Of a stretch of DNA of 64,000 nucleotides, positions 1 through 64,000 are shown piece by piece (position 1 is the first letter of the stretch; each line of letters begins with the position of its first letter). Under the pieces are notes generated by a model. It did no database searches. It was not told the origin of the DNA and worked only from the letters and a program-made list of their open reading frames with translations. The DNA is taken from assembly GCA_003194525.1 (NCBI GenBank), contig NBIV01000201.1:62001-126000 (forward strand), written 5' to 3'. Made by a program: the position numbers and the translations under genes. This DNA comes from Gracilariopsis chorda. Lineage: Eukaryota > Rhodophyta > Florideophyceae > Gracilariales > Gracilariaceae.

Positions 1-2
1 TG

Positions 3-200
3 GATGAACAACAGAAGAAAACTGAAGTATTTGGGGACAATGAAGGTATGATTAGTCTAAGCAAAGACAAATTGCTCAATAAAAGAACTATGGAAATTGA
101 TATGAACTATAATTTGGTGTGCGGAAATCCGTATTCGGAGTAAATGTGAAGATTTTTATCTTGTCCTACAACGTAGAGTTCAGCAGTTGTGTTCACGAAG
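3..200 (+). pseudogene. Ty1/copia RNase H C-terminal relic
   Basis: An open frame from the window edge to a stop at 141-143 reads like the end of a Ty1/copia RNase H domain: a GDNEGMISLSKDK block, then N-x-RTMEIDMNYNLV, matching the family pattern DNQGAIALAKNP..RTKHIDIRYHF. After the stop the match continues in another frame (VRKSVFGVNVKIFIL-like), so the copy is frameshifted as well as cut by the window edge. RNase H removes RNA from the RNA/DNA hybrid during reverse transcription. No LTR is visible here. Assignment to copia rather than gypsy rests on this motif order only. Confidence 0.6.
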
Positions 201-624
201 GTATATGAAGGATTATTTCAAGATAGGTTTTGCGAAAGGACCGGGATATCTGAAATACAGTTGGAATGAGAAGGTGGGTTATGATGAACATGCCCATAGC
301 GGGGTGATCCATGCTAAAGCCCAATGCGGTCACCAGGCGCCATGTGGCATCCCTGTATCTAGATGAAACATTTGCAGACAGCAGTATGTCTCTAACTTGT
401 CTCGTACCGTATATTTTGGATAGCAAACACCTGAGATAGTTGTGGCCGGATGTCATCCTGGGTTGGCATGGTTCGGGTTGTAGGTCGACCATAGCTTTGC
501 TTCGAAGAAAATTGCCATCAGGGACTAAATGTGCTTCTGTCCCACTTTCTGGGTTTATAACTACAAAATCAAACTGAAGGTAGGCACGTTTGACCTTAAT
601 AGCGGTAGTATAGAAACTCTCCAT
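193..624 (-). CDS. Unrecognised 143-aa ORF
   Basis: An ATG-initiated open frame of 143 residues on the minus strand. I recognise no domain. It holds short hydrophobic patches but no clear signal peptide or membrane segment. It lies next to the copia relic, so it may be transposon debris or chance coding. Only its length argues for it. Confidence 0.2.
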   Translation of the reverse strand: MESFYTTAIKVKRAYLQFDFVVINPESGTEAHLVPDGNFLRSKAMVDLQPEPCQPRMTSGHNYLRCLLSKIYGTRQVRDILLSANVSSRYRDATWRLVTALGFSMDHPAMGMFIITHLLIPTVFQISRSFRKTYLEIILHIPS

Positions 625-1977
625 TGAAAAATGAGGGTACGCCTCGCCAAGCTCTTCAACAGCTATCCACTTTGCTAGTCATGCCTACTACTGCTATTCA
701 ATCTTTGGAACAAGGATATCGCAAGGCACGTGTATTGGCATATTGTTCATGACGAAAATGAGTTTGTATCTGCTACATCGCTTGTTTTGAAAACACAATT
801 TCCGAGAAACTCGGAACTAGGTTTATAATGCGCAAGGCTACAAGCGGGCAGCTGCTGCAGCACAATCAACGCCATATAGTCATCAAATCCAAAACAATTA
901 TGGCAATGCCTGCTCTAGCTTTTCAGAGCTTTCTTTGTTTCCACAGAAGCGTTAGGTGCACATATCTTGTTTCAAGAGCTTTCAAACCAAATCTTACTTT
1001 AACCTAACAGACCAATACAAGCAAAGATATGGCTCTCGAAATTTCAGGCTATACATTCAGACGTTGTCGAGAAGAACTGTAGGTTCAACGGGTTAGCGTT
1101 TTACCACATGCCACCATGCTAGTAGATGCATAGGACGAAAAACCAGGCCATGCGCCGACTTTTCCAATTCTCAACTTAGTCAACTCGTTACCTGATCGCA
1201 ATCATTCAAGACGCCACAACCAACGATGTTTCTTTATAACTTTTGGTATTTATTATATGTTTTACAAGAAAAGCGGCCTTCGGCCCCTCACAGAGTGGCA
1301 GGTGGCTAAGAGCGGCTCATAGCCGTGTATTTGCTACGAGGCGTGGCACTGCGCTACACAGCTTTGCCAAACACAACGATCGTGTGCAAAGCGCGTTAAC
1401 GCAATTTTGGCATATCCAAAACGTCTGATTTCCATTCGCCAAACGAGTTGGACGTCCCGAAACTGCGTTGGCACCACTTCTGCTGCCACTATGGCATGCC
1501 ACGTGGGCGTGCCAAAACTGATTCGACGGTTCTCGCTAATTTTTTTGGAGGTTGAAACTCGTTGTTGTGCAATCCTAAGCTAGGTTACAAGTGAAAGCGG
1601 GTTTCGGCAGTGGGCGGCGCTTTGCGCCGCTGTGTGACGGTGACTTTGGGTGATCTGCAGTCTGCTTTTGCTCGTTTCCTCTCGCAAACGGCCTGCAGAA
1701 TAATGAAGGCCGAGTAACTTTGGAATAGAGTTTGCAAGTAACCGCGAAATCCTGAGGGGCTGGCCTTGGCTTTGTTTCTGTAGTGCCAGCCACTCAGAGG
1801 CAAACAAGCGTTCTGCTGATTTATCAAAATGAAAAGTAGCAACCGTTTACTACTGCTTTTATATTTTGTTACTTTTGGCTGCCACGTGATAGTTTAAGTG
1901 TGCAGTTGATTGCCATTGGCTCACACTGCAGAATTGACTGCCAAAACTGCCAATCTGCCGCCGAGTGGCTCGTACTA
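625..1977. other. Intergenic stretch, nothing recognised
   Basis: No coding domain, RNA gene or LTR could be recognised. Between about 1575 and 1842 three overlapping minus frames stay open, which reflects low stop density rather than a gene. Toward 1780-1970 the sequence contains scraps resembling the repeat described at 1978-2640 (TGCCAGCC..CAGAGG..TTCTGCTG). Confidence 0.4.
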
Positions 1978-2230
1978 CTGTAGTGCCAGCGAATGAGCAG
2001 AAAGAGCAGTCAACATGGAGCAGAAGCCAATGAGCTTTGGTGCTGCTGTTGCTGGTGCTGGTGAATATTTTTAATGGAAGAGAGAGGTTGTAATACAAGA
2101 GGATTTTACGCGCTAAGAGAAACGTGCAAGCTTTTTTATTGGCGCAACGCCTCTGCTCAATCCATGTTTACCTCTTCATACGCATATAAATGATTAATGG
2201 AGGGTGTTCAGACAAGAATATACCTCCGAA
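1978..2230 (+). repeat. Dispersed repeat, copy 1
   Basis: This stretch aligns by eye with 2399-2640. Both begin GTGCCAGC, then have a GAGCAG..CAGT..CAACATG or AAACATG block, then AGCCAATGAG or AGCCAATAAG, a run of CTGCTG, a TTTTTATTGGCGCAAC or TTTTTTGGCGCAAAG box, and a purine-rich GGAGGGTG end. The two copies sit about 420 bp apart in direct orientation. No ORF spans both, so this is probably a non-autonomous mobile repeat or an old local duplication. Confidence 0.5.
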
Positions 2231-2398
2231 TTCACCTTTAGCGTAGACAGACAAAGAGTTTTCCAAACTGCAACAGAGCCAAAACTTGATTGATGGATCC
2301 GAAATTTTAGTGAATTTACAACTATAAACTTGATTTTTCGTGGCCGACACGTTTCGATGTAAGTGCACGTGGTTGCAATTGACCTGCACTGCAATCTG

Positions 2399-2640
2399 TT
2401 AATGGAGTGCCAGCCTCTGAGCAGCAGGAACAGTAAACATGCAGCAGCCGTTCAGCAGCCAATAAGATTTGAGCTTTGCTGCTGCTGAAGTTTTAAAATG
2501 AATTGGAAGCCGTACGCCGCAGTGAAAATTGCATGCACCGGAAAGGGCGTGCTTGGAGATTTTTTGGCGCAAAGCCTCCAATCAATCAACAAGACTGCTT
2601 TCATCCTTGAATATATAATTATAAATCGGAGGGTGGTGAT
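2399..2640 (+). repeat. Dispersed repeat, copy 2
   Basis: Second copy of the repeat seen at 1978-2230, in the same order of blocks: GTGCCAGC, AGCCAATAAG, CTGCTGCTG, TTTTTTGGCGCAAAGCC, ATCAATCAACAAGAC and CGGAGGGTGG. It is diverged by both substitutions and indels. The open frames that cross it differ between the copies, so they are unlikely to be genes. Confidence 0.5.
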
Positions 2641-3440
2641 GAAGAGGGGTACAAGGAACTGTGGGCTTTACCCTTCTTGTTGCAGTTCTGACTTCTGCAT
2701 CTTGCCTCTAGAACAAGGTGGTAGTGGCAGAGCTTGATTTCACAAAAACCGCAGATGCTGTAATTTTATCTGGTACACTCAAAATGTTTCAAAAATTGAT
2801 TTAGAGAGAGATTTTGAGTGCCAAAACGATTTGCACCGAAAAAAACAAATCATGCACCTTTTTGGGGGCAACGCGAAAGAAATGGAAATCGCAATGATGC
2901 TATTCATACGAATGCAACGCGGTTATCTTGACGAATTTAACTTATATGAGCTGGGCTCATACGAGTTGAGGCCAATGGGATGGTTTACTGTGTGAAGTTT
3001 CACCTACGAACGTAGGAATCTAAAGTGGATTGCATGATGAATGGACGCATGTGCGCTTGTGCGGCAGCACCATGCTGTAGTGTTGTTTTCACTTCGGTTG
3101 ATTTTTCAAGAGGCCTGCCACTGGCCTGGCAACTTGTGTGAACCTGAGAAGGTGTGCACTATTGAAGTTAATTATTATAATTTATTTGGTAGTGCAAGTA
3201 ACTAAATGAGCGCGACCTTATCGTCAAAAGCACTAATGAAAGCTATCCGGAGGATTCGATTATTCATAACTGTTCAGTTTGAACAGAGGTATCCGGCTCT
3301 GGATTGTGACGTCGTTACAACGTGTACTACTCCTCGCCGAGAGTCACCGCATTCGTCTCGCTCAATTCATCTGCTTGGTAAGCATACAAATACTCTGTGT
3401 TATAATTGTCGTGTGACATATATCTACCGTGTGGTACTGG
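2641..3440. other. Intergenic stretch, nothing recognised
   Basis: AT-leaning sequence with no recognisable domain, LTR end or RNA gene. Several short open frames from 3206 onward have no family resemblance and overlap the hairpin-rich patch that follows. Confidence 0.4.
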
Positions 3441-3499
3441 TATCGCCCCTCTATTGGGAAATTTTCCGCTCCATCCCGTGCATTCGCAACCTTCGTCGG

Positions 3500-3740
3500 G
3501 TCTGGTTCCGCTTTCCGACCACCCGCCGGGTGGTTTTTCTCCATCCTCGAAAGACATCCTTCAACGGGTAATTTCTAAACCGCTGCATCGCGCGGCAAAT
3601 CGGTTTCTGGTTTTACAGTGTTTGTAGCTCCGGCTAACCATTTTTTATCCACCTCTGTGGTCAATCCGAAATACCGATAGAGTTAAACCCGTATTAGAGG
3701 TATACAGAAGGCTCCTTCACTGGGTCTGCCTCCACAAGGA
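3500..3740. repeat. Hairpin-rich patch, possible retroelement scrap
   Basis: Several tight perfect inverted repeats are packed here. 3519-3533 has seven-base arms around one base (CCACCCG-C-CGGGTGG). CCAC-CTCT-GTGG lies near 3651 and CTCC-ACAA-GGAG near 3732. This is the texture of the LTR relic at 4440-5310 and of the 10.4-kb element at 35353-45753, so a relic of that family is likely. I could not define its ends or coding content. Confidence 0.35.
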
Positions 3741-4049
3741 GCAAGGCCCCGGATAATTTGAGTGTGATATCCAACCTTCCAGTTTGCACTACACCTTCCT
3801 ACTTTTAAGGGACGAAAAGTTCGTTTTCGTACAATTCTTTAAGTAAATTACACAATTGAACGCGGCCTTCTGCCGCGGGTGGCGGTGTGCGCTTCGTCAC
3901 TTTCGTTGCTTTGTTTAGTAGAGTGTCTTTTAGAATCTCTCCGAGCTTATGTACCTTAATGTACTGCAGCACCAGGAAATGAGGCTTAAGCACAATACGT
4001 TGGTCTCTGTAACTGCCTGGCATTGCAGTAGTCATGGGAGTGCTTGCCA

Positions 4050-4200
4050 CTCAGTAGCCTGCTTTCCTGCTTTCGCGGAGATTTTTAAGTGACCTGGAGT
4101 CATTGCCTCTACTGGCTGCTTTCCATGCGCTAGCATGAGCGTGCAAGGCAGTTTATTGGCGTAACATCTCCTGTCAATCAACAACACCCCTTCGTGTTGC
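4050..4200 (+). repeat. Dispersed repeat, partial copy 3
   Basis: Partial match to the repeat at 1978-2640. It contains a CGTGCAAGGCAGTTTATTGGCGTAAC block followed by a CTCCTGTCAATCAACAACACC block, which parallel GGCGCAAAGCC and AATCAATCAACAAGAC in copy 2. The upstream CTGCTG part is reduced. Confidence 0.4.
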
Positions 4201-4439
4201 ATTACAAACTTAAAGTATTGACACGAGAGAAATTGGCCTTTGGCAGCGGTGGAAAAGTGACAAGAAGCGGTGGAAAGAAAAGAAAAGATCGAGAATGCAA
4301 AAGCATTAAAGCCAGTGAATTAATTCTATGAATGAAGAACGCAAGAAATAAGATTAGGGTTGTGTATAGATACAAAACTGAATGGCTTCAAAAAGAAATG
4401 AAATTGCAATGGAAAGAGATATAAGATGAATTTTTGGCA

Positions 4440-5310
4440 GATTCCAGTTTGTAATTTGTGGGTCATGCAGATGCACCACCTTATCATGAAGTGCAACGCC
4501 CTCAGGGAGGGATTCCAGGTACTTGATGTTTTCCCGATATTATCGGTTGTGTAGTGTGTATATGAACTACGCCCCACTATGGTGGATATGGACACGTGGG
4601 ACACGGTTTTGGGCCAATTGGCGGTTCGCCACAGTAGTGGATGTTGCCACGAAATGTGGAGTATTTCTAATAGTTTTAGTTAATTGTATCTACTATTCTT
4701 ACACCCATTTCTGGGAAGTTATTACTTAGTGCGACGGCGCACTGCCGTGGCACCAGTAAAGCTTCCCCAACAAGGGACCCCAACCTGGGGAATTGGCTCT
4801 AGTTGTTGCCGCTTCCGCGCGTTCTCAACTCCTCCTTGGAGGGAAACGCCGTGAACCACGGGACCTCTAACCCCCTTGCACACTTAAAGAGACCCATCCT
4901 TGGGAGTATAATTGTTCCAATCACATTGGTGTTTCGCCCTGTATAGGGAGTCCTGTCCACCGGCATTGCCGTATTTGTTCGTCGCTCTCGCGACTCACCC
5001 TCGCCCACTCGTCCTCCTTTCCCTTCACTCTACCTCCTTTCCCCATTCCAGGGTAGTACATCCCACTACCTGCGGCCCTCCTGTGTGCACTGGCTCACAC
5101 ATCCCCACTTACTGGGAAACATACCTTTACTGAGGATCACACCCCGCTCACACGGATACCGATTCTTCACCTTCACCTCCCTGCGCAAGTCGCGACAGGT
5201 GTCCCTGGTCTTACAAACCGGCTTCGCCGTGACACCTCTGGGAGGGCTCTACCCAACTGGGTTCACCTCGTGAGAGGAAGATCCCGAACGTCTTTCGGTG
5301 TTTTTCTCCT
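4440..5310 (-). repeat. Diverged LTR relic related to the 10.4-kb element
   Basis: Read on the plus strand, this stretch aligns with the reverse complement of the LTRs at 35353-36309 and 44799-45753. Matching anchors are CACCAGTAAA, CTTACAA, GAGGGCTCT..AACTG..ACC, and a final CCCG/CCGAA hairpin before GTTTTTCTCC versus GTTTTGCTCTACA. It is full of tiny perfect hairpins, for example GTGCG-ACGG-CGCAC (near 4730), CCCCA-ACC-TGGGG, CCGTG-AAC-CACGG, CCAAT-CAC-ATTGG and GTCGC-TCTC-GCGAC. At shared positions the stems differ in sequence but still pair. Outer ends are approximate and no target duplication was found. Confidence 0.55.
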
Positions 5311-5476
5311 TTGGGGCATTGCAACACATATCATTCTTTTGTAAGTGCAAGAATGCTACATATAAGCGACGTGCAAGAACGATGTCGGATGGCATATCCT
5401 TAACAGAGCCATCCAACTTCTAAAACCGCCCTCTTTGAACGGTTGCTGCAAGCGTGAGACGAATAGTGAACTGCCT

Positions 5477-5857
5477 TCAAAGCATGCGGATGTCTGCGAA
5501 ATTAGACTCGAAGTCAGTATGATGCAAAATCTCTAGTTCCAGTAACTGCCCGTTCTCGTCAAATCGGGGCACTAACATGGTATAATGATCGATAAGCGCT
5601 GCCACAAACAAATTCCCATTGACTACATCGGGGTGCAGCACATTCCGAATCATCTTAGCGGGAACACAAATCTTAAACCACAAGTTATGAGCCGGTAATT
5701 CAGTATTCGTATAATGAAACGGGAACTCGAGAATGTAATTATTCGGGGTGTCGTACTCTGATTTCTGTTCACGGTCTAGGGATACCTTCGTACTGGACAG
5801 AAAAGTGAATTTTTCACCAGTAATCAGATTTAGCGTTACCGCATTACGTTCGTCAAC
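5477..5857 (-). pseudogene. Helitron/PIF1-type helicase relic
   Basis: A continuous frame of about 126 residues, without an ATG, opens with VDERNAVTLNLITGEKFTFL and runs through LPAHNLWFKICVPAKMIRNV and VVNGNLFVAALI. These fit the C-terminal part of Helitron/PIF1 helicases, whose family pattern is VDxIN...YxSxDS...LPPHxLxLKxGxPxMLLRNL...LCNGTRLxV. Such helicases unwind DNA during rolling-circle transposition. The Rep nuclease and Walker motifs are not present nearby. A stop closes the frame at both ends, and weak traces continue upstream to about 6000. No Helitron terminus (CTRR hairpin) was identified. Confidence 0.6.
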
Positions 5858-6269
5858 CTAGTTCTTTCTTGGTGCCGAGAGAATTTTGCATAGATCCACA
5901 TCTTCTTTGAGTCTTGTTTATGCGACTTCCACAAGAAATGATAAGCGATTTGCACTCCACATATTGCTCTGAGTGGTAGCTGTGCCTGATCAGACATGCT
6001 GTTACTTGAAATGGATTTTAACAGTGACGCAAATACCGAAGAATCATCGGCTTAGCCTACTTGCTAGGTGAGGTACAAAAATTAATTCAAGCACAAAGTC
6101 CACAGATGACTCTTCCGTGTCAGTTTAACCCAAAAGTTTGTGTACACAGGTTTTATATTTCCACTCGGTTCAGTCTCCATGTACACATGCACCAAAACCG
6201 GAAGCAGTTGTGAGGAGTCACTGGTTACAACGATCTTCGAGCCCTATAACAATTTAAATGTGTATGAGG

Positions 6270-6450
6270 GCGGTGTTGTTGGTTAATTGAAGGCGTGGCG
6301 CAACAAAAACACCATGCATGCCGCCGTGCGCGCATTAAAAACGCGATTTTGTGGCAACAACTCCCTGCTATTTAAAAAATTCAGGAGCAGCAGCAACGAA
6401 GCCTGCTGCTTAGTGGTTGGCACTTGCATAACGACTGCAGTGCCAAAAAG
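6270..6450 (-). repeat. Dispersed repeat, inverted copy 4
   Basis: Inverted copy of the repeat at 1978-2640. Read on the minus strand it has TGCCAACCACTAAG, CTGCTGCTCCTG, a TTTAAATAG box and GCGCCACGCC. These correspond to TGCCAGCCTCTGAG, GCTGCTGCTG, TTTTAAAATG and GGCGCAAAGCC. The short plus-strand ORF across it (6287-6487) is therefore probably not a gene. Confidence 0.4.
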
Positions 6451-6907
6451 GTATAGAAAGCAATTTGTCGCGCTTCCTTCTCATTGAATGGCAGTGCAGT
6501 CAATTTAGGCGCTAATTGTCCGTGATTGGGTAAGCAATGATATACAATCACATACTGTACAATTGAGTTACACAAACCTCTACAGCTCTAGTAACTCTAG
6601 CTGCAGCGGCGCGGAGGGGCTTTTCGGGCGCTACTGCCATTGTTAGCGAGCAAAGTGCCCAAAGAGCCTCCAAAAGGTACTCAATAAACAAAAGCTGCTA
6701 AAACCACGTGCCGTGCAGCTCCGCCTGCTGCTGAAGGCCGCATCTACTTGTTTTTATGATAAATAATTGCATACAAGTCCAAGAATATAGCAAGCTTTGG
6801 CTTCAAATCCTACGCAGGCGAAAGGTGTTGCCCGCATGTTTGCAACCCCAAACCTTTTTTGAGATACATGATACACGAGTACACTTTTAAACTTTGTACT
6901 TTGAAGA
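6451..6907. other. Intergenic, nothing recognised
   Basis: No domain, RNA gene or repeat structure was recognised between the inverted repeat copy and the LTR that starts at 6913. Confidence 0.4.
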
Positions 6908-6912
6908 GTTAC

Positions 6913-7277
6913 TGTTGACAGAGTTATGTGCTGGCGCGTGGGTGGGAACCTTATAGGTGGTAGCAAAAGAACTGATCATTGTTGTTGGGTCGGTACCCAT
7001 CGTATTAGTCTACCAACACCTCTTTTGCGTGTTTTGCAGTCTGCTCATTGCGCTAGAATCCAAACGTAGTTGGTCAGCGCAACCCAAAGAGGAAACAGCC
7101 TCTTTAGGGAATAAGCCAGAACAAGGCAAAATAAAAAACCCAGTCCAGTTCCATCTCTGGGGAGTCGGGGGCATCCTTGGGAGAACTACCAAGGTCCTTG
7201 TGCCTGCTCTTTTCTCTAGTCCTGACGCCGCTACATCGCATAGAGAGAAAGTGCTCTATCTACAGTTCTGACCAACA
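6913..7277 (+). repeat. Left LTR of the 6.9-12.1 kb gypsy element
   Basis: 365 bp, TGTTGACAGAG... to ...CTGACCAACA, with TGTTG/CAACA terminal inverted repeats. It matches 11757-12121 along its whole length with scattered substitutions. Confidence 0.92.
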
Positions 7278-7316
7278 AAGCGCTTTGATAGAAGTCGAAG
7301 AGGACCACGACGTAAT

Positions 7317-8123
7317 TTGAGCACAATTTCGTCGTACGGCATAGTCAATACAATTCATGCCCCGAATCTGGATAGAGCATCACAGCCGGAACTATTCAAA
7401 TTTGAAGTTGAGTTTTCAGCGTACACCGAACGGGTCGAGGATGTCAATAGCGGGCGTCCCACGAACCAGCGCATCAAGCCAGCATCCGTTCACCAGTGTA
7501 TGAAGCCAAGATTGCTGCACAGTTTGTGTATACTGGGACGTATCGAAGGATGTACATCCGCAGAAGAGGCTACTGACGAAGCGGCAAAGGCTTGGTTTGA
7601 CTCGTGCCTGTCATCTACTGTCGGTGGTGTAAGCGATCGTGTGGAAGAAGCATTTTCTACAGTGAAATATAAACAGATGCCGCGGGACCCGTCTGGAGCC
7701 TCTGAGAACCTCGTACTGGACACTATCGCCGCATTGGACAAGTACAATGCCTCAAGCATTGTCACCGACAACGACCAGTGTAAGGAGCTCATCGCTAAGC
7801 TCGTTTCCAAGCTGGAGCCACCAGAACTCAGACAAATCGTGACTGACCAGATGCGTCTTTGGAAGAAAGAACAGAAAGGAGACCTCAACGTTTTCACCAA
7901 CACGATCTCTACACTCGCGGCACAAGTGCATGTAGTGCAGTGCGCCAGTCAGAAGCTCAAGCGCAAGTTTTCGCAGAAACGAGACACCGCGGAGCAAAGT
8001 GGAAAGTCTGAAGAGCCCGACCGGAAGAAATCGAGGCGAGGAGCGCAGACGCGAAACAAGGAAACAGAGGGCAAGAGAGTTCAAGAGAAGAAACCTTTCG
8101 AGATGTTCGAAGCAGGAGAGTGA
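7317..8123 (+). CDS. Gag-like protein of gypsy element
   Basis: An open frame of 268 codons with no ATG at its head (first codon TTG; first in-frame ATG near 7500), so the true start was lost or lies elsewhere. The product is charged, ends in a Lys/Arg-rich tail, and by position is the capsid/nucleocapsid precursor. A cysteine array, C-x5-C-x3-H-x4-C, falls just after its stop in the next frame (8131 onward), so the nucleocapsid knuckle was separated by the frame change. No enzymatic motif is present. Confidence 0.6.
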   Translation: MSTISSYGIVNTIHAPNLDRASQPELFKFEVEFSAYTERVEDVNSGRPTNQRIKPASVHQCMKPRLLHSLCILGRIEGCTSAEEATDEAAKAWFDSCLSSTVGGVSDRVEEAFSTVKYKQMPRDPSGASENLVLDTIAALDKYNASSIVTDNDQCKELIAKLVSKLEPPELRQIVTDQMRLWKKEQKGDLNVFTNTISTLAAQVHVVQCASQKLKRKFSQKRDTAEQSGKSEEPDRKKSRRGAQTRNKETEGKRVQEKKPFEMFEAGE

Positions 8124-8135
8124 GACAAACCCTGT

Positions 8136-9086
8136 TTGAACACCCAGGAATGTTCAGTCATACATCCCATAAGCAAATGCCCCGTCACGACGAAGGAAAA
8201 GCGGAGAGAGCTTCTCGACAGACACTTCGGAAGAAAGAAGGGAAGTAAGGGACGCGCAAAGGCCGCTGTACTGCGATCCACACCTGAATCACTCCCAAAG
8301 GCCGACGAAGGAAGGTACAGAATTCGCCTTCATGACATTGAGACTGCAGCTCTGGGAGATTCCGGCGCAGACTATTCCACAATTTCTTCCGATTTCTTCG
8401 AAACCATCCGTTTGAAGCATCCTGATATCCATGCAGAACAACTCGAGACCCCCATGAGACTCGATACCGCGTTAACGGCAGATGAATCACGCCCATCCGC
8501 GACTGCTTCAAGGAAAGTAACCCTTAACCTCACGATTCTTCTCCCACAAACGGGACTACCGGTACGCATCCGGGGAGTACAGTTCCTGATTGTAGACACC
8601 GAAATGCCCGAGATTCTTCTCGGAAGACCCCTCCTCAAGGCCATGGGTTTCGATTTCAATGAGCTTCTTCACCGCGTAGCACCGCTCATCGACGGAAAGT
8701 CGGAAGCGGAACTGCAAGAGGAAAAGTGTAGACTTTCTTCAGGTAGCTACTGCGGCCTCAGCTACACAGACACTGATGAGGACCCTATCGAACTCCCGGA
8801 ATGCCTCCAAGCTAGATTCGGAACCGACACCGCAGCCGAGATCGACGAAGCAATAAAGTCTGCAGTGCACGACACGAAGGACCACGGGATGTCCACCGCA
8901 GGCTCAGAGAAGTTGCGAGAAATTTTGGAAAGAAACAAAAGTTGTTTCGGAATCAAGCTTGGACCACACCCACCTGCCACCGTGCGCCCTCTTTCTGTCA
9001 GGCTCGCACCAAACGCATATGCAATGCCCCATCTGGAATCGATGGTGCAGAACTGTGGAGGAAGCAAGTGCTTCACTAACATCTAA
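8136..9086 (+). CDS. Protease and start of RT, gypsy pol
   Basis: A 316-codon frame. Near residue 76 it has the aspartic protease motif ALGDSGADYSTIS (D-S-G-A with catalytic Asp), and around residue 165 the flap/second-loop region ILLGRPLLKAMGFDF. The end reaches the beginning of reverse transcriptase (AMPHLESMVQ) and then stops at the FTNI that would lead to the first catalytic Asp. Pol is therefore truncated at the RT core. The protease cleaves Gag-Pol during particle maturation. Confidence 0.75.
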   Translation: MNTQECSVIHPISKCPVTTKEKRRELLDRHFGRKKGSKGRAKAAVLRSTPESLPKADEGRYRIRLHDIETAALGDSGADYSTISSDFFETIRLKHPDIHAEQLETPMRLDTALTADESRPSATASRKVTLNLTILLPQTGLPVRIRGVQFLIVDTEMPEILLGRPLLKAMGFDFNELLHRVAPLIDGKSEAELQEEKCRLSSGSYCGLSYTDTDEDPIELPECLQARFGTDTAAEIDEAIKSAVHDTKDHGMSTAGSEKLREILERNKSCFGIKLGPHPPATVRPLSVRLAPNAYAMPHLESMVQNCGGSKCFTNI

Positions 9087-9525
9087 TTTACGCACGGGTA
9101 CTGGCAGATACCTCTGGACAAGGTATCTCAAGAGGTCATGTCGATACAGACACCACTCGGAATCTACTATTCAACCAGGACTCTCCAGGGAGGTACGAAC
9201 TCTGGAAACCACTTTCAATCTGGAAACGTTCGAGGGCCGAGTTCAACGTATGCTCTAGTGGCTAGACGACTTCCTCATTCACGATAAGAACGAAGACCAG
9301 TTGTTAGCTGAGATAGCAGCATTCCTAGATGTGTGCACAGAAGTGGGATTCAAAGTGAATCCAACGAAGTCCTGTTTTTTTTACGAAAAAGTGAAGTTCT
9401 GCGGTAGGATCATTTCAGCGGAAGGAGTCCAATTTGACCCGAGGAACTCTGAGGTTTTATTGGAGATGAAGTGCCGACAACTGAAGACCAGCTGCAATAA
9501 CTTTTATGCGCCGCGAATTGGATGA
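9087..9525 (+). pseudogene. Degenerate reverse transcriptase segment
   Basis: After the stop at 9086 the RT reading can be followed as short pieces in shifting frames: a HGYWQIPLDKVS-like piece right after the stop, and a later VNPTKSCFFYEKVKFCGRII piece (9301 frame) matching the RT thumb. Several stops and frameshifts interrupt it and no intact YxDD motif remains, so this RT cannot work. Confidence 0.7.
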
Positions 9526-10243
9526 GGATATCCATTCCAGATTACGCACGGCTGGTAGAGCCTCTACACAAGCTGCATGAAGTCGCATGTAAGAAGGCTG
9601 GGAAACGAACCAAGAAGGCGTTAAAGAAGGTGCACCTCGACTGGACCGCCGAGCACTCCGAAGCATTCGATCTGGTTAAGAAGCAACTGGCCGCAGCAAT
9701 GATACTATCACTTCCGAAGGACAGATACAAACTTGGCCGTTTCACCGATGACTCAGAACGCACTGGGCAGGAATTCTAACCCAATCTCTGCAGGGGGAGG
9801 AGGAAAAAGGACTGGAAGACCAAATTCACAAACCACTCTGCTTCTTATCTGGCGCCTTCAGTGGATCCTCTGAGAGATGGAGTGTATCCGAGAAGGAAGG
9901 ATTCGCGATCGTAGAGTCCATGTGCAGACTAGATTACCCTACCATAGGAAGGACCGTTTTCATATATACTGACCACGCAAACCTGGTGTATATCTACGAT
10001 CCGTACGGTCGCAACCCGGGTATAGCTCGACACGTAGCCAACAAGCTCACTCGCTGGGCTTTGAAGTTGAATGAATTTCGTTTCGTAATCGAGCATGTGC
10101 CAGTAGAACGGAACGCCTGGGCAGATGTGCTTACCACATGGGCCGTGCACACGAAGAAGACGATAGAGCCAAGAAAAATCGGAAAGATCAGAGCACTGAT
10201 GTCAGCACCCATCAACCCTGGGACCAACGAAGACTATGACTAG
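9522..10243 (+). pseudogene. RNase H region, frameshifted
   Basis: The first piece (9522-9779) covers the RT-RNase H connection, with LDWTAEHSEAFDLVKKQL. The second (9920-10243) carries the RNase H end: VFIYTDHANLVYIY, then LTRWALKLNEFRFVIEHVP and NAWADVL. The stretch between is out of frame. The DHANLVYIYDP wording belongs to the gypsy branch also known from oomycetes, unlike the DHEPIRYLQ form of the tandem pair downstream. Confidence 0.7.
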
Positions 10244-10249
10244 GCGTCC

Positions 10250-11728
10250 GTGGAAGACATCATCAAGTCACAGCGCAGCGGAAGCGCTACGCCTCCGAAG
10301 CATTGCGAGAACACTAATGGAGTGGTACGGACGTCGACAGGTCAGGTATGGATCCCAGACAACGACGCAAAACTGCAGTTAAGGATATTGATCACCGCGC
10401 ACACCGGAAAAGGAGAACACAGGGCGACAGAATCTACGTGGAACACAGTAGAAGCCCACTGGTGGAAGGATCTGAGAACCCATACCTCCGAATTCACACG
10501 ATCTTGTTTGCATTGCATCGCCACCGAACCTGGAAAAGTCGTCCCAAGGCCTCTCGGCCACATAATGCACGTCACCAAGCCAAACGAGCTGTTACAATTT
10601 GATTACTGTTACATGAACAAAGGAGAGAAAGGCAATCTGTACACGCTTATAATCAAGGACGACCTCTCGGGGTACGTTTGGCCCCGAAGCGCAGCAAAAG
10701 CCGACTCGAAAACAACCGCGGAAGCACCCGTAGACTGGTTCGCCGCGTTTGAGGTCGCTAGGTCATGGATATCGGATCAAGGGAGCCATTTTAAGAACAA
10801 ACTCTTTAAGGCTCTGGCTCAGAAGCTGAAAGCGGAACACAATTTCACACTACCATATTGCCCGTGGATCAACGGTTCAGTCAAAGTAGTCTGCCGCGAA
10901 CTACTAATAACCTGCCAAGCGCTTCTCTCGGAGATTCACCTTCCCCAGTACGCATGGCTTACAGTCTTACCACTCATAATATCAGCCCTGAACAGCGCGC
11001 CGACGAGAAAACTAGGCGTTAAATGCCATCTTACAGTTTTCACAGTACTGTCCCAGGATTCGCCACTCGCCGCCATTCTCAGAAGTCAGGAGGTAGTATC
11101 AACCGTCAAGGACATCGACCGTTCCCGTGCAAAGTCGCATATGGAAATCGCGAACCTACAGCGAGCGTTGGAAGCAATTCACCGCAACTGCGCAGAACAA
11201 GGTAGAAGAAAGAGTAAGGCTTCTGTGGATGCTCACAATCGCCGCATGGGTATCAGGCCAATTGACTTCACCAAAGGCGACTACGTGTTTAAAGCTGTTT
11301 CGCAGAAGAACATCCGTGCGAAGACGAGCCTACGATGTTATGGACTTTTCCACATTACAAAATGCAGAGCACAGTATATTTTTGAAGTCCATAATTTACT
11401 GACCGCAAAGAAGGAGCTTTTACACGCAAGAAGGTTGAAAGTATTTTGTAGCAAGGACTACAAAATATCTGAAGAGCTCAAGGAGAATTTGGCGTATCAA
11501 CAGAATGAGCTACTAGCCATCGAGGATTTTGAGGATATCAGACGTCGAAATAATAAAGTTGAATTACTTGTGAAGTGGATTGGATTTGGAAAAGAAGAGG
11601 TAGACTGGGTTGATATCGCATCGCTGCAGCAAGACGTACCTGAACTACTGCAAGAGCACTTGGATAAAACAAAGATATCTGGGTCGCGAAGACAGCGCAA
11701 TACGGTCGCCAGCATCAAAAACAAATAA
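10250..11728 (+). CDS. Integrase with C-terminal chromodomain, catalytic Glu lost
   Basis: A 492-codon frame. Residues about 45-95 hold the HHCC zinc module (AHTGKGEH...CLHC). The core begins near residue 115 with LLQFDYCY (first Asp), followed by SDQGSHF (second Asp). Exactly 35 residues later the expected catalytic Glu is Lys (NGSVKVVCREL), so strand transfer should be abolished. A chromodomain-like end (LVKWIGFGKEEVDWV, about residues 430-480) would tether integration to chromatin. The long frame despite the active-site loss suggests fairly recent inactivation of this segment. Confidence 0.85.
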   Translation: MEDIIKSQRSGSATPPKHCENTNGVVRTSTGQVWIPDNDAKLQLRILITAHTGKGEHRATESTWNTVEAHWWKDLRTHTSEFTRSCLHCIATEPGKVVPRPLGHIMHVTKPNELLQFDYCYMNKGEKGNLYTLIIKDDLSGYVWPRSAAKADSKTTAEAPVDWFAAFEVARSWISDQGSHFKNKLFKALAQKLKAEHNFTLPYCPWINGSVKVVCRELLITCQALLSEIHLPQYAWLTVLPLIISALNSAPTRKLGVKCHLTVFTVLSQDSPLAAILRSQEVVSTVKDIDRSRAKSHMEIANLQRALEAIHRNCAEQGRRKSKASVDAHNRRMGIRPIDFTKGDYVFKAVSQKNIRAKTSLRCYGLFHITKCRAQYIFEVHNLLTAKKELLHARRLKVFCSKDYKISEELKENLAYQQNELLAIEDFEDIRRRNNKVELLVKWIGFGKEEVDWVDIASLQQDVPELLQEHLDKTKISGSRRQRNTVASIKNK

Positions 11729-11756
11729 TCACTCATGTAGACTAGATATGGGGGAC

Positions 11757-12121
11757 TGTTAACGGAGTTATGTGCTGGGGCGTGGGTGGGAACCCTATAA
11801 GTGGTAGCAAAAGAACTGATCATTGTTGTTGCGTAGGTACCTGTCATATTAGTCTATCCACACCTCTTTTGCGTAGGTTGCAGTCTGCTCATTGCGCTAG
11901 AATCCAAACGTAGTTGGTCAGCGCAACCCAAAGTGGAAACAGCCTCTTTGGGGAACCCGCCAGAAGGAGGCAAAATAAAAACCCGACTCCAGTTCCATCT
12001 CTGGGGAGTCAGGAGCATCCTTGGGAGAACTACCAAGGTCCTTTTGCCTGCTCTTTTCTCTAGTCCTGACGCCACTACATCGCATCGACAGAAAGTGCTC
12101 TATCTACAGTTCTGACCAACA
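11757..12121 (+). repeat. Right LTR of the 6.9-12.1 kb gypsy element
   Basis: 365 bp, TGTTAACGGAG... to ...CTGACCAACA, followed by the duplicated target GTTAC. The matching left copy is at 6913-7277. Confidence 0.92.
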
Positions 12122-12126
12122 GTTAC

Positions 12127-13590
12127 TAAACATAAAAGAATGAAGCGGAGACGCATAATGAAACGCAACAATTCATCAAGTCTTTTAGTTGGGAACTGTA
12201 AATGTGCTAGTCTCGTAACGTTAACCCAAAAATATCTTCTGATACAAGAAATAAATATATATATGGCGACTGGTTTTTGTCATCTTCACGTCATTTGTTG
12301 CCGCCGAGATGGTTTCTTCAAAATGAACACCGGGTCGGAACGCAGGTGATCAAATGTGCAAACGCGCAGAATACAAGGGTAGAGCCACTCTTTCGCTGTG
12401 TCTTCCATCGTTAAGCGTTGTTTATAATAACGTTTGGAAACGTGATGGACTGTCATTTCTTTCAAGCACGATGAATATCTCATACAGTGAAGGTCGCTGT
12501 TCTAGTGTTCCTCCTCTTCGAATCAATGTAAAAGGCTGTCTATAGTAATACAAACGTTATCGTTGGCTTCTTATTATCGAAGGGTAGTTGTGGGTACGAG
12601 TAACAAGACATACGTGATGGTTTAAAGATGGTGTAAAGGGTTTTCGTCATTTCTTACTTGTAAATTCCTACTCTACAGCTTTTATGTATATATGTTTACG
12701 GGCGCACGCCACTAATCCTGACAGCGTAGTACGCACTCTTATTGAAGAATCACTCTCTCCGCAAGAATTCCAACACCCTTTCCGGCCATTTCTTCACTCT
12801 TTATGATACTTCAAGTTTTTGTCTTTCTCTTTCAGACGGGAACCTGTCTCGCCTAGACTTGGAGCGTTTTCTACACCTCATGACGAAGTGATCAACTCTA
12901 TTTTCAACTCTATGCCTTAGCTCTAGGGGGCAGTAGCTCTTTCTACGAAGCAAGTAGTTAGAAACACGGTGTAACCATGGCGCGTGTCCCACAAAAACCT
13001 GTGAGAGAGCCATCTGCGCGGCCCTAAGAGTGACGTCTTCTTCGAGCAATTCCCGGGCCTTTTGAACTGGCACAGCTTTTATAGTCAGGAATCAGTCCGT
13101 CAAGCACGTATCCATAGTTGAAGCATTTACTTTCGTGGAAGGACCGTCCGGTTTGTTCTTGATCCCTAGTGGCAATCGCCTCCTATCCAGACCCATGGTT
13201 CTGATCCCAACTAGGAACAGAACCATGGTAAACAAAAGCTATATATTTTTGTTTAAGTCCCGGTTGTTCACCGTTCCATTACATACCCAAGCTCTATACT
13301 GCTTGGTCAAACTATCTATTCTCTAGACTAGATACCAAACTGCTGCTTGCATGTTTGATCCAGCCTGCATAGATCATATATGGCGCCCCACGAACGCTTT
13401 TGCGCCTTCCAGGAATGATTATTTCACTTTTGGAATGGCTACTATAACAGTGGCTAAAGGATTTGCAGAACTGCTCAAAAGCATATGAAGTGAAGCGGGC
13501 CGAGGCTTAAGACGCTTCATTAATGTTCAAAATGAGTCATTCCAAAACATGGCAAAAGCGTAGCTCAATTCATACCCACCGCTTGCCGCC
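12127..13590. other. Intergenic stretch, nothing recognised
   Basis: No recognised domain. A 90-codon minus ORF (12801-13073) is basic and lacks family resemblance. AT content is higher than in the pseudogene that follows. Confidence 0.4.
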
Positions 13591-13639
13591 ACCTTCTTCA
13601 TCTACGCCTCAAACTGGCTGGCGTCGCCGCGGTACGTCT

Positions 13640-15124
13640 TCCGCAGACACTTCAGAATATGCTAGCTGCGTATCACCGTCGGCCGCCTTTTTTTGCTCAA
13701 AGCGGATCCACTCGTCGCGGCTAGCCCGTCATCGAGTGGGTCAACGATGTTCACCACACCAACACGCAGTCCACAAACATCTTAAACACATCGCCCAGCA
13801 CCATTCGTTAGCACGTCAATCGCACACGTCCTGGACGTATTGCCGTGCTGCGTGCTTATCAGTATGTCGCTATCGCCCACGATACGCAACTCCAATGTCA
13901 CGCGCACCGGCTCCTCTCCGAACTTCTCCAGAGACCCGTACACCTCGCTGATCACGTGCCAACACGCCTTCTGGCAAATCGAGAAGTCCGGCACGCAGTC
14001 GCCTTTGGCGGGGATCTCGTTTGATACCTCCACGTCCAGCACCGGCATGCCGCGCAGAAAGTGCAGTGCGATCGACACGCTTGCCGGCGGGCTGCCTGTC
14101 GGCAAGAAGAACATGGCCGCCCACCCAAATGGCTACGCTTTCACCATGCCCGGCGTGAACCTCAGCAATGTCATCTCGAACAGCCAGGCGATGGACAACT
14201 GCAGGTTTTGCAGATCCACCTCCTTCTCGTCGGGGTACGCGAGCCGGTCGACGCCGGCGTCCGTCACGTCCCAGCTATTGTGCAAGCACTGGTCCTTAAA
14301 CGGGAGCCAGAACCACCACAGTAGAACTTGTTGCAGTCCAGATGGAAGGAGGGTTGCGCCTTTTGCGGCTGCTTGTCCGAAAAGTCCATGCGGGGGTCGT
14401 CTTGTTGCTGCACGCCCTCCCTGCGCACGGGGGGTACGGAAAGCATGGCAGGTACCTTGCGTGGGACGAGCTGAGCGATCTTCATGCGCCCGTCAAGAAC
14501 AAGTGCGACACAATGACGCCTAACAGCCCGACGCCGCCCGCAACTGCTCGCAACTGCTGGCCGTCAGAGGTGGTCTGCCGCTCGCTCTTGCAGTTGATGA
14601 TGGTTATCCACACGCACAGGTCCGAAACAGACTGGTGCGCGACACCGGAGCGTGACAAATGGGCTGCGTCCACCCGCTGCTGGTGATGGCAGTGAGATGG
14701 GCAGCGCGCGTATCATGCACTGCCAGTCGCCGCCGCCCTCCGCGTTGGGTAGCGTCCCTGGCGAAAGTGCTCGCTGGTGGCTGCACCCTCCCAGCCGAAT
14801 GCGCGCGTGACCAGAGCCATGCCCCACGACGAAGGAGCTATCCAGCGCAACGCTCTCCAGCTCGATTTCTTGCGGGTTGTCCTTGAGGGGAAGCCATTAG
14901 ACCTTCGGCTAGGCGGCGCCGATCTCCATCGCGGAGATGAGCATGTCGCTGTCGCTGCCTGACATTGGCGACCAGCTATGGCAACTGCCAGATACGAGCA
15001 GGCGGTGGCGATCGGCGAGCGCAAACTTGATGACGTTGACGACGCCCACGTGTGTTGTCGGTACGAAGGTGTACGATGTGCTGAAGGACGCGGTGTCGCC
15101 CCAGTTGCGGAATTGTTCGGCCAT
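13640..15124 (-). pseudogene. FAD-linked oxidase, frameshifted and GC-rich
   Basis: On the minus strand, pieces of one FAD-dependent oxidase appear in order. The N-terminal FAD-binding (PCMH-type) module (15124-14909) has NWGDTASFS, VVNVIKFALADRHRLLVSGS and CHSWSP, like the family G-x-G-H-S pattern. A HGSG motif near 14815 fits the FAD-pyrophosphate loop. At 14114-13782 is a C-terminal part with VSNEIPAKGDCVPDFSICQK, RVTLELRIVGDSDILIS and HGN..TCAIDVLT, resembling the substrate domain of cholesterol-oxidase-like FAD enzymes. Frames change several times and a stop lies just upstream of the last piece, so it is dead. Base composition is clearly more GC-rich than either flank. Exact substrate cannot be told. 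Confidence 0.65.
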
Positions 15125-15199
15125 CCCTCTCGAAGATAGCGTGCGTCACCGCCTGCCTGGCAGCATGTCGGCCGTCTTCCAGCAGGAGTGACTCAGCGA

Positions 15200-15938
15200 C
15201 ACCCACGGCGTTGCAATGCGCCAATCCCATGAACCGTCCTTTTCTTTAACATACATATTGTCAAGCCACTTACGTGAACTGATCCATTTGCTATGAGACC
15301 ATTTTCGACGGAGGCTGACTTTGTGTACGAAATAAGCGTAGAGTAAGAACGTTCTTAATTACAGAGATGGGCATTCTCCAACTGTTGACTCAAGAGAGAT
15401 AGCGCAATAGCTAACAAGAATAGTGACGAGACCTTGGTCACGGAATAAGGTAGCGCTTCCATCAAGTAACTGAATCAAGTTTGCTGTGTTAATGGAAGGA
15501 AAGTAGTTTCACGGTTCCAATCAGACAGCTGCCGCTCGTCTCGCTTTGCGTAGCCATAGTGGGCAGTTTGAGCAAGCTGTGCGGATGGCACAGAGTTTTG
15601 TGCATGCAATCGCGTGCACACCAACGCTAATTCTAGGAGGAAGAGTCATATTGCGTGAAAAAACAGCTGCGCCCAAATGCTGGCGTAGTGAGGAAGTGTT
15701 GCGAGGTGAGGACTCACTATGGCACACCGCCGCTGAATTATGTGCGACAAACCTCACTCACCCACCTGCGGTGATGTGTGCGTAAAGTATGGGTAAACTC
15801 ATGCTGCCAAGTTGACGATTTTTACGTGAACCAAGGGCCCGGGTGAAGGTTGGCTGCTTTGGTCGCACTGGAGGATACAGGAAAGTGTTCGATTCGGGCA
15901 CTTCCTTTGTATCTTAGATTTGTGACTTATGTGGTTAT
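15200..15938. other. Intergenic stretch before the tandem gypsy array
   Basis: No domain or RNA gene recognised. Ends at the candidate target site (G)TTAT next to the first LTR at 15939. Confidence 0.4.
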
Positions 15939-16160
15939 TGTAAGAAGGTATCTTCCTACGCACTACTTGGCACCCGTTAAGGTTTATGAATTTCAAACGA
16001 CCATTAATGAGCAATAGTACATCTACATTCATCAACTATTGCTCAGGGCGTATTAGTATTTAAGCGTTCTTCTTTCCCATACAAGTAAAGAAAGAGGACA
16101 TCCTAGGAGATTGTCATTGTGTTTATCGTTTTTCGAACTACAGAGTCCTGCACTCTTACA
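15939..16160 (+). repeat. LTR 1 of tandem gypsy array
   Basis: 222 bp with 7-bp terminal inverted repeats TGTAAGA/TCTTACA. A TATA-like TATTTAAG at 16057-16064 is the likely core promoter. Confidence 0.92.
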
Positions 16161-16162
16161 AT

Positions 16163-16170
16163 TGGTAGCA
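16163..16170 (+). promoter_or_regulatory. Primer-binding site, initiator tRNA-Met type
   Basis: TGGTAGCA two bases after LTR 1. It is complementary to the UGCUACCA 3' end typical of eukaryotic initiator tRNA-Met, the usual primer for minus-strand synthesis in Ty3/gypsy elements. An identical site follows LTR 2 at 20934-20941. Confidence 0.7.
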
Positions 16171-16206
16171 TTCGCTTTCGGTTTCGGAACAATATACGCT
16201 CCTTCC

Positions 16207-17214
16207 ATGCGTCGTTCAACTCGAAATCACGATCCCACAGAACCTGCACAAAACACTGGACCCAACATGGAACAGTTACAGCAGCAGATTGAAGCTCTAC
16301 AAAGAACTCTACAGCAGCAAGCAGCTCTTATACAGTCGCTTCAATCTACCAACGGTGGCAACCGGACCACTTCAAATCCTCAGTCAGCGCCCGTAAACTC
16401 TGGCTTCAAAGCACCTCCTGTCCCCATGTTTTCAGGAAAGCCAAGTGACAGAACCTCGGAAAGAGTACAGAGCTTTTTCTATTCTATCAGAAAATATGGA
16501 ACTCTTTGCAACTACTCAGATGAGAAGATGTTAGCTCTAGCAGAATGTCATCTTCAAGACAGAGCAGCAACTTGGATAACCCGTCTAGAGCAAAACAACA
16601 CAAAGCCGACGTCTCTAGAAGAACTTCGCATCAAAATGACGAAAGAGTTTGTCCCGGCAAACGAGATTGCTCAAGCTCGTATCAAGCTCATGGAGATAAA
16701 TCGCAACGAATATGGCAAACTAGAAGATTTCATATCTACGTTTGAAGATATGATAATGCTATGTAACACTCCGCCCAGTGAAGCATACATATATTTCTTC
16801 AACAGCCTTCCGCGAGCAATGAAGGGAAAGTTTACTGAAAAGTTCCCCACCTCCGAGCCTACCGATCGTTACGGAAATATCAACATTCAAACGGTATATG
16901 ACTATGCCCGTACGTTGGAATTGTCCATAAAGATGTCTGGAGATTCTGAGAAGTCCCAACGGTTTGGAGGAAAACGAGGCAACAAAGCCAAGTTTAAAGC
17001 CGGAAACAATTCCCACATCGATTCTGAGACCAGAAAAAAGAACTCCAAAACTACAGATGACGTGTGTTGGGGTCCAGCACAAAAAGGTGAAGGACGTTTG
17101 TACCGTGACAACGATCGTTGCTGCAAATGTGGTTTGAAACCATATAGCGATCCAAACCATCCCTGCCGTAAGGACAAGGAGGAACGCCGTCAGACTCGAG
17201 AGTCAAAAAACTAA
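16207..17214 (+). CDS. Gag of tandem gypsy, copy 1
   Basis: 335 codons from the ATG at 16207; the frame is open further upstream but only into the LTR, so this ATG is preferred. A Gln-rich coiled coil (residues about 20-50, MEQLQQQIEALQRTLQQQ) is followed by a retrotransposon gag capsid domain (about residues 75-240, with LAECHLQDRAATWITRLEQ and EFVPANE). The C-terminus is basic with a zinc-knuckle variant C-x2-C-x9-H-x-C. The stop overlaps a -1 frameshift signal that leads into pol. The capsid protein packages the element RNA. Confidence 0.9.
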   Translation: MRRSTRNHDPTEPAQNTGPNMEQLQQQIEALQRTLQQQAALIQSLQSTNGGNRTTSNPQSAPVNSGFKAPPVPMFSGKPSDRTSERVQSFFYSIRKYGTLCNYSDEKMLALAECHLQDRAATWITRLEQNNTKPTSLEELRIKMTKEFVPANEIAQARIKLMEINRNEYGKLEDFISTFEDMIMLCNTPPSEAYIYFFNSLPRAMKGKFTEKFPTSEPTDRYGNINIQTVYDYARTLELSIKMSGDSEKSQRFGGKRGNKAKFKAGNNSHIDSETRKKNSKTTDDVCWGPAQKGEGRLYRDNDRCCKCGLKPYSDPNHPCRKDKEERRQTRESKN

Positions 17215-17238
17215 CTTGGCCGCATTACGAGGCGGCCA
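17205..17238 (+). promoter_or_regulatory. -1 programmed frameshift signal, copy 1
   Basis: Slippery heptamer A-AAA-AAC at 17205-17211 in the gag frame, gag stop TAA at 17212-17214, a 5-nt spacer, then a perfect 7-bp GC-rich stem (TGGCCGC 17217-17223 with GCGGCCA 17232-17238, 8-nt loop). The pol frame is open from the heptamer into the protease ORF at 17307. This matches the X-XXY-YYZ plus hairpin arrangement of retroviral-type -1 frameshifting. Confidence 0.88.
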
Positions 17239-17306
17239 GAAAGGATGACATTAATCAGTCATCTCGCGCGCTCTTTGCATTAAATGCTGCAGAGAGAAAG
17301 GAGTGG

Positions 17307-20300
17307 ATGTACAAGGCGACATTAGCAGGAAATCCACTGGATGCAGTCATCGATTCTTTTGCGTCTCACAATTTTATGGCACATAAGGATGTGAAACGAA
17401 TTGGACTGAATATCGAAAAGGTCGATGATATGGAGGTTGAACTCGGAAATGGGTCAAAGACAGATATTATGGGAAAGTGTTCAGCAGTTCTCAACATGAA
17501 TGGACATCTTTCGAATGTAACTATATATGTTATTCATATGCATGATGAAACGGAGAATCCATTGCTTATCCTCGGCAGAACATGGTTGAAAGCACATAAT
17601 CCTGCGATTGATTGGAGGTCAAACAAGTGTACAATTATCCGACAGGATGGAACGCAAGTGACAATAACGGCAAAAAGAAACAGTGATCGTCCCGCATCGA
17701 CCACAGTTTTTAAAATGATGTCGTTTCGTAAGTTGCAAAAGGCCATCAAGAGTCGAAATTGTGAACTATATGCAGTGCAATTAACCAAGAAGCTTGTCGA
17801 CAGTATTAGAGAAGCCGATTGCTCACCACCATTCCGAGAGCTACTTTCAGAATTTCATGACATCTTTCGTGAAGACCTTCCAGCAGATCTTCCTCCTACG
17901 CGTGGTATGGATTTTGAGATTAACTTGAAACCAGGAGAGACACCACCAGTCCGACCCGTCATTCGACTGTCTACCAAAGAGCTCAAAGAACTTAAAAAAC
18001 AGTTACGAAATCTGCTAGAAAAAGGACTAATAAGACCTTCCACTTCGCCTTATGGAGCTCCCGTATTCTTCATTAAGAAGAAGAATGGAGACTTGAGAAT
18101 GGTGTGCGACTATCGTGCGCTAAATAAGATCACGATTCCTGACGCAAACCCGATTCCGCTTATCAATGAGACACTCGATCAGATTTCAGGAGCAAACATT
18201 TTCTCACAGATCGATCTCATTTGGGGTTATCACCAAATGCGCGTAAAGAAAGAAGATTGCCACAAGACAGCGATCAGAACCCGTTTTGGTTCCTTTGAAT
18301 GGAAAGTTCTATGCTTTGGTCTCCGAAACGCACCTGCTGCATTTACCAGGCTTCTTTCCAATCTACTACAGGAACTTCATGGAGAGTGTATGGTTTTGTT
18401 CTTGGATGATATTCTGATATATAGCAAATCCGAGAAAGAACACAAACATCACCTTCAAAGACTATTCGAAATTCTGCGCAAGAATAAGATCTACATTAGA
18501 CCTAGCAAATGCAAGTTTGGTGCATCAGAAGTGGAATACCTGGGATACACTTTGAATTCCGAAGGAATTTCAACACAAGGGCGATTAGTGAAAGCAGTCA
18601 CCGACTGGCCTACACCGAAATCTGTGAAAGATGTGCAACGGTTTCTTGGACTTTCTAACTTTTACAGAAGGTTTATCAAGAACTACGCCGCCATTGTTCG
18701 CCCAATATCCGATTTGATTCGCAAGAAGTCTTTCTCTTGGAACGAAGAACAGACAAAGGCTTTTGAAAGTTTGAAGATAGCATTGACTACGGCACCAGTT
18801 TTACGACACCCGAAACATGAATGTCAGTTTGTACTGACTACCGATGCCTCTAAACACGCTGTGGGAGCCACTTTGGAACAAGATGGCCATCCTGTTGCGT
18901 TCTTATCACATCGACTGTCAGACACAGAGACTCGTTGGGATACTGGCGACCAAGAACTACTAGCAGTGATGATTGCTCTACGTGAGTGGACCGTTTACCT
19001 CAGAGACAGAAGTTTTGTTCTAAAGACGGATCATGAACCCATTCGATACCTACAATCAAAGCCGAAACTTTCTGGACGACAGATGCGTTGGCTAGACGAA
19101 TTACAGAGCTTCGACTTTAAGGTGGAACACATTCCAGGTTCAAAGAACAAGGCCACAGATGCACTCAGTCGTTGCGTGAACGTTTCGCAGTTCAAATCCT
19201 TACGCCTACAGGAGAAGTCTTTGATGAACGAGATTCGAGAAGCATATCATGATGATGAATGGGCTCAGAACCTCTTAGCAGTTTTAAGAGACAATCAGAC
19301 CTTCCCAAATCGCAAAACCGAACTGTACGTTCACAAGTTTGTATACGAGAAGAGTCTATTGTACTGGATAGGTTCAAGAAGCAAACGAGTGTACATACCG
19401 AATGTACAGTCTCTCAGACGGAAAGCAATCAAGTCAATACATGAACCTGCTCACTTCGCCACAGAGAAAACCTATTACGCTTCTACCAGATACTTCTACT
19501 GGAAAGGGATGTACAGAGACATCGAGAGATTTGTATCTTCGTGTGGTGAGTGTCAAAGGAACAAAGACAATCGGACCACTCGACAAGGTCTACTACAGTC
19601 ACATGAAGTTCCAGTAACTACCTGGGAGGTGATTACAGCAGATTTTGTTTCGGAGTTTCCAGAAACACAACGCGGACACAATTCGGTTCTAGTCGTTGTT
19701 GAGAAATTGTCGAAACGGGCGATCTTTATTCCCACGAAGAAGTCAATAACTACTCCGGATGTCATCCGACTCTTCGTCGATTATGTATTTTCGAAGCATG
19801 GAATTCCCAGCAAGATTATATTAGATCGCGACAAATTGTTCAAGTCAAAGTATTTTCGTGGATTCAATGAGATACTTAACGTGAAGCTCAACATCGCCTC
19901 GAAGGATCACCCTCAGACAGACGGACAGTCAGAAAATATGATTCGTATTCTGATTCAAATGCTTCGCAACTGTGTTCAGAAAGACAGCAAAAACTGGGAT
20001 ACTATGCTAAGCGAACTAGAGTTCGCGTATAACTCTTCTAAGAATAAGAGTACGGGACTGACACCTTTTGAAGTTGATCTAGGTCGCATACCGCAGTCCG
20101 AACTTTCCCGTGAATTGGACACCTGCACAATTCAGTGTCAAGCAGCTGCTTCTGATGTAGATCGAAGAAGGGCTTTTCGACAATTTGCCCGAGATAACCT
20201 TTCAAATGCTGCTTCTGCTCAAAAGTTCTACGCCAACAAAAGTCGAATAGACAAAACCTTTAAGGAAAACGATCTGGTTATGCTTAAAGTACAGGGTACA

Positions 20301-20708
20301 GGCGTTGCGACGCGATCAGACTTACCACAGAAGTGCCAACCGAAGTTTATGGGACCTTTCAAAGTATTGAAAGTCATGGGTCCTGTCACGTACAAGATTG
20401 AATTACCACCATCAATGAGTAAGGCGCACAATGTTTTTCATGTGTCAAAGTTGAAGAAATTCGTTCGTGGTCCCGCAGACCAAGGATCTCTATCAGTAGT
20501 CATCGATCCTGAAGGAAACGTAGAACAAGAAGTAATTGCGATTTTGAACAAAAAGAGAGTCAAACGTCGGATTTTTTACTTGGTTCAGTTTGAGGGTGAT
20601 GAAGTCGAAGACTCAATTTGGATGCCGAGCTCAGACTTAAGAAACTGTCGAGAACTTATTAAGAAGTTCGAAACGTCTCCGCGGACGTCGACTTCAAAGA
20701 AGGGGTGA
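17307..20708 (+). CDS. Pol polyprotein of tandem gypsy, copy 1
   Basis: 1133 codons from the first in-frame ATG; in the element it is read as a Gag-Pol fusion by -1 frameshift from 17205, adding about 33 residues. Protease: VIDSFASHNF near residue 14, with Phe where Gly is usual in D-S/T-G-A. RT: LRMVCDYRALNK (about 265), SQIDLIWGYHQM and the YxDD box as FLDD (about 365). RNase H: TTDASKHAVGA (about 511) to NKATDALSR (about 615). Integrase: HHCC finger (about 712-752), TADFVSE, LDRDKLF and GQSENM forming D,D-35-E with correct spacing (about 778, 841, 877). C-terminal chromodomain (about 1070-1125, FYLVQFEGDEVEDSIWMP). All key residues except the protease Gly are in place. Confidence 0.95.
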   Translation: MYKATLAGNPLDAVIDSFASHNFMAHKDVKRIGLNIEKVDDMEVELGNGSKTDIMGKCSAVLNMNGHLSNVTIYVIHMHDETENPLLILGRTWLKAHNPAIDWRSNKCTIIRQDGTQVTITAKRNSDRPASTTVFKMMSFRKLQKAIKSRNCELYAVQLTKKLVDSIREADCSPPFRELLSEFHDIFREDLPADLPPTRGMDFEINLKPGETPPVRPVIRLSTKELKELKKQLRNLLEKGLIRPSTSPYGAPVFFIKKKNGDLRMVCDYRALNKITIPDANPIPLINETLDQISGANIFSQIDLIWGYHQMRVKKEDCHKTAIRTRFGSFEWKVLCFGLRNAPAAFTRLLSNLLQELHGECMVLFLDDILIYSKSEKEHKHHLQRLFEILRKNKIYIRPSKCKFGASEVEYLGYTLNSEGISTQGRLVKAVTDWPTPKSVKDVQRFLGLSNFYRRFIKNYAAIVRPISDLIRKKSFSWNEEQTKAFESLKIALTTAPVLRHPKHECQFVLTTDASKHAVGATLEQDGHPVAFLSHRLSDTETRWDTGDQELLAVMIALREWTVYLRDRSFVLKTDHEPIRYLQSKPKLSGRQMRWLDELQSFDFKVEHIPGSKNKATDALSRCVNVSQFKSLRLQEKSLMNEIREAYHDDEWAQNLLAVLRDNQTFPNRKTELYVHKFVYEKSLLYWIGSRSKRVYIPNVQSLRRKAIKSIHEPAHFATEKTYYASTRYFYWKGMYRDIERFVSSCGECQRNKDNRTTRQGLLQSHEVPVTTWEVITADFVSEFPETQRGHNSVLVVVEKLSKRAIFIPTKKSITTPDVIRLFVDYVFSKHGIPSKIILDRDKLFKSKYFRGFNEILNVKLNIASKDHPQTDGQSENMIRILIQMLRNCVQKDSKNWDTMLSELEFAYNSSKNKSTGLTPFEVDLGRIPQSELSRELDTCTIQCQAAASDVDRRRAFRQFARDNLSNAASAQKFYANKSRIDKTFKENDLVMLKVQGTGVATRSDLPQKCQPKFMGPFKVLKVMGPVTYKIELPPSMSKAHNVFHVSKLKKFVRGPADQGSLSVVIDPEGNVEQEVIAILNKKRVKRRIFYLVQFEGDEVEDSIWMPSSDLRNCRELIKKFETSPRTSTSKKG

Positions 20709-20709
20709 A

Positions 20710-20931
20710 TGTAAGAAGGTATCTTCCTACGCACTACTTGGCACCCGTTAAGGTTTATGAATTTCAAACGACCATTAATGAGCAATAGTACATCTACATT
20801 CATCAACTATTGCTCAGGGCGTATTAGTATTTAAGCGTTCTTCTTTCCCATACAAGTAAAGAAAGAGGACATCCTAGGAGATTGTCATTGTGTTTATCGT
20901 TTTTCGAACTACAGAGTCCTGCACTCTTACA
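20710..20931 (+). repeat. LTR 2, shared by both gypsy copies
   Basis: 222 bp, by eye identical to LTR 1. It serves as 3' LTR of copy 1 and 5' LTR of copy 2. Preceded by the polypurine tract AAGAAGGGGTGAA. Confidence 0.92.
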
Positions 20932-20977
20932 ATTGGTAGCATTCGCTTTCGGTTTCGGAACAATATACGCTCCTTCC

Positions 20978-21985
20978 ATGCGTCGTTCAACTCGAAATCA
21001 CGATCCCACAGAACCTGCACAAAACACTGGACCCAACATGGAACAGTTACAGCAGCAGATTGAAGCTCTACAAAGAACTCTACAGCAGCAAGCAGCTCTT
21101 ATACAGTCGCTTCAATCTACCAACGGTGGCAACCGGACCACTTCAAATCCTCAGTCAGCGCCCGTAAACTCTGGCTTCAAAGCACCTCCTGTCCCCATGT
21201 TTTCAGGAAAGCCAAGTGACAGAACCTCGGAAAGAGTACAGAGCTTTTTCTATTCTATCAGAAAATATGGAACTCTTTGCAACTACTCAGATGAGAAGAT
21301 GTTAGCTCTAGCAGAATGTCATCTTCAAGACAGAGCAGCAACTTGGATAACCCGTCTAGAGCAAAACAACACAAAGCCGACGTCTCTAGAAGAACTTCGC
21401 ATCAAAATGACGAAAGAGTTTGTCCCGGCAAACGAGATTGCTCAAGCTCGTATCAAGCTCATGGAGATAAATCGCAACGAATATGGCAAACTAGAAGATT
21501 TCATATCTACGTTTGAAGATATGATAATGCTATGTAACACTCCGCCCAGTGAAGCATACATATATTTCTTCAACAGCCTTCCGCGAGCAATGAAGGGAAA
21601 GTTTACTGAAAAGTTCCCCACCTCCGAGCCTACCGATCGTTACGGAAATATCAACATTCAAACGGTATATGACTATGCCCGTACGTTGGAATTGTCCATA
21701 AAGATGTCTGGAGATTCTGAGAAGTCCCAACGGTTTGGAGGAAAACGAGGCAACAAAGCCAAGTTTAAAGCCGGAAACAATTCCCACATCGATTCTGAGA
21801 CCAGAAAAAAGAACTCCAAAACTACAGATGACGTGTGTTGGGGTCCAGCACAAAAAGGTGAAGGACGTTTGTACCGTGACAACGATCGTTGCTGCAAATG
21901 TGGTTTGAAACCATATAGCGATCCAAACCATCCCTGCCGTAAGGACAAGGAGGAACGCCGTCAGACTCGAGAGTCAAAAAACTAA
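20978..21985 (+). CDS. Gag of tandem gypsy, copy 2
   Basis: Identical at the protein level to the gag at 16207-17214: coiled coil, capsid domain, basic tail with C-x2-C-x9-H-x-C. It ends in the same frameshift signal. Start chosen as for copy 1. Confidence 0.9.
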   Translation: MRRSTRNHDPTEPAQNTGPNMEQLQQQIEALQRTLQQQAALIQSLQSTNGGNRTTSNPQSAPVNSGFKAPPVPMFSGKPSDRTSERVQSFFYSIRKYGTLCNYSDEKMLALAECHLQDRAATWITRLEQNNTKPTSLEELRIKMTKEFVPANEIAQARIKLMEINRNEYGKLEDFISTFEDMIMLCNTPPSEAYIYFFNSLPRAMKGKFTEKFPTSEPTDRYGNINIQTVYDYARTLELSIKMSGDSEKSQRFGGKRGNKAKFKAGNNSHIDSETRKKNSKTTDDVCWGPAQKGEGRLYRDNDRCCKCGLKPYSDPNHPCRKDKEERRQTRESKN

Positions 21986-22009
21986 CTTGGCCGCATTACG
22001 AGGCGGCCA
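21976..22009 (+). promoter_or_regulatory. -1 programmed frameshift signal, copy 2
   Basis: Same heptamer A-AAA-AAC (21976-21982), TAA stop, 5-nt spacer and 7-bp TGGCCGC/GCGGCCA stem (21988-22009) as in copy 1. Confidence 0.87.
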
Positions 22010-22077
22010 GAAAGGATGACATTAATCAGTCATCTCGCGCGCTCTTTGCATTAAATGCTGCAGAGAGAAAGGAGTGG

Positions 22078-25000
22078 ATGTACAAGGCGACATTAGCAGG
22101 AAATCCACTGGATGCAGTCATCGATTCTTTTGCGTCTCACAATTTTATGGCACATAAGGATGTGAAACGAATTGGACTGAATATCGAAAAGGTCGATGAT
22201 ATGGAGGTTGAACTCGGAAATGGGTCAAAGACAGATATTATGGGAAAGTGTTCAGCAGTTCTCAACATGAATGGACATCTTTCGAATGTAACTATATATG
22301 TTATTCATATGCATGATGAAACGGAGAATCCATTGCTTATCCTCGGCAGAACATGGTTGAAAGCACATAATCCTGCGATTGATTGGAGGTCAAACAAGTG
22401 TACAATTATCCGACAGGATGGAACGCAAGTGACAATAACGGCAAAAAGAAACAGTGATCGTCCCGCATCGACCACAGTTTTTAAAATGATGTCGTTTCGT
22501 AAGTTGCAAAAGGCCATCAAGAGTCGAAATTGTGAACTATATGCAGTGCAATTAACCAAGAAGCTTGTCGACAGTATTAGAGAAGCCGATTGCTCACCAC
22601 CATTCCGAGAGCTACTTTCAGAATTTCATGACATCTTTCGTGAAGACCTTCCAGCAGATCTTCCTCCTACGCGTGGTATGGATTTTGAGATTAACTTGAA
22701 ACCAGGAGAGACACCACCAGTCCGACCCGTCATTCGACTGTCTACCAAAGAGCTCAAAGAACTTAAAAAACAGTTACGAAATCTGCTAGAAAAAGGACTA
22801 ATAAGACCTTCCACTTCGCCTTATGGAGCTCCCGTATTCTTCATTAAGAAGAAGAATGGAGACTTGAGAATGGTGTGCGACTATCGTGCGCTAAATAAGA
22901 TCACGATTCCTGACGCAAACCCGATTCCGCTTATCAATGAGACACTCGATCAGATTTCAGGAGCAAACATTTTCTCACAGATCGATCTCATTTGGGGTTA
23001 TCACCAAATGCGCGTAAAGAAAGAAGATTGCCACAAGACAGCGATCAGAACCCGTTTTGGTTCCTTTGAATGGAAAGTTCTATGCTTTGGTCTCCGAAAC
23101 GCACCTGCTGCATTTACCAGGCTTCTTTCCAATCTACTACAGGAACTTCATGGAGAGTGTATGGTTTTGTTCTTGGATGATATTCTGATATATAGCAAAT
23201 CCGAGAAAGAACACAAACATCACCTTCAAAGACTATTCGAAATTCTGCGCAAGAATAAGATCTACATTAGACCTAGCAAATGCAAGTTTGGTGCATCAGA
23301 AGTGGAATACCTGGGATACACTTTGAATTCCGAAGGAATTTCAACACAAGGGCGATTAGTGAAAGCAGTCACCGACTGGCCTACACCGAAATCTGTGAAA
23401 GATGTGCAACGGTTTCTTGGACTTTCTAACTTTTACAGAAGGTTTATCAAGAACTACGCCGCCATTGTTCGCCCAATATCCGATTTGATTCGCAAGAAGT
23501 CTTTCTCTTGGAACGAAGAACAGACAAAGGCTTTTGAAAGTTTGAAGATAGCATTGACTACGGCACCAGTTTTACGACACCCGAAACATGAATGTCAGTT
23601 TGTACTGACTACCGATGCCTCTAAACACGCTGTGGGAGCCACTTTGGAACAAGATGGCCATCCTGTTGCGTTCTTATCACATCGACTGTCAGACACAGAG
23701 ACTCGTTGGGATACTGGCGACCAAGAACTACTAGCAGTGATGATTGCTCTACGTGAGTGGACCGTTTACCTCAGAGACAGAAGTTTTGTTCTAAGGACGG
23801 ATCATGAACCCATTCGATACCTACAATCAAAGCCGAAACTTTCTGGACGACAGATGCGTTGGCTAGACGAATTACAGAGCTTCGACTTTAAGGTGGAACA
23901 CATTCCAGGTTCAAAGAACAAGGCCACAGATGCACTCAGTCGTTGCGTGAACGTTTCGCAGTTCAAATCCTTACGCCTACAGGAGAAGTCTTTGATGAAC
24001 GAGATTCGAGAAGCATATCATGATGATGAATGGGCTCAGAACCTCTTAGCAGTTTTAAGAGACAATCAGACCTTCCCAAATCGCAAAACCGAACTGTACG
24101 TTCACAAGTTTGTATACGAGAAGAGTCTATTGTACTGGATAGGTTCAAGAAGCAAACGAGTGTACATACCGAATGTACAGTCTCTCAGACGGAAAGCAAT
24201 CAAGTCAATACATGAACCTGCTCACTTCGCCACAGAGAAAACCTATTACGCTTCTACCAGATACTTCTACTGGAAAGGGATGTACAGAGACATCGAGAGA
24301 TTTGTATCTTCGTGTGGTGAGTGTCAAAGGAACAAAGACAATCGGACCACTCGACAAGGTCTACTACAGTCACATGAAGTTCCAGTAACTACCTGGGAGG
24401 TGATTACAGCAGATTTTGTTTCGGAGTTTCCAGAAACACAACGCGGACACAATTCGGTTCTAGTCGTTGTTGAGAAATTGTCGAAACGGGCGATCTTTAT
24501 TCCCACGAAGAAGTCAATAACTACTCCGGATGTCATCCGACTCTTCGTCGATTATGTATTTTCGAAGCATGGAATTCCCAGCAAGATTATATTAGATCGC
24601 GACAAATTGTTCAAGTCAAAGTATTTTCGTGGATTCAATGAGATACTTAACGTGAAGCTCAACATCGCCTCGAAGGATCACCCTCAGACAGACGGACAGT
24701 CAGAAAATATGATTCGTATTCTGATTCAAATGCTTCGCAACTGTGTTCAGAAAGACAGCAAAAACTGGGATACTATGCTAAGCGAACTAGAGTTCGCGTA
24801 TAACTCTTCTAAGAATAAGAGTACGGGACTGACACCTTTTGAAGTTGATCTAGGTCGCATACCGCAGTCCGAACTTTCCCGTGAATTGGACACCTGCACA
24901 ATTCAGTGTCAAGCAGCTGCTTCTGATGTAGATCGAAGAAGGGCTTTTCGACAATTTGCCCGAGATAACCTTTCAAATGCTGCTTCTGCTCAAAAGTTCT

Positions 25001-25479
25001 ACGCCAACAAAAGTCGAATAGACAAAACCTTTAAGGAAAACGATCTGGTTATGCTTAAAGTACAGGGTACAGGCGTTGCGACGCGATCAGACTTACCACA
25101 GAAGTGCCAACCGAAGTTTATGGGACCTTTCAAAGTATTGAAAGTCATGGGTCCTGTCACGTACAAGATTGAATTACCACCATCAATGAGTAAGGCGCAC
25201 AATGTTTTTCATGTGTCAAAGTTGAAGAAATTCGTTCGTGGTCCCGCAGACCAAGGATCTCTATCAGTAGTCATCGATCCTGAAGGAAACGTAGAACAAG
25301 AAGTAATTGCGATTTTGAACAAAAAGAGAGTCAAACGTCGGATTTTTTACTTGGTTCAGTTTGAGGGTGATGAAGTCGAAGACTCAATTTGGATGCCGAG
25401 CTCAGACTTAAGAAACTGTCGAGAACTTATTAAGAAGTTCGAAACGTCTCCGCGGACGTCGACTTCAAAGAAGGGGTGA
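22078..25479 (+). CDS. Pol polyprotein of tandem gypsy, copy 2
   Basis: 1133 codons with the same domain order as copy 1 (protease, RT with FLDD, RNase H, HHCC and D,D-35-E integrase, chromodomain). The only protein difference I found is Arg for Lys in the RNase H stretch before DHEP (AGG for AAG near 23796). Intact and apparently functional. Confidence 0.95.
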   Translation: MYKATLAGNPLDAVIDSFASHNFMAHKDVKRIGLNIEKVDDMEVELGNGSKTDIMGKCSAVLNMNGHLSNVTIYVIHMHDETENPLLILGRTWLKAHNPAIDWRSNKCTIIRQDGTQVTITAKRNSDRPASTTVFKMMSFRKLQKAIKSRNCELYAVQLTKKLVDSIREADCSPPFRELLSEFHDIFREDLPADLPPTRGMDFEINLKPGETPPVRPVIRLSTKELKELKKQLRNLLEKGLIRPSTSPYGAPVFFIKKKNGDLRMVCDYRALNKITIPDANPIPLINETLDQISGANIFSQIDLIWGYHQMRVKKEDCHKTAIRTRFGSFEWKVLCFGLRNAPAAFTRLLSNLLQELHGECMVLFLDDILIYSKSEKEHKHHLQRLFEILRKNKIYIRPSKCKFGASEVEYLGYTLNSEGISTQGRLVKAVTDWPTPKSVKDVQRFLGLSNFYRRFIKNYAAIVRPISDLIRKKSFSWNEEQTKAFESLKIALTTAPVLRHPKHECQFVLTTDASKHAVGATLEQDGHPVAFLSHRLSDTETRWDTGDQELLAVMIALREWTVYLRDRSFVLRTDHEPIRYLQSKPKLSGRQMRWLDELQSFDFKVEHIPGSKNKATDALSRCVNVSQFKSLRLQEKSLMNEIREAYHDDEWAQNLLAVLRDNQTFPNRKTELYVHKFVYEKSLLYWIGSRSKRVYIPNVQSLRRKAIKSIHEPAHFATEKTYYASTRYFYWKGMYRDIERFVSSCGECQRNKDNRTTRQGLLQSHEVPVTTWEVITADFVSEFPETQRGHNSVLVVVEKLSKRAIFIPTKKSITTPDVIRLFVDYVFSKHGIPSKIILDRDKLFKSKYFRGFNEILNVKLNIASKDHPQTDGQSENMIRILIQMLRNCVQKDSKNWDTMLSELEFAYNSSKNKSTGLTPFEVDLGRIPQSELSRELDTCTIQCQAAASDVDRRRAFRQFARDNLSNAASAQKFYANKSRIDKTFKENDLVMLKVQGTGVATRSDLPQKCQPKFMGPFKVLKVMGPVTYKIELPPSMSKAHNVFHVSKLKKFVRGPADQGSLSVVIDPEGNVEQEVIAILNKKRVKRRIFYLVQFEGDEVEDSIWMPSSDLRNCRELIKKFETSPRTSTSKKG

Positions 25480-25480
25480 A

Positions 25481-25702
25481 TGTAAGAAGGTATCTTCCTA
25501 CGCACTACTTGGCACCCGTTAAGTTTTATGAATTTCAAACGACCATTAATGAGCAATAGTACATCTACATTCATCAACTATTGCTCAGGGCGTATTAGTA
25601 TTTAAGCGTTCTTCTTTCCCATACAAGTAAAGAAAGAGGACATCCTAGGAGATTGTCATTGTGTTTATCGTTTTTCGAACTACAGAGTCCTGCACTCTTA
25701 CA
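25481..25702 (+). repeat. LTR 3 of tandem gypsy array
   Basis: 222 bp. Differs from LTRs 1 and 2 at one base near 25522 (T for G in CCGTTAAG-TTTATG). Followed by ATTAT. Confidence 0.92.
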
Positions 25703-26169
25703 ATTATTGCCGTTGGAGTGCTCCTTATTTGACAGGTGTAAATTAAACATATGTGTTTTCGGATAAACATTTTACCGTCAATTAGAAGTGACGGCTACCT
25801 CAAAGTGACCACAATAAACTGTGGCTCAGCCATTCGGGTTGAGATGAGCCCCCCGCTATCTCAGCAAATTGAGCTGTAATTAAACCACTGGTTCGAGCTC
25901 GAGAAGCAAAATGAAACAAGGGTACGAAGGTAGGGTGGAACTCATGTTGACCATATACCAAGGGTAGTTTGTGGCTTTTCTTCCCTGTTTTCAAAGTAGA
26001 AACACACGTACACGTAAGCTGCGCTCCTTTGACTCCGATATCAGTTTTGTATTCATTTTTCAAGCACCCCTGCCATCCCATTGGGTGGTTGCACGCCGAG
26101 CAACAGTGCAACAAACAGCTCATATCGAAAAACTCGTGTGTTAAGGATCACTCGTCCGTCGATATGAGT
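25703..26169. other. Intergenic upstream of the symporter gene
   Basis: No gene recognised. Two opposing open frames (25800-26123 minus, 25969-26253 plus) have no family resemblance and overlap one another. The distal promoter of the symporter gene probably lies here. Confidence 0.4.
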
Positions 26170-26177
26170 TATATAAA
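26170..26177 (+). promoter_or_regulatory. TATA box candidate for symporter gene
   Basis: TATATAAA about 216 bp upstream of the symporter ATG. If used, transcription would start near 26200 and leave a 5' leader of roughly 185 nt. Confidence 0.35.
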
Positions 26178-26385
26178 CTGTCGCCATGGTCGCGGTGTGT
26201 GGCTGCATACAACGCCCCGTGAGCACGCTTCATCACGGCCTTGCGTACATTAATACAGTATCATACCACGCCAACTACACCCCTGCAGTCGGGCGTCTTT
26301 CCACCTCACTTCAATAAGCTGAAGCTCGTCGCTCTTGTGAGTTTGTTGGCGAAGGCGCAGTAGCAGCAAACCACACCGTGCGAGC

Positions 26386-28694
26386 ATGAGACTACTTCTC
26401 CCCTTTACGCTGCTCGCCGCGGCGTGCGCCTTGGTTGCGCTCGCGCAATCATCCACGCAATGCGTTAGCGACGCTCGTCTTCGTGATCTCCTGGCCCCAA
26501 TGCCGCCCGAATCGTGCTGTCAAGAACATGTTTGTAACATCAGCTGTCCCCAGCCAGTACCGTCACCCCCAAAAGGTATCGCTTCTACACATCTCGCCTC
26601 TTTCCATTGCGATAGCATCGCGCTGACGTTCATCCTCTTCTCATGCAGGTTTTGGAATTGCTGTGCTTGTTTCCATCGCGCTCTCCTTCTTGGTCGGCAT
26701 CACCACTTTTCTCTGCGTCAAGGGTCGAGCAGACAACTTCTTCGTCGCCGGTCGTTCGCTATCTCTTCCAGTCGTCGCCATAACTCTCGCATCCCAGTCC
26801 CTCGACAGCAACGCTCTTCTATCCAATGCCAATTTTTCCTTCAAATTCCATTTCTATGACGGAGCCGTAATTCCAATCGGTCTGTCACTCTCCCTCTTTC
26901 TCAACGCTTTGTTCTTCGCCTCAAAAATCAATCGCGAACAATTGCTCACCCTGCCAGATCTCTTTGCCAAGACCTACGGACGCACTATGGAAGTTTTAGT
27001 GTCCCTCGCCACAATCGTATCCTTTCTCTTTCTTCTGGCGGGAAATCTGGTTGGACTGGCATCCATTCTAACATACACGCTCAAACTCGAGCCCGTCACA
27101 GCCGTCTGGATTGCTACATTCGCCGTATGGGCGTATACCGCTACTGGAGGGCTCTTTTCCGTTGCCTATACGGACCTCGTTCAAAGCGCAATCGGTTGGG
27201 TGGGATGCGTTGCCTGTGCCTTCTGGTTCATCCGCAACGTCTCACCCGGAGCACCCGAGCCGTCACGCGGCTTCCCCGGCTACATCTATCCTGACGCGCT
27301 GGGAGACGCCGGGATATGTGATGCGTATGGTGGTGTATCGTGTATATTTAACAGCTCTCTGTGCTGTTTCCGCGCATCTAATATTACGGACAATGGCGCA
27401 TTCCCGCTTGGTGATCAAGCTGTGTTTGCCAAACAGATGTTTTCGCACACCGCTTTGTCGCCGTTTCCAAACGCTTTACTGTGGAATTGGGCCACTATCG
27501 TCATCCTTGGCTTTGGTAATCTTGCCGCCCTTGACTTTCAGGCCAGGTGTATGGCTAGTCGTACACCTCGAGTCGCTAAATTGGGGTGTATCATTGGCGG
27601 CTGTCTCACACTCATCGTCGGTATTCCTTTTTCGTATCTCGGTGCTATAACAAGGTATGTATACATCCTACCAAGCTTCCCGCCGTAATGTTTACAGTTT
27701 CGCAGCCTCGACGCTGATGCTGACTAGACCTCAACAAACGCTATGCCACTGTAATACGCACAGAGTGTTCTTCGGTCCGGACTCGGTGCATGCCAGCTTC
27801 AATGCAGATTCTTGTAACACGCTGCTAGGACTTCCTTCCTGTGCAGAGTGGCTGCCAGACGAACAAGCATTTCTACATCTTTTGACGCGGAAAGCACCAG
27901 CAATTCTGGGTGGATGGTGTTTGATCGGATTGGTTGCTGCATCCATGAGCACAAGTGATGGCGCCATTCTAGCAATGGGCACCGTTTTTTCTCGAAATCT
28001 CCTCCGGCAGTTGTCACCTCTCTTCCCACACGCGTTGCGTCGGGAACGCCTGTTGCTATTGGCGCGACTGTCCACATTACTGTTTGCTGTTGCTGCAGGT
28101 GCTATTGCTTCCTTTTCTGCGAGTATCACTGGTACACTTCTAATTGTGGCGTTTGATGTCGTGCTTGCTACGGTAATTGCACCGATGTTTGGATGCTTTT
28201 ATGCGCATAAGCCTAGTGCGAGGGCTGCCTTGCTCTCGTTCGGAACGGGTGCAATTGTACGCATTGTGTTGCAATTTGTGCTTCATAGGGATGGATCATT
28301 TCTTTTGCCCTACTCTGCAAAAGAGTTTTTGAATTATGGGATGGCTGCCAGTCTGAAAGAGCCTTTGTTCGTTGATAATGCGGCTGATAGAATGTGGGAT
28401 CCGACGCAGGAAAGTTGTGCTCAAGAACCGTTTCGCGACTACTCGGGAGTGGATTCGCTCACTTCATTTGCAGCGTCCGTGATTGTTTTTGTTGCGGTGC
28501 AATTCATTGAGCGCTACACTGGATCGCTATTTTGTTTTCCGGGAGATAGTCCATGCGAGATTGAGGGAAGCTGCGAAGACAACACGGAGAGTGGTGAAAA
28601 GATCGGTCTGGATGAGAGTTGTGAGCGTGAGAGTGGTTCCAACGATATGGATACTCCATCTCCGGGTACAGGCACGATCGCCGGGCGCGTTTAA
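26386..28694 (+). CDS. Sodium:solute symporter family transporter, three exons
   Basis: Exons 26386-26575, 26649-27654 and 27764-28694 join in frame to about 708 residues. Intron 1 (73 bp, phase 1) has GTATCG..ATGCAG ends; intron 2 (109 bp, phase 2) has GTATGT..CGCACAG. Exon 1 encodes a signal-peptide-like N-terminus (LLLPFTLLAAACALVALA) and a Cys-rich extracellular segment. Exons 2-3 hold about 12-13 membrane helices with SSS-family landmarks: DNFFVAGRSLSLPVVAITLA, SQSLDSNALLSNANFSFKFH, GGLFSVAYTDLVQ and GGWCLIGLVAASMSTSDGAI. The C-terminal tail is acidic and cytosolic. The family couples Na+ entry to uptake of small solutes across the plasma membrane. Sequence is not close to DUR3 urea transporters, and the substrate is unknown. 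Confidence 0.88.
26576..26648 (+). other. Intron 1 of symporter gene
   Basis: 73 bp between AAAAG|GTATCG and CATGCAG|GT. Removing it restores one continuous membrane-protein frame (phase 1, codon GGT). Confidence 0.85.
27655..27763 (+). other. Intron 2 of symporter gene
   Basis: 109 bp between ACAAG|GTATGT and GCACAG|AGTG. It contains an in-frame stop if read through. Removal joins GAIT-R to VFFGPDSVH, which matches the family order. Confidence 0.88.
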
Positions 28695-29027
28695 CAGTTA
28701 CTCCAGCCGGGTACAATTAGTGCTAAACGACACCCGGTAGCCTTAGCACTTATAGGCGTATTTTGTTAGAGCTCTTTATGTACGTTTGCAGACTATGAGT
28801 GCATGCAGAAAATAACAGAATGCCAGCCGGCCAAATAATTGGAGCTAGTTCAAGTACACTTTAGAAATTCCAGTGCCATTCAAAGCGCCAAACATTGGCG
28901 CCAAGCGATGAACCGAAACACCTTCAGGTTTAAGTGCGGTACCGCTTGCCATTGAGCCACAACCAGTTAAAGCGTACAGAAATAGCTCACAACGACTTTC
29001 CTCCTTCTCTTTGAATCAAAGTGACCT
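28695..29027. other. Intergenic, nothing recognised but a palindrome
   Basis: Contains a perfect inverted repeat GCGCCAA-ACA-TTGGCGC at 28886-28902, whose half sites resemble E2F-type TTGGCGC motifs. No gene was recognised. Confidence 0.4.
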
Positions 29028-29234
29028 CTACAACCTCAACACCAGAGGTTGCCGCAGACATGTGTGCTCTGTAGATCTTCTTGGATGCAGCAAACCTTTG
29101 CGGGTGTGCTGGGCGGCTGTGTGATTTCGACGATAAAGTCTGCGGTGTTGCCTTTTTTTGATTATGATTGTCAGGGTCACGGTATACCCGGCAACAAACG
29201 CGGCGACAGCCGCTTTTCTGAGCTTAGGGTTCAT
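29028..29234 (-). CDS. Possible small membrane protein, 68 aa
   Basis: From an ATG at 29234 the frame encodes MNPKLRKAAVAAFVAGY followed by a hydrophobic stretch to KKRQ, so one predicted membrane helix of about 20 residues near the N-terminus, then a basic tail. I recognise no family. Its place just downstream of the symporter gene on the opposite strand would allow a small convergent gene, but chance coding is as likely. Confidence 0.2.
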   Translation of the reverse strand: MNPKLRKAAVAAFVAGYTVTLTIIIKKRQHRRLYRRNHTAAQHTRKGLLHPRRSTEHTCLRQPLVLRL

Positions 29235-29865
29235 GCATCTACGGACACCGAGTCTCGAGGCAAGATTTTGACATGCGGTCTGGTGGGTTGGATGCCTCTG
29301 AGGGTCCGTTCTCTTAGAGCAATGCTGTAGATTTTGTACGTTCTTTCGCTCGAAGGCGGTGGCGGTTGCGCGCAGTATCATGTGCGAGTTACGGAGTTAC
29401 CGAAGGATAGCTCGAGAAGCACATTACAGATGTTTGAACCGGCTGAGAACGTGGGATTAAAACATGCTGGAGCCTTGTGGATAAATCTCATGAAGAAGCC
29501 ATTTGAAATACTTCCTACGGGTCTAGGGCTTTTGCAGAAATTATCTAAAGGCGCTAATCAGCAAGATAATAATAAGAAAGGATCGTAAAACCATACCATT
29601 AAACTCCTGAAACATTAGAATACCAGACCTGCCAATCGTCATGGCCTTGCCAACGTTATCGCTGATGGTTCTAGGCATCTCGAATTTGGATGAAGACGAG
29701 TTGGCTAGAAGCGGGTGAACTTCACATGGAGCACATGCTGTTGGATTGCGTGCACCCAAGCTGTCCACGGATGTTCCTGGAGGGTGACACTAACATGAGT
29801 TCAATAACCTCTCTAGCAAGGATACAGCCAAGTAGTCGGCCTGGAAGGATCTCCTGCAAGCACAT
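29235..29865. other. Intergenic, nothing recognised
   Basis: Short plus frames (29334-29588, 29690-29938) lack any recognisable motif. Confidence 0.35.
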
Positions 29866-30444
29866 CTACATGTGTAACCTAATTCTGATGCCTGTGAACA
29901 CCGTCAATCCCTTCACGAAAGCGGGTGTAGCGCCATAGCTCTGCGGGATATCAGCTGCCGTTCCCAAAAGATGCTGTGACCTACTGGCACCAGCCACCCG
30001 CGCATTATGCGCTGGGTCGCGATAACCTGACCAGATTGTGAGCGACTTGCACCCATGGCTTCCCTCAGCTTCTCCAGCCCAAACAGCAGCTCGCGCACAA
30101 CTCGAATATCGCCATTGCCTCTGGATTTGAACTCCGAATGCTTGACATGCTGGCTGGCATAGCTGCCCTCTGCGGCGCATCTGGCGATTTCGGGGCGGGT
30201 CAGGGGCCCGGCATCGCCGTCAGTGGTTAATAGCTTGAAGGCCCACCCAGTTTGAAATCTTTTGACGGCAGCAGTGGTGGCGGGTCCGTAGTCGCCGTCA
30301 ATAATGAGAGGCCATCCGATCGTTCGTAGGTCGGTTTGAAATTTGATGATGACGCTGCGGTCGGTAGGAATTGCTGACGTTGAGCTTGAGGTGCATGAGG
30401 GCAAGGAGGGATGAGATGACAACCGAGGACGATAGTGAAGCCAT
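29866..30444 (-). pseudogene. Bacterial-type PG-binding plus peptidase M15 protein, frameshifted
   Basis: Three minus-strand frames make up one secreted peptidoglycan enzyme. An ATG at 30444 opens a hydrophobic, signal-peptide-like leader. A shifted frame (30422-30060) carries a PG-binding-1 domain (IIKFQTDLRTIGWPLIIDGD, YGPATTAAVKRFQ) and the linker EFKSRGNGDIRVVRELL..LEKLREAMG. Another shift brings the peptidase M15_3 motif WSGYRDPAHNARVAGASR, SQHLLGTAADI, with the zinc-binding His and Asp of S-x-H-x-x-G-x-A-x-D. The C-terminal His-bearing strand is not recognisable. Such D-Ala-D-Ala carboxypeptidases cut bacterial cell wall, so this looks like a laterally acquired gene that has decayed. 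An intron cannot explain both frame changes. Confidence 0.75.
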
Positions 30445-31893
30445 TTCGGGTATCACGAGCGTGTACGTCCGGGCGTTTTGGGGCGCGTGAAGGTGCGAAA
30501 GACGCTGTTGCGGCTGGAACTTCTAAAATGAAGCGCTTCCGCCCTTGCTTGCCCGGTGTTTCCTTGCTGGAATACGTGCGACATGTGTGCTTGCCAATGT
30601 ACATTTCTCTAACAATAAACATGCGAAGGGTTCAGCTCACACGCCGTTTCCGCGCACGTAGAGCCATCGCAAGACTCAGTCCGGTGTTTGTGCTATGTTG
30701 TTCACTTTGCAAAATTCGGACTTGGAATTACCCAAGGGTACTGTTGTTGGCCTTTGAAGGATGTCGGGATTGAGAATTCATGTTCGACATGACGTTTGGT
30801 ACAGCTCTTTCTTAGACGCCATGTCCATGAGCTTTCTTGCGCAACAGCATCAACGCAACGTTTCTGGTGCTGCAAAAACAGTCTGCCAGCATCACAAATG
30901 TAAGGGTAGGTACGCCACTCGTACAAGAATGACATAGCCGTTATTGATTTGAGTTGAGTTTGGAATGCTACCCTTCGGTAACCCTTAACCAAAAACACAA
31001 AATGTTAGTGCAAGAGTTGCATCTTCCCTTCCGCTCGCGAGCGGAGTTGTGCGTTTCTAATGTTCCCACTGCACTTTTTTTTGTGATAAGATTGTGCACA
31101 TTTCTTGGCACGCACGGTAAACATGTGGTCGATATGTTTGCATGAGCAACAAAACTCAGTAGGGCTTCACGCTTGAGACAAGGCGTTGGTGGACGCACCA
31201 AGTGCTCAACGCCCGACAGGTTCCGGGCTCTGAAAGGACTCGTGGTGCGCAGTGACGACACAGACGTGACGCTGTTACACGAAGGTACGTGTACACAACT
31301 GCAAACGTGTCTCCACGCGTGCCGTGGGCGGCATGCAGCTGTCTCATCGTCAGCACGACGGATATCGTTCCCGTGACTGCTGTGGCGGTGGTGCGGTGCA
31401 AGTGTGCTCAGTCAACGCCTTGTTCTGTCTGCAGCCCATGGTCCAGACGACTGATTTAATCGCTGTCCTGAACCACAAACTGATATCAGAAGCATTTAAT
31501 GGTACAGAAGCTCGCAGCCACAACACGTTTTGCGCTGGATCGTCGCTGTCCTCATCCACCCATTGACATTCTAGCACACGTATGCTTTGCTTGCCCTCTA
31601 TTTGCGCTTTTCTTTAACATTTGTACAGTACTGTTCCTACCAGTGAATAGCATGTGCGCTTCATTAATGCTTACAGGTCGCCTCCAACGCATGACACCGT
31701 AACCACTGAGCTTCTCTGCACGCAAACCAATGGTTCATCCTCTAATTTTGTATTTATAGCAAACGTTCGCACGACCTGCCCGACGTTCGCATCAGCCCTC
31801 CTCCTCGTCTTTCCGCACTCGCACTCCCGAATCTGTTCGCTCCTTGTTCGCTTCCCACTCCTGAGTCACGTACACGCTCACCAACGGCCAATC
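30445..31893. other. Intergenic between M15 pseudogene and methyltransferase
   Basis: Several overlapping frames on both strands have no family resemblance. A TATTTATAG box at 31751-31759 is a possible core promoter of the methyltransferase gene. Confidence 0.4.
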
Positions 31894-32586
31894 ATGCATC
31901 CACCATCTGCCGAGGGGCACGTGAAGGCCACAGATGTCTTTGTCTCATGCAGTTTCGGCAAGCAGGCAGTCACCAAGATGTCCACGAAGGATAAGCAAAA
32001 AGTCTATGCTCAATGGTCCGAAACATACGAGCAGGACAGTCTTGACAATGACTATGTCGCATGGCCAATCTGCGCTGAAAAGATCTTCGCCGTAATGTCC
32101 AACATGGCCTCCGAAGAAAACATATCGCGGCCCTTCAAACTTGTGGATGTCGGTTGTGGTACAGGATACCTGGGTACCCTCGTTTCGGATCGACTCAAAT
32201 CCACCGATATCTCAGCGTTCTTAGTAGGTGTCGACTTCAGTAGCGAAATGCTGGAAAAAGCTCGCAACAAGAAGTGTTATGACAAGCTGATTGTGGCAGA
32301 CATAAACCATCCTTTGCCAACAGAGGCCCGTGCTATGGATATCGCAGTTGCCATGGGTGTATTTGTTGAGGGCCATTGTGATGCTTCTGCACTTCCGAAT
32401 GTGCTTGCCTGTCTGCGTAAGAACGGAATCGCCCTCATTACTATTCGATCAACTACTATTGTCAAGTTTGAGCAAGAGTACCTTCAGGCTGTAGCGGATT
32501 CGAAATGCGAAATTGTCCAACGCGATGAGCAGATGTATTTCGGTCCGGCAAAGGCAGAATATTGGACAGTGAGGAAAACTGTGTGA
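31894..32586 (+). CDS. METTL27-like SAM-dependent methyltransferase
   Basis: 230 codons from the ATG at 31894; the frame is open upstream to 31654 but that part is unlike the family, and a second ATG at 31978 (MSTKDKQKVYAQWSETYEQD) begins the conserved domain and could be the real start. The class I Rossmann fold shows motif I LVDVGCGTGYLG, the acidic loop VGVDFSSEMLEKAR, motif II DKLIVADINHPLP, and post-motif VFVEGHCDASALP. The order AQWSETYEQD, WPICAEKI and VGCGTGYLG is that of METTL27/WBSCR27-type proteins, cytosolic methyltransferases of unknown substrate. No intron is needed. Stop TGA at 32584. Confidence 0.82.
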   Translation: MHPPSAEGHVKATDVFVSCSFGKQAVTKMSTKDKQKVYAQWSETYEQDSLDNDYVAWPICAEKIFAVMSNMASEENISRPFKLVDVGCGTGYLGTLVSDRLKSTDISAFLVGVDFSSEMLEKARNKKCYDKLIVADINHPLPTEARAMDIAVAMGVFVEGHCDASALPNVLACLRKNGIALITIRSTTIVKFEQEYLQAVADSKCEIVQRDEQMYFGPAKAEYWTVRKTV

Positions 32587-33375
32587 GTTCTTTTTGACAC
32601 TTTGCACTCATCGTCTCTAGCCGAGTGTTTCGAGTGTGTTATTATTAGTTGTACGCACTGCAAAAGCTTTTGCAGCACTACGGCAGAAAAGTATTTCTTT
32701 ACTGCTACTCGAGCTGCGGTAAAAGTGAAAATATGCTCGATATTGATGCATACACAAGCATCGTATATATATAGACGTTAGCCATCCGTCCTTCACTCTG
32801 TTTTTTTATGCTGTGCCGGACATCAAAGAATGTGCGGAATCTATTTTCAAAGCGCTGAACCCTTTTGAACCCAACTGCTTATGTATACAAATAGTTTACA
32901 TAAGCAGAGCACTTCATTGGCCACATTGATTTCACAATCGTAAGGAAATGGCCTTCAGCCTGCCAAGTGGCTTAAGCTCTTGCTTATGGCTACAAATTGT
33001 ACACATAAGCAAAGAATGACAATTGGTCATTTGCTGACCTTTACCCTAATCTCCGTCAATGGTCTTTGTTCTCATGGCACACAATTCGGGCTTGGTAGCC
33101 GTTCAGTCGCTAAATCGACAGGTGTAGCGATTTTGGGGAAAGGAGTATATCAAACTTCGCCTATCTTGGTAACCATCCGCTCTATTGCCTTCAAGAGCCA
33201 CTCAATTTCAAGACAGAAAGCTATAGAATAGATAACCGGAACATGAAACGCGTAATCAGTTTACTCGCCACGAAAACGGTTAAACAAACAACCAGCTGTA
33301 ACGGCTCAAAAAGCCAGCTTACTCAAATTTGGCAAGAAATATGCGCTTGCTGAGAGACTTGACCGTTCGCTGCAG
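32587..33375. other. Intergenic with a duplicated palindrome
   Basis: Holds two related stem-loops: GCTTATGTA/TACATAAGC (32877-32905, 11-nt loop) and GCTTATG/CATAAGC (32982-33010). Each is followed by a similar CATTGGCCA or AATTGGTCA stretch. No gene recognised. Confidence 0.5.
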
Positions 33376-34260
33376 TCACCAGTCCACCTCCTCTTCGCTG
33401 TCTGGTGGCGCAGTACCCGCAACACGACCCCGGTGCGTACTGCGCTTTTCCGCGCCAGCCGCCCGCGATTTTGCCTTGCTTATGTTCAGCCTTGCTCGGC
33501 GACTGTGCGTCACACGTTCCAGTTGAATACTGCGGTCAGGTGCTAGTTCGATAGGTCGCTGCAAATCCATATCTGGTTCTCTATACGCCACTGCACGTTT
33601 GCGTGCCTTTTCCTTCTTATGTTTCTCCCGCAATTGTTGCATTCGCTTATTCAAACCATCTAATACCACTTGAGATGTTATTTGACAACTAGCCGTTGTT
33701 TTAACACGAATGTGACCACATTCTTCCACAATTCCGTCATTTACCAACGTACGTTGCTTCCGTGAAAACTGTTCCAGCAGTTCTTCGACTGACACAACAT
33801 CCTCTCCCGCATTCTTTGAATCATTTAAATGCTTCTCCAACGGCGCAAAATTGGATTTCAGCAACTCAAAATCCCAGATTCCAGTGCTATGAAAACCGGA
33901 GCGGATACTCACAACAGTGTGGGAGCTTATATAGGCATTACTGATGCACTAGGCGACATCAAAGGCGTTCATTTTTGCTTTCTGTCTCGCGGCTTTATGC
34001 AGCTCGTTCTGCAAACATGACTTGTATGCGCTGAACACGCCTACATCAATTGGATGCGTGATATGAGATGTGTGTGCCAGCAGAGCGATCACCACCACAT
34101 CGTTGTTCTTGAAAAGTTTCAAAGTTTTTTACTGTATATGCGACCCATAGCCGTCATACCCGTGTTTCTTCGCTTCCAAAAATTATAGGGTCGCGCAATA
34201 AATATTTGAGTCTCTGCCGTGACTTCGTTACATGGCCGGTCCTTGTGACTCATTTGAAAG
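33376..34260 (-). pseudogene. Pogo/CENP-B-type DDE transposase C-terminal relic
   Basis: On the minus strand a frame beginning near 34160 reads YDGYGSHIQ, stop, then LFKNNDVVVIALLAHTSHIT, HPIDVGVFSAYKSCLQNEL, a second stop, and STGIWDFELLKSNFAPLEKHL. These match the DDE_1 pattern DGHGSH..NNIxxxxLPPHxSHxxQPLDVGVF..K, then the TGIxPxN region. The terminal 178-codon ORF (33376-33912) is a basic C-terminal tail. At least two stops break it and the N-terminal DNA-binding part is missing. Confidence 0.7.
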
Positions 34261-35110
34261 GTTGTAGTAGAACCTTTGAAAAGATTCAATCATTGTACAG
34301 CGTGTATCACGTTGACGTAATGCTGCCCAGGATATTCAGATGACATCCTCGTCTTACACAATGCTACTGGTCAATTCTTTGACTTACCGACGTACTAAAC
34401 ACTGTTTGGTAGAACCACAATTTTGTTACGTCAGCTTGACAGTGTCAAGTTGACGCACCAAATTTTGTTGACACAACCCATTGTACAGCGCTGGCGTTTC
34501 CTGTCGTCTTCACCTTCACCTTCATCATGAAGTCGTCCCTCCCACTCTGATGCTCCTCGGCAAGACCCCTTCCCCATCATAGCCTTCCCTATCCCGCTCG
34601 CCATCTCAGTCGTCCTCTTTGCTGCACTTCTTCCACTCCGCCGTCTCACATCAGCCTCTTTCTTTGCACTGGCCCTTCAATTGATCTTCCGCCTCTTCCC
34701 CATCTTCTTTGTCTTCCTGCTCGTCCTCAACCCATTCCCTCTGCGTCAAGTCCAATTTTTTCACCCACTCTGCCGTTCTAACCTCCCCTCCTTGCGCCTC
34801 TTCCAAAAACTCCCATGAAACACTCCCATCGTTCGTGATGATTCTCCAACCAGGACAAAAAGCGCGAAAAAAAGTCTTATCTTCGTTTTACGTTTTAAGA
34901 AGTTGGATGCTTAGTATCTCAGGCCATTCGTCAAGCACGATGACGAGGCATATATAGTTCTTTTCTAACGCGGAATAGGTATTGCTTTAGAGCAGTCTCC
35001 CAACTGGAAGGAAAGCTTCTCAGAGGAGAAAGTTCTGAGGGATGTTTTTGATCTTCGTGATGCAAATGGTGCCATGAACGAACATTAAGAGATTTCTTCT
35101 TGTTCTGCAG
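34261..35110. other. Intergenic with one long palindrome and possible exon
   Basis: A near-perfect palindrome with 13-base arms (one mismatch) spans 34429-34455. A minus frame around 34640-34880 encodes an acidic tail (WVEDEQEDKEDGEEAEDQ) without known family. A plus frame ending at 35068 (SEEKVLRDVFDLRDAN) could splice by a 42-bp GT..AG intron to the ORF at 35111, but lacks an ATG. Confidence 0.3.
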
Positions 35111-35352
35111 GATCCGAAAGTAAACAGGATGACGCACAGAACAGTCATAGTGAGGACAATGAACCGCAGAAGACTCACCATGAGCATGATCATGAACGCA
35201 TGGAAGTTGAATCTGCGCAGCGTAAACACAGTGAAAAAGAGGACGTCTTATCCCCTATATCCCCAGATGTGGACATTTTGCGGGATACAAAGCTCAATAA
35301 AAGAGAAGCGGGCGTGAGTCTCGACCAAAGCAGCTCAGATCAGAATAAAATC
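35111..35352 (+). pseudogene. Unidentified ORF, 5' part, split by retrotransposon
   Basis: An open frame rich in Glu, His, Asp and Lys (SHSEDNEPQKTHHEHDHE) runs from a possible splice acceptor (CTGCAG, 35105-35110) up to the 10.4-kb element. It resumes in the same frame at 45754, so the two pieces are one ORF interrupted by the insertion. No domain recognised. The composition suggests a nuclear or otherwise disordered acidic protein. Confidence 0.45.
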
Positions 35353-36309
35353 TGTAGAGCAAAACCCGGAAGCGGGAAGTACCCTCAAGGGGTTCGAGAC
35401 CTTGCTCCCTATGGGATGGTGTCTCAGTTGAGAGAGCCCTCTGCGCCACGTAAAGGCTGGCTTGTAAGGCCAACGTGGTTCTGGCTATACCTGCAGAGGT
35501 TCGGGAATGGCCCAGAAAAAGGGTAAACTCCAGGGACGGATGGTACACACGTGATTTTATAATGACACGATATCCTGTGAAGGAAAGCAAAAGGAAAAAG
35601 GGAAAACCCAAGAGAACCGGCGACGGGGCGTGCAACACGCGGCAACAGACCGGGCGACGGGGCAAACCAAAATAAAGAACGAATCACAAACGGGAATGTG
35701 GTAAACACAACGACTAAGAACCCAATACTGGGGCGGAATCCAAGACTGACAGTGGAACAAATAACCAATACCGAACACGGTGATACTGTAGCAGTAGTGA
35801 CGCCTGAATGTTCCCAAGGGGATGGTAGACGGAATCCACTCGTGGATACTCTCCGCGAGGAGTCATAATTCCTAGGAGAGCCTTTCTTACCAGAGCCTTA
35901 CTCTTCAAAGAGTATATCTCGAAAGAGGACCAAGGTTACCATTTACTGGTGGTGCTGACGGCGAAGCCGTGATTACCTAAGTAGGTTTGCACCACAATAA
36001 ACTAAATAAATTAACTAATTTGGTGCACACCTCTTGAGGTCCATACACGTGGAGTTCCCACTTTCTGGGCCACAAGTGGCGATAACCATAGAATTAAATA
36101 TCCAAAATTGGAATCGAAATTACCACACGCGTACAGCGTACCATCTGTCACCAGAATGCCACTATTAATACCTGTCCAGGTCCCTCAAGTGCCACCTCAT
36201 CGCTAACCCGCGAGGGATCAACTCATAAATGAGGTATCGAACCAATCCACCAGTGGATACTCCTATGAATAGGAACAACTGCCAACCGACGGGAAAGCGT
36301 TGCTCCACA
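35353..36309 (-). repeat. 3' LTR of the 10.4-kb element
   Basis: 957 bp, on the plus strand TGTAGAGCAA... to ...TTGCTCCACA. Pairs with 44799-45753. Contains the same hairpin series, e.g. TACTCT-TCAA-AGAGTA where the other LTR has a GCAA loop. Confidence 0.93.
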
Positions 36310-36394
36310 TCTCCCCCTCCCTAAGCCGGGAAAGCCCCACCGCGACGTGGGATTTCACGTGACGCGAAAGCGTATATATAGTACGACTCCCATC

Positions 36395-36916
36395 ATGGGC
36401 TCACCGGACATCTCGGTTCAGCACACGCACCAACCGCCTTCCTCGTCTTCCGAGCATCTTCCGCCTCCGGATATACACACATCTGCCAACGCACACTCTC
36501 GTGTGTCAGGAATGCAGCCGTTCCATACCAATCCCTTGGGGAGTTCCTCCTCACAAGCCCCTCTCACTGACGACCCTCCTGGGTTTCCTTCCAATCCTCT
36601 CCCGACACCGGGTGGTTCTGTAGCTCCACAGTTGGATGTCGCCGCCGTCGCTTGGAATTCCGAGCAGGCGATGCCGTTGACAGCGAACCCGCGAGGGTGG
36701 ATTTCCAAAGAATCGTTTGACGCGAGAAGTCCATCAATGGATCCGCTCATCTTTTCCCGGGCCCCATGGCTCCATCCCAAGGCGGTGAGGGATGACGAAC
36801 TCATCGATTTCTATGTGGAGGATGGCATGCTCCCTGGCGGGATTCCGCGTGCCCTTGTAGACTCCGGGGACTGGCGAGCCCGCATTGCGGTTGATCCTCA
36901 AGACATTGTGAATTAG
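36395..36916 (+). CDS. Antisense 173-aa ORF inside the 10.4-kb element
   Basis: An open frame on the strand opposite to gag-pol, between the 3' LTR and the chromodomain. From ATG 36395 it encodes a Ser/Pro-rich N-terminal half and a more ordered C-terminal part (ISKESFDARSPSMDPLIFSR, DDELIDFYVEDGMLPGGIPR). A TATATATA box (36373-36380) lies only 15 bp upstream, too close for a usual transcript start, so a later ATG (near 36512) would fit better if the box is used. No known family. It could be an antisense accessory gene or a chance frame. Confidence 0.35.
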   Translation: MGSPDISVQHTHQPPSSSSEHLPPPDIHTSANAHSRVSGMQPFHTNPLGSSSSQAPLTDDPPGFPSNPLPTPGGSVAPQLDVAAVAWNSEQAMPLTANPRGWISKESFDARSPSMDPLIFSRAPWLHPKAVRDDELIDFYVEDGMLPGGIPRALVDSGDWRARIAVDPQDIVN

Positions 36917-37183
36917 TACAACCAGCTAGTGGTAATTCTTCGCTTCTTCTTCTTCTCTTCTGAGATCTTCTTTCCACTTCATTCTTCCTATTCCAGGATC
37001 CAATTTCTTCAGTATCCCTGCTTCTGTAACCGTTTCCGGTATCTCGCTCTGAACCGTTTCCGGTTTGTTGTTCTGAACCATTTCCGGTATTCCCCTTCTT
37101 GTTTCCCCTTCCAACATGGGTCGCACTCGCGAGAGTCTCCCCAAGAACGACCATCGTGGTCACGTAGTGTTTCCGGATTCGGA

Positions 37184-37483
37184 TTAGCCAACTAGTGCTT
37201 CATCCAAATTTGGAGGTAGAGCCAACCGCATCCGTCGGTGATAGGATATTATCTTAGACCTCGGGAGGTGCTTGACTGGCTCCAAAGTATCCTCCTCGGG
37301 AGAGTATCCGTACCAATGGATTTGATAAAACCACTCACCCTCCTGGGTAACTTCATGACGCACAATGCGTTCAACCACGAACTCCTTGTGGTAGAAATCC
37401 AGTTTGGAACTTTCCCGTGCCATCTCTGGCGAAGGGAGAGGCAATAGAACCACTGTGGTTAGCTTCAGAGTGCCTGGCGGCAA
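37184..37483 (-). CDS. Chromodomain at the end of pol, 10.4-kb element
   Basis: In a 99-codon minus frame, FVVERIVRHEVTQEGEWFYQ, IHWYGYSPEEDTLEPVKHLP is a canonical chromodomain (aromatic cage Y/W/W-type positions, WxGYxxxxxTLEP). It would be the C-terminal targeting module of the integrase; the frame is separated from the integrase core by stops and a low-conservation linker (37560-38700). Confidence 0.8.
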   Translation of the reverse strand: MPPGTLKLTTVVLLPLPSPEMARESSKLDFYHKEFVVERIVRHEVTQEGEWFYQIHWYGYSPEEDTLEPVKHLPRSKIISYHRRMRLALPPNLDEALVG

Positions 37484-38709
37484 TATTCCGGTCTCGGAAG
37501 CGCGTCGCTCACCACGGTGATTATGCAGTATCCGTCGTGACGGAGAATGCGTAATTTCCGTTAGCGGAGAGCAAACGTCACCCGAATGGGTTCACTCGAA
37601 AGGTCTCGCTTTTCTGAGTCCAGGAAGTATTGTTTCTTCCGTGACGGAGTCCTAACCGACGAACGGTAGCTTTGGCAATTCAGGTGATGAACCGCTTCAG
37701 CGGGAAGACCGTTCTGACGGTGGTGCACCTCTTTGACACTCCCTATGCAAGGGCGGCGGACCGCCGGTCCACGGGAAATTTTCCGAAAAATCCGATTGGC
37801 CGGAAGGTTCGCTTGCGCGCCACATCTCTGGCACGTGCCCATCTAGGGTTTGTCCGTTACCGGCAGGGAGTCACGGAGCGCCATTCATTTCGCAAGCGCG
37901 AGCGCACGCCACCGCGTTATGACGTAATGCACACCCTGAGCGAGTCCTTCACGGTCCAATTGTCCACCAATCATGGTTTCGCATCTCCTTCGGAGTTCTC
38001 TTACTCCCAGTTCCAGACGTCGTTCCAAGCTGGATCCCCGTCCTCGCCATCGAGTTCTCCCGCGTGCGGGTCGGCACACACTACCCGATTCGGGTCTTTG
38101 GAGACCGTCTTCTTCGGTGACGCAGTAGCACAATCGCGAATGCGAGAAGTATCACTTGACAGGTTACCAGATTGGTTTGTTTCGTCGTTCTGTTCATCAT
38201 CCTTTTCAGGACTGTTTTCATCGCTTCTGACGTTATTCCTTACCGGTTCTGCGGTTCCATCGCGTGATGCGCGAGTTTGCAGCGAATTCCCAGTAGTGAC
38301 AACTGTCTCTTCGGAAGGAGTGTTACCATTCGTGGTTGCAGCGGGCGACGCCGAAACCGAAACGGTATTCTCCTCCCCCTCCTTAGGCAGGGCCAGGGGT
38401 CTGCTGACAACCTCCGGGTGTTACTCTCTGAGAGTCGTTGTGCCGAACCCGTTCGGGGTGTAGCGGGTCAGCATTTCCATCGTTGGAAGCGGTAGGCGGC
38501 AGATCAGTTAGTCCACGATCCGGGTGCGGAAGAATTGCCGGACGCGGCTGTCCATTACCAGAAGGCTGGTAAACCGTGTCAGCATTCTTTGAAAGGGTTG
38601 TAGGTGAGTTCAACACTTCTAGATTTGGATTGAGTGCCCGAGTAACGCGGTCGCGTGATATCCTCTCGTGTTGAGAATTAATGTCCAACACGACAGTGTC
38701 CTGTGCGAC

Positions 38710-39711
38710 TCATACCACACGGTAGGGTCCATCCACGATTGGAGAAAGCTTATGGTGACCTTCCTTCTGAGGATTGTAGTATTCCTTTCGAAGGAATACG
38801 AACTCGTTCGCCCGAATTTCCGGTAAAGGTCTCTGAATCTTCTGATCGAAGTTACGCTTGTAAGCGTTTTGCGCCTTTGCCATAGCTTTCCGTGCAACCG
38901 GAACCATCTCCTTTAGCCATCCTTTCCAGGAGTCGCGATACAAACCCGGCGAAGGGTAAGTTGCCAGTGTTGGCTGTGCCTCGATAGAAACCGGCGGCGG
39001 TATACGCGACAGTACCAGTTCGAATGGTGATAAAGACGTAACCCTATGCACTTGGGTATTGTACGCATATGTGATTGCGTCTGTGTACAGGTCCCAATCC
39101 TTGGGGTGATCCGCAACATATGACCGTAATGCGTTAAGCATCGTTCGGTTAAACCTTTCCACCTGACCATTACCCTGAGGGTGGTACGTTGTTACAAACA
39201 GATTCCTTATATCCAGGATACGGCAAACGTCTTGAAAGAACTTCGACGTGAATTGAGGTCCGTTATCGGAAAGCACCTGTACGGGTGGTCCATAAACGAA
39301 TACTCAATGGGTGACGAACGCCTTCGCAACAATACTTGCCGTAATCCGCTTAAGCGGAACTGTCCGAACCAATTTGGAGAATCGGTCTGTGATTACCAAT
39401 AGGTACCGATTCCCGCAGGGAGTCCTGATCAGTTCTCCGAGGAGATCAATGGCCACGAATTCCAACGGTGCCCTGGCAGGGAATAACGTTAACTCTTTAG
39501 AGTATTTGCGTAGCTTAACGTCATTCTTCGCACATCCTGTACAGGAACGGCGCACCGCGTAGCAGTCGAATGCCATAGCTGGCCAGTAGAAATCCCTTCT
39601 CAATGTGAGATACAGTTTTCTTCCACCAGGATGAGCGCCAACCTTCACATAATGTGACAAGTGGAGAATTCGCTGCTGTAGCGAGTGAGGCACCACGATT
39701 TGCGGGTTCAA
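38710..39711 (-). CDS. Integrase of the 10.4-kb element
   Basis: Two minus frames. 39711-39304 has the HHCC zinc finger (HYVKVGAHPGGRKLY.. CTGC) and the first catalytic Asp in FVAIDLLGEL. 39276-38710 has SDNGPQFTSKFF with the second Asp and, 35 residues on, Glu in GNGQVERFNR. So D,D-35-E is intact. A frameshift near 39290 separates the two parts. Integrase inserts the cDNA into chromatin. Confidence 0.88.
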
Positions 39712-39828
39712 GTTAACAAACCTGACAAGGTAGCCTTGATCGGTAACCGAAAACGGTATCTGACATCCTCCATTGAGGCGAGCACGGATCTGAGTACAGA
39801 ACGGATCTGTCTGTTGCTCACGTATTAA

Positions 39829-40362
39829 CTACTCGGGAGTAATGGGTATAAAAGAACCAATAGGTGGTTCTACATCTCTCGTGACGAGAATTTCGTCACA
39901 TATATCATCCAAAAGGATTTCGGCTCCGTCATCCAAGTCTTCCACCATAAAACATGGTATGTCCAAGTCCGTAGTCAGCAGTGCTTCAGAATTGGTTCCC
40001 AAACGGGATAACGCATCCACCTGAGTGTTCAGGGTACCCTTCCTGTACAGGATATCGAAATCAAATTCCGACAGTCGGAGACGCCAACGCATCAACCGGC
40101 CCGACGGTTCGGTAATTTCTATAAGCCAACGGAGGCAGGAATGGTCCGTATGTACGGTAAAGTGAACACCCATAAAATAGGGTCGTAGAGTAGAGAGTGC
40201 CCACACAACGGCGAGACACTCCTTCTCCAAGACGGAATAATTACGTTCATGCACGTTTAGAGATCGCGACCAAAAACCCGATGGGGTGTCGTTCACCATC
40301 TTCATTGGTTTGAAACAACGCACAACCAATTTGGTTAGCACTAGCGTCAGTATCGACTTCAT
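39829..40362 (-). CDS. RNase H of the 10.4-kb element
   Basis: 177-codon minus frame, continuing from the RT frame after a shift near 40300. It shows SLNVHERNYSVLEKECLAVV (catalytic Glu), FTVHTDHSCLRWL (catalytic Asp) and LNTQVDALSR. Domain order RT, RNase H, then integrase is that of Ty3/gypsy. Confidence 0.85.
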   Translation of the reverse strand: MKSILTLVLTKLVVRCFKPMKMVNDTPSGFWSRSLNVHERNYSVLEKECLAVVWALSTLRPYFMGVHFTVHTDHSCLRWLIEITEPSGRLMRWRLRLSEFDFDILYRKGTLNTQVDALSRLGTNSEALLTTDLDIPCFMVEDLDDGAEILLDDICDEILVTRDVEPPIGSFIPITPE

Positions 40363-42094
40363 ATGGAAGACCCAGAGTGGGTAATGCCAAACTCGGTGGG
40401 GACGTCACGGCGTTCACCAATTCCGTGAAAGCGGACGACTCCACGTCCCCGAAAGGGTCCAGTTTGACTGGTTGACCTTTGCTCAGTAACCTGTTCAAAG
40501 GTGTAGCAATCTCCGCAAAGTTCGGAACGAAACGACGGTACACGTTACACAGTCCTAGAAAGGAACGCAGCTCAGTCTGAGTAGTTGGGTGCTTCGCTTC
40601 CTTCAAGGAATTGACTCTCACTTGATCGAGCAAAAGCTTTCCGGGACGGATGATATGACCCAGATATTTCACCGATTCGGTAAAGAATTCACACTTCTTG
40701 AGTTTCAGAGTTATACCTGCGTGGCGCAGTACCTTCATTACTTCCGGAACGTGGGATAAGTGCTCATCCAAGTTATTGGAGAAAACGATTATATCGTCGA
40801 GGTAAACAAGACACGTTTTCCATTTGAATGGAGCTAGCAGTATGTCGATTGCCCTTTCAAAGGTAGCAGGAGCGTTCGTAAGCCCGAAAAGCATTCTCCG
40901 AAATCGGAACAATCCTTGATGACATACGAAAGCCGGCTTATCTCGGTCCTCTTTCCTGATAGGAACTTGCTAATAACCCCAATTCGCATCGAGGGCAGTG
41001 AACACAGTAGCATCCCCAAGGGAGTCGATGTATTCATCCATTCTTGGAATAGGATAAACATCCTTAACCGTCACCGAATTGAGGCGCCGGTAATCGAAAC
41101 AAAAGCGCCACGAACCATTTGGTTTCGGAACTAGCACAACTGGCGATGCCCAAGCAGACTGGGTTGGTTCAATAACGCCATCGCGTATCATCTTCTCAAC
41201 TTGAGATTTCTCTTCTTCCCGAGCTTTCGGTCCAGCCCTGTAAGGGTGTTGTGAAATCGGCCGAGTATTCGGAAGGAGATCAATTCGATGCTCTGTAATT
41301 CCTATCCTTCCCAAGGAACCGTCCCACATGGGAGTGAACTCTGACAGCATATACCTGAGCTTCTCCCGATGGGATTCTGGGACATGAGTCAAGTCAAATT
41401 TCGCTAATTCCTCAACAGGATCTTTCTGTTCTGTACCAGGTGGTAGCTGACCTTCTGAGGTTTCGAGGGGTGCAGTACCCGAATTCACCTCGCGAGGTTG
41501 TTGTTCATCAGCTTCACCGAATTGAGCGGTTTCCTCCCCCTCCTTAGGGTCTGTTATCCCAAGAACCTCAGCGATAGGTAACTTAGTCGGGACGACCGCT
41601 TGCGGGTGTGGAAGAACTGAACCCAGTACTTGGTTTTTGACTAACCACTGAGTGATTTTGCCAAAGTTAGCAACCAGTACCCGGAAGGGTTTATCCAGTT
41701 CTACGGAAACAACGCCATTCGCTAGAGCGAGTTGTCGTGTCTCGTAGAGAGAAGCCAGGGGCTGAACAAAGTGCGTAGTATGCTGCTTGGTTAGGACTGC
41801 TACCCACACCTGGGTTTCCGGCGCAATGGCGATTGATTTCGCAACGCGAAGCTTCGTTGATACCGTATCCATGTTTGGAACTTCCTGAGCAACCGGTAAC
41901 GGTACACGCTTCCGCGTGACGGACGTCAAAGGCTTCCGGACAATCGGAACAGTAGAACTGTTTTCCAGTTCAACAGTCTTCCTCCGAGGTCGGATTGCTT
42001 CGATGAATCGATCACAAAAAATCACACCCGAGTATAACCGGTGCGGCGAGTCCTTCGCAAACAATAAAGTCCAATTGAACCAAGATGGTACCAA
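40247..42094 (-). CDS. Reverse transcriptase of the 10.4-kb element, one nonsense codon
   Basis: Minus frame 42094-40970 includes the RT fingers: VEKMIRDGVIEPTQSAWASP, WRFCFDYRRLNSVTVKDVYP and ATVFTALDANWGY, where the frame meets TAG. The usual residue there is Trp (GYWQxP), so TGG to TAG explains it. The same frame continues QVPIRKEDRDKPAFV into 40912-40247 with FGLTNAPATFERAID, the YLDD active site (VYLDDIIVFSNN) and LRSFLGLCNVYRRFV. Apart from the single stop the RT is complete. Confidence 0.9.
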
Positions 42095-42479
42095 TCCCTA
42101 CACAAAGGAAAACGTTACCAACCGTGCGCAACGGGTTGTTGTTCGCATCTGCAATATCCAAACCTGGACCATGACGAATACGTTCCCGAAGAGCGGGCGG
42201 TAAGAGATCCAAATGGATAAGATTTGGCGCAGCTCCTGTGTCCAGGACAGACAACTGTCGAACCATAAACTGGTTGGAAAGGCCGTAATCAGCATAAACT
42301 TTATAGTTTGGCTTGGCCATAACCATGACTCTATTCGGAATACGGAGATTACGGGACCGTATCCACGGGCAAAGTAAAACACCAAAGTGTTCAGAGTCCG
42401 CGTCGGAAGTAGCCGCTTTCCTTGAAAGGATCTTGACCACTGATGGGGAGCGAAGCTGTAACGCCTCGGACGTCTTCAA
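42012..42479 (-). CDS. Aspartic protease of the 10.4-kb element
   Basis: 155-codon minus frame with SVLDTGAAPNLIHLDLLP (D-T-G active site) and the hydrophobic end VILGCDFL. It overlaps the RT frame at 42012-42094 in another phase. Cleaves Gag-Pol. Confidence 0.85.
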   Translation of the reverse strand: MKTSEALQLRSPSVVKILSRKAATSDADSEHFGVLLCPWIRSRNLRIPNRVMVMAKPNYKVYADYGLSNQFMVRQLSVLDTGAAPNLIHLDLLPPALRERIRHGPGLDIADANNNPLRTVGNVFLCVGIGTILVQLDFIVCEGLAAPVILGCDFL

Positions 42480-42871
42480 CTTCGGCTCAGAAGACGCCCC
42501 TCCCGTAGGGGAAACTCCCGAGATTAGGTTTTCGAGGCGGGCTCTACCGATTGCGGTGCAACACTCCCTTCGAGGGAAACAGACTGTTCCCCGTTCGCGG
42601 GCATAAAACCAGAGACCTGTGAACCAAGGTGAGCTCGAAGCAACTTCTGTTCCTCATAGGATCGACTCGGCACTCGAGCTTTCTGTTCGGCAGTGAATGC
42701 TTCGTACTGCGCGATTATTTTCGAACCCTCCCGAAGTGGGAATGTACAGTCTGGTGCTTTATGACCTGAGAGCTAACATAAAAAGCAAATAAACTGTTCC
42801 GGGTTCGGATTTAGACGCGTTTCCACACGGTGTGGATGAAGGTGATGCGGTGCAGTGTCCCTCCATCCCGG

Positions 42872-44580
42872 TCAGGAAAAACGAGTAGCTTGATTCGCGT
42901 GAGCGAGTGGAACTGCCGGTACCCTGCGAGGGTTGACATACAAGCTAGGATAATCTTCCGTTGACGGATTCGAAGTCGACGGCAACACAGACGTACCGAA
43001 CGACTCGGGATTGCTTCCAAGAAAGTGGATGTGGTCCTCTACACCATGACTGGTATTACCCTGTGCCAGGGACAAAGACGAATCCGAACCATCGGCAATG
43101 AGCGCTCTCGATGTCCGAACTCTCGGATTCCGCCTAGCCCGAAAGGTATCACCTTCGGCTTGAGCGTAGTGGACCAGGTCCATGTACTTCGCTCTGCGAT
43201 TGTACTCCCGATATCGGGATACCAAAGCCCTGATTGAAGGGTCCAAACCATCCACAAACATGGTACACGTTTCCTGATGGGAATGAACATTACCACATCC
43301 GTGAAACGCTTTATTCAAGCGGGTTGAATGTTCCGTTTCGGGCTCCGTCGGTCGTTGACGAGTGTCTCTCAAAGCCAGAATTGCTGCTTGAACCGCATTC
43401 GGTGTCGCGTATGACCTGAGAAGGTAGTGTACTGCTTCCAGCCAACACGTGAATCCTCCTTCCGAGGCCCTCGAGGATCCGCGGACGGATTGAAATTGGT
43501 CTTCTGCAGAACCCTTTAGAAAGTAGGGTAAAGTCAAATAAGCTTGCACTTCACTCATACCAAGTATATCCGCTTCGCGGACGAAGCTCGCAAGGAAATC
43601 AAGAACAAATATTGGGTCGTCGCTTTTGAACCCCCTTTTGTACAGGGTAATGCTGAGGCGCTTAATAAAGTCCTTGACCTTGCCCGTACCACGGGATGAA
43701 CGTTCTGTAGACGTGTTCACCAACCGATAATACCGGTACGACAACAACTTCCGATAGAGCGGACTCGTAGGCTTCATCTCCTTGATTCTCAAGAGCTTCT
43801 GACCCTTCACACGGGTATGTACGTCCCTCTGTGTGGGTTGAGTAGCCCCAGATTGGGTAGCACGCGGTTCGTGTTGTTTTTCATCCTTCTCCGGCGAATT
43901 GGGATCCGAAGAAGAACTCGAACGCGAGTCATCAGAATCTGAACCAGACGAATCCTCTTGAGGATGAACTTCCTTTTTGGAACTGCGGTTATTCCGTTCA
44001 ACGGAGCGGTGTCCAGACGTCTCCAAACGATAGGATTTCGCCAATTTGGCCTCGAATTCCGCGTCCAGACAGAATATCTCTTCGAGATTGCTCAAACGGG
44101 CTTCGAAACGATCCGCTCGCTCGCGGAATTCTTCCACAAACGTGTGGTAACCCTGAATGAAAACCCCAGGGGTACCCAAACTTTCCAAAATGGAGTTGAC
44201 ATCCCGTCTCAGGGAACGAATATCCCCGAAACATCCCGCAACTGGGCGTCATCCACCTTACGCCGCAGAGCGGCAACTTCCTGCAGGAGGTCGACGTGTG
44301 TCACATTGGCAATTTCCACACGTGACTCCAACCTCCGGAACTGGGAATTAACAAACCGAATTCGGTCAGCTGCAGAGAGCGTTTCCACAATTGGAGGTTT
44401 AGAAACTGTAACAACCTCTTGAGGTACAGACGCAGCGGAGGGTGCTCTCCGAAGATCCGGATCGATCTCAATATCGTCCCGGTCGTCGAGAACGGACATC
44501 CTCGACCTGGGTGCGGCAGGTGGGCCTGACCCAGCGGGGCGAGTAGAACCATTCCGAGGACCCGGAGCCTTCGGTGCCAT
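42872..44580 (-). CDS. Gag of the 10.4-kb element, one frameshift
   Basis: Start at ATG 44580 (MAPKAPGPRNGS). The N-terminal frame has a coiled coil (RFVNSQFRRLESRVEIANVT) and stops at 44209. The next frame (44188 to 42872) continues the coiled coil without gap (DVNSILESLGTPGVF), so one indel near 44225 splits gag. The second part carries an acidic Ser-rich stretch and the retrotransposon gag capsid domain (SEVQAYLTLPYFLKGSAEDQ, LNKAFHGCGNV). No clear CCHC knuckle was seen. Confidence 0.8.
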
Positions 44581-44798
44581 ACTGTAACTGACAACCGCTA
44601 TCGGTAAGCGATATACGTAAATCGATCTCAAGACTTCCGAAGAACGGATAAACACAAAAATACTTCACAGAAAAGTCACAAACTCAAGTGAGTATCCAGA
44701 CCATTGAGTGGTTTGACAATTGAGAACCCAGCAATGGGAACCAACCGACAAACAACTCGAAAGAGTGCAATCCCAGATTCTAGGTCGGAAGACCACTT

Positions 44799-45753
44799 GT
44801 AGAGCAAAACCCGGAAGCGGGAAGTACCCTAAAGGTGTTCGAGACCTCGCTATCTATGGGATGGTGTCTCAGTTGAGAGAGCCCTCTGCAACACGTAAAG
44901 GCTGGCTTGTAAGACCAACGTGGTTCTGGCTATACCTGCAGAGGATCGGGAATGGCCCATAAAAAGGGTAAACTCCAGGAACTGATGGTACACACGTGAG
45001 TGTATAATGACACGATATCCTGTGAAGGAAAGCAAAAGGAAAAGGTAAAACCCAAGAGAACCGCCGACGGGGCGTGCAACACGCGGCAACAGACCCGGCG
45101 ACTGGGCGAACCAAAATAAAGAACGAATCCCATACGGGAATGTGGTAAACACCACGACGAAAAACCCAATACTGGGGCGGAATCCAAGACTGACAGTGGA
45201 ACAAATAACCAATACCGAACACGGTGATACTGTAGCAGTAGTGACGCCTGAATGTTCCCAAGGGGATGGTAGACGGAATCCACTCGTGGATACTCTCCGC
45301 GAGGAGTCGTAATCCCTACGAGGAGCTTTCTTACCAGAGCCTTACTCTGCAAAGAGTATATCTCGAAAGAGGACCAAGGTTACCATTTACTGGTGGTGCT
45401 GACGGCGAAGCCGTGATTGCCTAAGTAGGTTTGCACCACAATAAACTAAATAAATTAACTAATTTGGTGCACACCTCTTGAGATCCATACACGTGGAGTT
45501 CCCACTTTCTGGGCTACAAGTGGCGATAACCATAGAATTAAATATCCAAAATTGGAACCGAAATTACCACACGCGTACAGCGTACCATCTGTCACCAGAA
45601 TGCCACTAGTAATACCTGTCCAGGTCCCTCAAGTGCCACCTCATCGCTATCCCGCGAGGGATCAACTCATAAATGAGGTATCGAACCAATCCACCAGTGG
45701 ATACTCCTATGAATAGGAACAACTGCCAACCGACGGGAAAACGTTGCTCCACA
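44799..45753 (-). repeat. 5' LTR of the 10.4-kb element
   Basis: 955 bp. In 45256-45429 eight perfect short inverted repeats occur in 174 bp, e.g. ATCCAC-TC-GTGGAT (45278-45291), CTCC-GCGA-GGAG (45295-45306), TACTCT-GCAA-AGAGTA (45343-45358) and ACGGC-GAA-GCCGT (45402-45414). Minus-strand ORFs of 114-140 codons across both LTRs are by-products of low stop density. Confidence 0.93.
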
Positions 45754-45981
45754 AGATCAAGCCCAGGAAGGGTGTGGTTAACACTGAGGATCTCATTCAT
45801 GATGCTAGCATTGAAAATTGTGACGATCCATCGCCTGCACTTTTCAAAACGTTTGGTGAAAGGATTAGAGAGGAAGGAACCAAAGCTATAAGAACAAAGA
45901 TTCCAAACTATGCCGAAGATGTCAGCGATTTTGACGATGTCCAGCTCCCCCAAAATGCGCAAGTTCAGTATAAGTCCACAT
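45754..45981 (+). pseudogene. Unidentified ORF, 3' part, split by retrotransposon
   Basis: Continues the frame of 35111-35352 after the element and one target-site copy: KPRKGVVNTEDLIHDASIEN, later FKTFGERIREEGTKAIR, and ends with TAG at 45979-45981. No family recognised. Confidence 0.45.
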
Positions 45982-46073
45982 AGATTTACGAACCCCTCAC
46001 CAACTACCACATAAATAAAGCTCTAGAGGTAAGAATATGTATCCAACAACAACACGCCATTAAAGTGCTGCTT

Positions 46074-48413
46074 CTATGCTTCGAGAATGGCTTCCATCTC
46101 CACTGTGCCCAAGAGTGGCAAAGAATCATCGTTGATTTCCTCCCAATCCAACTCCCCTTCTAATTCTTCACCGTCCGATAGCTCCTCACCTGCATGAATA
46201 ATAACCTCATCAGTCCCATCCATTCCCCCTGTAGTCGCAGGAGCTCCGAGCTGCTTCTGATCTGTGTTGATGAGGTGTTTTGTACCCTGACAAGGGGCGG
46301 TAGTTGAGTTAAAAATTGCGTTGTTAAATGCACAGAAGACCATCTTCTTCACCTTTTCCGGGTGGAGACGGTTCCGAATTGACGTTCGGATCCGCTTCTG
46401 AGCGCTGAAGCTTCGCTCTACAGATGAAGAGGACGGACTCACGCAAAGTATCCGCAATGCAAACGTTCGCAATAAAGACTTCTCCTTTTGTATCCAGTAA
46501 ATGACTGGCATGTTCCCATAAGCCAGCAAAAGGGGATGTTGACTGCCATGATCCATTTCCATGTTCCATTCCATACGCGTAAAAGAAAATTCTTCAAACA
46601 AGTTCTGCATAGCACCATCCACTCCACCGGCGCTCGGAAGCTTTGCAGATGGTGGAAAAGCATCCGAAGATATAAACGTGCGCATCTGATTAAGAATGTG
46701 CACATTATATTCTGAAATGTCTTCGCGAGCACTACTTATATCCAAAGCATATGCCACATAGTTCAGTGGCGTCAATAACGGAACTTTTCGCCGGGTAACC
46801 ACCATCCGGTCCTCGAATACTTGCAACATGTCGCCCTTTCTTTCCGGGGTGAAAAAGGGGGTCGCTGGCAGCTCTCCAAGCTGCTGGCGGAGTCGCAGGG
46901 TAACCGGTAGCACCTCAGAAATGAAGCTTTCTTCATTATCAAAGAACCTTAAATACTGTCTCACAACCCTCAAAACATGATAAACATCAAGACACTTTTC
47001 GAATAGAGTGTCATCGCCAACGGCTGTCTCGGAAAACATCCTTCTTTCGTTATTTCGAGAATCAAACAGGTTCAAAGCAAAGTCCTGGCAACCCACTAGT
47101 CTCCTGTACACAGTATGGCTGCGAACAAAAGATTGAATCATTCCCTCAGAGCTCGCAAACCTAGTAGTCGCCATCTTCACCGGCAATATGGCAGTTCGCG
47201 GTGGGAGCAAGCGCGAACATTTGTCCAACTCCTTTGTCTTTGCTTCGTACCCATTGCTTCGTAGTGTTGCGTTGTACTCCTCTTTCAATTATTTGAACCG
47301 AAAGTAAAGTTTCGGACGGTTTCTCAGGTCCGTAACAAGGGTTGATATCACATCCAGTACATCCTTAATCCACGCTAACGCTCCGATGTCCTGCATTAAA
47401 AGGTTGGCGAAATGTGTCTGATCATGGCAACTAATCAGCCAATTGAATCGACCCACTAGCTTCGCCTTCGCAACCTCACACGCCCTTGTATCGTCACTTG
47501 TGACCCCGGGTATATTCTTCATATCCCCGAAATCCACCATTGTGTCGGCGACAATGTTTGCATACAACGAAGCATCACATTTCTCTGATCCAGTATATTT
47601 GGATCGGAGAAAGAAAGTCTTTCTCGTACGGTTTATTCCAGTGATGGACAGTAGAACATTGACAACGGTTGCTTGCTGCTCGTCCTTCCACCCATCAAAA
47701 ATCAACGTTCCAAAGCTGTGCTGTAGACCTGCGTTGACAGAACCTTTAGTCCGGTTTACGAACTGCTGATAGTAAGCATCAAGGTTATTGGAGGCCATTC
47801 TCTTAGCGCTCGGAATATCTTCCGCGTACAGAGGATTCAAGACTTTCAACAGAAGGTAAAGCTCGTTTTTGCCCTGTTCTCTACTGAGAATAGAAAAAGG
47901 AAGCATTTGATTGACGATGAGAGATGTTAGTAGTTCTCGTATTTTCGAGCGTTTTTCGAACGAATCTAAACTATCCGTGCTAACCTCACCCGCTTCGCTC
48001 TTCTCCGATTTCACAAACGTCTTGCGGTGATTCAGAACGAAGCTGGTGCTGCGTTTCCGGTATTTTATGTTCGGGGTCTCGGGAACGCCGTATACTGTTG
48101 CAGAGCTTCCAAGTTTCCGATAATGATCTGCGTAGTGCTCATTCTCTAAGAGCAAGCGTTCGTTTACCTTCTTCGCCGTTTTGCTGCAATCCAAGACGTG
48201 TTTTCCTAGCTGCGTTGCATTCGGGGTAGAAGCGTAAGACATATACGCACAAGCCTTGCAAGATATTTGCAACCGAACTCCAGAACCGGAGGAATTTGAT
48301 GTGTATTCTTGGACAAAGCACTCTGTAATCCACCAACTTTTCTTGCGTCCCCTACGTTTTTTCGAACTGTGGGAAGAATTGTCCGATGTCAGCGCAGCTT
48401 CTTGTGTCGACAT
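46074..48413 (-). pseudogene. hAT-family transposase with one in-frame stop
   Basis: One 779-codon frame from ATG 48413 broken only by a TAA at 47289-47291 (FRFK-stop-LKEEYN). Residues about 20-90 hold a BED-type zinc finger (QISCKACAYMS...LGKHVLDC). A DUF659-like hAT core follows (SFGTLIFDGWKDEQQATVVN, GVTSDDTRACEVAKAKLVGR, with catalytic-type Asp residues). The C-terminus has the hAT dimerisation motif (SSSSVERSFSAQKRIRTSIR, NRLHPEKV). hAT transposases cut and paste DNA as dimers. Readthrough or a recent nonsense mutation are both possible. Confidence 0.88.
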
Positions 48414-48714
48414 GGCTGAACGTAGGGGATGATAGGCAAGAGCGCAACGTGAAGCGGAATTGAAAAGATAGAAAACTCAAATACAACGCTTGAGTGGCTA
48501 GAGAGTAGAAAGCAAACCGTAGAAGGACACAGTTCTTATTAGGGAACTGGGTGTGAGGGAGAGCAGCTGACTGAAAATGAGAGGAGGAAGAACTGGCGGA
48601 TTGGGTTGCAGTATGCATTTTTGCATGAGTTCTTGAGGTAAATGGTTACCTCGTTCCATAATCTACACCAGCGCAGCCGCGCAGTGGTACACGTGCGGCG
48701 CGCACAGGGCACTG
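48414..48714 (-). mobile_element. hAT 5' flank and terminal inverted repeat candidate
   Basis: Reading inward on the minus strand from 48714, CAGTGCCCTGTGCGCGCCGC fits the hAT terminal consensus CAGxGxCCTG. The outer neighbour is a 45-bp palindrome (48714-48758). The matching repeat at the low-coordinate end was not found in 45754-46073, so that end is diverged or deleted. Confidence 0.5.
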
Positions 48715-48884
48715 AAATTTGTGGTTATGTTTGGAGTCCAAATACAACCACAAATTTCAATTTTTTGGATTGAGTTGAATATTACGCGCCATTTTGTTGG
48801 AAGTGGGAGCAGGTTTCTTCTCTCTGTCGGTTTGCCAAGTTGGCATAGCTTTCCCAACGATAGCTAAATCTTCTTCTTCTTGTC

Positions 48885-49562
48885 ATGCTGAGTTTTGATG
48901 ACATTGAGGATACATGCGAAGGGCTACCGACCTACATGGATACCAATACGACTACTAGACGTACAAGCCATCGGAATGATGGGCAGATTGGTGAGGTATA
49001 TCACCCAGAGCATGCCAAGGTCAGCCTGGTAATCATTCCAGATTTATGTCACACTGAAGAAGGCTTGGCAAAACCTAAAGCAAAGAACAACGGAAGACGT
49101 CAACAATTGATCCCACAAAAGTTAGGAAGCAGGCAGGAAAACAGAACTACCAGAGAAGTTTTGGGCAGCATTTACGTAAAAACCTCTTCCTTGATCGAAT
49201 CAGAACACGTTATTACCACTCCAATCAACCACAGTGACGCATTTGCTAAGGAAACTATGGATACAGCGAGCACCTCCGATGAGTACCAAGAACTGCTTTA
49301 CAGCGGAGAAGAATACGAGAAACGATACACACCCGAGGCATCTAGCGAAGAAACCATTGGTATCTGGAGTAGAAACAAGAGGGTCCAGGTCTTTCAGATC
49401 AATGAAAACAACCGTAGTTCAGACCCTTTTCATGAGCAAATGTTCTGCCATCGCCCAGGAATGAATGACTTCTCGCCCTCTGATGCATTCTTGAAATTCA
49501 GCGTAGATACCGAAGCCTCCGTTCTAACCGCTTCGAGGGAAACTGGAGACCTACGAGACTAG
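48885..49562 (+). CDS. Unrecognised 225-aa ORF
   Basis: ATG 48885 opens a frame for an acidic, Ser/Thr-rich product, starting MLSFDDIEDTCEGLPTYMDT. No domain, signal or membrane segment recognised. After its stop, coding-like sequence continues in another frame (ASPFDPPSRDFYTTEC and GEDCIHKNCHYSEPCLRGMI, about 49575-49755), then in 49756-50055, so it is probably the head of a larger frameshifted gene. Confidence 0.4.
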   Translation: MLSFDDIEDTCEGLPTYMDTNTTTRRTSHRNDGQIGEVYHPEHAKVSLVIIPDLCHTEEGLAKPKAKNNGRRQQLIPQKLGSRQENRTTREVLGSIYVKTSSLIESEHVITTPINHSDAFAKETMDTASTSDEYQELLYSGEEYEKRYTPEASSEETIGIWSRNKRVQVFQINENNRSSDPFHEQMFCHRPGMNDFSPSDAFLKFSVDTEASVLTASRETGDLRD

Positions 49563-49574
49563 AAGCGAGCTAAC

Positions 49575-50802
49575 AGGCCAGTCCCTTCGACCCACCTTCT
49601 AGGGATTTCTACACCACAGAATGTACTGTACAAACAGATGGTGCTCGTGGCGTCAGCGATGACTACTTAGAATCAAAGGCTCACATAGCCCATGGAGAAG
49701 ACTGTATTCACAAGAACTGCCATTACTCAGAGCCGTGTCTTCGCGGAATGATTAGATGCATGACGATGAGAAGCAGATTAATTGTTCTTCTAATTTGGGT
49801 GAGGTCACATTTCCCGGGGTGTCTTCGTCAGATTTGCCATCTACCGCCTCAACAGGTTCACGAAGTGCAGATTTGAAAGAACATGCCGTGAGCAACGAAC
49901 TAGTAGTTGACTTCGATGCCTCTGGAATGGAAAGAGTGCATGATGCTATTTGTTTGGTTGCAACCGAGGCAGCAGGAAGATATTGCGATTGTGACTACGC
50001 TCTCATGGCAGTAACAAACCTGAGTCTCACGAAGCTGGTCGACACGAAGGTGTAAATCGCAGTGAATGCTAGGGCATCCTACGCAGACCAACAGCACCTC
50101 TACGTCTTGGTTGATCTCCGCGAGACTGGACCGTCAGGCGAGAGAAAGCGCGCAAGGTGGTTCTGACCAGTTACTGTCGTAACGAAGGGGGGATGGATCC
50201 AAAAACCAAGAAGGGCTATGACAAAGAATATTCAGAAACTGGCTACCTCCACGAGGCGTAACTTAGAGCACAGCTTGAAACTAAAGCTGAAGTCCTGCGC
50301 AAGAACAAGTACGAGCGCATCTTCACCGAAGACTCTCAAGCACATTGTACCGCGGTCAACTTAGCTAAGCGTAAGTGATATTTGTGAAACAAGTGGTACT
50401 AACCTTATGGATGGTGGGCAAATTCTATGTTCAATTTATCGTACTGCGTTGCTTTACGTCGAGCATGCCTTTGAGGATGCCAAACAACTTCGCGTCATTT
50501 CAGTCATCTCCGTCACAAGTCCCGCAGCATGGGCAAGTATCGAAGCTGCTGAAGAAATGACAGTTTCTGCACTCATCTACCGACCATCTTCGAAAGACGT
50601 AGATGTTCAAGTGATAAGCAACGTTTCTAGTGCAAACGGCTACACAGTGCAGCTCACGGCAACCTTCACGATCACTTGCCAAGATTCATCAAAGGTGCTA
50701 CGATGTCATTTACCACAAGGCAGAGACCCCCTGTTCGACGAGAACGAGGTCATAAAGTGCTTCCATCATCTATTAGAAAAGCTGCCGGAGTACACGCGGT
50801 AG
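49575..50802 (+). pseudogene. Unrecognised frameshifted coding region
   Basis: Three consecutive pieces in changing frames: 49575-49755, 49756-50055 (ASGMERVHDAICLVATEAAG, CDCDYALMA) and 50407-50802 (DGGQILCSIYRTALLYVEHA, FEDAKQLRVISVISVT). The gap 50056-50406 has short open stretches and a GTAAGT near 50374 that could be a splice donor. No family recognised. Continuity with the ORF at 48885 is an inference from spacing and composition. Confidence 0.35.
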
Positions 50803-50971
50803 GATCAGAATGTATAAAAGTAAAACAAAGGCATCGTTGCCATAACCCTGCATCGTGTTCTTTCTCGAAGTTCAATCGTAGTATGCAGAGCTCACAATGT
50901 CATCGCAACGTTGGCGTCCCGTTCAAACCCCATAAGTGTTCAGTCATCACTTTCCTTGGTCACGTCTACAA

Positions 50972-52460
50972 TCAGTTTTTGCTCTTCCTCTGGGCTGACC
51001 TCAAACAGACTGAGAAACTTCTCTTCTGGAACCGTTTGAACCTTGTTTCTCTGAGCTTTGAAAGCGTTTGGCCGGGATCAAGTCCAAAATCAACATAATC
51101 CGTTTTGCGCGTGACTGAACTCTTTATGAATCCCCCGGACCTTCTTATCCATTTCATCACTTCAGGCCGACTCAGTGTGACAAACTCCCCGGTGAACACA
51201 AAGTTGTGCTCTGCCACGCCGGCAACCGCTATCGCCCAAAGTTTTCCAATATCAGCTTCAGTTACGATGGTACTTGGAGTTACTAACTCCGCCAGAGCCT
51301 TCATTTCACTCAGCGTCCTGTCCTTCTTCAGAAACTCAAGAAGACCCTGTGCCGTTCTTCCCGCAAACACAGTAATTCCCATCAGATTCTCTAGGCCATT
51401 TTCCTTCGCGGCTATCTCGAAGAGAGTTTGCAGCGACTCAAGTTTCGCAGCAAGTGCCCGTGCCCCTGTTCCTCTCACGCCCGGGAGCCCTACCCCAAAC
51501 AACACCCATCCCAAGCTCCTGGTTGATGCTGCTTCTTGAGTGTTCTCGTACAGTTGCGAAGCATTTTTTCGGCGAAGCCTTCCAAGTTCAGAATGTTATC
51601 CAGCGTCAGCCTGAACCCATCAACCGGTCACAACCCCCGCCTCAGTTAGTTTCTCTGCAGTCTTCTTACCAAGACCCCGGATATCCATCGCATCTCGCCC
51701 ACAAAAATGGATCAGTCTCCCCAGTGTTTGCGACGAGAAGTTCACATTGTTTGTGCATCGCATGAGATGTGCATCCGTTCCGGGCGCGCGTCCGTGCTTC
51801 AGTTTCGACCGGCATGACGGGCAGTTTGTCGGGTGGGTAATTTCGTTGCGCTCTGCTTCTTCATCTTTCTTCTCAACGTTTAAAACCTTCGGGATTACAT
51901 CCCCTCTCCGTTCTACCCGAACGTAATCTCCCACCGCTACCCCCAATCTCTTCACTTCAGCAAAGTTTTCAAGCGCTGCCCGCGACAGCATAGCGCCCCT
52001 AATTTTCACGGGTTCAAGGATCGCCACTGGTGTTATCAGCCCAGCCCGTGAGACCTGCATCAGAATATCTTTCAGCTGAGTCACTTTTGACTGCGCTTTA
52101 GGCGATCACTACTCTTGGCGGACGCGCCGTGTGTCCAGCTCCCTCACGAGCCCGTGCATCGTCAAGTTTGAGCAGAACCCTGTCCACCTCCATTGCTAAC
52201 GATGATCTGTCCTCTTCCAATGGCAACGCAAACTCTTTGGCGTTGTTAATACCAGAACATGTCTTCCGCATCGGCATCTCCCCAAATCCCCATGCCCCAA
52301 GGCTCACCAAAGTCTCGGCATGCGTGGGCCATGTGTTGTGCAGATCTCGCACAATCACACTCACTGCATTCTCATCGCGAGTACCAGCTTCTTCCAAAGC
52401 CCCAGTTAGGCATTCATAAGCAATAAATCCGGCACCGTTGCATAAAACGAGTCCTGGGCA
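50972..52460 (-). pseudogene. ligA: NAD+-dependent DNA ligase (LigA-type), frameshifted fragment
   Basis: Minus-strand pieces follow LigA order. 52460-52098: adenylation-domain end, THAETLVSLGAWGFGE and VDRVLLKLDD (family DGVVIK; Gly changed to Arg), then ERAGHTARAPR-like GAGHTARPPR. 52084-51620: OB fold (VSRAGLITPVAILEPVKIRG, GDYVRVERRGDVIP), zinc finger CPSCRSKLKHGR..RCTNNVNF with the fourth Cys replaced by Phe, and HFCGRDAMDIRGLGKKTAEK. 51514-50972: helix-hairpin-helix region and BRCT domain (FVFTGEFVTLSRPEVMKWIR, SGGFIKSSVTRKTDYV). The KxDG catalytic lysine part is missing. LigA is bacterial, also known from some large DNA viruses, so this is a candidate lateral acquisition. Confidence 0.82.
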
Positions 52461-52572
52461 TCGACGCCCTCTGCAGAGATTTCATTTTCGAGAGCGAGTT
52501 CATCTGTCGAAGGGATTGGTTAGTATCATGTTGTGTGAGGATAGTCAGAAGAGAATGAATGGAAACCAAACA

Positions 52573-52953
52573 CTATTCTGGTGCGTGATCCGATCCCAAT
52601 TGTGGTAAAGGTGAGTGCTTTTCACAGATGTGCTCGTGTAATTCCACAAAGGGATAATAATGGAGAGTGGCCTCTTTCATTTCGCGGTGAAATTCGGCTG
52701 TTGCGTCCAGAGAAGATGCAGCAAATTGTAGCCGACGAACGTAGTAATTGCTGATATCGACAACTTCTTCTACAGCTTTGTAGTATGCAATGGTTCGCTC
52801 GAGATCGGTGACTGAGTCATTGAGGTCCTTTTGTAGATCGTGCATAGCACGACAATATTTCTTTTTGCGCCAAAAAAATACCGCCAGGCATTCAGGAGAA
52901 TTCATGAATGTGCCTGTGAGACAAAAGAAAACAAGAGGGAAAGCATACAGCAC
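52573..52953 (-). CDS. Unrecognised 126-aa ORF
   Basis: Starts with a hydrophobic stretch (MLYAFPLVFFCLTGTF), then a basic patch (WRKKKYCRAM) and a helical, coiled-coil-like region (DLQKDLNDSVTDLERTIAYY). It could be a small membrane-anchored protein. It sits upstream of the LigA fragment on the same strand but does not resemble the LigA N-terminus. Confidence 0.3.
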   Translation of the reverse strand: MLYAFPLVFFCLTGTFMNSPECLAVFFWRKKKYCRAMHDLQKDLNDSVTDLERTIAYYKAVEEVVDISNYYVRRLQFAASSLDATAEFHREMKEATLHYYPFVELHEHICEKHSPLPQLGSDHAPE

Positions 52954-53332
52954 AGAAAAGAATATGAACAGGTCTAGAGTTTGTGCTTCAACGTAGCAGA
53001 AATTCTACTGGTACGGTGGTCTTAGCTGCTGCCGTGGGAAATCTCTTTAAATGAGTAGTAACTGCTTGAGTGCACGAAACCAAATTGGTGCGACAGATTG
53101 ACGTCATTTTTTGGGCAGTGACGTCAATCTGTTGCTCTCCATTTTGAAAAACAATATCTATGTTCCTCAAATATACCCAGAGTTTTTTTCGGCAAGATCG
53201 CCTTTGCCTATCAGCTGATGCTTGCGACGAAAGCTACGTAACTTACACGGAATAGAATGGAATGACCTATTGACATGAATGGTTCTTTCAAGCAGGAAGA
53301 AATCTTTAAATGATATTTTTTCTTTTGGATTT
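52954..53332. other. Intergenic, nothing recognised
   Basis: No gene seen. Two copies of a TGACGTCA-type motif occur near 53100 and 53120 (TTGACGTCA, AGTGACGTCA), which resemble CRE/bZIP sites. Confidence 0.35.
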
Positions 53333-54502
53333 TCACAGAATCTGGAGAGAAAATAGGAGAGTTTCGTCACGTTGAAAAGATTTTCGATAACAACCCGTGA
53401 CGTTTCCCAAGTGTAAAAATTTTTGGATAGCTTCGTTCTGGGCGTCATACAGCAGCAACATCTTCTGGATATTAACTCTTAAATGAGCAGTTTCTTCGAG
53501 GAACATTTCAGCGCATTTGTAGACAATATCACTGTCCACACCAGAAGGATTCCTTTGAAACAAATAGCACGATAGTAATACGGTATGAAGTGACTGAATA
53601 TGATCGCGAACTTTTCTGTAGTGAGCCAAAGTACCCGCAAAAACAACAACGGGCTTGCAGGCTGTTTTGTTTGCGGCAATTACAGACATGACTGTCACTC
53701 TGTCAAAATTTCCCTGCGTGGAGAGAGCTTTTTGGAGAAGTCTTGATCCTAGTCCTCCTATTCCGTTTCTGAGACTACGACCTTTCATTTTTGCAAATGA
53801 AGCCCAGGACGGATCTGTATTGAATATATAGCGGGGGTCTCTGATGTTGAACATAGTCATTGCCACCTCAACATGGCAAATATGTTCGGTCTGGTTTTTG
53901 GCTGTCATTGCATTTACTCTTTTGTCATCAATCATCTGGAATCCCATGATCTGCAGATTGTTACGACGTGCAACGGCTGAAACCCATTGATTGGATGGTT
54001 TGCTGTTACGGAAACCAATTGCTGCTCGGCGGTTTTCTGGTAGCATTGAAATATATTCCTGCACCAATTCCCGTACAGCTCGTTTTGTTAATGGTGTATT
54101 GTTGTCGACAAAGTAGACAATACTCTTTTGAAGGACAGTTTTCTCTTTGGCGGTGAGAACCGGTGGGCTCCCACGTTGCTTTACTGTTATATGGATGTCA
54201 TTTAGGGACTCAGGCTATGATTCGGGCATTGTGCGCACTCAACGATTGTGGACGCGTCGAAGGACGCCGATTTGGACAGCGTATTTGTCAGACAATGCCT
54301 TCCACGAGGTTCTCTTCGTATAACGTTCTTGAATTGCAGTGTGGATTGTAGCGTGTCTCATGTCCATTTTGGACGCTGGTGGACAGAGTCCATTGCGTTT
54401 TTCAACTGCCAAGAGCAGATATCTGTCTTTCTGTACCTGATTCAAACGAGTAAAGCTCGCGCTTCTCGAGTATGACTGTATATCGCCTATCAGGTTAACC
54501 AA
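53333..54502 (-). pseudogene. Pogo/Tc5-like transposase relic
   Basis: Frame 54502-54239 contains a psq-like helix-turn-helix stretch (MRHATIHTAIQERYTKRTSW). Frame 54067-53333 continues with a CENP-B-type DNA-binding domain (TKRAVRELVQEYISML, GFRNSKPSNQWVSAVARRNN) and the DDE_1 core: YIFNTDPSW (first Asp; family NxDETG) and LLLYDAQNEAIQKFLHL (second Asp). The third acidic motif is lost. A frame change near 54150 and the degraded first motif show it is dead. It is a different copy from the 33.4-kb relic. Confidence 0.75.
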
Positions 54503-54662
54503 TAAGATGGTACTAGAGATATAACGCTCGCTGTTCTATACATATTTCTAGATGAGCGTTAAATCAGTGTAATTGGGGGCCAGAAGGCCATTGTCCATTT
54601 CGCGAAATCTGCCCATTTAGCGATTGAACAGCTACGGAGATAATGTGCACGGCTTCGGTTAG

Positions 54663-55687
54663 TTGCACACAATATGCACATCTGACAACCTTCTCGAGTT
54701 GAACAGCACGGGCAATGAGAATGAAACCGCCAAAACCCCCTGCCAGTTTCCATTGCTCTGCTTCACTCCGTTATCCTTTATGTCTCTACCATTGACATGC
54801 TCCCAATTTCTAGTTCCCAAGACGCCTTTGAAAGTGATGAAGAGTCAAACATTTCATGGCCTACCAGAGAATGCAATCTTGATAATGCTGGAGAATTCTT
54901 TGACACCGAAAATCAAAAAAATTTTTTTTAAAGTTTCAGCACTTAAGCTTACAGAACAAACTTTACATGGCAATATTCCGTACTGCAAAAGATGGGGGCT
55001 CAAAGTGGACGTTTTTCGCAAAAGAACAACATATAAGGCATTCTTATGCCCACAAGAAAGCACCAAGATTTTGCAAGTTGTTTCTGAACACCTCTTTTCT
55101 AGAGAGCCTCGAAAATGGACTATCCAAGAACTTGTAGGACGAGTTGTTACAACAAAACCACTACGAATGGATAAGCTTCGAGGGTATCTAGGCCTAGAGC
55201 TGGCTAATTCTTTGCATCGTCTCAATCGTTTACACGACTACTGGTGTACATCAGACCTTTTTACTATTCTGTTCTCTCAGAAGATGATGTCACGCGATAC
55301 ATTTCTCAACATTCGTGCGGCTCTACGAATATACCCTGTCTATGATCATGATGTTTATATGGTAGACCCACTTTGACACATCCGGCAAGTTCTTGGACAA
55401 CATGATCAAGACGCAGCAACATTAGCCGTTCCTATTGGCTTCAGCTCTCTAGACGAAAACACTATCAGGTGCAAAGGTCTTACTTCAGCTCGTACATATA
55501 TGAAGTCTAAACTTATCAAGTTTGGCATAAGGTTTTCCGCGGTTGTAGGGCGGAAGCATGCATATTTTCACAACCTTCAAGATAACGGCTCCGGAAACAG
55601 AACTGCTCAGAAACCCATTCAGAAATATACTAACGTGTTTCATAATCGACGAGGGACGGTTGACAGGAAACTCGACAGAACACATAT
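54663..55687 (+). pseudogene. piggyBac transposase relic cut by gypsy insertion
   Basis: From about 55190 the frame reads LANSLHRLNRLHDYWCTSDL, MMSRDTFLNIRAAL, a stop at 55374, then SSLDENTIRCKGLTSARTYM, KSKLIKFGIRFSAVVG. This is the DDE_Tnp_1_7 pattern (sxRFxxIxxxLH, then LSIDEqMxxFKGRs..qYmpxKPxKwG), with the first catalytic Asp in SLDEN. The C-terminal two thirds of the core are absent, because the LTR at 55688 follows directly. The N-terminal part (54663-55190) is not recognisable. Confidence 0.7.
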
Positions 55688-55934
55688 TGTAACGAACTAG
55701 TCGATACTACAAGCGAGACTGTCTGTTATTGTCACTAACGTGACGCCAAAAGCTAAAACAGAGTCACAGCGCAACCAATCATAGCTACAAGCTCTCTTCG
55801 AGGAGCAATATAAATAAAGAGGCACGACCTGGCCTGTTCCTCCTGAGAGCGAACCCAGGCAGGCTGACCTCTAACCTATCCTCGAAACCAGCGATACCTT
55901 CATCCTACACCCTAGGTCTCTTCTCTGTATTACA
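55688..55934 (+). repeat. Left LTR of the 55.7-61.3 kb gypsy element
   Basis: 247 bp, TGTAACG to GTATTACA. TATAAATA at 55809-55816 is its TATA box. The right LTR matches clearly only over the first 36 bases or so from 61309. Confidence 0.75.
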
Positions 55935-56003
55935 TTTGGTAGCATCAGCTTTTTGTGCCTCACCGCTGGAACTCATTACCGCAACAACGTCACTTTTTCG
56001 TCA

Positions 56004-56995
56004 TGCCGCTGGCCTGTCAGTCCAAACTCGGTCGCCGAGGTTCCACTCCGACTTCACCGTCTCAAGCCGTCTACTCTAATCGCTCCGGCTCTCAACCGGT
56101 AGTTCAGACGCAGATTCCAGCTTTCGATGACCGCACTACATCAGCGGCGCCGTCACCTGCCCCTATCTTTCATTCGGACCACCCTGTGGGCACTGCAAAC
56201 CAGAATCCATCTGCCAATTCCGGAAACTCGGCAGCGTTGGAGCTCGCTTCCAACCGCTCAGGTTCTGAACCTCCTCCAACAACACTACTCTCGATAATTA
56301 AAGAGCAACAAGCCACAATTCCTGTGGTAGTCTCTCATCTGCAGGTGGTGCAGAACCGTCTCGATGACGCACCTAGATCTCTATCACCATCTCTCTTTCC
56401 CGAAAGAGAGCTTTTAACAGAAGCAGCGCCGCACGTTCGAAACCATTATGGCTCAAATATTTCTCTCTTACTGGTTCTGAAGTAGTCTAACTTTTCTACA
56501 TACCATGGACGCGCCAGCAAGCGAACCTCGATCAAGGTCTGATCTTTTGTTTCGAACGTTCGCAAAGTCACCAGCCTCTGTCCGTCCATCACCGACTCAC
56601 AGGAAGTGCACATTCTGGCCTGCATTATGTGTGACAGTGCAGATCATTAGTATTCACGTTCAATGCGAGAAAGAACGAGCTTCCAGAACCTCGACGAACT
56701 GCAGTTCGCAATGCTCTCCGAATTTGTCCCTGCGAACGAAACGGCACTTGCGAGGGTCCAGCTCATTCGGTTGCCATTTAATGAAGGCTCTCTCAAGGGA
56801 CATATCACGAGGTTTAGCGAACTGTTAGACATCTTTAACACCCCTGTCACGGAAGCGTTTACGTTTTTTCAGCTCAGCCTCCCAGTTCTCTTAAAGAAGA
56901 ATCTCTCCGTCTGCTACCCTGAGTGTAGACCTCCCAATATGGCCGACGTCTACAACTACGTACGAACAGTGTACATTTCTGAGAAGTGGAGTTAG
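56004..56995 (+). pseudogene. Gag relic of the 55.7-61.3 kb element
   Basis: First frame from ATG 56004 (MPLACQSKLGRRGST, Ser/Pro-rich) stops at 56483. The capsid part resumes in 56663-56995 with LQFAMLSEFVPANETALARV and ITRFSELLDIFNTPVTEAFT, homologous to the tandem-pair gag (EFVPANEIAQARIKLMEIN). A degraded knuckle (MKCGKGPWTDPMSP) follows near 57190. Confidence 0.75.
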
Positions 56996-57368
56996 GGACA
57001 ACCACCATCGTCTACTTCCTCGTGAATATCGAAACAATCAAGTAACAAGCACCGCTCCTCAAGAGCTGCCTCTCTCAGGAACAATGCGCCCCCTCCTGAT
57101 CGGCAAAGAACTCTCCGCGGACTGCTGGGGAGCTGCTAACATCCGCAATCCATCCAAGAATCGGATCTATCGCGCTCACGACCGCTGAATGAAGTGCGGT
57201 AAAGGACCTTGGACCGACCCAATGTCACCCCTGCCGATTTAAGGTAAGCACTGCCTCCGGGCTGAAGAGTCGCACGAAAAGCTAAACACGCCACACATCG
57301 GTGCGGCTCCTCTCGGCGCTCGATCGCTTCCCACTCTTTCCGCCATCGACGCCAACCCCTTCGGCGAG

Positions 57369-58385
57369 ATGATGTATAACGGCTCTCTCAACGGCCACCC
57401 AGTTGTCTTTTACCTCGATCCAGGTGCCTCTCATGCCTTCATCTCGCCTAAAAACACATGTTTGTGCAATCTCCGCCTGAAACCTTCCGACTACTCGCTC
57501 ACAGAACTAGGAAACGACACCACTGTTTCAATACACTCTCAAGCCCACACTACGATTGCCCTACAGGATGCCGAATCCTCCGTCACTGCCTACGGCATCG
57601 ACATGAAGGACAACTACAACGGGATTCTGCTCGTCACCCGCGGTCATCAATGGCTCCAACAGGTTCGACCACACGTCTACTGGTCCTCGTACAGCCTAAC
57701 CATCACGTGCGCAGATGGTTCTCGCATGGAATTCCTGCCACGTAGGCAGTGTACCTCGACGAAGCGAATTGACAAACCTACGGTCCCGATGATCATCTAC
57801 AAACGCATGCGCCGCCTCGTGAAGAAGCGTGCCTGCGAACTCTACGTGCTACGCCTCCGCCCTTCTACATCCGTCGAATGCCACACTGAGCTGGCCCCTA
57901 TCATCGACGAATTTGAGGACGTCTTCAAGAAAGAGCTGCCATACGAGCTTCCCCCACATCGCGAGCAAGACCTCTAGATCAACCTCCGACCAGGTGAACC
58001 GCCTCCCGTTCGACCGGTAATCCGGCTCTCTGCTCCTCAAGAGCTCACCATCCTCTGCAACACACTGGATGAACTCCTTGGCAATGGTCTCATCCGCCCC
58101 TCCTCCTCACCGTTTTGCGCTCCCGTTTTCTTCGTGAAGAAGTCCGGCCAATTGCGAATGGTCTGCGACTATCGCGCGCTCAATCTATTGACGGTCCTGG
58201 ACCCCACGTTTCTGCCCCTAATCGATGAGGCTCTGAATCAAGTCGCAGGAGCAACCACCTTCTCCCAGATAGACCTCGTTGGAGCCTATCACCAGATGAG
58301 AATCAAGGATGAAGACTTTCACAAGACGGCGACCCGAACCCGATTTGGATCCTTCGAATGGCGCGTGCTGTGCTTCAGGCTTTCC
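57369..58385 (+). pseudogene. Protease and N-terminal RT of the 55.7-61.3 kb element
   Basis: Protease YLDPGASHAFISPK (D-P-G-A), then the RT approach: REQDL, an in-frame TAG at 57975, INLRPGEPPPVRPVIRLSAP, FFVKKSGQLRMVCDYRALN, TTFSQIDLVGAYHQMRIK. The frame ends in CFRL at a nested insertion (58386). Without the insertion the next codons read SNALAAFSRLL, as expected for RT. Confidence 0.85.
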
Positions 58386-58915
58386 TGTAGTACTATAGCC
58401 CTAAGGTCAGACTGCTGGCAAGATGGAGTGCCGAAGAGGTGGACGAAGGACCACAGCACCACTGGCTCGTGTCCATATTAGCCACATGGATCGGAGATAA
58501 TTGTGATCTGAGATGTGACCTCCACTGGACCTGGCACTGCAGCACAGTGCACGGTAGAATGGTGTAGTATTTAATTTAATTTTTTAGTAGTAGTTACAGG
58601 TGGTCTAGAGCGCCTCGCCGACTATATTAGTTGGCTCGAGTGCTGCCGGCCACTGAGGAGTAAAGCCAAGCACCACCTCCGTCCGCTAGTCGCCCCCAAG
58701 CTTCCAGTGGACACAGGCTTCCAAGCCATCGTTACGAGTGCGCCCGACCTGCAGGGACCTCAGATAACGCCCGCCCATTGCGCTTGCACGTCAAAAGGTG
58801 CCCACGACACAACTAGACCTCAGTGGGCTGTCACCCTAGTGGCTGGTACTCTGCCGCCGCTAACTCTAGTAGGTGGTACTTCCCCACTTGTCTTTGGAAC
58901 TAGTATTCTACTACC
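58386..58915. mobile_element. Solo LTR nested in RT, with TTTCC duplication
   Basis: 530-bp insert starting TGTAGTACTATAG and ending TTCTACTACC, flanked by TTTCC on both sides (58381-58385 and 58916-58920). TGTAGTA/TACTAC(C) are terminal inverted repeats apart from the last base. Removing insert plus one TTTCC restores RT exactly in frame. No coding domain inside. Confidence 0.85.
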
Positions 58916-59410
58916 TTTCCAACGCCCTTGCAGCCTTCTCTCGCCTCCTCTCAACAGTTCTTCGCGATTTGAATGGTCAGCGTGTGGTGCTGTACATCGA
59001 TGACATTATTGTGTACAACCCCTAAGCTGAAGAGCATAAGGAACACCTTCGCCAGTTACTAACTCGCATTACGCAAGAATCACCTCTCCGCAAAACTGAG
59101 CAAGTGCGCGTTCGGGGTGACGGAAGTGGACGTCCTGGTATTGAAGGTCTCAGAGAAAGAAGTATCCACGCAGGAGCGCCTCGTCGAATTTGTTCGAGAC
59201 TGGCCTACACTGACGGTTTTGAAACACATCCAGCAGTTTATTGGCCAAGTGAACTTCTACTGCCGCTTCGTGAAGGGGTACGCCACCATTTTGCAGCCAC
59301 TCACGGACTTTCTCCGCTCTCATCAGTTTGAGTGGATGCCTCTGCAGCAGTCCGCTTTCGATTCCATCAAAGTTCCCCCCCACCTCCGCGCCCGTGCTCG
59401 CCCATCCTGA
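58916..59410 (+). pseudogene. RT core and thumb of the 55.7-61.3 kb element
   Basis: After the nested LTR: NALAAFSRLLSTVLRDL, the active site VVLYIDDIIVYN (YIDD), a TAA stop, then frameshifted pieces, and 59117-59410 with IQQFIGQVNFYCRFVKGYAT and QFEWMPLQQSAFDSIK. Another shift near 59380 leads to the RNase H frame. Confidence 0.8.
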
Positions 59411-60182
59411 CCCCGACAAGCCTTTCTTCCTCACCACCGACGCCCCCAAACACGCGGTCGGTGCAACGCTCTCGCAAGATGGGCATCCCGTCGCCTCCCT
59501 GTCGCATCGTCTGTCCCCTGCAGAGAGCAACTGGGACACCGGGGATCAGGAGTTACTAGCGGTGATGATAGCTCTTCGCGTCCGGGGTCCCTATCTTCGA
59601 GGACGTCGCTTCATTCTACAGACTGATCACGACCCCATCCGATACTTGCAGTCAAAAGCGAAGCTCACTGGACTTCATTGCCGTTGGCTCGACGAGTTTC
59701 AGGAGCATACCTTCGACGTCTACCACCTCCCGGGCAAGCAAAGCATTGTCCCCGATGCACTAAGCCGCAGACCAGATCACACCCCGCATCTCCGCTCGCT
59801 CAACATCCACCTCCCCGACATCCATGATCGCGTTCCTGCGCTGTATGCAACCGATCCACTTGCTCGCGATGTGTTTTCTCGCGCAACCTATCACTCACGC
59901 ACTTCACACAGAGCAAAATTTGATCTAAACCCGAAACTCACCGTCCGCGAGGGTCTCATTTACTGGACAGGAACGCCCTACTTTCGCATCTGTATTCCTG
60001 ATGGGTCTCTCCGTTACGAACTTACTGTTTACTTCCTTGGCGTTGGTCACACTGAAGCAGACAATACATACTTTTCCGCAGCTCGCAATGTTTACTGGCC
60101 ACACATGTATCGCAAGATCCTGCGTTTCATACATTCCTGTCGCGGCTGCCAGTCAAACAAAGCAGTATACAAACCGCCATAG
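59328..60182 (+). CDS. RNase H and integrase zinc finger, 55.7-61.3 kb element
   Basis: 284-codon frame, first part of which is out of phase. From about 59405: FFLTTDAPKHAVGATLSQDG, NWDTGDQELLAVMIALR, ILQTDHDPIRYLQSKAKL and SIVPDALSRR (RNase H, catalytic D/E/D), then the integrase finger GVGHTEADNTYFSAARNVYW, RFIHSCRGCQ. TAG at 60180 ends it before the integrase core. Confidence 0.85.
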   Translation: MSGCLCSSPLSIPSKFPPTSAPVLAHPDPDKPFFLTTDAPKHAVGATLSQDGHPVASLSHRLSPAESNWDTGDQELLAVMIALRVRGPYLRGRRFILQTDHDPIRYLQSKAKLTGLHCRWLDEFQEHTFDVYHLPGKQSIVPDALSRRPDHTPHLRSLNIHLPDIHDRVPALYATDPLARDVFSRATYHSRTSHRAKFDLNPKLTVREGLIYWTGTPYFRICIPDGSLRYELTVYFLGVGHTEADNTYFSAARNVYWPHMYRKILRFIHSCRGCQSNKAVYKPP

Positions 60183-60224
60183 GGACTCCTACAGCCGCTC
60201 TAAATCCCCAATCGTTGCTGGGAA

Positions 60225-61291
60225 GTGGTGACGTTTGACGTTCTAAGCGAGCTCCCGGTCTCTGATTCCGGCTTTGACGCTATTCTGGTTACCGCGGACA
60301 AACTGTCGAAGCAGTCAATCCTCATCCCAACTCACAAGTCAGCCACCGCGCAGGACACTGCACTCCTCTTTGAGTTGCACATCTTTTCCAAACATGGTAC
60401 CCCTCACACTCTTATTTCGGACCAGGACCCAAAGGTCAAATCGCGCTTTTGGAAAACACTCACGCAGTTGCTAAAAGTTCGCAGTAGTATATCTACCACC
60501 AACCCCAGGAAACCGACGGACAATCCGAGAACCTTATCCGCACCCTCTCAACCATGTTACGGTACTCTATCCAATCCGCACCTTCCGCCTGGAACACATT
60601 TCCCCCGACTTTGGAGCTCGAAAACAATAGCTCGCGCCACAGTAGCACCCGACGCTTGCCGTTTGAAGTCGCTCTCGGCTACAATCCGCACACACCAGTC
60701 ACTAGGACTTTCGCGCAATGCACTGAGCGTTCTCAGTCTGCTTCTGATTACTTGCAAAAGCACGATGCAATGGCAGCACTCGCAAGGGAACATCTAGCTA
60801 GCGCACGCTCGAAACAGAAGTTCTACGTGAACCGTTCTTGGCATGATGTAGCTTTCGAGCCCGGTACTCTTGTTCTCTTACGCGCTGAAAACCTTTCCCT
60901 GACTCGTCGTTCTACCCTCCCAAAGAATTGGCAGCCTCGCTTTATCGGTCCGTTCCGTATTCGCGAACGCCTCGGACCTGTCACATATCCTATTGAGTTT
61001 CCACCTACAATGCGCTGCGCTCACAACGTATTTCACGTTGCTAAACTACGTTTGTTTCATGATAAAAACAAGGGCCCGTTGTACATCATGATCGACAACG
61101 ACGGTGTTTTGGAACAAGAAATAGCTACTATTCTCGATCGCAAACGATTCCATTGCCATGTCTACTATCTGATTCGGTTTGTAGGGGACTCTATAGACAA
61201 AGCCACATGGTTACCGCGTACCACTCTGAGCAACTGTGCAGAAGCCCTTCGCGAATTCTCCACTACACAGGCTTTGACGAGAACTTCGTAA
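60225..61291 (+). pseudogene. Integrase core and chromodomain, 55.7-61.3 kb element
   Basis: Frame 60225 has VTADKLSKQSILIPTHKSAT and TLISDQDPKVKSRF (second Asp); a shift near 60530 destroys the stretch that holds the catalytic Glu. Frame 60554-61291 then reads NNSSRHSSTRRLPFEVALGY, LPKNWQPRFIGPFRIRERLG and a chromodomain end (CHVYYLIRFVGDSIDKATWL). Product inactive as it stands. Confidence 0.82.
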
Positions 61292-61350
61292 GCCTAAGAG
61301 GGGGTGAATTTAACGAAATAGTGGATACTATAAGCTAGACTGGGGCTTTC

Positions 61351-62245
61351 CAAGAAAAGTCACTCTGAGAGAATGACAAAGTTATAGCCAATGAGCTCCT
61401 ATAGAATGGAACCGCACTCGCTGAAAGTTTCTCAGTATGGAGTGGGTAAGTCGACCCCAGTACAAAACGACAAATCTCGATTTCTACGTAAGTTGCACAA
61501 CAGATACTCCCATTTTATGAATACAAGCAGCAACCTAACTCCTCACAACCGATCTCTCCATCAACCTCGCTTTCACCATGAACGTCAACATTACCGTAAC
61601 CAACGAATTGTGTCACTCATGTTGCACAATACAGGTTTCGCTTCGCTCCGCTTCCGACATTTTCACGACAAATGAGTCCAGAAACCAGACAATCCTTGAA
61701 CGCCTTCTTATTGTGCCAGTGGTGCTTAGCATACACAATCAACCTGCTAGACTCAGAATATTGTCTAACCTCACGTCGAACGATTTCGAAGCCCTTGAAG
61801 TACACAAAAAATGGAATCAAGCGTCCCACCAGATGTAGCACTGGTTGGTACCAACTGTTATCATGCGGCCGCGATGTTGACTTTATCGTCAGCATCAATA
61901 TACGAAAATCTGACTTTCTAAACGAACTTCTTCCTCAGTTTGAAAATATGCGCGCACGAATGCTTGCTTCATCTCCAGACACCAAAGCAACTAAACGAAA
62001 AGGACGTCGTGGTTGTATGTGATCGGGTGATGTACTTGGTTTAGCACTGTGTATCATCAGAGCACTAGCGAAAGATCTAAGAATACTGACACACCAGAGG
62101 ACCTCGATGCCATTGCCGATCGGATTGGTGAGGATGTCGACCGTTTCATGATGATGCTCAAGAATCTTATCTCCCAGTATGACGTACGATCAATGGCTGA
62201 TGTTCCATGCCGAGAACATTCTCATTGGATGTCTAATTCGCTGAA
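61351..62245. other. Mostly unassigned; possible head of the WD40 gene
   Basis: Short plus frames (61672-62022, 62049-62249) without recognised motif. The last includes LDAIADRIGEDVDRFMMMLK, a helical stretch, and runs directly up to the WD40 frame at 62246, so it may be the N-terminal part of that gene. Confidence 0.35.
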
Positions 62246-63736
62246 ATGAGTGGCGACGGAAGCACAGTTGCGTATGACTTGCAGGATGGGCGTGTATATG
62301 TTTGGAACGTAAAGAGACAAAAAGAAATTAGAAATCCATTGGAGGCACCACAGGTAGATGAGAACTTGGAAGCTATTGATCTGAGCTTCGACGCAAAGCG
62401 GATTGTATGTCACCGTCACATATCAGATAGAGATGCTATTTACGTTTTGGACATGGACATCGGTGACAATATGGCAGCGCCGCTTGGGATGGAGAATGAT
62501 TATGTTTTCTGTGTCGCCATCTGTACGGATGGAAAGCGAGTGGTGAGCGGGTTGAACGATGGCCGTATGCGAATTTGGAATATCTCCAGTACTGGGTCTG
62601 TGCAAGAACCGATTCACGGTCACACCGATCGTGTGTTTCGTGTTGTGAGTAGAGACGGAAAAAGAATCATTTCCGTTTCTTCTTATAAAACGATGTGTAT
62701 TTGGGACGCAGAACGAAATGTGATGCTTGAAGAGCTTCTTGAGGTGGAGTTGACTGGACCTATTGCCGTAAGCAGTGATGGCACCGAGATTGTGACCACA
62801 ATATCTCGGGACGCGATTCGCGTGTTCGACGTCAAGAACATGAACGTATCACTGTATCTGAAACGGTATACAGGACGAATCAACTGTGTTGCTTGTGACT
62901 CCAACATCCCGTTAGTCACCGGGTTTAGTGACGGTTGAGTTCGTGTATGGCACGCACAGGGAAGAAGGACTGGTACTCAGGTTGTTAGAACTGGAAGGCC
63001 ACAAGGACGAGGTGACGTGTTTTGCGACCGGGCACTGCAAAAAGACATGTAGTACACGCATTGTGGCCGGGTTGCGGGACGGTGCTGTGTGGGTATGAAC
63101 CTCGAATCATGACGGGTGCTTGGTCTTTGGCATTCGCTCACGAGAGCTCCTTGGCGAGCTCTTTGACGAGCTCTTGGTCTCCTTTGGCGAGCCTCTCTCC
63201 AACACCGAAGGAAAAGAACTGGGCGCTATTTTCTCTGTAGCAGTGAACACGGATTTTTCTTGTAGTACGCGGGTACTGTTTTCTTGTGTTGAGGAGGGGC
63301 ATGGCGAAGATCAGAGGAAGGGAGTTACGTGTGGGACCTTGACAACCGAAGTGTAACGATCGTGACGCATGACGTATCATGGTACCCATGCGTGGCGATG
63401 AGCGGGAAAGGAGATCGAATTGCGTTCAGTTTATCGGGCGACCTCTTTTCGGTGACTGTGTGGGATGTAGACACAGGGCAGACGGTGGGATCGCCTCTTC
63501 AGAGACACTAAGATTGGATTCGGAGTGTGGGGTTGAGCGGTAATGGGGAGCGAGTCGTGTCCGGATGCTGGGATGGCACAGTCCGCGTTTGGGACGTCAC
63601 CAGCGGAATGGCGATCGGTGACGCGTTTGTTCACAGCAGGGAAGTGGTACGTGTGGAAGCGGACTTAGATGCTTCGTACGTTGTATCGTGCGATGATCGA
63701 GGTTATGGAAAATTGCGGGAGGTCAAAATTTCGTAA
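62246..63736 (+). pseudogene. WD40-repeat protein, frameshifted
   Basis: Frame 62246-62938 holds about four to five WD40-like blades: DGSTVAYDLQDGRVYVWNV, DGKRVVSGLNDGRMRIWNIS, DGKRIISVSSYKTMCIWDAE, DGTEIVTTISRDAIRVFDVK. A stop at 62936 is followed by out-of-frame pieces. The pattern resumes at 63329-63511 (GDRIAFSLSGDLFSVTVWDV) and 63527-63736 (NGERVVSGCWDGTVRVWDVT). WD40 propellers are interaction scaffolds. A TAA at 63509 and shifts near 63000-63330 break it. No NACHT or kinase domain is visible upstream. Confidence 0.72.
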
Positions 63737-64000
63737 TGCAAAATGACGTCCAGTGCTGCAGAATAGACCTCAGCTTTTTGTCACCACAGAGTTGATCGAA
63801 CTTGCTGGACTGCGTCTTTTCGCACAACAGCAGGAAAGATAATAGGACGCATCGCCGATGAACACGAGATCTTGGCGGTTACGGACAGACGGGTGTTTCG
63901 AGTTAGACAGGTACTTCTCGGAAGCGCATGGCTCGAACTTCTGGCCGTTTTGCGGAAAAAAGAATACTGCGTATGCTTCTGAGCATGTTGACGGAGAGAG
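63737..64000. other. Window end, nothing recognised
   Basis: No open frame of note and no recognisable motif; possibly downstream sequence of the WD40 gene. Confidence 0.35.

What the first reader, a model, noticed from the sequence alone, without database searches (positions are those of the whole stretch)
35353..45753. A 10.4-kb gypsy element saturated with tiny perfect hairpins
Seen directly: short inverted repeats with 4-7 bp arms and loops of 1-6 nt recur about every 20 bp in the LTRs. In 45256-45429 I count eight in 174 bp (45256-45266, 45278-45291, 45295-45306, 45343-45358, 45382-45394, 45402-45414, 45420-45429, plus the CTC-GAAA-GAG at 45362-45371). In 44683-44795, just inside the 5' LTR, five follow one another. 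Many loops on the plus strand are GNRA-like (GCGA, GCAA, GGAA, GAAA). The tandem gypsy pair at 15939-25702 lacks this texture. Possible meanings are a structured RNA genome that resists silencing or aids packaging, protein-binding sites on cruciform DNA, or a mutational process that rewrites DNA into palindromes.
Basis: seen in the sequence. Interest (0 to 1): 0.9.

Follow-up and report, generated by a model that had tools for sequence, protein, structure and literature searches.

The report
Retrotransposon clade saturated with mini-hairpins
A group of related jumping genes in a red seaweed carries hundreds of tiny hairpins of four or five base pairs, many with a family-specific sequence and apparently kept by selection while the elements spread, for a purpose not yet known.

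Summary
The excess lies in 4-5-bp stems with short loops. Stems have family-preferred sequences: [T/A]CCN in the window family, CCGN and other CCNN in the L031 family. All 17 loci of this clade compared in the genome (Gracilariopsis chorda, a red alga) show it, in all codon phases where tested. Positions turn over without significant compensatory covariation. Private changes in young copies break hairpins at the random rate and seldom make them; changes fixed in the L031 lineage break 2 and make 10 of 46. That argues for selection during propagation rather than a palindrome-writing mutation process. G.U pairs are mostly not enriched. Best reading: dispersed recognition hairpins on a single-stranded replication intermediate, perhaps bound by Gag; function and strand are unproven. 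Eight searches of an open-access library showed no such texture in the papers listed.

The parts
35353..45753 (-). Whole Ty3/gypsy element, coding on the minus strand; stems (arm >=4, loop 3-5) cover 28% of its bases against 8-11% in three control elements
44798..45753 (-). 5' LTR (956 bp); 920 of 955 aligned bases identical to the other LTR; hairpin-dense
35353..36309 (-). 3' LTR (957 bp); hairpin-dense
44776..44795 (-). Candidate primer binding site (sense TGGTCTTCCGACCTAGAATC), two bases inside the 5' LTR; it overlaps the hairpin at 44783-44794
   Evidence: read from the sequence printed; hairpin; tRNA not identified
36310..36322 (-). Candidate polypurine tract (sense AGGGAGGGGGAGA) abutting the 3' LTR
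   Evidence: read from the sequence printed
35348..35352 (.). Left flank AAATC, candidate target-site duplication; right flank 45754-45758 is AGATC (4 of 5 equal)
   Evidence: read from the sequence printed
42872..44248 (-). gag-like open frame (458 aa), no Pfam match
38710..42653 (-). pol region broken into at least six frames (42012-42653, 40970-42097, 40247-40969, 39829-40404, 39304-39828, 38710-39303)
   Evidence: domains identified by Pfam only in the relatives L031 and L032
45256..45429 (-).
44682..44794 (-). Six successive hairpins at the inner edge of the 5' LTR

Best explanation
The element belongs to a clade of Ty3/gypsy retrotransposons that carry 260-310 non-overlapping minimal hairpins per 9.5-10.4 kb (three elements), well over twice the chance number where that was computed; about half to two thirds have CC in the 5' arm. 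Typical form: a 4-bp stem, often with C on the 5' side near its base, and a 3-5-nt loop of almost any sequence. Shown: the excess, its geometry, stem preferences that differ between families, the turnover of positions, and losses and gains that differ between private and fixed changes. Inferred: the hairpins act as many weak, interchangeable recognition sites on a single-stranded replication intermediate (genomic RNA, or minus-strand cDNA), bound by an element-encoded protein, most likely Gag/nucleocapsid, helping the element to select, condense or assemble its own genome. Density and stem identity would be under selection, not individual positions.
For: Geometry: 4-bp stem with 4-nt loop 102 vs 24.4 (same pattern in L031 and L032). 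Numbers: 291, 309 and 260 non-overlapping hairpins in the window element, L031 and L032; 323 vs 125.6 expected in the window element with loops 3-6; CC stems 199 of 359, 231 of 373, 145 of 308. CC at stem positions 2-3, 143 vs 8.6. C-G at the outer pair 8.1x but G-C 1.4x in L031, L059 and L061 pooled. Stem tetramer preferences group by clade. Synonymous-codon shuffles keep the excess: L031 pol 216 vs 75+-8, L032 pol 142 vs 59+-7, all codon phases; coding and noncoding alike. In L031, CC stems avoid extension beyond 4 bp (23/205 vs 0.284 expected, p 4e-9) and flanking mismatches are strand-asymmetric (A.A 49, T.T 15). Selection: outgroup-polarised changes fixed in the L031 lineage break 2 and make 10 of 46; private changes break 79 and make 25 of 315 (p 0.001 and 0.007). 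A comparison in the window family points the same way: 15 hairpins with the ancestral base per 106 fixed changes, 253 per 863 private ones.
Against: No direct evidence of binding or of Gag; gag gave no Pfam match. No significant compensatory covariation pooled (280/679 vs control 1555/4062), although some pairs within the L031 group exceed control (17/28 vs 33/85; 27/44 vs 90/210). Avoidance of extension is not seen in the window family (46/192 vs 0.264), L017, L020 or L032, and for stems of any sequence L031 extends more than expected (150/452 vs 0.257). Stem preference is weak in L020, L043, L056 and L062. Strand cues conflict: A-rich flanks favour the sense strand in L031, L055 and L018, while GNRA loops and C.A near-misses favour the antisense strand. 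Changes assigned to L059 break 9 and make 11 of 54, and shared polymorphisms alone are not significant once polarised (23 and 14 of 116). Only 26-36% of hairpins exceed a predicted pair probability of 0.5 in sense RNA.
Confidence: 0.42

Rival explanations
1. Generic structure as armour: dense local folding of the genomic RNA blocks small RNAs, nucleases or dsRNA sensors (a genome-scale ordered RNA structure effect). No dedicated binding protein is needed.
For: Fold energy below shuffles in L031 on both strands (mean z -1.95 and -2.36); density is kept while positions turn over. In the group of L043, L055-L058, L060 and L062 the outer T.G pair is enriched 1.81, as wobble-tolerant RNA would allow.
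Against: Does not predict family-preferred stem sequence, the C-over-G bias at the outer pair or the concentration in 4-5-bp stems, and most positions and families show no G.U enrichment. In the window family the fold-energy shift is small (z -0.78 sense) and no larger than in one of three control elements (-0.90; the others -0.21 and 0.43).
Confidence: 0.2
2. DNA-level hairpins on the single-stranded minus-strand cDNA: they protect or organise the cDNA before plus-strand synthesis, bound by nucleocapsid, integrase or a host single-strand binding protein.
For: Watson-Crick pairs are the strongly enriched ones. Sense C.A near-misses beside a CC core, which are T.G on the minus strand, exceed their mirror: 2.77 vs 1.22 in coding and 2.33 vs 1.06 in noncoding pieces. 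Loops that are GNRA on the antisense strand: 47 vs 22.9 expected, summed over nine elements; sense strand 28 vs 23.8.
Against: A.A flanks in L031, L055 and L018 and A-rich linkers in L031 point to the sense strand. The window family is strand-symmetric at the flanks. With any sequence allowed in the other three pairs the C.A excess is only about 1.3, and in L043 sense G.T (1.33) exceeds A.C (1.16).
Confidence: 0.17
3. A templated mutation process (reverse transcriptase fold-back) rewrites sequence into short perfect palindromes.
For: Would explain the preference for Watson-Crick pairs, indifference to codon phase, equal density in coding and noncoding parts, and lack of covariation. Fixed changes could carry such a bias, if it acts only in the reverse-transcription cycle.
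Against: Private changes make hairpins no more often than the other bases would (51 vs 62.5 in 541) and break them at the random rate (90 of 315; random 0.283). None of 55 private changes in the youngest copies makes one. Of 31 local clusters of changes 2 add a hairpin. It does not predict the concentration in 4-5-bp stems.
Confidence: 0.08
4. Palindromic double-stranded DNA sites for a dimeric protein or a host chromatin factor.
For: In the window family the flanks are symmetric under strand exchange.
Against: The pairs next to the CC/GG core are complementary in 104 and 102 of 146 CC-N6-GG sites, with all four Watson-Crick pairs enriched at the inner position, which a protein reading intact duplex can hardly demand; flanks are strand-asymmetric in L031.
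Confidence: 0.06
5. Chance, or base and dinucleotide composition.
For: None found.
Against: z 15-22 for the whole element and its internal part with arm >=4 or >=5 against dinucleotide shuffles; synonymous-codon shuffles; shuffles within 1-2-kb steps.
Confidence: 0.01

Closest known systems
Dispersed packaging signals of RNA viruses (MS2 and others; review PMC6281560, passages seen)
   Same: Many degenerate stem-loops with a shared recognition feature scattered through the genome.
   Different: The MS2 feature lies in the apical loop and a 5' bulge. Here the preference lies in the stem and loops are nearly random; there are some 260-310 hairpins per element; the carrier is an LTR retrotransposon; binding is not shown.
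Genome-scale ordered RNA structure (GORS) of RNA viruses (recalled; one search gave a listing only)
   Same: Genome-wide folding excess without conserved positions.
   Different: GORS is measured as fold energy. Here the texture is a minimal 4-5-bp hairpin with family-preferred stems, and G.U pairs are mostly not enriched.
Yeast Ty3 genomic RNA structure and dimerisation palindromes (PMC11381356, passages seen)
   Same: Ty3/gypsy element; one short palindrome at the 5' end was found necessary for dimerisation in vitro.
   Different: In the passages seen, six palindromes at the 5' end were considered and one was functional; no element-wide texture is mentioned there.
Ty3/gypsy chromoviruses
   Same: LTRs, RT, RNase H, integrase; the relative L031 carries a C-terminal chromodomain.
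   Different: The hairpin texture is no feature of that group that I recall.

Membership tests
Ty3/gypsy LTR retrotransposon | Two LTRs with TG..CA ends, primer binding site and polypurine tract | tested here: met
   LTRs 35353-36309 and 44798-45753 with TGTAGAG..CTCCACA ends (plus strand); candidate PBS 44776-44795 and PPT 36310-36322 read by eye
Ty3/gypsy LTR retrotransposon | Domain order RT - RNase H - integrase | tested here: met
   Met in the relatives L031 and L032 by Pfam; the window copy's broken frames were not scanned, only seen to match these proteins in sequence
Chromovirus | Chromodomain at the integrase C terminus | tested here: inconclusive
   Present in L031 (PF00385, 1.3e-09), not found in the L032 open frame; the 3' part of the window copy was not tested
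Dispersed packaging signals | Many degenerate stem-loops with a shared recognition motif in the genome | tested here: met
   Stem-loops and shared stem preference; that the preference is a recognition motif is inferred
Dispersed packaging signals | Motif bound by the capsid protein and needed for assembly | not testable with these tools
   needs binding and assembly assays
Genome-scale ordered RNA structure | Folding energy of the genomic strand below shuffled controls along the genome | tested here: inconclusive
   Mean z, sense and antisense: L031 -1.95, -2.36; window element -0.78, -0.96; L032 -1.09, -0.55; controls -0.90, -0.06 (15939), -0.21, 0.21 (6908), 0.43, 0.00 (copia L037)
Conserved RNA secondary structure | Compensatory covariation at homologous pairs | tested here: not met
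   280/679 = 0.41 vs control 1555/4062 = 0.38, pooled over 18 overlapping comparisons; single comparisons vary both ways
Templated palindrome mutation | New mutations create perfect hairpins, often in clusters | tested here: not met

The most novel reading that the evidence does not exclude
A retrotransposon clade writes a family-specific structural address code, a 4-bp stem preference that diverges along with the element, about every 30-37 bases through its whole genome, under the protein code. It would let an element-encoded protein recognise its own single-stranded RNA or cDNA wholesale: self-recognition by genome-wide motif saturation rather than by one packaging site.
Probability: 0.35. 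Interest if true: 0.92.

Novelty: new variant of a known kind. Interest (0 to 1): 0.82.

Why it matters
If the hairpins are self-recognition sites, they show how a retroelement can mark its entire genome rather than one site, and how such a mark can sit under a protein code and drift between families. Stem motif against Gag sequence across families then becomes a natural experiment in the co-evolution of a nucleic-acid code with its reader. If they are armour or cDNA structures, they bear on how retroelements escape silencing or handle single-stranded DNA in red algae. Either way the texture is easy to compute and can be sought in other genomes.

Tried and rejected
Chance and composition: rejected. 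GNRA tetraloops as the main feature: rejected; about twofold excess on the antisense strand, in a minority of loops. Masking of CC/GG from a deaminase: CC and GG are not depleted outside stems in four of five elements (rho 0.93-1.08 in the window element, L031, L032 and L054; 0.94 and 0.81 in L043). Compensatory covariation: an early hint in raw counts did not hold against a control when pooled. Regular spacing: gaps between hairpins have CV 0.89-0.95, close to random. Sense-strand wobble: not found overall, except outer T.G 1.81 in one group. My first within-family tests polarised shared variants by majority; mis-polarised sites could mimic their result, so I repeated them with an outgroup: the shared class lost significance, the fixed class showed the effect. 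A first alignment of L001-L030 mixed strands and was redone. The counts used loci in mixed orientation, harmless because perfect hairpins read alike on both strands. Relatives in viral contigs: none confirmed. Other red algae: no nucleotide collection of them is among the tools. Literature: eight searches, of which I saw listings and abstract starts, plus passages of PMC11381356 and PMC6281560.
Full report
WHAT WAS CHECKED. The finding says that the gypsy element at 35353-45753 is saturated with tiny perfect hairpins and that other gypsy elements in the window are not. I counted maximal perfect inverted repeats and compared them with dinucleotide-preserving shuffles. Arm >=4 and loop 3-6: 409 observed, 147.4+-15.0 expected (z 17.5); internal part 354 vs 130.4+-10.0 (z 22.5). 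The elements at 6908-12126 and 15939-25702 give z 1.2 and 1.6; 45760-64000 gives 0.2, 25703-35336 gives 2.7 and 1-6907 gives 6.1. In the last region lies a relic (4900-5328) 86.7% identical over 430 bases to one end of locus L031, which accounts for part of its excess.

ANATOMY. The element is a minus-strand Ty3/gypsy retrotransposon: LTRs 35353-36309 and 44798-45753 (920 of 955 aligned bases identical), a candidate PBS at 44776-44795 and a candidate PPT at 36310-36322 (read from the sequence). The coding frames are broken in this copy. Relatives with long open frames show RT, RNase H, integrase and, in L031, a chromodomain; three gag-like frames give no Pfam match. The host is inferred to be the red alga Gracilariopsis chorda: the methyltransferase at 31978-32586 is 100% identical to a protein named BWQ96_10638 of that species. 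The assembly has 91.3 Mb in 1081 contigs.

THE TEXTURE IS A MOTIF. By stem and loop size the excess lies in 4-bp stems with loops of about 3-8 nt (4+4: 102 vs 24.4), 5-bp stems with loops 1-6 and 6-bp stems with loops 1-2; 3-bp stems show little excess and longer stems are few (similar in L031 and L032, where 6-bp stems with 3-nt loops are also somewhat raised). Within stems of the window family the second and third base of the 5' arm are CC 143 times against 8.6 expected, GG 9 against 8.9. CC-N6-GG occurs 146 times against 49; the pairs just inside and outside the core are complementary in 104 and 102 of 146. Complementarity of variable pairs suggests that a strand folds on itself; a protein reading intact duplex can hardly demand it. 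The window element, L031 and L032 hold 291, 309 and 260 non-overlapping hairpins; CC stems are 199 of 359, 231 of 373 and 145 of 308.

FAMILIES. I put 17 loci of the clade in one integrase tree (7 of 23 inner branches well supported; some loci are close copies of each other, such as L055, L057, L058 and L060). Sixteen have 1.8-3.1 times the hairpins of shuffles; for L031 the CC stems are 4.8-11.9 times expected in each of ten steps. Preferred stems differ: TCCN and ACCN in the window family; CCGN and other CCNN in L031, L059 and L061. Tetramer preferences correlate within clades (0.69-0.81 among L031, L059 and L061; 0.62 window family with L017) and weakly between them (0.22 window family with L031); no tetramer stands out in L020, L043, L056 or L062. 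Part of the similarity comes from homologous hairpins in close relatives, but the window family and L032, at 65% nucleotide identity with 20 of 118 hairpins sharing a column pair, still correlate at 0.53. Six copia loci, the best-scoring matches of one family search, show no excess (z -1.4 to 0.8). The gypsy element at 16057 (34% identity over 99 integrase residues) lacks the texture, as does the one at 6908, for which the integrase query gave no match; neither is in the tree.

INDEPENDENT OF THE PROTEIN CODE. Keeping each protein and its codon usage but shuffling synonymous codons gives 75.4+-7.8 hairpins in L031 pol against 216 observed, 59.3+-7.2 against 142 in L032 pol, 21.8+-4.5 against 66 in L031 gag and 26.9+-4.1 against 63 in L032 gag. 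CC stems fall in all three codon phases. Stems with a CC/GG core are enriched 7.0-fold in coding and 6.5-fold in noncoding pieces.

STRAND AND CHEMISTRY. With three pairs of a 4-bp stem fixed as Watson-Crick, Watson-Crick pairs at the fourth are enriched 1.9- to 5.6-fold (except G-C in the two outer positions, 1.3 and 1.9, and A-T at position 2, 1.5), while sense G.T is 0.95-1.24 and sense A.C 0.87-1.34 (eight elements pooled). Against this, outer T.G is 1.81 in the group of L043 and L055-like loci and G.T is 1.33 in L043. By nearest-neighbour rules (recalled) an outer G.U next to C-G is about as stable in RNA as A-U, so simple RNA stability does not look like the whole criterion. The two strands are not equivalent, but cues conflict. 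In L031, flanking mismatches are A.A 49 and T.T 15, in all codon phases of pol and 5 to 0 in the 3' noncoding part, and linkers are A-rich: this suggests sense RNA. C.A near-misses beside a CC core (2.77 and 2.33 against 1.22 and 1.06 for the mirror) and antisense GNRA loops (47 vs 22.9 expected; sense 28 vs 23.8; nine elements, L059 close to L031) suggest the antisense strand. The window family has symmetric flanks (29 and 27), and L017 and L020 lean the other way (7 and 9; 1 and 3). Extension beyond 4 bp is avoided in CC stems of L031 (0.112 vs 0.284) and less surely in L054, L055, L043, L018 and L059, not in the window family, L017, L020 or L032. I do not resolve the strand.

MUTATION OR SELECTION. 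Eight copies of the window family carry 541 private changes: hairpin arms change at 0.0223 per site, sites outside hairpins at 0.0224, and the changes make hairpins no more often than the other bases would (51 vs 62.5). Twenty-two copies of the L031 family carry 315 private changes; 90 (0.286) break a hairpin and 16 (0.051) make one, against 0.283 and 0.095 for random changes. In the youngest copies (100% integrase identity) 55 private changes, 23 of them in one copy, break 14 and make none. So neither host mutation nor recent reverse transcription visibly writes hairpins. Changes that spread behave differently. Polarised with outgroups: private changes break 79 and make 25 of 315; 46 changes fixed in the L031 lineage break 2 and make 10 (p 0.001 and 0.007); 54 changes assigned to L059 break 9 and make 11; 116 shared polymorphisms break 23 and make 14 (p 0.31 and 0.19); shared and L031-fixed pooled, p 0.019 and 0.025. 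Dropped there: 39 sites without polarity, 30 derived in 21 of 22 copies, 193 fixed differences without polarity, and columns with a gap or three states. In the window family, hairpins present with the ancestral base number 15 per 106 fixed changes against 253 per 863 private ones, with the derived base 14 against 82 (216 differences unpolarised). This supports selection for hairpins during propagation; numbers are modest, and a bias confined to the reverse-transcription cycle is unlikely but not formally excluded.

NO FIXED POSITIONS. At 65% nucleotide identity 20 of 118 hairpins share a column pair, while each family keeps its density. Compensatory double changes are about as frequent in control pairs (0.38) as in hairpins (0.41), with higher values in some comparisons inside the L031 group. 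Density and stem type are kept, mostly not sites.

INTERPRETATION. Many interchangeable sites, family-preferred stems, nearly random loops, a narrow stem length, and presence in LTRs, UTRs and coding parts fit a recognition element on a single-stranded intermediate read by an element-encoded protein. Gag is the natural candidate, but that step is inference. Dispersed packaging signals of RNA viruses (PMC6281560, passages) work alike in principle; membership cannot be tested here. Generic anti-silencing structure and cDNA hairpins are live rivals.

LIMITS. One genome; no other red alga at hand; no structure probing; family loci were chosen by integrase similarity from capped lists, so their number is no census. 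Text searches listed no paper whose title or abstract start describes such a texture; the library is open access only.

Noticed in passing
window 4900-5328: Relic 86.7% identical over 430 bases to one end of locus L031; it accounts for part of the local rise of CC hairpins at 4001-6000.
   Followed up: partly
window 30001-32000: Mild rise of CC hairpins (8 vs 3.2) without similarity to nine element sequences compared.
   Followed up: partly
L006-L009 (G000:C15:284055-302696): Four integrase copies exactly 6017 bases apart: apparently a tandem array of one member of this clade. Near-regular spacing of about 9.9 kb also occurs on C70 for the L031 family, and copia pairs lie 6044 bases apart on C468, C530 and C582.
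   Followed up: no
L037 (copia): CG depleted (0.77) with TG and CA in excess (1.57, 1.36), as from methylated-cytosine decay; five hairpin-rich elements do not show CG depletion (1.02-1.15).
   Followed up: no
L031 (G000:C110) and relatives: A very young, abundant family: the 150 integrase copies listed (a capped list) are at least 95% identical, several with the 1875-aa frame intact.
   Followed up: partly
window 46074-48476: Two adjacent open frames resembling a hAT-type transposase next to the element (name recalled, not tested).
   Followed up: no
window 37645-38463 (+): A 272-codon open frame antisense to the element in the region downstream of integrase.
   Followed up: no
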